From assembly GCA_017398805.1 (NCBI GenBank), contig JAFQEZ010000037.1:1-38335 (forward strand): 38,335 nucleotides of DNA. The letters run 5' to 3'. This document shows positions 1 through 38,335 of the stretch, piece by piece. Position 1 is the first letter of the stretch. Every line of letters begins with the position of its first letter. The notes beneath the pieces are model-generated. The model saw only the letters and a program-made list of their open reading frames with translations, did no database searches and was not told the DNA's origin. This DNA comes from Bacteroidaceae bacterium (GTDB lineage Bacteria; Bacteroidota; Bacteroidia; Bacteroidales; Bacteroidaceae). The position numbers and the translations under genes are program-made.

Positions 1-10
1 GCAAAAGGTC

Positions 11-234
11 CCGGCACACGGAAATTCCAGTCGACCTCTTTTTTGTTCAAGAGTCGCAAGCGACATCTTTCAGTCAAAGAGGTCTTGCCGCTTGAACTTT
101 CTGTTTGATTTTTGGGTGCTGCGGGACTCCCTCAGTTACCCGCTTGCAAGCAAGCGTGTAACCAGCGGTCAAACACTCCTCGCACTATTTCCAAAAATCA
201 AACAGGTTCAAGCTGTGGAATTTAACGGTGCCGG
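11..234. repeat. Three-domain inverted-repeat (cloverleaf-like) element
   Basis: A 224-bp stretch folds into nested inverted repeats. The ends pair imperfectly (CCGGCAC at 11-17 with GTGCCGG at 228-234, plus AAATTCC-type inner pairing). Inside is a first hairpin domain, GACCTCTT 33-40 with AAGAGGTC 77-84, capped by GTCGC-AA-GCGAC at 53-64. A second domain pairs CTTGAAC 91-97 and CTGTTTGATTTTTGG 101-115 with CCAAAAATCAAACAG 191-205 and GTTCAAG 206-212, with a TTT bulge, and contains CGCTTGC-AA-GCAAGCG near its centre. No open frame fits. It could be a non-autonomous mobile element or a structured RNA; I do not recognise the family. Confidence 0.6.
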
Positions 235-269
235 TTAAAGAGATTACCTATGCTTATCATTACGCAATT

Positions 270-306
270 GTCATCCCGACAGAGCGCAGCGACGAGGGAT
301 CTCTTT
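270..306. repeat. Dispersed GTCATCCCGA...GGGATCTC repeat, copy 1
   Basis: This is a short repeat reading GTCATCCCGAC, then an alternating AGCGCAGCGACGAG core, then GGGATCTC. Related copies lie at 16317-16346, 17721-17798, 25985-26099, 28218-28290, 28384-28545, 28612-28689 and 35266-35412, all between genes. Sequences of this type are scattered in many Bacteroidota genomes. No function can be read from it here. Confidence 0.7.
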
Positions 307-407
307 TTCATAACTACTGCAAATATTTGCTGACCCACACCTTTTTGCGACTGACCCTTTTTTTGTCGTTTTCTGATTGTCATTTTGTCCTTATAATTTA
401 AAAATAT

Positions 408-439
408 CTTGTTTTTGTTATAATTTAAGGCTAATTTTG
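408..439 (+). promoter_or_regulatory. Putative Bacteroides-type promoter for glsA
   Basis: TAATTTTG at 432-439 fits the -7 consensus TAnnTTTG of the Bacteroidota primary sigma factor. CTTG at 408-411 lies 20 nt upstream as a one-mismatch -33 element; a perfect TTTG at 414-417 is closer than usual. The start codon of glsA is 31 nt downstream. Confidence 0.5.
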
Positions 440-469
440 TAACAAATATTTAAATAGGCATAAAAGGCG

Positions 470-1282
470 ATGGATGATATTCTGCAAATTGATGTTAAGG
501 CTATTCTTGAGGCCAAGGCAGGCAAGAAAGCACGCTATGTGCCGGGCTTTCTTGTGTCGTACCTCAAGAAGATTGTACATCAGGACGAAGTTAACGAGTT
601 TCTGCGTATTTATCACGACAAACGTGGTATAGAGTTCGTAAATTCGTTTATGGAGTATTTCAACAACTCTTTTGAAGTTGTAGGTCTTGAGAACCTCCCA
701 AAGGATGGGCTTTGTACTTTCGTCAGCAATCATCCGCTCGGGGCACAGGATGGATTGGGACTGGCTTATATACTCGGACCTCATTACGAAGGGAAAATAA
801 AGTTCCTTGTCAATGACCTGCTGATGAACATTCCGCACCTTGCCGAGTTCTGGGTGCCCATCAACAAGACCGGCAAACAGGCCCGTAACTTTCCGCAGCA
901 GGTAAATGCCGCGTTCGAGAGCGACAATCACATTGTGATGTTCCCGGCAGGCCTCTGTTCGCGCAAGCGCAAGGGGGTTATCCGTGATGTAGAATGGAAA
1001 AAGACATTCATCACAAAGAGCGTGCAGTCGAAGCGCGACATTGTGCCGATACATTTCGAAGGAGAAAACTCCAAGTTTTTCTATCGTCTGGCGAACATCA
1101 ACAGGATGCTTGGAATAAAGTTCAATATTGCCATGCTCTACCTGAGTGACGAGATGTTCAAGAACAGGAACAAGAAATTCAAGGTTACGATAGGCAAACC
1201 GATACCTTGGCAGACTTTCGACAAGTCGAAGAGCCCCCATGAGTGGGCACAGTATGTAAAAGAACACGTATACACACTATAA
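470..1282 (+). CDS. glsA: Lysophospholipid-type O-acyltransferase, glycine lipid synthesis (GlsA-like)
   Basis: This 270-residue protein belongs to the PlsC/LPLAT acyltransferase superfamily. The acceptor motif is NHPLGAQDG at about residues 85-93, with His and Asp as the likely catalytic pair, followed by a substrate-binding FPAGLCSRKRKG segment near 162-173. There is no signal peptide, so it should act on the cytoplasmic face of the membrane. The next gene, 7 bp downstream, is a GNAT/hemolysin-type N-acyltransferase. In Bacteroides thetaiotaomicron such a pair (GlsB then GlsA) makes N-acyl and then O-acyl glycine lipids. By that context this enzyme would add the second acyl chain to N-acyl-3-hydroxy-acyl glycine. 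The related ornithine-lipid enzyme OlsA is the main alternative, so the head group is inferred. Confidence 0.8.
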   Translation: MDDILQIDVKAILEAKAGKKARYVPGFLVSYLKKIVHQDEVNEFLRIYHDKRGIEFVNSFMEYFNNSFEVVGLENLPKDGLCTFVSNHPLGAQDGLGLAYILGPHYEGKIKFLVNDLLMNIPHLAEFWVPINKTGKQARNFPQQVNAAFESDNHIVMFPAGLCSRKRKGVIRDVEWKKTFITKSVQSKRDIVPIHFEGENSKFFYRLANINRMLGIKFNIAMLYLSDEMFKNRNKKFKVTIGKPIPWQTFDKSKSPHEWAQYVKEHVYTL

Positions 1283-1289
1283 GACAATT

Positions 1290-2288
1290 ATGGAAGAGAT
1301 TATTTCCCCGGTTCCCAAAGAACTACTGAAGGCAGAACTGACTGAAGAGAGACGCCTGCGTTTCACACACCGGAGTGACAATGAAATATATATAGTAACG
1401 GCAGCAGACGCTCCCAATGTTATGCGAGAGATCGGACGTCTGCGCGAGATTGCTTTCCGTGCAGCCGGTGGCGGTACAGGCAAGGCACTCGACATTGACG
1501 AATTCGATACGATGGATGTACCTTACAAGCAACTGATTGTGTGGAATCCTGAGTGTAATGATATCATTGGCGGTTACCGCTACCTTTGGGGGCGTGAGGT
1601 GCGGATGGACGAGAACGGCGAGCCACGCATTGCAACAGCACATGGCATGTTCCACTTCTCGGAGAAATTCATGACTGAGGTACTTCCTTATACCGTAGAG
1701 CTCGGACGTGCTTTTGTGGCACTGGAGTACCAGTCGACACGTATGGGCTCCAAGAGCCTTTTTGCGCTCGATAACCTTTGGGACGGTCTCGGTGCGCTCA
1801 CAGTTGTCATTCCTGAGGTAAAATATCTCTTCGGCAAAGTTACAATGTATCCTTCGTACCTGACTAAGGCACGCGATATGATACTCTATTTCCTAAAGAA
1901 GCACTTCCCCGATCCCGACAGACTTGTGACTCCGGTGACACCTCTTCGGATTGAGACTGACGAGGCGGAACTGGCAGCGCTTTTCTGCAAGGATAACTTC
2001 AACGAAGATTACCGTACGCTCAAACAGGAGGTTCACAAGTTCGGTCTTGTTATCCCTCCTATGGTGAATGCATATATGGGGCTTTCTCCTACAATGAAGA
2101 TATTCGGTACTGCCGTGAACAAGGATTTCGGCAACGTAGAGGAGACCGGTCTGCTCATTGCTGTGGACGAGTTGCGTGACGACAAGAGAATGCGTTACAT
2201 CGAGTCTTTTGCCAAGGAGAATCCCGATGCGATAAAACTCACATCGGGTGCTAATAAGGTGTTCTACATCCCGGGTGGCAATAATTGA
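1290..2288 (+). CDS. glsB: GNAT-type N-acyltransferase, glycine lipid synthesis (GlsB-like)
   Basis: A 332-residue protein of the hemolysin/OlsB-like acyltransferase class. The N-terminal half carries the GNAT-like fold (RLREIAFRAAGGGTG around 50-64, DIIGGYRYLWG near 91-101, VELGRAFVALEYQ near 136-148). The C-terminal part (about 240-330) resembles the accessory domain seen in Bacteroidota members. It probably transfers a 3-hydroxyacyl chain to the amino group of glycine, the first step of glycine lipid synthesis. It forms a two-gene operon with glsA, and a strong hairpin follows its stop codon. Assignment to glycine rather than ornithine rests on what is known for Bacteroides, not on a residue I can point to. 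Confidence 0.8.
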   Translation: MEEIISPVPKELLKAELTEERRLRFTHRSDNEIYIVTAADAPNVMREIGRLREIAFRAAGGGTGKALDIDEFDTMDVPYKQLIVWNPECNDIIGGYRYLWGREVRMDENGEPRIATAHGMFHFSEKFMTEVLPYTVELGRAFVALEYQSTRMGSKSLFALDNLWDGLGALTVVIPEVKYLFGKVTMYPSYLTKARDMILYFLKKHFPDPDRLVTPVTPLRIETDEAELAALFCKDNFNEDYRTLKQEVHKFGLVIPPMVNAYMGLSPTMKIFGTAVNKDFGNVEETGLLIAVDELRDDKRMRYIESFAKENPDAIKLTSGANKVFYIPGGNN

Positions 2289-2305
2289 CAGACAAACAAA
2301 TGCCG

Positions 2306-2340
2306 ACTCCGGGAACATTCATGTTTCCCCGGAGTTTTTT
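2306..2340 (+). terminator. Rho-independent terminator of glsA-glsB
   Basis: ACTCCGGG at 2306-2313 pairs with CCCGGAGT ending at 2335, with a shorter inner pairing around a TTCA loop. A run of six T follows (2335-2340). It lies 18 bp after the glsB stop and isolates the pair from dut. Confidence 0.8.
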
Positions 2341-2358
2341 ATTTTATAACAAGGAATT

Positions 2359-2790
2359 ATGAAAGTAGAGATTATAAACAAATCGAAGCATCAGTTGCCT
2401 TCATATGCGACAATCCTCTCGGCTGGAATGGACCTCAGGGCAAATCTTGACCAACCCATTGAATTGCAGCCATTGCAGCGTGTTCTTGTTCCCACAGGTC
2501 TTTTTATGGCTCTCCCGGCTGGCTATGAGGCGCAGGTGCGTCCACGCAGTGGCTTGGCAATAAAGAAAGGAATCACTGTTCTCAACTCTCCGGGTACAAT
2601 CGATGCCGATTACCGCGGCGAGGTGTGTGTGATACTGGTTAACCTTTCCGGTGAACCATTCACTATAACTGATGGCGAGCGCATTGCGCAGATGGTCATT
2701 GCGCGCCATGAGCAGGTGGAGTGGTGCGAGGTCGAGGTGCTTGGCGAGACCGAACGTGGTGCAGGTGGCTTCGGACACACAGGTGTATGA
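2359..2790 (+). CDS. dut: Deoxyuridine 5'-triphosphate nucleotidohydrolase (dUTPase)
   Basis: A complete 143-residue trimeric dUTPase, the usual length. All five family motifs are visible: AGMDLRA 22-28, RPRSGLA 61-67, [11 protein letters not shown] 79-89 (uracil-binding loop with the catalytic Asp), GERIAQMV 106-113, and the glycine-rich C-terminal [10 protein letters not shown] 133-142 that closes over the phosphates. It hydrolyses dUTP to dUMP and pyrophosphate, keeping uracil out of DNA and feeding thymidylate synthesis. It stands first in a + strand run with the TPR, DUF4292 and EnvC-like genes, with 19 bp before the next start. In Bacteroidales I recall this neighbourhood being conserved. 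Confidence 0.95.
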
Positions 2791-2809
2791 CTTTATCTTA
2801 AGTGAAAAT

Positions 2810-4549
2810 ATGAGACTCTCTTGCCGATATATTCTATCTCTTCTGCTATCTGTTCTTGTGATGGTGGCAGGTGCACAGGAGGATAACGATAAGGCAGCAC
2901 GTGACCGTGCTGTCGAATACTTCTATCTGCATGCAGTCTCACTATTCGAGCAGGACAGCGTTGATGCAGCATATGAGATGCTTGAGCATTGTCTTGCCTT
3001 GGACCCTGAATCTTCACCTGTGAAGTACGAACTGGCAGCCTATTACCAGTTTATGGGTAAGGATAGCATCGCGCGCGAAATGCTCGAGAGTATTGTAAGG
3101 GAAGAACCCTCGAACATGAGGTATTGTGATGCCCTTGTCGCATATTACGAGAGGCATGGTGATACGGAATCGGCCATCGATGTGTATGAGAGGCTGCTCA
3201 ATGACGGCACTCATGGTTCCAAGCCCGAAATATACCAGGTTCTTTACAAACTCTATTCGTCGATAGGAGAGAACAGAAAGGCTCTTGAGATGCTCGAAAA
3301 GTTAGAACTCCTTGAAGGTCCGAGTGAGAGCATTTCGCTGTATAAGGTGTATCAATATGTGATGCTTCAAGATAGCGTCAATGCAATTGCAGAGTCGCGC
3401 AGAATGATTGCAGAATATCCCGACAACCAACTCTACAGGAATATGCTCGGAGAGAGTTATCTGCATTTTAACGATGTGGAAAATGCAGAAAATGCATTTA
3501 TTGCTGCTTTGCTGAACGATCCCGACGATGTGATGGCCATGTCATCGCTCGCAAGCATATATCTGTATAATGATAATGATTCCCTTTTTTGTGGCATAAC
3601 CGAACGTATGCTCAAGAGTGAACGTCTTGAACCTGAACAGCGTTCGTCATTGCTGCTGGACTATGTAGCACATAGGGAGAAGAGTGATACTGCATATATG
3701 AAGGGATTCTTTCAAGAACTCCTCAAACTTCCTTTCGATCAGGTTGAGATAGCCGAGATTTATGCCCAATATCTTATCTATCACCAAGAGAGCAATGATG
3801 TTGTCATTCCGGTGGTTGAGAGGATACTTGAACTCGACCCGGAGAACAATGCCGCATTGCTGCAGATGCTCAAGTATGCGATTGAGAGGAATGACTACGA
3901 GGATGTTGTAAAGAGGTGTGATGATGCGCTTCTATACATGCCTGATATGCTGGCTCTATACTATTACAAAGGGCTTGCCCTTTATCTGCTTGGCGACAAG
4001 GATGCTCTGTTGCCTGTATATGAACTCGGTCTTCAGCATTGTGGTGATGACGATGCTCCCGAAACCGTCTCCGAGATGTATACTATGGTTGGCGATATGT
4101 ATCATGAGGCCGGCAATATTGAGAAGTGTATGGCTGCATATGACTCGGCGCTTGTTTACAATCCGGACAATGTCAATGTCTTGAACAACTATGCCTATTA
4201 TCTGACTCTAGAAGGCATTGAACTTGATCGCGCCTTGGAGATGAGTGAGAAGACAATTGGAATGGAACCTGACAATGCGATATATATCGACACTTATGCA
4301 TGGGTACTGTTTGCTCTTGAAAGGTATGAGGAGGCTAAGGCGTATGCTTTGAAACTCTTATCGACCGACAGCGAGAAGAGTTCTGTCGAGTATAATCATT
4401 GTGGTGACATATTTGCTCAATGCGGTGATATTGACAGGGCTGTCGAGTTGTGGAAAAAGGCGCAAGAGTTGGGAGATGATTCCAAAATCCTTAAGAAGAA
4501 GATAAAGAAACGCAGATATTATCCCGATGGCAAGAAGAAACGTAGATGA
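2810..4549 (+). CDS. Exported tetratricopeptide-repeat protein
   Basis: A 579-residue protein. I start it at the ATG at 2810 because this gives a clean signal peptide (MRLSCRYILSLLLSVLVMVA then GAQ); earlier in-frame starts lie inside dut. The mature protein is a chain of TPR-like helix pairs from about residue 30 to 560. Clear units include AYEMLEHCLALDPESSPVKY, NAENAFIAALLNDPDDVMAM, and CMAAYDSALVYNPDNVNVLN followed by NYAYYL. The last 15 residues are very basic (KILKKKIKKRRYYPDGKKKR). It is a periplasmic or outer-membrane-associated scaffold of unknown partner. The next gene starts inside its 3' end (23-bp overlap), so they are co-translated. A role with the downstream lipoprotein and EnvC-like protein in envelope assembly is plausible but inferred. 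Confidence 0.85.
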   Translation: MRLSCRYILSLLLSVLVMVAGAQEDNDKAARDRAVEYFYLHAVSLFEQDSVDAAYEMLEHCLALDPESSPVKYELAAYYQFMGKDSIAREMLESIVREEPSNMRYCDALVAYYERHGDTESAIDVYERLLNDGTHGSKPEIYQVLYKLYSSIGENRKALEMLEKLELLEGPSESISLYKVYQYVMLQDSVNAIAESRRMIAEYPDNQLYRNMLGESYLHFNDVENAENAFIAALLNDPDDVMAMSSLASIYLYNDNDSLFCGITERMLKSERLEPEQRSSLLLDYVAHREKSDTAYMKGFFQELLKLPFDQVEIAEIYAQYLIYHQESNDVVIPVVERILELDPENNAALLQMLKYAIERNDYEDVVKRCDDALLYMPDMLALYYYKGLALYLLGDKDALLPVYELGLQHCGDDDAPETVSEMYTMVGDMYHEAGNIEKCMAAYDSALVYNPDNVNVLNNYAYYLTLEGIELDRALEMSEKTIGMEPDNAIYIDTYAWVLFALERYEEAKAYALKLLSTDSEKSSVEYNHCGDIFAQCGDIDRAVELWKKAQELGDDSKILKKKIKKRRYYPDGKKKRR

Positions 4550-5357
4550 TTTACCGCTTCTCCTTCTGCTGTTGCTTCTCATGACGGGTTGTTCGGCAGT
4601 AAAGGAGGTTCCCAATGCTGTTGTCTTGAGTGAGGCAACGCCTGCAGCATTGTCGTTGCTTCCATCAATGAACAGGAATGTAGAATATCTGTCGGCCAAT
4701 GTTAAGATGACGGCTACGATAAACGGGGAAACGGCAAAGGCTAAAGGTAAGTTGCGGCTCAGGAAGGATGAAGGTGTGCAGATTGGAGCAACTGCTATGG
4801 GACTTATGGAGGCGGCCTGTTTCGAGTTTCTTCCCGAAGAGGTTCACTTCATATACAAGATTGACAAGATATACGCAGCGTCTCCTTATAGCGAAGTACC
4901 GTTCTTCAGTAATAGCGGAACCGGGTACAAGGTGCTTGAATCCTTGCTCACAAACAGAATGTTTACCGGTGAAGGAACTCCTATGGACAAGGAGTTCGCA
5001 GGGGCATTGATAGATGATAAAGGCGATATGGTTACGGTTACTCTGCCTTTGGCCGCTTCAAGGTATAGGTATCATATTGAGAAGAGTAGCGGAAACCTTC
5101 TCTGTTGTGAGGGTGAGTATGAGGGAGAAGGCTCTTTCAAATGCGTTTACAGTGATTTTGGCCTTCTGGGCGATGTTGCATTCCCTTCGAGGATGGAACT
5201 TTCGTTTGAAGGCGGTGGTACGACAGCGTCGTTGACGCTCGAGTTGCGCGATATAAAGGAAAAGGAGTTCAAGTTTACACCACGCAGGCTCTCTTCTTCC
5301 TATGAAAAGGTATCTTTGCAATGGGTCGTAAATTCTGTAGGCGAGAACCTTGAGTGA
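4527..5357 (+). CDS. DUF4292-family lipoprotein
   Basis: A 276-residue predicted lipoprotein. The N-terminus has a basic start (MARRN), an eight-leucine hydrophobic stretch and the lipobox LMTGC with Cys22 as the lipidated residue. The mature part is beta-rich (VEYLSANVKMTATINGE, KGKLRLRKDEGVQIGA), resembling LolA/LolB-like half-barrels and matching the DUF4292 pattern of Bacteroidota lipoproteins. It would sit in the outer or inner membrane facing the periplasm. It overlaps the TPR gene by 23 bp and is followed 36 bp later by the EnvC-like gene. The molecular function is unknown; a lipid- or lipoprotein-handling role is only suggested by the fold type. Confidence 0.8.
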   Translation: MARRNVDDLPLLLLLLLLMTGCSAVKEVPNAVVLSEATPAALSLLPSMNRNVEYLSANVKMTATINGETAKAKGKLRLRKDEGVQIGATAMGLMEAACFEFLPEEVHFIYKIDKIYAASPYSEVPFFSNSGTGYKVLESLLTNRMFTGEGTPMDKEFAGALIDDKGDMVTVTLPLAASRYRYHIEKSSGNLLCCEGEYEGEGSFKCVYSDFGLLGDVAFPSRMELSFEGGGTTASLTLELRDIKEKEFKFTPRRLSSSYEKVSLQWVVNSVGENLE

Positions 5358-5393
5358 TGATTGGATTGCTTTAACACGAATAATACACACAAT

Positions 5394-6674
5394 ATGTTCA
5401 GAACGTTCATTTGTACTCTCATATTTCTTCTATGTGGCATGACTGCCGTTGATGCGCAGAACAAGAATGTCAAGAAGATGCAGAAGAAGGCCGACAATCT
5501 GCGCAGCGAGATTGCCAAGCAGAAGAAGATTCTGGTTTCTACGCAGGATGATGTCAATAACCAGTTACGTAACCTGAAGATAATTGAGAACGATATTGTC
5601 AGGCAGAAGGAACTTCTCGGTACAATCCAGGAGGATATCGTTGCAATTGACCGGGAAATAGAGAAAATAGATGCAGATATTGCTGTCCAGGAGGAGCGTG
5701 TCATGAGGTCAAAAGAGGAGTATGCCGAGGCGTTGCGTCGCACACGCAAATATGGCAAGGCGAAAAATAAGCTTCATTATATTATGGCTGCCGATAATTT
5801 CAGGACAATGATGCGTCGCATCCGTTATGCAAATACCTACATGGATGCCCATGATAGGTTGGCAAAGAGCCTTAAGGCACAGATTGCAATTCTTGACAGC
5901 AAGAAGAGTGAACTTGAGAGTGTGCGTGCCGAAAGGGAGGCTACTGTCAAGGAGATGGAACTTGAAGCTGTGGCGTTGAGAGATAAAGAGGCCGAGCAGA
6001 AGAGACTTGTCGAAAAGCTCAAGAAAGAGTCGGGAAAACTGCAGGCTGAGATCAACAAGAAGCAGAAGGAGTTGAACAGGCAGAAAAAACTCATAGATGA
6101 TGAGATTGAACGTATTCTGAAAGCCGAGGAGGAAGCGAGGAGGAAGAAGGCTGCTGAAGAAGCAAAGAAAAAGAGTGCTTCAAAAGGTGGTGGCAAGAGT
6201 ACAAAGAGCACGGGTGGCAAGAAAGAGAGCTATGTCGAGGATGCCGGTGTGTCGGCAATGTCGGGCAGTTTCGAGAAGAACAAGAAAAAGATGCCTGTGC
6301 CCATAACCGGGTCATATATAGTTGTCGAGCGGTTTGGAACGCAGAACGTAATAGGCAATAACGGTGTCAAGATAACTAATAACGGAATTGTCTTTGAAGG
6401 CAGCAAAGGGGCTCGTGCCCGTTGTGTCTTCGATGGCGAGGTGAAGCGTGTGATAAACGACGGAAACTATCATTTTATCCTTGTCGGACATGGTGTATAC
6501 ATGACAATATATTGCAATATAGTAAATCCATGCGTAAAAGAGGGTGCGAAAGTAAAAGCCGGAGATATCCTGGGCGATGTAGGTATCGATCCTAAACTGA
6601 ATGTCCCGAGAATGCAGCTCCAGATGCGAAAAGGCAGGCAGATGCTTAACCCTGCAAACTGGATTAAACTGTAG
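5394..6674 (+). CDS. EnvC-like murein hydrolase activator with degenerate LytM domain
   Basis: A 426-residue exported protein. The ATG at 5394 gives a signal peptide (MFRTFICTLIFLLCGMTAVDAQ). Residues ~24-255 are an almost continuous coiled coil rich in Lys, Glu and Gln. A Lys/Ser/Gly linker follows, then a C-terminal LytM/M23-like domain (~298-426). That domain has lost the zinc ligands: the usual HxH near the end reads RMQLQMRKG, and no HxxxD-type first motif is present. This is the architecture of EnvC, which does not cut peptidoglycan but activates amidases through a catalytically dead LytM domain. It probably acts in the periplasm in daughter-cell separation. Last of a likely operon with dut, TPR and DUF4292 genes. 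Confidence 0.85.
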   Translation: MFRTFICTLIFLLCGMTAVDAQNKNVKKMQKKADNLRSEIAKQKKILVSTQDDVNNQLRNLKIIENDIVRQKELLGTIQEDIVAIDREIEKIDADIAVQEERVMRSKEEYAEALRRTRKYGKAKNKLHYIMAADNFRTMMRRIRYANTYMDAHDRLAKSLKAQIAILDSKKSELESVRAEREATVKEMELEAVALRDKEAEQKRLVEKLKKESGKLQAEINKKQKELNRQKKLIDDEIERILKAEEEARRKKAAEEAKKKSASKGGGKSTKSTGGKKESYVEDAGVSAMSGSFEKNKKKMPVPITGSYIVVERFGTQNVIGNNGVKITNNGIVFEGSKGARARCVFDGEVKRVINDGNYHFILVGHGVYMTIYCNIVNPCVKEGAKVKAGDILGDVGIDPKLNVPRMQLQMRKGRQMLNPANWIKL

Positions 6675-6722
6675 GCAGAAACCCTCAGCTGATACTCCTG
6701 CAAAATAGTAATACATTTCATT

Positions 6723-7277
6723 ATGAGACGTCTTTTAGCTTTCATTTTTTCGCTTTTCAGTGTGTCGGTACTTCTGGCCCAGTATCATCCTGCGGATTAT
6801 ATTGTGTATGATGGTGTTCCAGAGTTCCATAATTCAAAGTATTACACGTGTAGCGAAGAGAAGGAACTTAATGCTACAGCTATTCTCGATGCCACGTTGT
6901 CGCCTGGTGTAGGTAACGTAAGGTTGGCAACAGCGTCAGTTCCAGCCAGATTATATATATTGCCTGACACGGAGGAGGTTTATGATGTCAGCTACAAGAT
7001 ATATACAATGGAATATGCCGGCTACAAGGTTGAATATGCAGTGTATGCCAATGCTGACAGGCTTATGGTAGGGTATGGTGGAAAGGAGTATTGGCTTGAC
7101 TGCATGGACGGCGCATGTGATGTGTATATAAAGAATCTTTCGCACCGGTATATAAATCATGATGATGGCGAGGAACTTCTACTTACTGTTACCGATGATT
7201 TCCCGTTGATAGCATTGGACGGCACGACAGTAATGCTGAAAAGAGGCAGCAAGTTCCGTTTCAGAGTCTTTGAGTGA
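6723..7277 (+). CDS. Exported protein of unknown function
   Basis: A 184-residue protein I do not recognise. It begins with a clear signal peptide (MRRLLAFIFSLFSVSVLLAQ, cleavage likely before or after Gln20). The mature part is tyrosine-rich and predicted to be mainly beta strands (YDVSYKIYTMEYAGYKVEYA, then VYANADRLMVGYGGKEYWLD). Two cysteines in CMDGAC could form a disulfide. No lipobox or membrane segment follows. It lies 48 bp after the EnvC-like gene with no terminator between, so it may be co-transcribed. Its stop is only 11 bp from the convergent argD stop. Confidence 0.75.
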   Translation: MRRLLAFIFSLFSVSVLLAQYHPADYIVYDGVPEFHNSKYYTCSEEKELNATAILDATLSPGVGNVRLATASVPARLYILPDTEEVYDVSYKIYTMEYAGYKVEYAVYANADRLMVGYGGKEYWLDCMDGACDVYIKNLSHRYINHDDGEELLLTVTDDFPLIALDGTTVMLKRGSKFRFRVFE

Positions 7278-7288
7278 TTGGCACCTTG

Positions 7289-8416
7289 TCATTTGTACAG
7301 TACCTTCTTGAATCTCTTGATGAACTCCTCTGCTTCCGCCATTGTTAGTGTCAGCGGTGGTAACAGGCGTATTACATTCGTGCCGCTCACTCCTGTAAAT
7401 ACATGCTCCTCGAAGAGTAGCCTGCGGCGAATTTCCTTGATAGGCTCGTCAAATTCGATGCCTATCATAAGTCCGCGTCCTCGCACCTCCTTGATGCCCT
7501 CAATCCCTTTCAACTGTTCCATGAGGTAGTTGCCTACGTTGTTGACGTTATCCAACAGGTTCTCCTCCTCCATAACCTCAAGTACAGCCTCTGCTGCAGC
7601 GCATGCAAGGTGGTTGCCGCCGAATGTGGTACCCAATTGGCCATATACAGCCTCGAATTTGGGGCTTATGAGAACAACCCCGATGGGAAATCCATTACCT
7701 ATGCCCTTTGCCTGTGTTATGATGTCGGGCTTTATGCCTGCCCATTGGTGAGCGAAGAACTTGCCGCTGCGTCCGCATCCGCTCTGAATCTCATCAAGGA
7801 TAAGGGTGGTGTCTGTTGCGTTGCATATCGTCTGCAACTCCTGCAAGAATCCGGTCTCCGGAATCTGTATTCCGCCAACTCCCTGAATACCCTCTATGAT
7901 GACTGCTGTCACGTCGCCTTTCTCAATCTCGGCGCGTACTCCTTCAATGTCGCCGAGGGGCAAATATGTGGTGTGCCCGTTGGCATTGATGGGAGCAATA
8001 ATCTTAGGGTTATCTGTAACCTCCACTGCCAATGATGTGCGTCCGTGGAATGCCTTCTTGAATGCTATCACACGCCTTTTGCCGTTCTTGAACGATGAGA
8101 GTTTCAATGCATTCTCGTTTGCCTCGGCACCCGAGTTTATGAAGAACAGGCTGTAATCCTCGTATCCGCTCATGCGTCCCAATCTCCCGGCAACTCTCTG
8201 TTGCAGGGTGTTGATGACGGAGTTCGAGTAGAATCCGAGCGTTGCAACCTGATTGCTTATCTTTTCTACATATTTGGGGTGGGCGTGACCAATGGATATT
8301 ACAGCGTGTCCTCCGTAAAGGTCAAGGTATTCAGTGCCTTTATCGTCCCATACTCTGCACCCCTCACCTTTGACAATGTTTACATCAAAAATCGGATATA
8401 CATTATATAATTCCAT
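7289..8416 (-). CDS. argD: Acetyl-/succinylornithine aminotransferase
   Basis: A 375-residue class-III PLP aminotransferase, the normal length for ArgD. Landmarks are the phosphate-binding NSGAEANENALK (94-105), FHGRT (123-127), the cofactor Asp in LILDEIQSGCGR (206-216), and the Schiff-base lysine K237 in DIITQAKGIGNGFPIG. It converts N-acyl-glutamate semialdehyde to N2-acylornithine with glutamate as amino donor. In Bacteroides the acyl group is succinyl rather than acetyl, and nothing in this sequence tells the two apart. Last gene of the argR-GNAT-argG-argC-argD run; 121 bp separate it from argC, longer than the other gaps, so it may have an extra promoter. Confidence 0.9.
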   Translation of the reverse strand: MELYNVYPIFDVNIVKGEGCRVWDDKGTEYLDLYGGHAVISIGHAHPKYVEKISNQVATLGFYSNSVINTLQQRVAGRLGRMSGYEDYSLFFINSGAEANENALKLSSFKNGKRRVIAFKKAFHGRTSLAVEVTDNPKIIAPINANGHTTYLPLGDIEGVRAEIEKGDVTAVIIEGIQGVGGIQIPETGFLQELQTICNATDTTLILDEIQSGCGRSGKFFAHQWAGIKPDIITQAKGIGNGFPIGVVLISPKFEAVYGQLGTTFGGNHLACAAAEAVLEVMEEENLLDNVNNVGNYLMEQLKGIEGIKEVRGRGLMIGIEFDEPIKEIRRRLLFEEHVFTGVSGTNVIRLLPPLTLTMAEAEEFIKRFKKVLYK

Positions 8417-8537
8417 TTTGTTTCTTGTTTTGTGGTATAAAAGGTAACTAAGGGGATTAAGGACAATTAAGGATCATTAATGGTGCAACCGGTTGTTGCG
8501 AGTGGCGTCGAAACTTCAAACTTTCCCGTTTCCTGCT

Positions 8538-9506
8538 TTAAAACGCCGATGGCTTCAACAGCAGGCCCACAGTCTCAGCAAGCCCGAAGAGCAGGTTCAT
8601 GTTGTGTACGGCTGTTCCGCTTGCACCTTTGAGCAGGTTGTCTATTACCGATGTTATCAGCAACTTGTTGCCATGCTTCTCAAGGTGGATAAGGCACTTG
8701 TTGGTGTTTACCACCTGCTTGAGGTCAAGAGGAGTGTTTACGATATGAGTGAACGAGTCGCGGTCATAGTAGTGCTCGTAGAGCTTGTACAGTGTCTCGA
8801 TGTCAAGGTCGCATTTGACTACTATTGTAGCGAATATTCCGCGTGCGAAGCCACCGCGATAGGGGATAAAATCAATCTCACCGTCATAGTCGGGCTGCAA
8901 CTGCTTTATGCTCTGCATGATTTCGGGCAGGTGCTGATGCTCGAACGGCTTGTATATGCTTATATTGTCATTTCTCCAGCTGAAATGTGTAGTAGCCTGT
9001 GGCTTTACTCCTGCACCCGTGCTGCCTGTAATGGCATTGACCGAAATGTCTCCCTTAAGCAAATGTTCCTTTGCTAGTGGGAGCAGTCCGAGTTCGATGC
9101 ATGTCGCGAAGCAACCGGGGTTGGCTACAAAACGGCTCTTGCATGTGTTGCGACGGTTCAGCTCGGGCAGACCATATATGAAATCGTGGTCATTACCCTT
9201 TATGCGGTAGTCCATCGAGAGGTCTATTACCTTCAGTTCCTCGGGCAATACATGGCTCTCGAGGAACTTGCGTGTGTCACCATGTGCAGTACAGAAGAAG
9301 AGAAGGTCAATCTCCTCGAAAGACATCTCATCGGTGAAAAGCAGTTCTGTCTCACCATGCAATCCTGCATGTACGTCAACAATACGGTTACCTGCATTAC
9401 TGCTGCTGTGAACGAACTTTATCTCCACTTCGGGATGAATAAGCAACAGACGTATAAGTTCTCCTGCGGTGTAGCCCGCGCCTCCAATAATTCCTACTCG
9501 TATCAT
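8538..9506 (-). CDS. argC: N-acyl-gamma-glutamyl-phosphate reductase
   Basis: A 322-residue NADPH-dependent reductase. I use the ATG at 9506, which starts MIRVGIIGGAGYTAGEL: the Rossmann GxxGxxG motif lies at residues 8-14, as in other ArgC proteins. The longer frame upstream would run into argG. The catalytic cysteine is Cys132 in FVANPGCFAT. The C-terminal half contains the dimerisation domain (ATTHFSWRNDNISIY, FIPYRGGFARGIFATI). It reduces N-acyl-glutamyl phosphate to the semialdehyde, the step before ArgD. The start is 14 bp from the argG stop, consistent with an operon. Confidence 0.93.
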   Translation of the reverse strand: MIRVGIIGGAGYTAGELIRLLLIHPEVEIKFVHSSSNAGNRIVDVHAGLHGETELLFTDEMSFEEIDLLFFCTAHGDTRKFLESHVLPEELKVIDLSMDYRIKGNDHDFIYGLPELNRRNTCKSRFVANPGCFATCIELGLLPLAKEHLLKGDISVNAITGSTGAGVKPQATTHFSWRNDNISIYKPFEHQHLPEIMQSIKQLQPDYDGEIDFIPYRGGFARGIFATIVVKCDLDIETLYKLYEHYYDRDSFTHIVNTPLDLKQVVNTNKCLIHLEKHGNKLLITSVIDNLLKGASGTAVHNMNLLFGLAETVGLLLKPSAF

Positions 9507-9520
9507 ATATTGTTTTATAA

Positions 9521-10723
9521 TTATATCTTCTCGTCGGGGTGGTTGGCATAGTATGCGCGCAATGGTGTAGAGGTTACCTTTATGAATCCCTTTGCATCCT
9601 CTGCTGTCCAACCCTTCTGCACCTCGCCGTATTCGCCCAGTTTGTTCTTTACAAGGTCATTGGGGGAATCTACGCCTACTGTCTCAAAATGCTTGGGCAT
9701 CAGTTTGAGAATAGCTGTACCTGTAACATTTCTCTGTGAACTCTCCAGCATGGCCTCGATGTCGCGCATCACAGGCTCAAGGTACTGGCTCTCGTGCAGG
9801 AACATGCCGTACCAATTGGCTACCTGATCCTTCCAGTACTGCTGCCACTTGCTTAGAGTGTACTTCTCAAGGAACTTGTGTGCGGCAATGATGAGCATAG
9901 GTGCTGCAGCCTCAAAGCCTACACGTCCCTTGATGCCGATAATTGTGTCGCCCACATGCATGTCGCGGCCGATACCGTATGGTGCACCAATCTCCTCAAC
10001 CTTCTGTATCGCCTTGATGGGGTCATCGAAATTCTCCCCGTTCACGGCTTTCAGTTCACCCTTTTCGAATGTAAGGTGAAGTTCCTCTTCTCCCTCCTTC
10101 TCAACCTGCTTGAGATATGCACTGTCGGGCAATCCTTGCTTTGAGTCAAGAATCTCGCCACCACAGATTGATGTTCCCCACAGGCCTACGTTGTATGAAT
10201 ATTTCAGCTTGGCAAAATCAGCCTTGAAACCATGCTCGTTCAGGTAGTTTACCTCAAATTCGCGTGTCAGTGTCATGTCGCGTGTGAGTGTGATAATCTC
10301 AACTCCCGGGGCGCAGACAAGGAATGTCATGTCAAAGCGTATCTGGTCATTACCGGCACCGGTAGAACCGTGTGCTATTGCATCGGCTCCGATTTCGTTT
10401 GCGTATCTCGCTATGGCAAGTGCCTGGAATATTCTCTCCGAGGATACTGAAATGGGGTATGTGCCGTTACGAAGCACATTGCCGTATATCATGTAACGCA
10501 GGCTCTTTTCGTAATATTCCCTTGTCACGTCGATTGTGACATACTCCTTTGCGCCCAACTTGTAGGCATTTTCTTCATTCTGTCTCAGTTGTTCAGGGCT
10601 GAAACCGCCTGTGTCGGCACATGCTGCATATACCTCGTAGCCTTTCTCTTTGGCGAGGTACATTACCGTGAATGATGTATCGAGTCCGCCGCTGAATGCG
10701 ACAACAACTTTCTTCTTTTCCAT
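9521..10723 (-). CDS. argG: Argininosuccinate synthase
   Basis: A 400-residue ArgG. The start at 10723 gives MEKKKVVVAFSGGLDTSFTV with the ATP-pyrophosphatase loop SGGLDTS at 11-17. Further family blocks are GSTGAGNDQIRFD, the citrulline/aspartate binding SICGGEILD, and GRVGFEAAAPM. It joins citrulline and aspartate with ATP to form argininosuccinate in the cytoplasm. It follows the GNAT gene after an 87-bp gap. In that gap, AGAATATATATCAT on the - strand (10768-10781) resembles the candidate ARG box before argR, so a second ArgR-controlled promoter is possible. Confidence 0.95.
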   Translation of the reverse strand: MEKKKVVVAFSGGLDTSFTVMYLAKEKGYEVYAACADTGGFSPEQLRQNEENAYKLGAKEYVTIDVTREYYEKSLRYMIYGNVLRNGTYPISVSSERIFQALAIARYANEIGADAIAHGSTGAGNDQIRFDMTFLVCAPGVEIITLTRDMTLTREFEVNYLNEHGFKADFAKLKYSYNVGLWGTSICGGEILDSKQGLPDSAYLKQVEKEGEEELHLTFEKGELKAVNGENFDDPIKAIQKVEEIGAPYGIGRDMHVGDTIIGIKGRVGFEAAAPMLIIAAHKFLEKYTLSKWQQYWKDQVANWYGMFLHESQYLEPVMRDIEAMLESSQRNVTGTAILKLMPKHFETVGVDSPNDLVKNKLGEYGEVQKGWTAEDAKGFIKVTSTPLRAYYANHPDEKI

Positions 10724-10810
10724 ATTCTGTTGTAAAGATATAAACAAACGTGCGAAATATAAAACTTATGATATATATTCTTCGTCTGTGTATGGATAAT
10801 CAATAGTTTA

Positions 10811-11377
10811 TCAGTTCTCCTTTTTATGCTTTGCCGGGTCGTAGAGCATGGCGGTGCATATGCAGTAGCGTCTGTCAGTACGCATCAACACGTCATGGTT
10901 CACGCATCCCTGACAACCTTTCCAGAAGGCCTCGTCATCCGTAAGCTCCGAGAAAGGCACGGGTACATAACCCAGTTCGGTGTTGATTTTCATCACAGCT
11001 CCACCGCTTGTGAGGCCGAACAGCTTTGCATTGGGCCACTTCTCTCTTGAAAGTTTGAATGCCCTTTGCTTGATACGTCTTGCCAATCCGTGTCCACGGA
11101 ATTTCTCTCTCACTATAAGTCCTGAGTTTGCGACATACTCTCTGTTGCCCCAGCTTTCGATGTAACAGAAACCGGCGAACTCCTCTCCTGCAAGTGCTAT
11201 GATTGCCTTGCCCTCCTTCATCTTCTGTGTCACATATTCATGTGTACGTTTGGCAATACCTGTACCGCGCACTTTCGCAGCAGCGCTTATGGTGTCAAGA
11301 ATCTCATCGACATATTTCTCGTGCGAGGCATTGGCGATAATTACCTCAATGCCGTCGTTGTATTCAATCTCTTCCAT
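10811..11377 (-). CDS. GNAT-family N-acyltransferase in the arginine operon
   Basis: A 188-residue single-domain GNAT protein. The acyl-CoA pyrophosphate loop is REKFRGHGLARRI (90-102), preceded by the beta-strand VANSGLIV, and a conserved LTSGGAVMKINTELGY block follows. The C-terminal 35 residues add two cysteine pairs (KGCQGCV, RYCICT), unusual for the fold and possibly a metal site. It sits 9 bp after argR and before argG. No classical ArgA or ArgJ is present in the window, so it is a candidate for the first acylation of glutamate (succinyl- or acetyl-CoA as donor). That role is inferred from position only; regulation or protein acetylation are alternatives. Confidence 0.75.
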   Translation of the reverse strand: MEEIEYNDGIEVIIANASHEKYVDEILDTISAAAKVRGTGIAKRTHEYVTQKMKEGKAIIALAGEEFAGFCYIESWGNREYVANSGLIVREKFRGHGLARRIKQRAFKLSREKWPNAKLFGLTSGGAVMKINTELGYVPVPFSELTDDEAFWKGCQGCVNHDVLMRTDRRYCICTAMLYDPAKHKKEN

Positions 11378-11386
11378 CTTGTAGTG

Positions 11387-11869
11387 TCAAATATTCGGTA
11401 TGATGCTTCGCAGTGCCCTTAGCACTGCTGTATGTCCTGTCCCCTCAGCAATTATGAGCATCACTGTGTCGTCACCTGCTATTGTGCCGATTATTTCAGG
11501 GAAGTCGCAGTTGTCAATGTGGTAGGCCAGTGTGCCGGCATAGCTTGGCTTTGTATGTATCACAGCGATATTGCCCGAGAATTTTATCGATAGATAGCCG
11601 GCTGTTTCCTGTATAACTGCAGCCGGGCGCATTTCTCCCTGTTCGCCTTCGTGGCGGTATTGGCTGGGTCGAGGCAGGACATAGCGGTATTTTCCTTGTA
11701 CTCCTACGGTCTTTACTACGCGCAACTGATGCAAGTCGCGTGAGAGTGTTGCCTGTGTAAGTGTGAATCCCTCCTTTGCAAGCTCGTTGAGCATCTCCTC
11801 CTGGCTACCGATTTCTTGTGTTGACAGTATAAGACGGATAGCGTCAAGACGTGATTTCTTTACTTTCAT
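11387..11869 (-). CDS. argR: Arginine repressor ArgR
   Basis: A 160-residue ArgR/AhrC protein. The start at 11869 (MKVKKSRLDAIRLIL) gives the normal length; longer in-frame starts would swallow the promoter. The N-terminal winged helix spans ~1-70, with the recognition region TLTQATLSRDLHQLRVVK. The C-terminal oligomerisation and arginine-binding domain spans ~85-160, with the signature GTIAGDDTVMLI. With bound arginine, hexamers repress arginine synthesis genes. It is first in the arg cluster, and a candidate ARG box lies between its promoter and start codon, which suggests autoregulation of the whole operon. Confidence 0.95.
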   Translation of the reverse strand: MKVKKSRLDAIRLILSTQEIGSQEEMLNELAKEGFTLTQATLSRDLHQLRVVKTVGVQGKYRYVLPRPSQYRHEGEQGEMRPAAVIQETAGYLSIKFSGNIAVIHTKPSYAGTLAYHIDNCDFPEIIGTIAGDDTVMLIIAEGTGHTAVLRALRSIIPNI

Positions 11870-11872
11870 AAT

Positions 11873-11886
11873 TGCATATTTATTCT
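11873..11886 (-). promoter_or_regulatory. Candidate ARG box
   Basis: The - strand reads AGAATAAATATGCA, matching 12 of 14 positions of the general ARG box TGAATWWWWATTCA. It lies just downstream of the expected transcription start and 4 nt before the argR start codon, where a repressor would block initiation. The Bacteroidota consensus may differ from the one used here. Confidence 0.35.
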
Positions 11887-11895
11887 CTGTGTTTG

Positions 11896-11927
11896 CAAAA
11901 ATAGGTATATTTAAACAAAAAAACAAT
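11896..11927 (-). promoter_or_regulatory. Putative Bacteroides-type promoter of the arg operon
   Basis: On the - strand TATTTTTG (11903-11896) matches TAnnTTTG exactly. ATTG (11927-11924) is a one-mismatch -33 element with a 20-nt spacer. The predicted start is about 20 nt before argR. Confidence 0.55.
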
Positions 11928-11999
11928 GATGTTTTGCAATTATTTTACAAATTATTTCGGTTATATTGGAAAAATATGCATTTCATGGGCGCTTATATA

Positions 12000-12033
12000 A
12001 AAAATATGCAACAGCGCGCTGTTGCATATTTTT
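12000..12033 (-). terminator. Perfect 34-bp palindrome, terminator of ino1
   Basis: AAAAATATGCAACAGCG at 12000-12016 is followed without spacer by its exact reverse complement at 12017-12033. Read on the - strand it comes 28 bp after the ino1 stop and ends in a T-run, as an intrinsic terminator should. Its perfect symmetry would also let it work on the + strand. Confidence 0.75.
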
Positions 12034-12061
12034 GTATTGTAATGCCCTTTCAGGTGTCCTA

Positions 12062-13360
12062 TCAATCAAGCTCCTGGTCGGCCTCGTAGCCCGCGAACTC
12101 ACGAATCTTGTTCTTGAGCATCGCGAACTGCTTGAAGAGGTCGTGAACGGGTTTCTCGCCGTCCTTGTGCATAGGTGCCTTGCAGTAGAACGACATGAAC
12201 TCCTGGATACCGTACTCGCCGGCGCGCTGTGCAATGTCGCTGAAGAGGATGAGGTCAAGCACCAGCGGAGCTGCAAGGATAGAGTCACGGCAGAGGAAGT
12301 TAACCTTTATTGTCATGGGGTAGCCCATCCAACCGAAGATGTCGATGTTGTCCCAGCTCTCCTTCTCGTCGCCGCGTGGCGGGTAGTAGTTGATGCGCAC
12401 CTTGTGGTACATATCGTTGTAGAGCTCGGGGTATACGTCGCTGTCGAGAATATTCTCCAGTGCAGATGTCTTGCTCACACGCTTGGTCTCGAAGTTCTCG
12501 GGGTTGTCAAGCACCACGCCGTCGCGGTTGCCGAGGATATTTGTCGAGAACCAGCCTCTGACGCCAAGCTGGCGTGTGAAGAACGCAGGTGCAAGCACTG
12601 TCTTCATCATTGTCTGTCCGCTCTTGAAGTCCTTGCCGGTGATTGGAGTCTTAGTCTCCTCGGCAAGCTCCCACATTGCAGGAATGTCCACACAGAGGTT
12701 AGGTGCACCCATCACAAATGGACAACCCTCGCGCATTGCCGCATATGCGTAGCACATACTCGGTGCTACGTTTGCCTTGTCATCGGACTTCATCGCAGCC
12801 TCGAATGCTGCTACGCTGCCGTGTACCTCGTCGTTGCGCTTGATGAACTTCTCGGTGCTGGCAATCCATATTACCACCACGCGCTCGCAACCGTTTTCTG
12901 CCTTGAAGCTGCGGATATCCTCGCGCAGCTGCTCTGTCATCTCCCAGCGCGTACCGCTCTTTACGTTAGGACCGTCGATGTTGCTTGCGTAGCTCTTGTC
13001 GAAGAGTGCCTTGTATGGGCGTATTGCGCGGAGTTCATCCTTTACCGGGTCAATATCTCTCTGTTTGAGCACGTCGGCCTTTATAGCCGCATCATATGCA
13101 TCGTCCTCATAGAGATCCCATGCTCCGAACACAATGTCGCCTAGGTCGGCTACAGGAACAATATCCTTTACCTCCTTGTAGCACTTCTCGCTTCCCTTGC
13201 CAACACGCATAATGCCCTCACAGGCAAATGAGCCCACAGGCTTTGCAAGTCCTTTACGTGCCATCAATGTTCCTATAATTGTAGTCGTCGTTACGGCTCC
13301 AAGTCCAACACACATTACTCCCAATTTGCCGTTTGCCGGCTTTACTTTACACTCTCTCAT
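12062..13360 (-). CDS. ino1: Inositol-3-phosphate synthase
   Basis: A 432-residue myo-inositol-1-phosphate synthase. I use the ATG at 13360 (MRECKVKPANGKLGVMCVGL). The NAD-binding loop is GLGAVTTTTIIG (about 19-30), and the family block NFLCRDSILAAPLVLDLI lies near 350-367. It cyclises glucose-6-phosphate to inositol-3-phosphate with NAD+ as a recycling cofactor. In gut Bacteroidota this is the entry to inositol lipids, normally in a cluster with phosphatidylinositol-phosphate synthase and phosphatase genes. Those partners are not in this window. The gene is separated from lpdA by 342 bp of repeats and ends at a strong terminator, so it may be transcribed alone. Confidence 0.93.
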   Translation of the reverse strand: MRECKVKPANGKLGVMCVGLGAVTTTTIIGTLMARKGLAKPVGSFACEGIMRVGKGSEKCYKEVKDIVPVADLGDIVFGAWDLYEDDAYDAAIKADVLKQRDIDPVKDELRAIRPYKALFDKSYASNIDGPNVKSGTRWEMTEQLREDIRSFKAENGCERVVVIWIASTEKFIKRNDEVHGSVAAFEAAMKSDDKANVAPSMCYAYAAMREGCPFVMGAPNLCVDIPAMWELAEETKTPITGKDFKSGQTMMKTVLAPAFFTRQLGVRGWFSTNILGNRDGVVLDNPENFETKRVSKTSALENILDSDVYPELYNDMYHKVRINYYPPRGDEKESWDNIDIFGWMGYPMTIKVNFLCRDSILAAPLVLDLILFSDIAQRAGEYGIQEFMSFYCKAPMHKDGEKPVHDLFKQFAMLKNKIREFAGYEADQELD

Positions 13361-13466
13361 ATCTGTTTTTTCTTTTATTAGGCAAAATAATCGCTTTTTA
13401 TTGAACAAACCTAAAAATTAGACAAAATGTTCCCCTAATTTTTATAAAATTAATGTTTTTGGGGGG

Positions 13467-13706
13467 GTAATGTTTAATGTTTAGAGTTTAATGTTTAATG
13501 AGGCTGGATAACCATTATACCTTAAACACTCCACCTCAAACATTCATTCCACATTAAACTTTACACCTTAAACGTGTTTATTGTTTATTGTTTAGAGTTT
13601 AATGTTTAATGGACTTGTTATTCATTCCACATTAAACATTCCACCTTAAACATTCATTCCACATTAAACATTCCACCTTAAACGTTCATTCCACATTAAA
13701 CTTTAC
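13467..13706. repeat. Period-7 low-complexity region between lpdA and ino1
   Basis: Two + strand blocks of heptamers of the type TAATGTT/TAGAGTT occur at 13468-13500 and 13576-13610 (GTTTATT, GTTTAGA, GTTTAAT). They are followed by reverse-complement-like blocks (TTAAACA, TTCCACC) up to 13706. The halves can pair into long AT-rich hairpins. The region runs into the lpdA stop codon, whose TAA is part of the repeat. Together with 13361-13466 (AT-rich, with a G7 run at 13461) it fills the gap; I see no gene in it. Confidence 0.8.
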
Positions 13707-15046
13707 ATCAATGCCTCCTTGATAATTTCGCTCACCGTGGGGTGGGGGAATACAGTGCGGCGCAACTGCTCTACTGTGAGGCCGTTGGTTATTGCCATAC
13801 ATGCAGCGCAGATGAATTCGCTGCAGGGGTTGCCCAGCATGTGCACGCCAAGCACCTTGCTGTCGGGTGCAACCAGAATCTTGCATAGTCCCATCTGTCC
13901 TTCGTTCTCTGCAACGAATCGGCCGGCGTATGTCATAGGCAGTTTGTGCAGGGTATATTCCACGCCCTCTTTTGTTGCCTGCTCCTCGGTAAGGCCCACG
14001 CTGCTTACCTCGGGGTTGGTGTATACCACGCCGGGGATAGCATTGTACTCCATACGGTCCTCAATACCAAGCATGTGGTTCACGGCAACCTCGGCCTCGC
14101 GGCTTGCGGTGTGCGCGAGCAATGAAAAGCCGGTGACATCGCCTGCTGCGTAAACGTTGGGTAGGCTTGTCTGCATGACCTCATTCACCTTTATTCCGCG
14201 CTCAACCTCTACAGCGATGTTCTCAAGGCCGAAGCCTTTGAGCACAGGACGTCGGCCAACGCTCATCAGAATCTTGTCACCCTGTACCTGCAGTTCATTG
14301 CCCTCAATGTCGGTGTAGTGTACGGTGTTGCCCTCAACGCGTGTAACCTTGCATTGCAGGCAGAACTTCACACCGCGCTTTGCATATATCCCGCGTAGCA
14401 TCTCGCTCACCTCCTTGTCCATTCCGCCAAGAATTTCGGGGAGCATCTCAATCACGGTAACCTCTATTCCAAGGCTGTTGAAAAGGCTTGCGAACTCCAT
14501 TCCGATGACGCCGCCGCCAATCACCACAAGACTCTCGGGCGCCTGGGTCAGCGCAAGCATCTCGCGGTTGGTGAGCACCGCCTCATTGCCTTCTACACCG
14601 GGAATAGGCGGAACAAAAGCCTCGCTTCCGGTGCAGATGAGCAGCTTTGCTGCCTCGTATGTCTGCTCGCCACAGCTGATGCAAACGGCATTCGCATCAC
14701 CGCTGTTGATGAATGCCTCGCCGCGCACAACCTCAACGTTATGCGCCTCCATCTTCATCTTTATGCCGGCAACCAGCTTGCGCACAACCTTTGTCTTGCG
14801 GTCGGCCATCTTCTTGTACTCGTATGTTACATCGGCAGCTGTGATACCGTACTTCTTCCCGCCTGTAGCGTGGTCATACATCTTTGCACTGTAGAGCAGT
14901 GTCTTTGTGGGTATACAGCCCTCGTTGAGGCACACGCCACCAAGCTCACGCTTCTCGAAAAGAATCACCTTCAGACCTCTTGCGCCTGCATTCTCGGCAG
15001 CCACATAACCGGCAGGGCCACCGCCAATAATTGCCAAATCGTACAT
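13703..15046 (-). CDS. lpdA: Dihydrolipoyl dehydrogenase
   Basis: A 447-residue flavoprotein disulfide reductase. The FAD Rossmann motif GGGPAGYVAAENAG is at 8-21, and the redox disulfide is Cys39/Cys44 in GGVCLNEGCIPTKTLL. The NAD-binding motif VVIGGGVIGMEFAS lies in the middle, and AGDVTG marks the second FAD contact. The catalytic His435-Glu440 pair sits in HPTVSE near the C-terminus. It reoxidises dihydrolipoamide of 2-oxoacid dehydrogenase or glycine cleavage complexes, passing electrons to NAD+. No E1/E2 or gcv genes lie beside it, so the partner complex is not shown. It starts 16 bp after the upstream exported protein and could be co-transcribed with it. Confidence 0.95.
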   Translation of the reverse strand: MYDLAIIGGGPAGYVAAENAGARGLKVILFEKRELGGVCLNEGCIPTKTLLYSAKMYDHATGGKKYGITAADVTYEYKKMADRKTKVVRKLVAGIKMKMEAHNVEVVRGEAFINSGDANAVCISCGEQTYEAAKLLICTGSEAFVPPIPGVEGNEAVLTNREMLALTQAPESLVVIGGGVIGMEFASLFNSLGIEVTVIEMLPEILGGMDKEVSEMLRGIYAKRGVKFCLQCKVTRVEGNTVHYTDIEGNELQVQGDKILMSVGRRPVLKGFGLENIAVEVERGIKVNEVMQTSLPNVYAAGDVTGFSLLAHTASREAEVAVNHMLGIEDRMEYNAIPGVVYTNPEVSSVGLTEEQATKEGVEYTLHKLPMTYAGRFVAENEGQMGLCKILVAPDSKVLGVHMLGNPCSEFICAACMAITNGLTVEQLRRTVFPHPTVSEIIKEALM

Positions 15047-15062
15047 ATAACCAATTTTATAT

Positions 15063-16094
15063 TTATTGTTCGTTCTCTGTCATATAATCAATTGTGCCCT
15101 CAAAAAGCTCCAACGCCTCCTTTATGCCCTCAGCATACAATTTGCTGTCACTTTCGTATAGTCCGCCAATACCATTGTAATCGGTAAAGTCATCTATCAC
15201 CCAATTGCCATTCTCTAATACAAGGTCCAGCCTTATCTTTGACGTGTATCTCTTCTCCCCTTCGGGCGTTTGCCATGTGTCAGTCGATATCACGTCGGCA
15301 ACAGCCTTTGAAGGGCTTGTGACTTTTATGCAGTCTATTTTATATTCCAGTTTATTCCAATCCTGTAGGCGAATCCAGCAATCTTTGCCTATAATCATTT
15401 CGCCCAGTTTTTCCTCCCAATAACCTATCTCGTTGTAGAGTTTCAGGTACTGTCGCGAAAGGTACCTGTCGAGTGCCCCGGTGTTCGGGCTGTCGTCGGC
15501 TGCAATCTCTGCTACCTCACTGTATATCTTCTCAAGGCGTTTGGCAATCATGGCTGTGTCAGCACGTGTCCCGGCTTCGACAATATCGGGCAAAGCTTTC
15601 TTCATGAATTCAAGGTCGCTCTCTTCACCCGGTGATTGAAAATCGTAAATGCGCCACTCTCCATTCTCCTCGGTCACAAAAACAATACGCACCGTTTCCC
15701 ATTCTTTCTCCTCATATTCCCGGCAGAAGAAGCTTGCTGTCACAGTCGCGCTGTATCGCTTGTCGTCTGCAATCTTGTGCACATTGCCTATGCTGAATCT
15801 GATGCTGTCAAAATAATCCTGACAACCAAGAAACAGGTCGTAGCCACCACCGCCAAAGTGCAGAAGACATTCATTGGTTCTGTTTTCCCAACGGCGTATC
15901 TCGTTGTAAAACTCGCGGAATTTTCGCGAGCACTGTTTTTCAACGAGCATTTCGTAATCCCCGCTTGCCGTGTTGCCCATATCTGCAACCTTGCCGTAGA
16001 AATTTTCCAGGAAGGTCTGCACCTCCTTTTCCTGCTGCGAGAAAACAGGTAATGCCGAAAATGTAAAAGCAATGATAAAGGCAAGCCTTTTCAT
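15063..16094 (-). CDS. Exported protein with internally duplicated DUF3828-like domain
   Basis: A 343-residue protein. The ATG at 16094 gives a standard signal peptide (MKRLAFIIAFTFSALPVFSQ); an in-frame ATG at 16118 is possible, and its surroundings repeat those of the second start. The mature protein is two copies of one domain, ~22-156 and ~183-308. Each has an FY or IYSEV helix, then KFREFYNEIRRWE versus YLKLYNEIGYWEE, a strand block ending DSIRF versus YKIDC, and ENGEWRIYDF versus ENGNWVIDDF. The pattern resembles DUF3828/NTF2-like lipoprotein domains of Bacteroidales. Function unknown. It precedes lpdA by 16 bp but has no evident link to it. Confidence 0.75.
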   Translation of the reverse strand: MKRLAFIIAFTFSALPVFSQQEKEVQTFLENFYGKVADMGNTASGDYEMLVEKQCSRKFREFYNEIRRWENRTNECLLHFGGGGYDLFLGCQDYFDSIRFSIGNVHKIADDKRYSATVTASFFCREYEEKEWETVRIVFVTEENGEWRIYDFQSPGEESDLEFMKKALPDIVEAGTRADTAMIAKRLEKIYSEVAEIAADDSPNTGALDRYLSRQYLKLYNEIGYWEEKLGEMIIGKDCWIRLQDWNKLEYKIDCIKVTSPSKAVADVISTDTWQTPEGEKRYTSKIRLDLVLENGNWVIDDFTDYNGIGGLYESDSKLYAEGIKEALELFEGTIDYMTENEQ

Positions 16095-16178
16095 AATAAA
16101 TAATCTTGCAATTTTCATAATAAATACTCTTACATAATATTTCTATCTCTTTCCACGTAACTCGGTCGTGTACTCTTG

Positions 16179-16210
16179 CAAACTTACGGAAAAAAGTTCT
16201 TTTCTACAAT
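16179..16210 (-). promoter_or_regulatory. Putative Bacteroides-type promoter upstream of the duplicated-domain protein
   Basis: TAAGTTTG on the - strand (16186-16179) fits TAnnTTTG exactly. ATTG (16210-16207) is 20 nt upstream, the same geometry as the argR promoter. The leader to the start at 16094 would be about 80 nt. Confidence 0.5.
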
Positions 16211-16316
16211 AGCTTGTATTCCCAAAAAACAGGACTTCTCATTGCCTTTAGCCCTTCCGGGCGGTGAACTATCTTTCTGGGGCTTTAGCATTTTAATCTT
16301 GAGCAACTGCGAAATA

Positions 16317-16346
16317 CGAGATTCTTCACATACGTTCAGAATGACA
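16317..16346. repeat. Dispersed GTCATTCTGA...GAATCTC repeat, short copy
   Basis: On the - strand it reads GTCATTCTGAACG, then TATGTGAAGAATCTCGT. It directly abuts the hairpin element at 16362. The stretch 16211-16316 before it holds a CCCTTCCGGGCGG segment but nothing I can name. Confidence 0.65.
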
Positions 16347-16361
16347 AAACAACGTTTTGTT

Positions 16362-16443
16362 ATCGACGAGTTTTGCAGCAACAGGTCAAACGTAGCATAG
16401 CCGTAGGTTATGCCGTTTGGGTTGCGAAAAGCAAAACGAATCA
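16362..16443 (-). repeat. 82-bp covarying hairpin element, copy F
   Basis: The - strand copy is nearly identical to the one at 25766-25848. It has CTCG-type borders, outer helix GTTTTGC/GCAAAAC, then GCAAC/GTTGC, AACG/CGTT and GCATA/TATGC around a loop. It sits between two genes on the - strand. Confidence 0.75.
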
Positions 16444-16460
16444 ATGACCTTTTTTTTGTT

Positions 16461-16590
16461 ATCGACGAGTTTTGCAGCAACAGGTCAAACGTAGCACTCC
16501 CACCCCTCCGCCAGTAAACTGGCACCTCCCCTCAGGCAGAGGAGGAATTTAACTTATGTCGTTTGGGTTGCGAAAAGCAAAACGAGTCAA
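16461..16590 (-). repeat. Covarying hairpin element, copy G, with apical insertion
   Basis: Same element and orientation as copy F, 17 bp away. The apical loop is replaced by about 58 bp (about 16497-16554) that begins CTCCCACCCCTCCGCCAG and ends GGAGGAATTTAACT. The insert has its own hairpin (CCTC...GAGG) and looks like a separate intergenic repeat nested in the loop. Confidence 0.7.
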
Positions 16591-16618
16591 TGATAGTGCA
16601 AATATAGAATGACAAAGT

Positions 16619-17635
16619 TTACTTGAAATTCTGTCCGATGATTTTATCCACTAACTCTGCACCGAGAGTCTCAAAACAGCCCCAATGCCATATTCCACCG
16701 CCTGTCTTGTCGCATCCGGCAAAGTCAAGCATCATAATGCCTGTAGGCTGTGGCTTTGCAGTAAGTGAATCAATTACAATGGTATGAATCCTCTCGGCAT
16801 TGCGTTTGTAGCCGCTTGTCGTTGCAAACGGGGTGAAGCCTAACCAGCGGTTGCTGTATCCGCTTAGGAAATTTATTGTCCACACGTTATCTGGCGCTTC
16901 GGCAGCGCGGCGCAGGCATTGAAGCACCGCCTCTTCTTTGGCTTCCTGTTTTTCCTTGTCCGTGGGGGCATAATAGTCCTGCATTTGCAGGCGAGCCGTA
17001 GCATCATAGGTAAGCGATGTTATTGTTGCATTCGTGGTGCCCCGGGGCGAGTGGCTCCAACCTTTGATGATGGCTCCGTGGTTGCAGCCTGTATATGCGT
17101 TGCGGCTGAGGAAGATTATTTTGCCGCGTGCGTCCCCGACTTTCATTGCCGGGGAAAAGATTGCAGCCTTGTCGCCGATGTTCTCAATGGCTTTGCCCAC
17201 TGCCGACGGCCATAGTGCGCGCTCGGAACTGTTCTCGCTGTCGTTCTCTTCACGCATTATTACAATGGCAAATTCAGTGGGGTGTTCGTCCAGTTTGTTG
17301 CATAATATTTCCAACGCCTTGCCGAACGACATTTTTGTCCTGATGGGGCCGTGGTAAATATGCAGTTCTTCTCCATTTACGGCAGGCCGAAGGTCAAAGG
17401 CACGCACACCGCAATCCCACAGTGCGGCAAGTGACAGTTCCTGTGTCTTTCCAAAGCCTGCAACCATGTGCACTCCCTCGCCTGTTGCTGCATCGTGTGC
17501 CCCGGGGATTGAGAGCGATGCAATAGTGCGGGAATCGTCAAGGTGCTGCATCCAATTGTGCCTGCCAAAGTCTTGCGCTATTGTCATCAGCGGGCAGCAC
17601 AGAAGCAGTATTGTGTATTGGATTATCTGTCTCAT
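16619..17635 (-). CDS. Secreted phosphatidylinositol-specific phospholipase C
   Basis: A 338-residue exported protein with a bacterial PI-PLC X domain. The signal peptide is MRQIIQYTILLLCCPLMTIA. Catalytic landmarks of the Bacillus-type enzyme are all present: His47-Asp48 in SLSIPGAHDAAT, Asp81 and Arg83 in VRAFDLRP, and His95 in IYHGP. These correspond to His32/Asp33, Asp67/Arg69 and His82 of B. cereus PI-PLC. A later MMLDFAG block completes the barrel. It should cleave phosphatidylinositol to diacylglycerol and cyclic inositol phosphate outside the cytoplasm. Substrates could be host PI or GPI anchors, or the cell's own inositol lipids, since ino1 lies 3.3 kb away on the same strand. No lipobox is seen. 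Confidence 0.85.
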   Translation of the reverse strand: MRQIIQYTILLLCCPLMTIAQDFGRHNWMQHLDDSRTIASLSIPGAHDAATGEGVHMVAGFGKTQELSLAALWDCGVRAFDLRPAVNGEELHIYHGPIRTKMSFGKALEILCNKLDEHPTEFAIVIMREENDSENSSERALWPSAVGKAIENIGDKAAIFSPAMKVGDARGKIIFLSRNAYTGCNHGAIIKGWSHSPRGTTNATITSLTYDATARLQMQDYYAPTDKEKQEAKEEAVLQCLRRAAEAPDNVWTINFLSGYSNRWLGFTPFATTSGYKRNAERIHTIVIDSLTAKPQPTGIMMLDFAGCDKTGGGIWHWGCFETLGAELVDKIIGQNFK

Positions 17636-17720
17636 TTGCAGTTATTGTCTCACTGATAGTACCAATGTTCACATGTCTTTTAACGTGAGTTCGATATAAG
17701 CTCAACCAAACCGTAAAACT

Positions 17721-17798
17721 GTCATCCTGACAAAGCGAAGCTGCGGAAGGAACTCTGTACCCATTCTCTAAAGATGCTTCACTACGTTCAGCATGACA
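17721..17798. repeat. Dispersed GTCATCCTGA repeat pair
   Basis: GTCATCCTGACAAAGCGAAG at 17721 is followed by an opposite-facing half (GATGCTTC...CAGCATGACA) ending at 17798. The rest of the 17636-17898 gap shows no gene or clear promoter. Confidence 0.65.
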
Positions 17799-17898
17799 AA
17801 AATGCTTTAGACAACACCGATATTCAGTTTTCAGTTTTGACTTAGTCGAACCTGCTCCCGCTCTGCATAGTAAAAGCAAGTTTTTTCTCTGCTCTCGC

Positions 17899-20238
17899 TT
17901 ACTCGCTTACTCGCAGCTTTCCGTTTTCCGTTTTCCGCTTTTCGCTTTTCGAGAATGAGTAGGGCGCATCTTTGTCGGTTGTTCCGCGTGAATGGTTGGG
18001 CTGTGCGGTCATCTGCACATCGATGCGTGCGCCTTTTGTCAAAGCCTCATGGGTGATGTAGTTGTGTCTGTACTCATTGCCGTTGAGCAGCATTCTGCCG
18101 ATGTAGATGTTCCTGTGGCTGTTCTCCGGGGCTTCCACGGTGAATGTGTTGCCGTTCTCAAGATGCACTGCGGCTCTTTTGAACAGCGGTGCTCCCAATA
18201 CATACTCGTTGCTCGCAGGGCATACAGGGTAGAACCCGAGTGCCGAGAATACATACCATGCCGATGTCTGGCCGTTGTCCTCGTCGCCGCAGTAGCCGTC
18301 GGGGGTAGGGGAGTACATGCGCTCCATAACCTCGCGCAGCCGGTACTGTGCCTTCCATGGCTCTCCGGCGTAGTTGTATAGGTAAATCATGTGTTGTACT
18401 GGCTGGTTGCCGTGGGCATAGTTGCCCATGTTCATCACGCACATCTCGCGTATCTCATGAATAGGGAACCCGTAGTAGCTGTCGTCGTAGTGGGGAGGCA
18501 CGGCAAATACCGAGTCAAGCATTGCCGTGAAGTTCTTATTTCCGCCCATAAGGTCAATGAGGCCTTGCACGTCATGGAACACCGACCATGTGTAGTGCCA
18601 GCTGTTGCCCTCGGTGAAGTTACCGCCCCATTTCAGCGGCGAGAAGTTCTCCTCGAATGTGCCGTCTGCCTTGCGTCCGCACATCAGGTTATAGTCGCTG
18701 CGGAACAGGTTACGGTAGTTGAGGGCACGCTTCTCAAGCTCGCGAATCTCCTTTTTGGGCCTCTTCAGCTCCTTTGCTACCTGTAGTATACACCAGTCGT
18801 TGTAGGCATATTCCAGTGTGCGTGCAGCACTCTCATGTATTCCTGCGTCGCACGGAACGTAACCCAATCGGTTGTATTGTTCATGTCCGATGCGGCCTGT
18901 CGATGACACCTCGGGATGAACAGCCGTTGTGCCGTGCTGCAGTCCCCGGTACAAAAGTTCCGTGTCGCTAACGCGTATACCCTTTACAAACGCGTCGGCA
19001 AGCACCGATGCCGAGTTGTTGCCCACCATACAGCTACGGTGCCCCGGGCTTGCCCACTCGGGGAAGAATCCGCTCTCGCGGTAGGTGTTCAGCAGTCCCT
19101 CCTGAATCTCGGCATTCACTGACGGATAAACGAGGTTCAGTAGCGGAAATAGTGAACGGAAGGTGTCCCAGAAACCGGTATCGGTGTACATGTATCCCGG
19201 CAACACCTCGCCGTTGTAAGGGCTGTAGTGCATTATGTTGCCGTCGGCTGTAATCTCGTACAGCTTGCGCGGAAAGAGCAGTGCGCGGTAAAGGCATGAG
19301 TAGAATGTGCGCATGTGGTCAAGTTCTCCCTCAACCTCAATCCTGCCCAGCACATTGTTCCAGCGGTTGCGCCCCTGCTCAACCAGTGTTTCAAATGAGT
19401 GGTTGCCCAATTCATTCAGGTTAAGCTCAGCCAGCTCGGGACTTATGAACGATGAGGCTACACGTGCGTGTACCTTCTCTCCCCGTGCGGTGTTGAACCC
19501 GATTACGGCACCTGTATGGAACGCAGTCTGCTCAAGCGCCCCGTCGGCCATTGACAATGCAGCCGCACTGTCGCCAACGAATGTTGATGCACTGTCAAAT
19601 GGCCTGTCGAACTGTACCACAAAATGGTTGCGGAAGTTTGAAGGCACGCCGCCGCTATTGCGTGTGGTATACCCTTTTATCATCCTCTTCTCGGGGATTA
19701 TCTCGATGTGCGAACCTTGGTCATATGCGTCAATGACAACGTGTGACTCACCCTGTGGAAAGGTGAACCTGAACATCGCTGCGCGCTCCGTTGGTGTAAT
19801 CTCTGTAAGCACGTCGTAATCGGCAAGGTAAACCTTATAGTAATGAGGCAACGCCGTCTCGCCTTTGTGCGAGAACCAGCTTGCACGCTTGCCCTCGTCA
19901 AGTACAACCTTGCCTGTTACAGGCATCAGCGAGAACTGTCCGTAGTCATTTATCCACGGGCTCGGCTGGTGCGTCTGCTCAAAGCCGTAGAGCCTGTTCG
20001 AGGTGTAGGTGTACTGCCATTCGTCGCCAATCTTGGCAGTGCGCGGAGTCCAGAAATTCATGCCCCATGGCATTGCTATGGCAGGGTAGGTGTTTCCTGC
20101 CGACAGCTCGAACGACGACTGCGTGCCCATCAGCGGGTTCACATACTGCACGTAGTCACGTTTTTCCTGTGCATTTGCCGTTGTGAGTGCGACAAACAGT
20201 GATATAATAAGAAGAACCTTTGCGCTTTTCACTTTCAT
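17899..20238 (-). CDS. GH92-family alpha-mannosidase
   Basis: A 779-residue exported glycosidase. Signal peptide MKVKSAKVLLIISLFVALTT then ANAQ. The N-terminal beta-sandwich (~25-290) is followed by the (alpha/alpha)6 barrel. GH92 hallmarks are FWDTFRS (356-362), GHRSCMVGNNSA (399-410), FTEGNSWHYTW (541-551, proposed acid Glu543) and GDEDNGQTSAWYVFSALGFY (651-670, catalytic acidic residues). The family is calcium-dependent and inverting. The +1-site motif reads HGNQPVQH (609-616) rather than the GNEP of alpha-1,2 enzymes, so the linkage cannot be assigned. No SusC/SusD pair is adjacent. The last ~16 residues (KSEKRKTENGKLRVSE) are encoded by a 7-bp repeat tract and are probably not part of the fold. 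Confidence 0.9.
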   Translation of the reverse strand: MKVKSAKVLLIISLFVALTTANAQEKRDYVQYVNPLMGTQSSFELSAGNTYPAIAMPWGMNFWTPRTAKIGDEWQYTYTSNRLYGFEQTHQPSPWINDYGQFSLMPVTGKVVLDEGKRASWFSHKGETALPHYYKVYLADYDVLTEITPTERAAMFRFTFPQGESHVVIDAYDQGSHIEIIPEKRMIKGYTTRNSGGVPSNFRNHFVVQFDRPFDSASTFVGDSAAALSMADGALEQTAFHTGAVIGFNTARGEKVHARVASSFISPELAELNLNELGNHSFETLVEQGRNRWNNVLGRIEVEGELDHMRTFYSCLYRALLFPRKLYEITADGNIMHYSPYNGEVLPGYMYTDTGFWDTFRSLFPLLNLVYPSVNAEIQEGLLNTYRESGFFPEWASPGHRSCMVGNNSASVLADAFVKGIRVSDTELLYRGLQHGTTAVHPEVSSTGRIGHEQYNRLGYVPCDAGIHESAARTLEYAYNDWCILQVAKELKRPKKEIRELEKRALNYRNLFRSDYNLMCGRKADGTFEENFSPLKWGGNFTEGNSWHYTWSVFHDVQGLIDLMGGNKNFTAMLDSVFAVPPHYDDSYYGFPIHEIREMCVMNMGNYAHGNQPVQHMIYLYNYAGEPWKAQYRLREVMERMYSPTPDGYCGDEDNGQTSAWYVFSALGFYPVCPASNEYVLGAPLFKRAAVHLENGNTFTVEAPENSHRNIYIGRMLLNGNEYRHNYITHEALTKGARIDVQMTAQPNHSRGTTDKDAPYSFSKSEKRKTENGKLRVSE
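17917..17951. repeat. Period-7 tract encoding the GH92 C-terminal tail
   Basis: Five consecutive heptamers: CTTTCCG, TTTTCCG, TTTTCCG, CTTTTCG, CTTTTCG. An 8-bp repeat (CGCTTACT) adjoins to the left (17897-17912). The tract is inside the GH92 reading frame just before its stop. Confidence 0.8.
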
Positions 20239-20280
20239 CTGTACTCTGTACTCTTTTCTCTGTACTCTGTACTCTTACTT
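20239..20280. repeat. Period-7 tract filling the S46-GH92 junction
   Basis: Six heptamers in register: CTGTACT, CTGTACT, CTTTTCT, CTGTACT, CTGTACT, CTTACTT. The tract starts immediately beside the GH92 start codon (20236-20238) and includes the S46 stop codon (20275-20277), so the whole intergenic spacer is repeat. Confidence 0.85.
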
Positions 20281-22332
20281 CACTCCCATCTCCTCAAGCA
20301 GGTATCCTGCACCGCCTATGCGGTCCATCACAAACAGTACGTAGCGGATGTCGACCGAAATGTTGCGGCAGATTGAGGGGTCGAACTCAATGTCACTCAT
20401 TGTAGAACGCCATGTGCGGTCGAAGTTTATGCCAATGAGCTCACCTTTGCCATTGAGAACCGGAGAACCGGAGTTTCCGCCGGTAGTGTGGTTCGATGCA
20501 AGGAAACATACAGGGACGCTCTTCTTTCCATTATGCTCTATAGCCCAACGTCCGTAATCTTTGCTCTTGTATATGTCGCGCAGTGCCTGCGGAATATCAT
20601 AGTCATATATTTCGGGGTTGTCCTTTGCGATAATGCCGTCGAGTGTGGTTAGGTGAGTGTGGTACTCACCATCGGCATTCTCGTAGCCCGTAACTATTCC
20701 GTATGCCACACGCAGCGTAAAGTTTGCATCGGGGTAAAAGGCACGCTCCTTGTCCCATTCGCGCAGTGCCTGCATATATGTGCGGTACCACATTTCGATT
20801 TCAGGAACGTTGCTCAGGTTGCGGTATGCATATTTGCGGTTATCCTGTAAAGTATTATAGAACCATCCTGCGAACTTCACCATAGGGTCTTCGAGGTACT
20901 TCTCGCGTGTGAGAGGATACTCTGTGAGCAATCGTGTGTTGGCAAACATGTAGTCAACGAATGCCTCCGCACTGCCGTGCTCATTTATTGCAGCAGTGAG
21001 CTGTGACGGAACTTTCTCTTTAGGCATACGTGCAATATATTCACTGAGCAATCGGCGTGATATTGCATGGTCAATCTCCTTTCTGTAGTCGTTCAGGTAT
21101 ATCCTGCGCGCTTCGGCCTGCTTATCGGCTGTGAGCTTTTCTCCCCGTGCGTCGTATATGTAGAACCAATAGGCATAGTTGAAGAACTCCATGCCCAGGA
21201 TAGACTCATTGAATAGCTCGCGCGCAAAGTAGTGTGGAATCACCTCCTCGTATGCGTCGTGCATCTTGTCGAGAAGGTTTGCATACTGTGGCTTGTCTGC
21301 TGCCCATGCGGCAAAAGCCTTCTCATACTCTTTTTTCTTCTCTACAGTACCTAATTTGTCGAGACCGAGGCTCTCGCCCTGCCACTTTTTCCATGCATTT
21401 GCAATATTGGCATGCTTTGCTGCGTATGCGATGCGTGTTGCCACATCCTTTGACTGTGCCTCGCTTATAATGTCGAGGCGGATTGTGCGCAGGGCAATCT
21501 TCATGGGGTTAGAGACCTCTGCAACATACTCCACGGCGTCGGCTGTAACATATTCCTGTGTGTTGCCCGGGAATCCGTATATCATTGTAAAGTCGCCTTC
21601 CTCAACACCTTTTGTCGATACCTTGAAGTGGCGTGCAGGGCGGTAGGGGACGTTCTCCTCGGAATACTCGGCAGGCTCGTTGTCTGCGTTCGCGTATACA
21701 CGGAAGATTGAGAAGTCTCCTGTGTGGCGTGGCCATACCCAGTTGTCAGTGTCACCACCGAATTTGCCTATCGATGATGGCGGTGCACCCACCAGACGCA
21801 CGTCGCGGAAGGTGCGGTAGACATAAAGCACCTGCTGGTTGCCATAGTATATTGGCTCAATTTCAGCCTTGTCGGCATTATATTTTTCCTTGGCCTCTTC
21901 AATGATTGCCTCCTCGCTTTCACCTGCTGCGAGTCGTGCGGTAACCTCCTCCATCTTTACGAGCATGGTCACTGTAAGACCCGGAACGGGCAGCTCCTCA
22001 CTGCGTGACATTGCCCAAAAACCGTCGGTTAGATAGTCATGTTCTACAGATGAGAGCATCTGTATTGAACTATAGCCGCAGTGGTGGTTGGTCAGCAACA
22101 GACCCTCGGGCGAAATGAACTCGCCCGTACAACCTCCACCGAACTGTACCACAGCATCCTTGAGCGATGCCTTTGTGTCGGAGTAGATGTCATCGGCCTT
22201 CAGTTTAAAACCCATCTTGCGCATCTCCTTGATGCGGCTCTTTATCATGTTGGGCAGCCACATGCCCTCATCGGCAGTAGCTGTCAGGAATGTTACGCAC
22301 GCAAGTGCGCAGAAAAGGAGTCTTTTTATCAT
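20275..22332 (-). CDS. S46-family dipeptidyl peptidase, DPP11-type (Asp/Glu-specific)
   Basis: A 685-residue exported serine peptidase of family S46. The signal peptide ends before DEGMWLP, the typical mature start. The nucleophile is Ser621 in GGNSGSP and the catalytic His is His84 in TNHHCG. The acidic member lies within 194-226 (GGDTDNW, TGDFSIFR, SEENVPY), but I cannot fix which residue without an alignment. Arg639 lies exactly 18 residues after the nucleophile, where P. gingivalis DPP11 has Arg673 and DPP7 has Gly. This predicts release of dipeptides with Asp or Glu in the second position, in the periplasm or at the surface. It is joined to GH92 by a 36-bp repeat tract and is likely co-transcribed. 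Confidence 0.9.
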   Translation of the reverse strand: MIKRLLFCALACVTFLTATADEGMWLPNMIKSRIKEMRKMGFKLKADDIYSDTKASLKDAVVQFGGGCTGEFISPEGLLLTNHHCGYSSIQMLSSVEHDYLTDGFWAMSRSEELPVPGLTVTMLVKMEEVTARLAAGESEEAIIEEAKEKYNADKAEIEPIYYGNQQVLYVYRTFRDVRLVGAPPSSIGKFGGDTDNWVWPRHTGDFSIFRVYANADNEPAEYSEENVPYRPARHFKVSTKGVEEGDFTMIYGFPGNTQEYVTADAVEYVAEVSNPMKIALRTIRLDIISEAQSKDVATRIAYAAKHANIANAWKKWQGESLGLDKLGTVEKKKEYEKAFAAWAADKPQYANLLDKMHDAYEEVIPHYFARELFNESILGMEFFNYAYWFYIYDARGEKLTADKQAEARRIYLNDYRKEIDHAISRRLLSEYIARMPKEKVPSQLTAAINEHGSAEAFVDYMFANTRLLTEYPLTREKYLEDPMVKFAGWFYNTLQDNRKYAYRNLSNVPEIEMWYRTYMQALREWDKERAFYPDANFTLRVAYGIVTGYENADGEYHTHLTTLDGIIAKDNPEIYDYDIPQALRDIYKSKDYGRWAIEHNGKKSVPVCFLASNHTTGGNSGSPVLNGKGELIGINFDRTWRSTMSDIEFDPSICRNISVDIRYVLFVMDRIGGAGYLLEEMGVK

Positions 22333-22340
22333 AGGGAGAA

Positions 22341-22375
22341 AGTTTATTGTTTATTGTTTAATGTTTAATGTTCTG
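22341..22375. repeat. Period-7 tract at the four-helix/S46 junction
   Basis: Five heptamers: AGTTTAT, TGTTTAT, TGTTTAA, TGTTTAA, TGTTCTG. The stop codon of the four-helix-bundle gene (22365-22367) lies inside it, and the S46 start is 9 bp away. The units match those of the 13467-13706 region. Confidence 0.8.
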
Positions 22376-22739
22376 TTTTTAACTCATTTTGATAACTTCT
22401 TCTCAATCCACTTAGTAATTGTGCAACAATGTTTATTTGTGCTCTGATAACTGTATATTTGCTTTCAGTGATATATTCAAGGTCTAATGCAACCTGTGAT
22501 TGACTAAGCAACTCCATTAGTGAACTAAAGGCAATTTCTACAAAATGAATTTTATCTTTTAGTGTTGAACGGCTTGTTCCTTCAGCAATATTAGATGTTA
22601 CAGAAATTGCAGAACGTCGTATTTGGTCGCAAAGAGCATAGCGCTCCTCAATAGGGAATGCTTTAATTTCATTATAAATAGTTATAACAAGTTTACGAGC
22701 TTCAATATATGCATTAAGTTTCTCAAAAGCAAATAGCAT
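22365..22739 (-). CDS. Four-helix-bundle protein of the S23/23S rRNA intervening-sequence family
   Basis: A 124-residue protein beginning MLFAFEKLNAYIEARKL at 22739; a start six codons earlier would lie in repeat sequence. The family pattern is clear: FEKLNAYIEARKL, IYNEIKAFPIEERYALCDQI, then RRSAISVTSNIAEGTSR (the most conserved block) and a final helix with LLSGLRRSYQNEL. Members form small helical bundles, first noted as proteins encoded in 23S rRNA intervening sequences and common as free-standing genes in Bacteroidota. The molecular role is unknown. The gene differs from its neighbours in being AT-rich and flanked on both sides by period-7 tracts, which fits a mobile or recently gained cassette. 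Confidence 0.85.
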   Translation of the reverse strand: MLFAFEKLNAYIEARKLVITIYNEIKAFPIEERYALCDQIRRSAISVTSNIAEGTSRSTLKDKIHFVEIAFSSLMELLSQSQVALDLEYITESKYTVIRAQINIVAQLLSGLRRSYQNELKTEH

Positions 22740-22758
22740 AACCTTCACCTTATACATT

Positions 22759-22891
22759 ACACGTTACACGTTACACATTACACCTTACACCTTACACCTT
22801 ACACATTACACGTTACACATTACACATTACACGTTACACGTTACACCTTACACGTTACACATTACACCTTACACGTTACACATTACACATT
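22759..22891. repeat. Nineteen-unit heptamer array ACACNTT
   Basis: Nineteen perfect, uninterrupted units of ACACNTT, preceded by one degenerate unit (ATACATT). The variable fifth base is G 7 times, A 7 times and C 5 times, never T. The array begins 19 bp upstream of the start of the four-helix-bundle gene and ends before the hut terminator. It is where that gene's promoter or leader would be expected. Confidence 0.9.
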
Positions 22892-22932
22892 ATTTTCTGC
22901 GAATATAATACTTTTAGGCGAATAGTCGGTAT

Positions 22933-22973
22933 AAAAAACAGACAATCACCGGTCGGATGCCGATAATTGTCTG
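22933..22973 (-). terminator. Rho-independent terminator of the hut operon
   Basis: On the - strand CAGACAAT (22973-22966) pairs with ATTGTCTG (22946-22939) around a loop with inner CGG/CCG pairing. Six T follow (22938-22933). It begins 25 bp after the hutI stop. Confidence 0.85.
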
Positions 22974-22997
22974 CAAATATTCTCCCTATGCTTTGCC

Positions 22998-24242
22998 TTA
23001 CTTGATAATCTTGCCTTTCAGCACTACCCGTTCTATCAGTGGAGTCTGGTGCGCGTATGGCATGAAAGCTAATGACGGCAATGGCTTTGTGATATAAAAA
23101 TTCGCCATTTTACCGCGGGTTATTGAACCGAAATCCTTGCTCTCGCCCATGGCGCATGCGCTGTTGAGCGTGGCGGCGTTGAGAGCCTCGGCCGGGGTCA
23201 TCTTCATCTTTATGCTTGCAAGCGAGACAACAAACCTCATGTTGCCCGACGGCGCTGTGCCCGGGTTGAAGTCCGATGCCAGTGCAACGGCAAGCCCGGC
23301 ATCAATCATCTTGCGTGCAGGTGGGTATGTGATACCGAGGAAGAAGGCACATCCGGGGAGCATGGTGGGCATTGTCTCACTGCCGCGCAGTGCCTCAATC
23401 TGTTCATCGCCCATTGACTCAAGGTGGTCGACCGACAGGGCATCATGCGCAACACCGACCTCCACACCGCCCGAGACGGCAAGTTCGTTGGCATGAATCT
23501 TTGCGCGGAGTCCAAAGCGTGATCCTATCTCAATGATCCTTGCTGTCTCCTCGGGGGTAAAGAATCCGCGGTCGCAGAATACATCCACATAGTCGGCAAG
23601 GCCTTCCGCGGCAACAGCCGGAATCATGTCGTTGCACACGTGCTCCACATATTCGCTCTGACGGCCTTTGTAAGCGCGCCCTACGGCATGCGCTCCCAGA
23701 AATGTGGCGCGTACCTCAATCGGAGCACTCTCCTTTATGCGGCGTATGACACGCAGAATTTTCAGTTCATCTTCGAGTGTGAGCCCGTAGCCCGACTTTA
23801 CCTCAACAAGGCCGGTACCCATTGCCACAATCTCGTCAATGCGTTCCATTGCCTGACGGTAGAGTTCATCCTCGGTGGTGTCGTGCAGGCGGTCGGCGGA
23901 ATTGAGTATGCCGCCGCCGCGCTTTGCTATTTCCTCATATGAGAGACCGTTGATTTTGTCAAGGAACTCCTGCTCGCGGCTGCCGGCATAAACAATGTGC
24001 GTGTGCGAGTCACAGAACGACGGGAATAGCCAGCCTCCTTGTGCGTCAATGACTTCATGCCCTTCTTCGTTGGGCAGGATGTCCATTGTGCCGTAATCCT
24101 TTATGCGTGTACCGTCGGTGAGCAGCCATGCGTTCTCGAGCATGGTTATTTCACCCATTGCCTTGCCGCTGACGCGAGTGCGTCCGCTCTCGTCAATGCC
24201 GACGATTGTTCCAATATTCTTAACGAGCAAGCTCATATTCAT
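22998..24242 (-). CDS. hutI: Imidazolonepropionase
   Basis: A 414-residue metal-dependent amidohydrolase. The metal-binding HxH is His80/His82 in FCDSHTHIVYAG, with further ligands in KIHANELAVSGG and the VDHLE block, and the catalytic Asp in ALASDFNPGTAP. It hydrolyses 4-imidazolone-5-propionate to N-formimidoyl-glutamate, the third step of histidine breakdown, in the cytoplasm. The start at 24242 overlaps the hutH 3' end by 23 bp; a second in-frame ATG at 24236 is equally possible. Last gene of the operon, followed by a clear terminator. Confidence 0.93.
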   Translation of the reverse strand: MNMSLLVKNIGTIVGIDESGRTRVSGKAMGEITMLENAWLLTDGTRIKDYGTMDILPNEEGHEVIDAQGGWLFPSFCDSHTHIVYAGSREQEFLDKINGLSYEEIAKRGGGILNSADRLHDTTEDELYRQAMERIDEIVAMGTGLVEVKSGYGLTLEDELKILRVIRRIKESAPIEVRATFLGAHAVGRAYKGRQSEYVEHVCNDMIPAVAAEGLADYVDVFCDRGFFTPEETARIIEIGSRFGLRAKIHANELAVSGGVEVGVAHDALSVDHLESMGDEQIEALRGSETMPTMLPGCAFFLGITYPPARKMIDAGLAVALASDFNPGTAPSGNMRFVVSLASIKMKMTPAEALNAATLNSACAMGESKDFGSITRGKMANFYITKPLPSLAFMPYAHQTPLIERVVLKGKIIK

Positions 24243-25710
24243 TCAGGAACTTAACCGATGATGCGATATGCGGGAACATCACTGTGTCGTTGTCGACGAA
24301 CGGAACCACCTTGCGGTATGCCTCAAAGATTGCCTCAACAGTCTCTGATGAGCGCATGGGGCGGCGGAACTCCAATGCCTGCGCTGCATTCATCAGCTCA
24401 ATGGCAAGTACGCGCTCGCTGTTCTGTACCACCTTCCACAGCTTGGTAGCGGCATTTGAACCCATGCTCACATGGTCTTCCTGGCCCTGCGATGACGGTA
24501 TCGAGTCGCATGATGCCGGCCAGCAGAGCCCTTTCGACTGGCTCACGATAGAGGCAGCGGTGTACTGCGGAATCATGAAACCGCTGTTGAGGCCTGGGTT
24601 GGCAACAAGGAAGTGCGGCAGACCTCGTGCGCCCGAAATAATCTTGTAAATTCGTCGCTCTGAAATGTTTGCGAGTTCTGCCACAGCAATGGCAAGGAAA
24701 TCCATTGCAAGGGCAATGGGCTGTCCGTGGAAGTTGCCGGCAGAGATGACCTCATCGGTGTCGGGGAATACTGTCGGGTTGTCTGTTGCTGAGTTTATCT
24801 CTGTCTCAAGCACGCTCCAAACGTATGCAATAGTGTCCTTTGAGGCTCCGTGTACCTGTGGAATGCAGCGGAAAGAGTAGGGGTCCTGTACGTGTTTTTT
24901 GGGCTGTTTGATGATTTCACTGCCATCAAGAATCTCGCGTATGTTCTTCGCAGTTTCAATCTGCCCGGCATGCGGACGTATGGCATGTACGTTATGCTCG
25001 AACGGTTCAATGCGACCGTCAAAGGCATCAAGCGACATTGCACCGATGTGGTCGGCCCAACGGCTCAGACGCTTCGCATTTATGATTGAATATACGCCGT
25101 ATGCTTGCATGAACTGAGTTCCGTTGAGCAGTGCAAGGCCCTCCTTTGAACAAAGCGTAATAGGCTGCCAGCCCATTCTCTGCATCAGTTCTCCGCCGCT
25201 TATAATCTCGCCGTCAACCTCTACCTCGCCGAGGCCCAGCAGTGGCAGGCACATATGTGCAAGAGGCGACAGGTCGCCCGATGCTCCGAGCGAGCCCTGT
25301 TCGTATACAACGGGGATTATGTTGTTGTTGAACATATCCACCAGGCGTTGCACGGTAACAAGCTGCACTCCTGAATGTCCGTATGAGAGGGACTGTACCT
25401 TCAGGAGCAGCATCAGTCGTGCAATCTCCTTAGGAACGCGTGCTCCTGTTCCGCATGCGTGTGACATCATCAGGTTCTTCTGCAACTGCGACAGGTTCTC
25501 CTTATCGACTGAAATGTTGCACAGCGAACCGAAACCTGTTGTTACACCATAGATGGGACGCCCGGCATTCTCCATCTTCTTGTCAAGATACTCGCGGCAA
25601 TGGTTTATGCGCTTTACCGCATCGTCACTTAGGGCGATGTTGTAACCCTTGACCAGGATCTCTTCCACCCGGTCAATGGTGAGGTGCTCTGAATTTATGT
25701 AATGAGTCAT
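24220..25710 (-). CDS. hutH: Histidine ammonia-lyase
   Basis: A 496-residue aromatic amino acid lyase. I start it at 25710 (MTHYINSEHLTID): the frame stays open for another 30 codons upstream, but these are translated from the hairpin repeat at 25766 and give an unrelated basic leader. The self-cyclising MIO triad is Ala143-Ser144-Gly145 in GSLGASGDLSPL. Other family blocks are YGVTTGFGSL (54-63), QDPYSFRCIPQVHG and NFHGQPIALAMD. It removes ammonia from histidine to give trans-urocanate, the first step of the pathway. It lies between hutU (435-bp repeat-filled gap) and hutI (overlap). Confidence 0.95.
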   Translation of the reverse strand: MTHYINSEHLTIDRVEEILVKGYNIALSDDAVKRINHCREYLDKKMENAGRPIYGVTTGFGSLCNISVDKENLSQLQKNLMMSHACGTGARVPKEIARLMLLLKVQSLSYGHSGVQLVTVQRLVDMFNNNIIPVVYEQGSLGASGDLSPLAHMCLPLLGLGEVEVDGEIISGGELMQRMGWQPITLCSKEGLALLNGTQFMQAYGVYSIINAKRLSRWADHIGAMSLDAFDGRIEPFEHNVHAIRPHAGQIETAKNIREILDGSEIIKQPKKHVQDPYSFRCIPQVHGASKDTIAYVWSVLETEINSATDNPTVFPDTDEVISAGNFHGQPIALAMDFLAIAVAELANISERRIYKIISGARGLPHFLVANPGLNSGFMIPQYTAASIVSQSKGLCWPASCDSIPSSQGQEDHVSMGSNAATKLWKVVQNSERVLAIELMNAAQALEFRRPMRSSETVEAIFEAYRKVVPFVDNDTVMFPHIASSVKFLNEYELAR

Positions 25711-25765
25711 AATATCTGTTATGTTGGTTAGTCGTTCTTTTGCTGTTGCTTCTTGCTTTCTGTCA

Positions 25766-25848
25766 TTGACTCGTTTTGCTTTTCGCAACCCCAACGGCAT
25801 AACCTACGGCTATGCTACGTTTGACCTGTTGCTGCAAAACTCGCCGAT
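25766..25848 (+). repeat. 82-bp covarying hairpin element, copy E
   Basis: Helices from outside in: GTTTTGC/GCAAAAC, GCAAC/GTTGC, AACG/CGTT, GCATA/TATGC, loop about 9 nt. Borders are TTGACTCG and CTCGCCGAT, followed by AACAAAACTTTGTTTTGTCA. It lies in the transcribed hutU-hutH gap; the remainder of 25711-26145 holds copy D, a dispersed repeat and a period-7 tract. Confidence 0.8.
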
Positions 25849-25887
25849 AACAAAACTTTGTTTTGTCATTCTATATTTGTACTGTCA

Positions 25888-25969
25888 TTGACTCGTTTTG
25901 CTTTTAGTGCACCGCAGGGCATCACTTTTAGCGATGCTGCCTGCGACGTTCACTGCAAAACTCGTCGAT
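25888..25969 (+). repeat. 82-bp covarying hairpin element, copy D
   Basis: Tandem to copy E, starting 122 bp after it and sharing its borders and outer helix GTTTTGC/GCAAAAC. The inner helices differ but still pair: AGTG/CACT, CGCAGG/CCTGCG, GCATC/GATGC. The loop is TTTTAGC-like. Confidence 0.8.
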
Positions 25970-25984
25970 AACAAAACTTTGTTT

Positions 25985-26099
25985 TGTCATTCTGAGTGCA
26001 ACGAAGAATCTCTTCTTTCGTGTTTCTTGAGATCCCTCATGTTCATTCGGGATGACAAGCTCGCGTTGTTAGATGCTTCGCTTCGCTCCAGCATGACAA
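25985..26099. repeat. Dispersed GTCATTCTGA repeat cluster in the hut operon
   Basis: Contains a forward copy (GTCATTCTGAGTGCAACGAA, then GAATCTC), an inverted GAGATCCCTC...GGGATGACA copy, and a GATGCTTCGCTTCGCTCCAG half. It directly continues the 3' border of hairpin copy D. Confidence 0.7.
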
Positions 26100-26102
26100 T
26101 GT

Positions 26103-26137
26103 CCTTTCTCCTTTCTGCTTTCTCCTTTCTGCTTTCT
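26103..26137. repeat. Period-7 tract after hutU
   Basis: Five heptamers: CCTTTCT, CCTTTCT, GCTTTCT, CCTTTCT, GCTTTCT. It ends 8 bp from the hutU stop codon. Confidence 0.8.
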
Positions 26138-26145
26138 CTCAGTTT

Positions 26146-28161
26146 TTATTTATTCTCGTTGAATACTCTTTCAATAAGTTCCTTGTCGGCAAGGTTAGGC
26201 ATTGTTACCTTGAGCAATGGTGTGCGCTCCATTTGGCGCTTGATGGCGAACATCGCACCCTCGTTGCGAGCCCAGCTGCGGCGTGCTATGCCGTTGTTCA
26301 CGTCCCACAGAAGCATCTCTTCGATGTGGCGTGCCGAGTCATCACTGCCGTCAATTACCATGCCGAAGCCGCCGTTCATGACCTCGCCCCAGCCTACGCC
26401 GCCACCATTGTGGATAGATACCCAGGTGGCTCCGCGGAACGAGTCGCCTATGACGTTATGTACGGCCATGTCGGCACAGAACTGCGAGCCGTCGTATATG
26501 TTCGAGGTCTCGCGGTAGGGGGAGTCTGTTCCCGAAACATCGTGGTGGTCGCGTCCGAGTACCACGGGTGCCGAAATCTCGCCTCGTGCAATGGCTTCGT
26601 TGAAGGCGAGAGCAATGCGTGTGCGGCCCTCGGAGTCGGCATAGAGGATACGCGCCTGTGAACCCACGACAAGCCTGTTCTGCTTTGCCTCGCGGATCCA
26701 GTGAAGGTTGTCTGCAAGCTGTCCGTGAATCTCTGCCGGAGCCTCGGCGAGCATCTGCTCAAGCACCTCGGCAGCAAGGCGGTCGGTTGTCTCAAGGTCA
26801 TTCTCGTTGCCCGATGTACATACCCAACGGAAGGGACCGAAACCATAGTCAAAGAACATAGGCCCCATAATGTCCTGCACGTATGAAGGGTAGCGGAACT
26901 TGCCGTCTGCGGCAAGGATGTCCGCCCCTGCGCGTGATGATTCAAGCAGGAACGCGTTGCCGTAGTCAAAGAAATACATGCCGCGTGCCGTGAGTCTGTT
27001 GATGGCTGCCACGTGACGGCGCAGTGACTCCTGCACGCACTCGCGGAAGCGTTCAGGCTCCTCGGCCATCATGCGGTTACTCTCCTCATAGCTGTAGCCC
27101 ACAGGGTAGTAGCCTCCCGCCCATGGGTTGTGCAGTGATGTCTGGTCGCTTCCCAGGTCTACATTCATCTCCTCATCGGCAAGACGCTCCCACAGGTCGA
27201 CTACGTTGCCCACATATGCGAACGATACAATCTCCTTCTTTTCGACAGCCTCTTTTATTCGTGGTATAAGCTCATCAAGCGATGAGTGTAGCTCATCCAC
27301 CCAACCCTGCTTGTAGCGCTTCTCGGCTGCCGCGATATTGATTTCTGCTGTCACGCTCACCACGCCCGAAATGTTTCCGGCCTTTGGTTGTGCGCCCGAC
27401 ATTCCGCCCAATCCTGCGGTCACGAAGAGCATGCCCTTGAGGTCGTTTTGCCCAGGCTTCATGCGCTTGCGTGCGGCGTTCATTACGGTGATTGTTGTGC
27501 CGTGCACAATGCCCTGAGGACCGATGTACATATAGGAGCCGGCAGTCATCTGTCCATACTGCGATACACCCATTGCGTTGAAACGCTCCCAGTCGTCCTG
27601 CGAAGAGTGGTTGGGGATTACCATGCCATTGGTTACGATTACACGCGGAGCATCCTTGTGCGATGGGAACAGTCCTAACGGGTGACCCGAGTACATTACG
27701 AGTGTCTGCTCGTCGGTCATTTCGGCAAGGTACTTCATAGCCAAACGATATTGAGCCCAGTTCTGGAACACTGCACCGTTGCCTCCGTACGTGATAAGCT
27801 CGTGAGGATGCTGTGCCACTGCCTTGTCAAGATTGTTTTGAATCATTAGCATTATTGCAGCAGCCTGACGTGAGCGTGCAGGGTACTCGTCGATTGAGCG
27901 TGCATACATTTCATAGTCGGGACGCAAGCGGTACATATATATACGTCCGTACTGCTTCAATTCCTCAAGAAACTCCGGTGCAAGCTCTGCGTGGTGCTTC
28001 TCGGGGAAGTAGCGCAGTGCATTCGCGAGTGCCAGTTTCTTCTCCTCGTCGGTTAGGATGTCTTTGCGCTTTGGTGCATGGTTGGCACTCTTGTCGTACT
28101 CTCTCTTCGCAGGCAACACATCGGGTATTCCTGCAAGAATATCTTTTTGAAAGTCGGTCAT
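26146..28161 (-). CDS. hutU: Urocanate hydratase (long form)
   Basis: A 671-residue urocanase; the long form is usual in Bacteroidota, whereas the Pseudomonas type has about 555 residues. I start it at 28161 (MTDFQKDILAGIPDVLPAKR). The open frame reaches back to 28275, but those 38 codons translate the dispersed repeat. NAD-binding and active-site blocks include TAGLGGMSGAQPKAG, FDYGFGPFRWVCTSGNENDL (Cys in the position expected for the catalytic region) and SIHNGGGVGWGEVMNGGFG. It uses tightly bound NAD+ to hydrate urocanate to imidazolone-propionate. Repeat-filled gaps of 584 and 435 bp separate it from ftcD and hutH, yet gene order and orientation fit one operon. Confidence 0.93.
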   Translation of the reverse strand: MTDFQKDILAGIPDVLPAKREYDKSANHAPKRKDILTDEEKKLALANALRYFPEKHHAELAPEFLEELKQYGRIYMYRLRPDYEMYARSIDEYPARSRQAAAIMLMIQNNLDKAVAQHPHELITYGGNGAVFQNWAQYRLAMKYLAEMTDEQTLVMYSGHPLGLFPSHKDAPRVIVTNGMVIPNHSSQDDWERFNAMGVSQYGQMTAGSYMYIGPQGIVHGTTITVMNAARKRMKPGQNDLKGMLFVTAGLGGMSGAQPKAGNISGVVSVTAEINIAAAEKRYKQGWVDELHSSLDELIPRIKEAVEKKEIVSFAYVGNVVDLWERLADEEMNVDLGSDQTSLHNPWAGGYYPVGYSYEESNRMMAEEPERFRECVQESLRRHVAAINRLTARGMYFFDYGNAFLLESSRAGADILAADGKFRYPSYVQDIMGPMFFDYGFGPFRWVCTSGNENDLETTDRLAAEVLEQMLAEAPAEIHGQLADNLHWIREAKQNRLVVGSQARILYADSEGRTRIALAFNEAIARGEISAPVVLGRDHHDVSGTDSPYRETSNIYDGSQFCADMAVHNVIGDSFRGATWVSIHNGGGVGWGEVMNGGFGMVIDGSDDSARHIEEMLLWDVNNGIARRSWARNEGAMFAIKRQMERTPLLKVTMPNLADKELIERVFNENK

Positions 28162-28745
28162 GGTATTATGGTTTTGGTCTGTTCTTTTGTTTCGTTTCTC
28201 GTAGTTTTGTTCTCGTTTCTTGAGATCCCTCGTCGCTTGCGCTCTGTCGGGATGACAAGTCCGCGTACTTGTCATCCTGAACGTATGTGAATTATTGTAT
28301 TAAGCGAGTGTAACATGAATTCATTCTATGTTACTCTACGAGCGTTACAATAATCGCCGAAGGCAAGGATCTCTTCTCTCTTCGCGCAGTTTTAGATGCT
28401 TCGCTTCGCTCCAGCATGACAGGTCCGCGGTTTTGTCATTTCGAACCGAAGGGAGACGTGTTGTTGAGGGCTTGCCCGAAAAAATCTCTTATTCGCAGTT
28501 TTTGAGATTCCTCGTCGCTTCGCTCGCTCGGAATGACAAGTCCGCGTTCTTGGGCGGACACGTCGGTACCGCCCCTACAGTCGGCATAACAGTGCTGTTG
28601 TTTACACGTACTTGTCATCCTGAACGTATGTGAAGGATCTCTTCTCTCTTCGCGTTGTTTTGGGATGCTTTGCTCCAGCATGATAATGTCCGCGTTTTTG
28701 GGCGGACACGCCGGTACCGCCCCTACAGTCGCAATGACAATCCGA
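28162..28745. repeat. Repeat-filled gap between ftcD and hutU
   Basis: These 584 bp contain no gene. They hold dispersed GTCAT-type copies at 28218-28290, 28384-28545 and 28612-28689 in both orientations, separated by GCGTTCTTGGGCGGACA-type linkers. Two near-identical 29-bp units (GGGCGGACACGYCGGTACC, ending CGCCCCTACAG) lie at 28552-28580 and 28700-28728, each with GGGCGG/CCGCCC pairing. I see no promoter for hutU in it. Confidence 0.7.
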
Positions 28746-30455
28746 TTATGCGTTTATCTTGCTTTCTACAATCTCCAGAATCTCTTTCTCGGCCTGCTGT
28801 GCAAGAGCCTGTATCTCGTTGGCCTCGTTTATGAAGCGCTCGGCAACCTCGCGGTCCTTCAAGCCTGCGGCATTAATTTTCACGTTGAGACATGCGCCCA
28901 TGACAGCAGATCGTGCAGCCAATGCACCCACTCCTGCGTCTGATACCGAATTAGGGTTGCCCTCTGTCGCCATTGCGCGTACAACATCGAATGCCTTGTA
29001 GGCAGCCTTCATGGTGCGCAGGGGTACTTCTGTTGCGTACAGAGTTGCCACCTGCATGGCCTCTGCGCGTGCTGCTTTCTCCTCGGGAGTGTTCTTAGGC
29101 ATCGCGAATACATCCATTATCTTGTTGAACGCAGCTGTATCCTCGTCAACCAAGGCAAGCAGTTCGTTCATCACGCTCATGCCGTTCTCGGCCCAGTCCG
29201 AGAAGAACTCCCAACGTTCATCCCATCCGGCCTTGTGTGATGAGAGGTTGGCAACCATTGTGCCCAATGCAGCAGCAAGAGCGCCCATATATGCCGATAT
29301 TGAACCACCGCCCGGTGCCGGAGATTCGCTTGCTGTCTCCTCGGCAAAGCCCTTGCAGGTCATGTCAACCAGTTTCTTTGCTCCTTTCTGATCCTCGGCC
29401 TCAAGCATATACTCTATGACCTTCTCCTCAGGCTTGAACTCCTTGAGGGTAGATAGTCCCATGCTCTCTATTGCTATGCGCACAAGTTCCATTTCGGGTA
29501 CGCCGGTCGATCGGCTCTGCTTGCGCAGGAAGTGACGTCCTGCATCAACAAGAACCTTCTTTGGGACAAGTCCCACAATCTCAGTTCCAGTCACGCGCAC
29601 GCCACGTGCGTCGGCCGCACGGCACACCTCGTCAAAGGCTGTGTGGAGTGGGGTGATTGAGAGATTTGTAAGGTTCATCGATACCTGTGCAATGCCATAT
29701 TCATCAATGAACCAGCCGATAGCCTTGCATGCTTTTAATGTACCGGGTTTCATTACCGGTTCTCCGTTCTCGTCCTTTATTATCTTGCCCACGATAGGGT
29801 TACCTTCGCGCATGGGGCGTCCCTTTTCGCGCACGTCGAATGCAATCGCGTTCGCACGGCGTGTGGATGTGGTGTTCAGGTTATAGTTTACGGCAACAAG
29901 AAAATCGCGTGCTCCAACGGCTGTAGCTCCTGTGCGTGCAATACCCTCGTCAAAGGCGCGTGCCCCGAAATCGGGTTGTTCCTCGGCGTTTGTCATCCTC
30001 TCGGGCAGTGCCTCATATTCTCCTTTGCGGCATACGGCAAGGTTGCGGCGCTCGGGCTTGAATGCCGCGGCCTCATAACAGTAGGTCGGCACGCCAAGCT
30101 CATCGGCAATGCGCTTGGCAAGTGTGCGTGCAAGTTCGGCACACTCCTCCATGGTGATGCCTGAAACCGGAATGAGCGGACACACATCGCATGCTCCCAT
30201 ACGTGGGTGCGCACCCTTGTGCTGGCGCATGTCAATAAGTTCTGTCGCACGTTTTATTGATGCTACAGCCGCATCCATTACTGCCTCAGGTTCTCCCACA
30301 AAGGTAACAACGGTGCGGTTGGTGGCCTCTCCCGGGTCGACATCCAACAACTTTACACCTTTGATGCTCTCAATGGCATCAGTTATCATCTTCACTATCT
30401 CCATGTTGCGGCCCTCGGAGAAGTTGGGCACGCACTCGATTATTCTCTTTTGCAT
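28746..30455 (-). CDS. ftcD: Bifunctional glutamate formimidoyltransferase / formimidoyl-THF cyclodeaminase
   Basis: A 569-residue fusion. The transferase part (~1-330) begins MQKRIIECVPNFSEGRN and contains MRQHKGAHPRMGACDVCP. The cyclodeaminase part (~355-565) has the glycine-rich ESPAPGGGSISAYMGALAAA block. The first moves the formimino group of N-formimidoyl-glutamate to tetrahydrofolate, releasing glutamate; the second closes it to 5,10-methenyl-THF with loss of ammonia. This ends the hut pathway without a HutG hydrolase and feeds one-carbon metabolism. In many Bacteroidales the two parts are, as I recall, separate genes, while animals have the fusion. It is the first gene of the operon, 40 bp behind a good promoter. 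Confidence 0.93.
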   Translation of the reverse strand: MQKRIIECVPNFSEGRNMEIVKMITDAIESIKGVKLLDVDPGEATNRTVVTFVGEPEAVMDAAVASIKRATELIDMRQHKGAHPRMGACDVCPLIPVSGITMEECAELARTLAKRIADELGVPTYCYEAAAFKPERRNLAVCRKGEYEALPERMTNAEEQPDFGARAFDEGIARTGATAVGARDFLVAVNYNLNTTSTRRANAIAFDVREKGRPMREGNPIVGKIIKDENGEPVMKPGTLKACKAIGWFIDEYGIAQVSMNLTNLSITPLHTAFDEVCRAADARGVRVTGTEIVGLVPKKVLVDAGRHFLRKQSRSTGVPEMELVRIAIESMGLSTLKEFKPEEKVIEYMLEAEDQKGAKKLVDMTCKGFAEETASESPAPGGGSISAYMGALAAALGTMVANLSSHKAGWDERWEFFSDWAENGMSVMNELLALVDEDTAAFNKIMDVFAMPKNTPEEKAARAEAMQVATLYATEVPLRTMKAAYKAFDVVRAMATEGNPNSVSDAGVGALAARSAVMGACLNVKINAAGLKDREVAERFINEANEIQALAQQAEKEILEIVESKINA

Positions 30456-30493
30456 GACTGCTATATATGTTTAATGGTTACAGTACTTTGTAG

Positions 30494-30501
30494 CAAAAGT
30501 A
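30494..30501 (-). promoter_or_regulatory. Putative -7 element of the hut operon promoter
   Basis: TACTTTTG on the - strand (30501-30494) matches TAnnTTTG exactly, 38 nt before the ftcD start. The region ~20 nt further upstream is AT-rich (TTTTAATGG) with no perfect TTTG -33 element, which could mean an activator is needed. Confidence 0.5.
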
Positions 30502-30602
30502 ATACAAATTGTTTACCATTAAAATATAATATGCAAATATTTAGAAGCTGTAATCAAGAAATCAAACAATAACCTTATATGCAAGTTTAGAAATGGCTGG
30601 AC

Positions 30603-31343
30603 TCACCTAAATAATAACCAAATGAATCCTTTGGATACTGTATTATATATGATGTTATTCTGAAGCCCGATGTCAGGTCGGATGTTCTTGAAGTCTATAT
30701 AGCCGCTTTTGTAAGGGCTGTAATAAACTTGCTTTTCAAATGGATTGTCTATACGATTGTTTACCCAGTTTATATTGCTTCCATTAATTTTGCTTATGTT
30801 TTCACCATTGAGGCTGTTTGTAGTACGCTCAGTTTTGACATATTTTGTCGTATCAGGCTGTTCCTCGGGTTGCATTGATGATAATGTGTCGGGGACTATT
30901 GTATCACAGTCGCTCTTGTCATCGGTCAAGAGATTGCTTTTCACATCATAATCGTAATAAAAATATTCCGGATTGTATAGATAGTCTTCTACCGGATCAT
31001 AGGTCTCGTTGTCAGAGAATAATGAAATCAGTAAGGAGATGCCAAAAAGCGCGAGGAAGAATATGAGTATGTTCCTATTCTTTTCCTTCTCTCTTTCTCT
31101 TCTGCTTTCTTCTATGATATGTGCATACGACTTGCCGGTATTATATACGGAAGTGTTCCCTTGGATTCCATCTGCCGTGAATTCCCTGCATGTCTTGGAG
31201 GCTATATCGAAAAACTCATAGGCAGTTTCGTGGTCAAGACTGTATTTCTCTTTTACTCTGCCGATGATATATTCTTTTCTTCCGTCTCTTACCATCAGTC
31301 CCCATATGAACTTGATGATCTCTTCGTGTCTCTCAGTATTCAT
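30603..31343 (-). CDS. Membrane protein of unknown function, paralogous N-terminal domain
   Basis: A 246-residue protein I do not recognise. Residues 1-60 form a helical domain (EEIIKFIWGLMVRDGRKEYI, then DHETAYEFFDIA) that aligns with the N-terminus of the neighbour at 31401-31736. A charged linker (RREREKEKNR) precedes one membrane helix (91-109, ILIFFLALFGISLLISLF). The C-terminal part is probably outside the membrane, tyrosine-rich (YLYNPEYFYYDYD) and of low complexity. Start at 31343, 57 bp after the upstream gene with no promoter of its own visible. It likely belongs with that gene and perhaps the receptor at 31891. Confidence 0.7.
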   Translation of the reverse strand: MNTERHEEIIKFIWGLMVRDGRKEYIIGRVKEKYSLDHETAYEFFDIASKTCREFTADGIQGNTSVYNTGKSYAHIIEESRREREKEKNRNILIFFLALFGISLLISLFSDNETYDPVEDYLYNPEYFYYDYDVKSNLLTDDKSDCDTIVPDTLSSMQPEEQPDTTKYVKTERTTNSLNGENISKINGSNINWVNNRIDNPFEKQVYYSPYKSGYIDFKNIRPDIGLQNNIIYNTVSKGFIWLLFR

Positions 31344-31400
31344 AATAGTTGTTTTTAGTGATTTGTTACGATGAAAAGGTTCTTTTTGTGTCTGTATTGA

Positions 31401-31736
31401 TTATTCAAGCAATCTCCTTATGAGTTTGTATATCGCAAGTGACACTGTTATTATAAGGAGATATTTGATTCCGCCCGGATATGCGTAGAATAAGTATGTT
31501 ACAAATGCAACCAATAATGCAATACAGATACCGTCCACTGTTTTACTTTTTCTCTTCTTACGTTTTATTTCATCCTCAATCTCCTGTACGATATACTCTA
31601 TAATGGCATTTGCCTCTTCGTGACTGGCTCCGTTTGCAATAAGTTCGTCGATGCTTCTCTGTGGTGTGTAACCATAGTCGCATATGAACCTTATGCCCTC
31701 CTTGAAGTGTGTGTTGTTGAATCTCTTGTTTTTCAT
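31401..31736 (-). CDS. Small membrane protein of unknown function
   Basis: A 111-residue protein starting at 31736 (MKNKRFNNTHFKEGIRFICD); upstream codons in frame would cross the promoter. Residues 10-52 form a helical domain (GIRFICDYGYTPQRSIDEL, then GASHEEANAIIEYIV) resembling the first 50 residues of the next protein. A very basic stretch (KRKKRKSK) precedes two membrane helices (about 68-85 and 90-106) joined by a short YPGG turn, so the N-terminal domain should be cytoplasmic. Function unknown. It has its own promoter and heads a two-gene unit. Confidence 0.7.
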   Translation of the reverse strand: MKNKRFNNTHFKEGIRFICDYGYTPQRSIDELIANGASHEEANAIIEYIVQEIEDEIKRKKRKSKTVDGICIALLVAFVTYLFYAYPGGIKYLLIITVSLAIYKLIRRLLE

Positions 31737-31759
31737 AATGTTTCCGCTTTTCTTTGACT

Positions 31760-31767
31760 CAAAGGTA
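31760..31767 (-). promoter_or_regulatory. Putative -7 promoter element for the small membrane protein pair
   Basis: TACCTTTG on the - strand (31767-31760) matches TAnnTTTG, 23 nt before the start codon at 31736. About 19 nt upstream is TTTT, an imperfect -33 element. Confidence 0.5.
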
Positions 31768-31828
31768 GGGCAGTAATGTGACCAATAAAACAGAAAGGTG
31801 TGGCAAAACAGGAAAAAGGGCATAAAAC

Positions 31829-31867
31829 AGCACTATGCAACACCTCTTAAAGGTATTGCATAGTGCT
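31829..31867 (-). terminator. Terminator of the propeller receptor gene
   Basis: AGCACTATGCAA (31829-31840) and TTGCATAGTGCT (31856-31867) are perfect 12-bp arms. The loop has a further ACCT/AGGT helix. On the - strand it follows the receptor stop by 23 bp and is followed by GTTTTATG. Confidence 0.8.
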
Positions 31868-31890
31868 ATGTGTTTCTGATTATCTTCAGA

Positions 31891-34800
31891 TCAATCCTTG
31901 AAGTAACCGATGATGAACCCGGCGCAACTTGACGGGTGCCTGTCGTAGTATTGCTGTACGGCTTCAATGTTCTTCTTCATGTTCTGCTCTACAATGCCAC
32001 GCTCCTTGCGCATATTCTCTCCGCGGTTCGATATTCCAATGAGAATATGGATGTGGTTGTTCTCGATTCTTTCGCCACTTAACAGCAATGCCATAATCCT
32101 TGCATTGTTGCTGTAGTTGCGGCAGTTGCTTGCCGACAACCCGACAAGTGAGAACAGTTCCTGGTCTGTGCCGTTATCTATAACCGGTGCATAGAAGCTT
32201 TCTATCTCTTTGTTAAGGTTCTTGATTATGACACCGGTCTCACTCTTATGCCTTTCCAGTTCTTCCCTTTTTGCCTTCAATCTTGATACCTCATACTCTG
32301 GAATCTCCTCAAGTGCGTTCTCGCTATTCTTAATATCATCAAGGTTCTTGTAGAAAGCATTGACATAGTTGCCGATGTTCAGAATGCATGAGTGCATTGC
32401 AGCTCTGTTGCATGTCAGTTTCATCTCCTTGAGCAGTTCTTTCATCTTTACAGCATCGCCGTTTATGTCGGTGAGTAGTCGGTCGGCATTCCTGAACTCG
32501 CTTATGATATCGTCGTTTACCGTGCCGGCACTGCTCATCTTTTTAATCTCTTCATCAATGAATGTCTTCATTGCTGCACAGTTCTCTGCTGAACCGATGG
32601 AGTCCATTCTTCTCAAAAGCATCTCAAGTGCCTCCCGTTTGTCATTTTCATCGGTTGCTTCCCGGACCTTTCTTATGTCGGCCTTTATGCCTTGGGTGAC
32701 TCCCTTTACAATAACCGCATTTGAGTAGAACCCATCTATCTCCTGTAACTTCTTTTCTGTCTCTTCGCTCTCCTCAAGCCATTTATGGTTCTTCTTTATC
32801 TGCATTGCGGCTTCGGCAAATGACATGCTGCGTCCCGACTCCTTCAATAGCGTCTCAGCATATCCCTTGCCAGCCTTCTTTAAGGTTTTCTTCTGCTCTT
32901 CAAGGAGTCCTCTCGCATCCTTCTCGGTTTGCTCTCGCGTCGCTTCTGCACGTTTCTGCAACGCTTTCACCATGCGTTGCGATTTCCTGCCGCTGCTTAC
33001 GGTGAAATCCTCGACCCTTGTGATGTTGTTGTGGATTTTTTCAACAACGATTTTGCTAAGGAACGGTGACAGGCTTTCAAGGTAATAAAGCCTTTCGAGA
33101 ATCTCTCCTTTTTTACGGTTGAGTCTTTCGATGCTGTAGCGCCTTTTCTCAAGTCTTATTGTGATGAGGATTGCAACAACAAGCAGCGCTAACGCTCCTA
33201 TTATATATAATGTATATTCCCAGAATCTCTCTATTGCAGCAGGTTCGAACTGTATGTTCTTGTGTGGAGATCCGCTTGCAAGCGGCTGGTCGAACACGAA
33301 TACACCGCAGGCCGATCCTGCAAAGATAGTGTTGCCATGAGAAACCACGGCTTCGGGGTTGAACTTTATGTCGGTGTAGTAATCTTTGTGGCTGTTGCCT
33401 TCGGACGAGAAGATGAACTCTCTTATACCGAAATTGCCGACACCATAAACATGCCTGTCATCCGTTATAACCAGACGATAGAAACCGTCTGCCTTTATTG
33501 AATCTCCCCAGTCCGGTGTGTAGACATAGTGGTTTGTGAGGATATAAGGGTCTGCGTCATCGCCTGAGAAAGCAATATCTCTGATGTATTTGAATCTGTC
33601 ACTGCCGGGAATAATGTTGAACCCGTCATTGCCTTTCTTGTATATTCCATCGTTGAGCGTGCTTGCCCAGATATTGCCCTGGTGTGTTGCGAACCTTGTG
33701 ATGAAAGGCCAATTTGTAACTTGTCCCCCCTCTTTATACATCATTATCTTCTCGCCTTTTCTTTCGGGGTCGATATTGATTATGCTGTCACGTATTCCGC
33801 ATAGCAGTCCACCTCCTCCGAATGCCGTTGCATCTTTCTCAATCTCTCCCAACTTTTCAATAGAGAAGGATGCTGCAAGCGAGTTCATGTAGTAGCTGTC
33901 GCCCATTTTAGTATCAATGGTGTAGATGGCATTGCCGTTATCGATAAAATAGATCTGCTTGTCGACAACAGTCAGGTGCTTTATATCGTATCTCTCCGGG
34001 ATATTCAGCATATGCTTGGCATTAAGACCTTTGCCTTCTGTGCTATTTATGTCGCTCCTGAATACCCTGTTGCCGATGAGATAATATATGTAGTCACCGT
34101 CGATGGCTGCCGCACGGGCTTCCCCTGCATTGTTGAATATGTCAAGGTTGTGTGCAATGCCGAAAAGGGCATTTCCGGTAACGAGAACCGACCTGTTTGT
34201 CTGTGGAATGTCCGCTATGATATTGCGGCACTCGGGACGTACATTGCGGCGCAACTCAACCCTCTTGTACTCGTCGGGGTTGTCAAGGTTCTCGTCCTGT
34301 ACAAGATATACATGATCCTTGTTGATGAAGTAGTTTACTCTTGTTTCCGGAACGTAATAGTAGAACTCTGCACTGTGCTCAAGGTGGTACTCGTCCTTTG
34401 GTTTCCCATCGATACCGTATATTTTCAGACTCTTCTCGGTCAAGGCGAATATCTCCTTATCTTTGATTACAACGCTCTTGACCTTCTCATCGATACCGAT
34501 TACGGTGATATTGTCATCCTGCGTGTCGACCTTGAGTACTCCTCCATCGGATGCCGCTACAAGATAACGGTTGTCATATCTCAGGACGCTGTTTACGACA
34601 AACGGCTTCGCAGCCTTCCAATCCTTGTAGCCGTCATGAGGGTATATTCTCTGCAACAAGCCGCAGTCATTGTCCGATACCTTGTAGAAACCATTGGATG
34701 TTCCAACATATACACCTTTTTCGGCAACATGTATGTCATAAGGGGAGTATTTAAAGTCGTTGACCTCAATCCTGTAGGCATTTTGTACCAGCATACTGTC

Positions 34801-35136
34801 ACCGCTCATTTTGGAGCGGTAGAGTCCCATGTTGCGTGCGCCTATCCACACGGTGCTGTCATTAGTACGCCGGTCTTCAACAACGCGGTATATACGGTCG
34901 AACTGCAAGTCGGATGCAATGGTGTCCATGCTATTATAAAGAGGATTATAGCAATAGATAGCACCATCCTCGGTACCTATATAGCATATGTCGCCATTCA
35001 CGGTTATTGATGAAAGTTGCTCGTTGAAAAATGTCTCGCTTTCATTCAGACTTAAACTCTCGCTCTTTTTGCTGCAACCGACAAGGATTATTGTCAGTAA
35101 TGCCGATATACAGAGTTCTATCAGGTGTTTGTACAT
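31891..35136 (-). CDS. Propeller sensor-like membrane protein with cytoplasmic coiled coil
   Basis: A 1081-residue protein. The N-terminus has a hydrophobic segment and lipobox ILVGC (Cys21). Residues ~40-630 are short beta-rich repeats of the ligand-binding propeller type (ICYIGTEDGAIYCYNP, GVYVGTSNGFYKV, NIWASTLNDGIYK, TIFAGSACGVFVF), like those in Bacteroides hybrid two-component sensors. A membrane helix follows (about 640-660, then RLEKRR). In place of a histidine kinase, the cytoplasmic part (~661-1081) is mainly coiled coil (AEATREQTEKDARGLLEEQK). The last ~90 residues (ARIMALLLSG, HILIGISNRGENMRKERG) faintly recall a helix-turn-helix. No kinase H, N or G box is visible. It may be a one-piece transmembrane signalling or scaffold protein; function unknown. 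Confidence 0.75.
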   Translation of the reverse strand: MYKHLIELCISALLTIILVGCSKKSESLSLNESETFFNEQLSSITVNGDICYIGTEDGAIYCYNPLYNSMDTIASDLQFDRIYRVVEDRRTNDSTVWIGARNMGLYRSKMSGDSMLVQNAYRIEVNDFKYSPYDIHVAEKGVYVGTSNGFYKVSDNDCGLLQRIYPHDGYKDWKAAKPFVVNSVLRYDNRYLVAASDGGVLKVDTQDDNITVIGIDEKVKSVVIKDKEIFALTEKSLKIYGIDGKPKDEYHLEHSAEFYYYVPETRVNYFINKDHVYLVQDENLDNPDEYKRVELRRNVRPECRNIIADIPQTNRSVLVTGNALFGIAHNLDIFNNAGEARAAAIDGDYIYYLIGNRVFRSDINSTEGKGLNAKHMLNIPERYDIKHLTVVDKQIYFIDNGNAIYTIDTKMGDSYYMNSLAASFSIEKLGEIEKDATAFGGGGLLCGIRDSIINIDPERKGEKIMMYKEGGQVTNWPFITRFATHQGNIWASTLNDGIYKKGNDGFNIIPGSDRFKYIRDIAFSGDDADPYILTNHYVYTPDWGDSIKADGFYRLVITDDRHVYGVGNFGIREFIFSSEGNSHKDYYTDIKFNPEAVVSHGNTIFAGSACGVFVFDQPLASGSPHKNIQFEPAAIERFWEYTLYIIGALALLVVAILITIRLEKRRYSIERLNRKKGEILERLYYLESLSPFLSKIVVEKIHNNITRVEDFTVSSGRKSQRMVKALQKRAEATREQTEKDARGLLEEQKKTLKKAGKGYAETLLKESGRSMSFAEAAMQIKKNHKWLEESEETEKKLQEIDGFYSNAVIVKGVTQGIKADIRKVREATDENDKREALEMLLRRMDSIGSAENCAAMKTFIDEEIKKMSSAGTVNDDIISEFRNADRLLTDINGDAVKMKELLKEMKLTCNRAAMHSCILNIGNYVNAFYKNLDDIKNSENALEEIPEYEVSRLKAKREELERHKSETGVIIKNLNKEIESFYAPVIDNGTDQELFSLVGLSASNCRNYSNNARIMALLLSGERIENNHIHILIGISNRGENMRKERGIVEQNMKKNIEAVQQYYDRHPSSCAGFIIGYFKD

Positions 35137-35175
35137 ATCTTAATGGTACTTAGTGACTTCTTGTTATTGATTCTG

Positions 35176-35205
35176 CAAAGATAGCCAAAGATTTGTCTTT
35201 ACAAA
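35176..35205 (-). promoter_or_regulatory. Bacteroides-type promoter of the propeller receptor
   Basis: TATCTTTG (35183-35176) and TTTG (35205-35202) on the - strand match both promoter elements, with an 18-nt spacer. The start codon lies 39 nt downstream of the -7 element. Confidence 0.65.
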
Positions 35206-35265
35206 ATATTTGATAAAATTAAGCAATGGTATAGCATTTGGCCTGTGATTCATTTTCTTTGCGAA

Positions 35266-35412
35266 CTTGTCATTTCGACGATAGGAGAAATCTCTTTATT
35301 CGTATTGCTTGCAGTTTTTGAGACCCCTTACGTTCATTATTCGCAAAGGCTCATCAAAGATTTCGCGATATTTTTGAGATCCCTCGTCGCGATGCTCTGT
35401 CGGGATGACGGG
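35266..35412. repeat. Dispersed GTCATTTCGA / GAGATCCCTC repeats
   Basis: A forward copy (GTCATTTCGACGATAGGAG, then AAATCTC) and an inverted copy (GAGATCCCTCGTCGCGATGC ... CGGGATGAC) lie in the 711-bp gap 35137-35847. The rest of the gap is described in the next entries; no gene is supported. Confidence 0.65.
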
Positions 35413-35458
35413 CTCGCGGTTTAGTGGAGCTTATATAGAACTCAGGTTTTTTTATGCA

Positions 35459-35491
35459 AGAAAAGGGAACTGCGTTGCAATCCCCTTTTCT
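35459..35491 (+). terminator. Terminator-like hairpin beside hairpin element C
   Basis: AGAAAAGGG (35459-35467) pairs with CCCTTTTCT (35483-35491), and TGTTATTTTT follows on the + strand. No + strand gene precedes it, so it is either bidirectional for the right-hand gene or part of the repeat unit. Confidence 0.5.
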
Positions 35492-35507
35492 GTTATTTTT
35501 ATCGCCC

Positions 35508-35588
35508 TTGGCTCGCTTTTCTGTTCGCATCCCGCAGGGCGTGACTTCGCCACTCTGCCTGCGACTAATTGCTGAAAAGCTCACCGAT
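35508..35588 (+). repeat. 82-bp covarying hairpin element, copy C
   Basis: Outer helix GCTTTTC/GAAAAGC, weak second helix GCA/TGC, then CGCAGG/CCTGCG and a short GGCG/CGCC helix. Borders are TTGGCTCG and CTCACCGAT. Confidence 0.75.
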
Positions 35589-35591
35589 GCA

Positions 35592-35674
35592 TTGGGTTCG
35601 CTTTTCTTTCGTGACCCGCACGGCACAAGTTGCACCGGTGCTGCGTGCGACTAATCACTGAAAAGCTCACCGAT
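35592..35674 (+). repeat. 82-bp covarying hairpin element, copy B
   Basis: Directly follows copy C. Helices: GCTTTTC/GAAAAGC, GTGA/TCAC, CGCAC/GTGCG, GCAC/GTGC. It is followed by AGCAAAAAGTTACTTTACAA, the same sequence that follows copy A. Confidence 0.8.
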
Positions 35675-35701
35675 AGCAAAAAGTTACTTTACAAGTACCT
35701 T
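35675..35701 (-). pseudogene. Duplicated 3' tail of the secreted-protein gene
   Basis: These 27 bp are identical to 35839-35865, which contains the last codons (KVLVK, stop) of the secreted-protein gene plus 9 bp after it. Only the tail is present, directly joined to hairpin element B. It looks like the remnant of a second gene with the same C-terminal sorting tail, or a partial duplication. Confidence 0.6.
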
Positions 35702-35710
35702 ATTTATGTG

Positions 35711-35743
35711 AAGAGAGGGCAACCCTTTGGATTGCCCCCTCTT
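35711..35743. terminator. Terminator-like hairpin between elements B and A
   Basis: AAGAGAGGGCAA (35711-35722) pairs with TTGCCCCCTCTT (35732-35743) with one mismatch and a 9-nt loop. There is no strong T-run on either side. Position and composition parallel the hairpin at 35459-35491. Confidence 0.5.
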
Positions 35744-35755
35744 GTTAGTTTGCCA

Positions 35756-35838
35756 TTGGGCTCGCCTTTTTTTCAGCGACCCACGCGGCACCACTGTCGC
35801 GGTGCTTCGCGTGACCAATCGCTAAAAGGCTCGCCGAT
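35756..35838 (+). repeat. 82-bp covarying hairpin element, copy A
   Basis: Helices: GCCTTTT/AAAAGGC, AGCGA/TCGCT, CACGCG/CGCGTG, GCACC/GGTGC, all perfect. Borders are TTGGGCTCG and CTCGCCGAT. It lies 9 bp downstream of the stop of the secreted-protein gene and may help end its transcript. Confidence 0.85.
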
Positions 35839-35847
35839 AGCAAAAAG

Positions 35848-38335
35848 TTACTTTACAAGTACCTTTTTGCCATTGACAATGTAGATACCACCCTCGGTTA
35901 CCTTCTCAAGCTTGCGGCCATTGAGGTCGTAGATGCTTTCGATAGCCTCGCCGTTGATAACTACGTTCTCAACGCCTGTAGCCTTTGTACCGTAGAATGT
36001 CGGGAGTACCATGCCGTCAGAAACAGATTCTGTAACCTTGAATGCGCCTGCAGCAGTGTCGTATACAAGGGTCAATCCCTCACTTACGATAGTTGCTGTG
36101 CTGTTCTCATCCTCGGCGATAGTGATTGTCCAGCTGCTCATTGGAGTGTATGCGCCATTTGAGCTGAGCTTTGGACCGGAAGTGCCATACATTGAAGATG
36201 TGTAGATATAGTTGCCGTTTACATCCTTAATGTAGTATGTTCCTGCCTCAGCAGCCTCTTCCAAGGTGATAGCATAGTATACAGCCTCGGTCAAATCGTT
36301 GCCATCGATTGTTGTCTCAATACCTGGCAGGACACCATTTGCAAGAGGTGCTGCCACGTGACCGTTTGCAGCGAGGAAGTAGCTGCCGCTCTCAACTGCA
36401 ACAGCTCTGTGGTATGTAACAGCCTCGGATATGATGTACTCAGCCGAAGTTGATGCACTCACGTATGTCTTGTCGCCGTATGTAAGCTCCACGACAACCT
36501 TGAGAGTACAGCTGTTCTCGATAGTGATTTCACCGTCGGTCTCCTCATCCTCAACTGTAGGCTCGTTGCCGTCAGTTGTGTAGTAGTATGTAACGTTTGT
36601 CACGCCCTCGATGTCTGCTGTTGCAGAGTGTACATTTACAGTCTGTGCACCAACGTATACACCGCTTGCGAGGTCGATTACCGGAGCCTCGAGTTTGTTC
36701 TCGGCAGGATATACCTTAATATATGTGATGTACATTACACTTGAGTAGTTGCCGCCGTTAGAACCGATAACGAGTTCGTAAACATTGCCGGCAGCCTGGT
36801 TTTCGGCTGCAATCTCGAATGTAGATGTTGCGGCAGTTCCGATGCAAGGTGTACTTACGGCAGTCTCGCCAACATATACGTTCATATCAACATTAGCATA
36901 GCTTGTTCCGCTTGAGTGACCGACAACCTCAATCTTCTCAACTGCAAAACCGAATGCAGGGAGAATAATCTTAGTGCCTGGCTTAGATATATTCAAGAAG
37001 CCCTTGCTGTCATAGATGTAGCTACCGCCGTTTGCAGTCGGGTCTATCTTGATGGTTTTTGCGCCATCAGTGTACTCTCCGGCTGTCTTAATGCTGCTGA
37101 AGTTATTCTCCTCCATAGTCGGGATCTTCCATCCACCGTTTACGAAGTCGAATACAACAGTCTCGTTAAGCGTTGGTTTAGCTGGCTCTGGAGCAACATT
37201 GCCTGTGAGCTCACCATGTGTAAGATTCTTGACACCTGCTGCGCCACAATACTTCTCCAGGCTACCTGTTACAACAACCTCTGCGCGATAGTTTGCCGGG
37301 TTGTCAACAATGTTGAGCTTGTTGCGCAAATCGCCTGAAGGCAACTGGATAACAAGACACTCGGTAACATCGGTTGTGTATGGGTTGTCCGAGATGAGCA
37401 TATTTGTCTTTTTAGTAGCGTCCGCACCAAATGCAGCGCTAGTTACATTGCTGTCAACAGAACCTACGATATAGCCTGTTACTGTAACCTGAGCAGGTGA
37501 CCCCTCGACATAAGCTGCAAGTGCCTCGGTAACATTGTACTCCGGAATTTCAACATCTGGAGCTTCCTCAACAACCTCAACAGCTACAGCCATTGTGTTG
37601 ACATATTTGCTGCTGTTTACGCCAATTGTGTAGCCGGTAACCTTTACAACATCACCTGTAGATGCTGTAACAAGTCCAGTGTTAGGATACTGGATGCTAC
37701 CCATTGCTGTAGTTGCGCCTTCAACTGCCACGTTGTAGTAGCTGCCGTTGATAGTGAGTGTACCTGTGTACTCAACATACTGTATTACCGGTGCAGTCAG
37801 GAATGCATCCAGTGCAGCGCCGTCCATAACAGTAGCTGTAGGATATTCTACAGTTACAGTCTCTCCGGTCTTCTCTACAACAGATGTCTTGGGGAACTGG
37901 AGCAAGCCGCCATAAGTTGTAACAACGCCGTTAACAGTAACGACATCGCCTGCAACATATTCGTGTGCTGCATTCAAGTAAACAAGAACTATACCTGTTT
38001 CGTCCTGTACAAGGAATCCCTTTGAGTATGTTGCAATTACAGTACCCTTGATTGTTGATTCAACGTCCTCGGCAATGTCTGCTATGTTGTCATATTCAGC
38101 AGCAGGCTCCTCAACCTGGAATGTGAAAGTCTGTCCAGCAAACTCCTCGCCGTCCACGCTCTTGATTACACCTGCCGGAATCTCGAATGTGTAAGTACCT
38201 GTCTTTGTTGCAGCAGCATCCAAGTTGAATGTTACCTTGTTTCCTTCAACAACAGCAGTGCTTATCCATGCAGTAGCAGCAACACCACCGTTTGCATCCT
38301 TCAGTTTGATGAATGTTACAGAACCAGTTTCAGTA
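35848..38335 (-). CDS. Large secreted multidomain protein, 5' end outside the window
   Basis: The frame is open to the right edge, giving 828 visible residues without a start codon. Visible parts, N to C: the end of an Ig-like or SwmB-like domain; an OB-fold-like region (STIKGTVIATYSKGFLVQDE, GDVVTVNGVVTTYGG); a second, DUF6359-like OB segment (NVTEALAAYVEGSPAQVTVT, GYIVGSV); a beta-sandwich with SYANVDMNVYVGETAV; a chitobiase C-terminal-like repeat (YYYTTDGNEPT); and a C-terminal tail SIYDLNGRKLEKVTEGGIYI then VNGKKVLVK. The tail resembles Bacteroidota type 9 secretion sorting domains, so surface export is likely. No catalytic motif is visible in the sequenced part. Acidic, Thr/Val-rich composition fits an extracellular protein. 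Confidence 0.85.
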   Translation of the reverse strand, partial: TETGSVTFIKLKDANGGVAATAWISTAVVEGNKVTFNLDAAATKTGTYTFEIPAGVIKSVDGEEFAGQTFTFQVEEPAAEYDNIADIAEDVESTIKGTVIATYSKGFLVQDETGIVLVYLNAAHEYVAGDVVTVNGVVTTYGGLLQFPKTSVVEKTGETVTVEYPTATVMDGAALDAFLTAPVIQYVEYTGTLTINGSYYNVAVEGATTAMGSIQYPNTGLVTASTGDVVKVTGYTIGVNSSKYVNTMAVAVEVVEEAPDVEIPEYNVTEALAAYVEGSPAQVTVTGYIVGSVDSNVTSAAFGADATKKTNMLISDNPYTTDVTECLVIQLPSGDLRNKLNIVDNPANYRAEVVVTGSLEKYCGAAGVKNLTHGELTGNVAPEPAKPTLNETVVFDFVNGGWKIPTMEENNFSSIKTAGEYTDGAKTIKIDPTANGGSYIYDSKGFLNISKPGTKIILPAFGFAVEKIEVVGHSSGTSYANVDMNVYVGETAVSTPCIGTAATSTFEIAAENQAAGNVYELVIGSNGGNYSSVMYITYIKVYPAENKLEAPVIDLASGVYVGAQTVNVHSATADIEGVTNVTYYYTTDGNEPTVEDEETDGEITIENSCTLKVVVELTYGDKTYVSASTSAEYIISEAVTYHRAVAVESGSYFLAANGHVAAPLANGVLPGIETTIDGNDLTEAVYYAITLEEAAEAGTYYIKDVNGNYIYTSSMYGTSGPKLSSNGAYTPMSSWTITIAEDENSTATIVSEGLTLVYDTAAGAFKVTESVSDGMVLPTFYGTKATGVENVVINGEAIESIYDLNGRKLEKVTEGGIYIVNGKKVLVK

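Follow-up and report, generated by a model that had tools for sequence, protein, structure and literature searches.

Eukaryotic SINEs are target-primed retroposons: short, non-autonomous and structured, with target duplications of variable length and 5' truncation. The core sites of integron attC sites have the consensus GTTRRRY/RYYYAAC. The available part of one account (PMC2727003) describes attC as a stem, an unpaired spacer and a further stem, with extrahelical bases and a terminal structure, and the available part of another (PMC3116915) describes REPINs as dispersed extragenic hairpins with compensatory changes. The target hairpins of group IIC introns and DGRs lie near gene 3' ends, and it is their stem pairing that matters rather than their sequence, according to the available part of PMC3240598.

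Here we describe a sequence of about 85 letters which folds into one intricate hairpin and is scattered through the chromosomes of one genus of gut Bacteroidaceae. With the REP/REPIN sequences and their RAYT it shares dispersed extragenic hairpins, clustering and compensatory stem changes. However, no RAYT was found in the element's own genome, the element conserves internal loops and an outer TTGAC/GTCGA rather than two REP ends around a variable spacer, and it has flanking target repeats. Like attC, it is a long imperfect hairpin with a short outer stem, an unpaired spacer, a second stem, one-sided bulges and a terminal structure, and its neighbours stand head to tail. Unlike attC, it is scattered through the chromosome, no integron integrase scored over the cut-off, and its terminal structure is conserved whilst its outer stems vary. 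By eye, its ends read GTCAA.. and ..TTCGAC, to be compared with the attC core sites given above. No gene cassette array was seen in the loci read; the 46 linkers between neighbouring copies were all shorter than 60 nt by the selection used. The association with hairpins near gene 3' ends recalls the group IIC and DGR targets; the element differs in being itself ~85 bp long, and no such intron or RT/VR/TR arrangement was noticed in an unsystematic reading of the loci.

Copies in the window

The original prediction listed seven copies of about 82 bp in the window, that is, the whole stretch of 38,335 nt analysed. All seven exist, with borders now refined by a covariance model (Table 1). The apical loop of copy 16459–16592 contains a hairpin cassette of ~50 nt, which accounts for the greater length of this composite copy. 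The genes flanking copy 25764–25850 are, by reading, hutU and hutH. On the other strand, copy 35754–35840 starts 7 nt past the stop codon of the gene at 35848–38223.

Table 1. Element copies and associated features in the window
Feature	Position	Strand	Basis or remark
Element copy, plain apex	16360..16446	-	Covariance model
Composite element copy, cassette in apex	16459..16592	-	Head to tail with copy 16360..16446, 12-nt linker
Apical hairpin cassette of composite copy, approximate extent	16495..16552	.	Comparison with adjoining plain copy
Element copy between urocanase and aromatic amino acid lyase genes	25764..25850	+	Covariance model
Element copy, second of pair	25886..25971	+	Covariance model
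Element copy, first of three head to tail	35506..35590	+	Covariance model
Element copy, second of three head to tail	35590..35676	+	Covariance model
Duplicate of 3' end of gene 35848–38223 (AAGGTACTTGTAAAGTAA... on minus strand)	35677..35701	-	Sequence; repeat D3
Element copy, third of three	35754..35840	+	Covariance model
3' end of gene 35848–38223, inverted repeat abutting element	35841..35868	-	Sequence

Structure and covariation

Four covarying helices had been proposed. Covariation is indeed far above controls, but there are five helices, the additional outermost one being TTGAC/GTCGA(A) with a conserved T.G position, and the fifth pair assigned to the second helix is wrong, being mostly unpaired (C.A). 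The apex, by reading, closes with an A.C mismatch, one or two pairs and a triloop. Covariation extends to all five helices and is seen among the own-genome copies as well as in a second set taken from other genomes. A comparison of 12 copies gave 39 cells with changes on both sides; shuffles gave 12.2. The 96 own-genome matches (93 distinct rows) gave 562 such cells against 173 in the control, with 91% of cells paired as opposed to 28–43% with the partner slid, and in other genomes 139 matches drawn from named records (126 distinct rows) gave 715 against 229, with 91% paired as opposed to 25–44%; both of these alignments were fitted to the structure of the model and are biased in its favour. 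The covariation among copies supports the original prediction of selection or copying acting on structure.

The outer 7-bp stem is the most variable part, the inner loops are conserved, and extension of the outer stem shows little excess (4 of 149 at a score ≥10, 0.5 in the control). Single-sequence folding was only moderately better than that of shuffles, with z of −2.1 to −5.7 as RNA (seven copies) and −0.8 to −3.9 as DNA (six copies), so the structural evidence is the comparison of copies. RNAalifold on the model alignment returned 9 inner pairs only. The pairing is almost purely Watson–Crick: G.U pairs make up 0.7% in helices 3 and 4, compared with 8.5% in the tRNAs of the studied loci, and they are rare on either strand, which makes the element a poor fit to an RNA template. 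In helices 1–4, one mispaired column left aside, G.T and A.C mismatches numbered 18 versus 49 and 28 versus 71 in sets that may overlap, and 50 versus 109 when composite copies and that column were included. This polarity leans, weakly, to the S strand, which is the complement of the originally described strand in + copies and carries the core as CGAC...GTC.

Distribution and site polymorphism

The covariance model gave at least 93 matches at E ≤ 0.001 in the element's own 2.7 Mb draft genome, a count resting on the 150 of 1185 candidates that the model scored. The search of Bacteroidales genomes proposed with the original prediction found the element in all 37 genomes sampled from one Bacteroidaceae genus, at 1 to over 70 copies per genome, with four single copies in the rest of the family and none in 24 other genomes of the order. 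Among own copies, 11 of 88 overlap an open frame of at least 110 aa. The element was not found in viral contigs, plasmids or phages as searched; the viral scan used one exact pattern and is not exhaustive, since slightly stricter and looser forms match only 30 and 36 of 150 aligned copies. Lone matches in unrelated phyla, among the matches listed from the contig scan, were treated as chance. The proposed Rfam comparison returned no family at the gathering score over the whole window and, at E ≤ 10 for the 25.7–26.0 kb stretch, nothing convincing (best E 4). A literature search, with most subscription journals outside its reach, found no account of the element.

At orthologous sites, relatives mostly have no element, or else differ in element number, version or orientation, so the behaviour appears to be that of a mobile element and not of a fixed RNA gene. 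By eye, the urocanase–lyase spacer is empty in 14 of 16 anchored relatives and holds elements in two, one of them inverted; in relative G004 a composite form occupies the place of copy 25764–25850. A Mur ligase gene, by reading murF, has an element, a truncated copy or a remnant in 5 of 25 relatives, among those listed, and the units of the 16.4 kb array vary in number and kind among G030, G020, G005 and G004.

Copies lie more often behind gene 3' ends than before them. On the S strand, 22 of 89 own-genome copies have their start no further than 45 nt from a stop codon, as against 6 on the other side, and in other genomes the figures are 14 and 5 of 89. Both orientations relative to genes occur. 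Neighbouring copies less than 60 nt apart had the same orientation in 46 of 46 cases; opposite-orientation neighbours exist, 61 nt apart at one locus (L092). As a separate observation, GC skew (44 of 66 loci) and coding direction (41 of 65 loci) around own copies lean against the + strand. A TAnnTTTG box, which we take to be a promoter-like motif, lies 10 nt upstream in 12 copies with one common flank. As the box also exceeds expectation downstream (13 versus 4.5), it has no upstream specificity, and it was rejected as a feature of the element, the 12 copies having one inherited flank.

Flanking repeats and truncated copies

Direct repeats, newly described here, flank roughly one distinct copy in four. 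Of 149 flank-distinct copies, 37 (score ≥12; swapped flanks predict 2.5) are followed by DNA that repeats a stretch beginning 14–155 nt ahead of the element, and 29 of these repeats are in exact register with the element border, 1.7 being expected; the other 112 copies have no strong direct repeat. By eye, the left copy follows GTC, GCC or ATC in ~9 of the 37, as for a unit between tandem copies, and ~12 of the 37 sit in simple GAAAG- or GATTAACG-like sequence. When the query was shifted 30 nt outward, 18 of the same 149 loci still scored ≥12. An inverted copy of the target adjoins the element in 19 of 149 (0.8 expected). A MITE of a DDE transposon, with its fixed short target duplication and the terminal inverted repeats of a parent, is disfavoured by the variable repeat distances.

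Some direct repeats are gene 3' ends with the stop codon. Duplicated gene ends occur at a galE-like gene (81 bp) and a DUF5013 gene (107 bp), and also at glutamate dehydrogenase, murF and a DUF3109 gene. The two members of such pairs often differ by synonymous changes, and later exchange between strains has therefore also to be invoked. By reading, 13 truncated copies lack the 5' arms and at most one lacks the 3' arms; half matches that stop close to the apex, most of them composite copies, are about equal for the two sides (19 and 16). The one truncated copy looked at for this, in murF of G005, has no direct repeat. Selection against deletions towards the gene could, alone, bias the truncation.

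Origin of the element

Border repeats together with one-sided truncation suggest that copying starts from a fixed end, in the manner of target-primed insertion. The chances are, in our view, about even that the element is a small mobile DNA of ~85 bp, non-autonomous, which spreads in this way. Copies would be placed at new sites, preferentially on the 3' side of genes, and the copying machinery would recognise the nested hairpin form, so that the stems would stay paired while their sequences drift. Copying would begin at the 3' end of the originally described strand, on a primer offered by the target; it would sometimes stop early, and joining back to the target would duplicate part of it. Structure, spread, site polymorphism, mostly head-to-tail tandems, flanking repeats and one-sided truncation are direct observations, from which, by comparison only, we infer mobility as such and, beyond it, the target-primed mechanism of insertion.

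The element resembles SINEs in being short, non-autonomous and structured and in its 5'-truncated copies with an intact 3' end; the variable-length SINE duplications have a possible parallel in its direct repeats, some of which are tandem units or simple sequence. It differs in being bacterial and in having, in some copies, an inverted target copy at one junction. By analogy, and tentatively, it may be a bacterial SINE counterpart, in which target-primed copying into a gene 3' end would duplicate that end and leave the gene intact, and successive insertions would stack alternative 3' ends. Should finished genomes bear out the target duplications and the one-sided truncation, bacteria would have very small structured mobile elements that fit neither REP/RAYT, MITE nor integron models and that reshape gene 3' ends yet spare the gene. 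The copy-number range within one genus makes the search for the responsible enzyme directly testable by comparison.

We regard it as rather unlikely that the element is instead a REPIN- or attC-like single-stranded DNA hairpin, cut and pasted in trans by a Y1 (RAYT-like) transposase or a tyrosine recombinase. The compensatory changes of REPINs, the architecture shared with attC and the nearly pure Watson–Crick pairing agree with this, as does the finding that tyrosine recombinase-type genes match TIGR02249, below the cut-off, in 43 of 44 genomes. Against it, Y1 transposase (RAYT; PF01797) has no match in the own genome (87% complete) and matches in only 5 of 44 genus genomes (5 of 14 controls), TIGR02249 scored over its cut-off in none of the 44, and, to our knowledge, neither enzyme class is expected to give variable-length target duplications. 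The PF01797 and TIGR02249 searches thus yielded no mobilising enzyme in these genomes, and RAYT and integron integrase do not account for the element. Amongst the three classes first offered, the REP-type mobile hairpin is nearest, despite the missing Y1 match in the same genome; the attC-like site is disfavoured by the lack of an integrase over the cut-off and of cassettes, and the structured RNA is weakened by the Rfam result, both orientations, presence/absence variation and scarce G.U.

An origin with no dedicated enzyme, in which replication stalled at the hairpin would lead to tandem duplication of neighbour plus element, and deletions and homologous recombination between strains would follow, seems improbable to us. 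It fits the head-to-tail neighbours, the second-element remnants after the second gene end at murF, the alternating target (T) and element (E) units, T-E-T-E, with 3-nt microhomology at an mltG-like (YceG) gene, and the local repetitiveness seen with the shifted query, but dispersal to many unrelated sites is left unexplained. T-E-T sites without a visible second element also speak against it, such as L247, whose outer repeat stops precisely at the border of the element. Very improbable is a functional RNA or 3'-UTR element (terminator, stabiliser or protein-binding RNA) kept by selection at gene ends: whilst stop-codon proximity on the S strand, conserved internal loops and the upstream promoter-like box would suit it, orthologous sites are mostly empty, both orientations are seen, G.U pairs are far rarer than in tRNAs, no Rfam family matches, and the box is also in excess downstream. 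We give hardly any credence to the idea that the compensatory changes reflect template-switch correction of a quasi-palindrome, a mechanism described in the available part of PMC8794818, rather than selection. The very few G.U intermediates are in keeping with it; conserved bulges and asymmetric loops nevertheless persist, and in 25 close copy pairs the changes at paired sites were single in 25 cases and on both sides in 4.

Copies and architecture of the element

The original prediction placed seven copies of the element in the window, and all seven were found there, to within a few bases; the copy at 16461 is longer because a hairpin cassette of ∼50 nt occupies its apex. A first covariance model, built from 12 copies, was run on the same draft genome; from the best 150 of 1185 candidates it gave at least 99 matches at E ≤ 1, of which at least 93 reached E ≤ 0.001.

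On the '+' strand, that of the first reading, the outermost helix pairs TTGAC with GTCGA, with a conserved T.G. Inward of this lie a 2x2 loop and a 7-bp stem of free sequence. A 5' bulge of ∼5 nt separates the latter from a GCRA/TYGC stem, which an internal loop (CC/ACYWA) divides from a 6-bp stem; a 2-nt bulge on the 3' side and a 5-bp stem then lead up to the apex. By reading, the apex consists of an A.C mismatch, one or two pairs and a triloop. The apical cassette is present in 22 copies of this genome (composite copies), whilst miniature derivatives keep the two outer stems alone. Where copies follow a GMP synthase gene, some have an additional hairpin within the 5' bulge; the GMP synthase domains were found by Pfam in the gene of one locus (L139), to which the other genes were equated by length and ends.

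Features of the element, its variants and neighbouring repeats (L, loci; G, genomes)
Feature	Location	Remark
Apical cassette	window 16495-16552	second hairpin repeat, CCTCCTCTGCC...GGCGGAGGGGTGGGAG
Related-looking cassette in another copy's apex	G000:C107:6696-6785	repeats nested in one loop
Miniatures	L011:1451-1487; L041:1471-1557; L182; L183	in tandem with full copies
435-aa gene (GMP synthase domains in L139)	L139; L140; L142; L143; L149	followed by copies or arrays, several species
Element split at apex	L259:2180-3110	∼830 nt without clear gene; flanked on either side by a short direct repeat (TGACTTT)
Masked N run in element copy	L241, before 6172	database record
Copies without 5' arms (by reading)	L097; L294; L007 (twice); L111; L020; L271; L349; L251; L023; L296; L318; L291
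Opposite-orientation pair	L092:1353-1587	61 nt apart
tRNA-Glu-like 3' part adjoining copies	L103:1501-1700; L048:200-400	at L103, flank repeat runs into what resembles a complete tRNA gene
7-nt unit (TTACACR) array	window 22718-22906	microsatellite-like
Related arrays	window 13468-13717
Dispersed repeat, GTCATTCTGAG...GAAGAATCTC / GAGATCCCTC...GGGATGAC	window 263-303; 26024-26098; 28210-28271; 28492-28552; 35371-35424	crowds element-bearing spacers

Covariation and the level of constraint

The helices had been said to keep pairing while their sequences change, and this was borne out. Among 93 distinct rows from the same genome, 562 cells were altered on both sides of a pair, against 173 in shuffled rows, and among 126 distinct rows from other genomes' named records, which may overlap with some of the relatives' genomes, the figures were 715 and 229; because the alignment was made to the model, these counts are biased in favour of its structure. 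The exact register of the helices matters, since sliding one partner left 25–44% of cells paired in the 126-row set, against 91% in register, and 28–43% in the own-genome set.

Helices 3 and 4 of the non-composite copies (n = 129) contained 1363 Watson–Crick cells, 10 G.T, 7 A.C and 8 others. For comparison, the stems of the 19 tRNAs found in the examined loci had 35 G.U in 413 pairs; ARAGORN admits few non-standard pairs, so that the zero A.C of this tRNA set is no measure. Strong covariation with so little G.U speaks for a constraint at the level of the DNA, or of both its strands, more than of an RNA, although it falls short of proof.

Distribution and variation between relatives

A second model, for which up to 73 candidates were scored in each genome, matched in all 37 genomes of the genus (our own and 36 others) and in none of the 24 taken from elsewhere in the order. 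In a survey of 151 family genomes, 13 matched: nine belong to the genus, and the other four have a single copy each (three in g54, one in g40). The remaining 138 gave no match, and for 118 of these kinship is not shown. Among the matches listed, the named genomes were mostly metagenome-assembled Bacteroidaceae or Bacteroidales, and many were labelled as from ruminant cecum, colon or rectum.

Individual sites differ between relatives. The urocanase–lyase spacer holds two copies in our genome, a composite form at the first place in relative G004 and one inverted copy in G030; by eye it is without the element in 14 of 16 anchored relatives, anchoring having failed for two more loci. Downstream of the Mur ligase gene, an element, truncated copy or remnant was present in five of the 25 relatives compared and absent from 19, one being unreadable at the gene end. 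At 35.5 kb, elements were present in G033 and absent from the stretch compared in G004, G020 and G031. In the 16.4 kb array, four relatives differ in how many tandem units they have and of which kinds; a fifth relative gave no anchor. In the named-genome set, all 46 pairs of neighbours separated by less than 60 nt shared one orientation, and none of 17 own multi-copy loci was of mixed orientation; the pair at L092 is an exception to this head-to-tail rule.

Gene ends, truncation and target repeats

With tandem copies entered singly and frames called by length only, 22 of 89 own copies start within 45 nt after the stop of a long frame on the S strand (the complement of '+'), compared with 6 of 89 for the opposite side; in other genomes the figures were 14 and 5 of 89 usable copies. 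Among the adjacent genes are those for a galE-like epimerase, a Mur ligase, a DUF3109 protein, glutamate dehydrogenase, an mltG-like (YceG) protein and proteins ending GKKVLVK.

A sequence profile over all DNA examined yielded 243 full copies once same-place repeats were taken out and, composites set aside, 24 matches without the '+' 5' part, 7 without the 3' part and 15, mostly of the GMP synthase type, without both ends. By reading, 5' arms were truly missing from 13 copies and 3' arms from at most one (L103); the remaining matches proved complete, divergent, masked or split by insertion (L259). Half matches that stop close to the apex, most of them composites, were near-equal in number (19 and 16), so detection does not cause the bias. 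Part of this one-sidedness may reflect selection against deletions that reach into the gene.

After copies with similar flanks were dropped, 149 remained, and the sequence directly following the S-strand end (GTC|AA...) was sought within 200 nt on the other side (score ≥12). A direct repeat was found for 37 of the 149, against 2.5 expected when flanks were swapped between elements; in 29 of these the repeat begins exactly at the border (1.7 expected). The left repeat copy begins 14–155 nt before the element, after diverse letters. Inspected by eye, some nine left copies come directly after an element-like end and are tandem units, except that L032 is a gene; around a dozen of the 37 lie in simple sequence. 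With the query shifted 30 nt outward, 18 of the 149 loci still matched, which indicates that long repeats and local repetitiveness both contribute. For own-genome copies the direct repeat count was 20 of 52. An inverted target copy lay between target and element in 19 of 149 (0.8 expected).

A long frame ends no more than 90 nt from the element on the S side of 67 copies; for 19 of them the gene end and the far flank aligned with a score ≥24, some of these alignments being short or caused by a neighbouring element. Clear duplicates involve the DUF5013 gene (107 bp) and the epimerase gene (81 bp), and likewise the DUF3109, glutamate dehydrogenase and Mur ligase genes. In the last three, synonymous and other changes numbered 7 and 0 in 15 codons for DUF3109, 7 and 1 in 13 codons for glutamate dehydrogenase, and 4 and 0 in 8 codons for the Mur ligase gene, murF. 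Summed over all 16 distinct gene ends, 40 changes were synonymous and 31 non-synonymous, and thus the coding signature is limited to the clear cases. From these alignments, we read the synonymous divergence as gene ends probably exchanged between strains after insertion.

Target-primed copying, from an RNA or a single-stranded DNA template, would yield what the copies show: a start that seems fixed, a variable end, target repeats of variable length and a preference for gene ends. Neither a RAYT (the Y1 transposase of REP elements) nor an integron integrase accounts for the mobilisation within the assembled part of our genome.

Twelve copies that have a flank in common (e.g. L014, L011) carry TATATTTG ten nt upstream of the element; it resembles the Bacteroidota promoter box.
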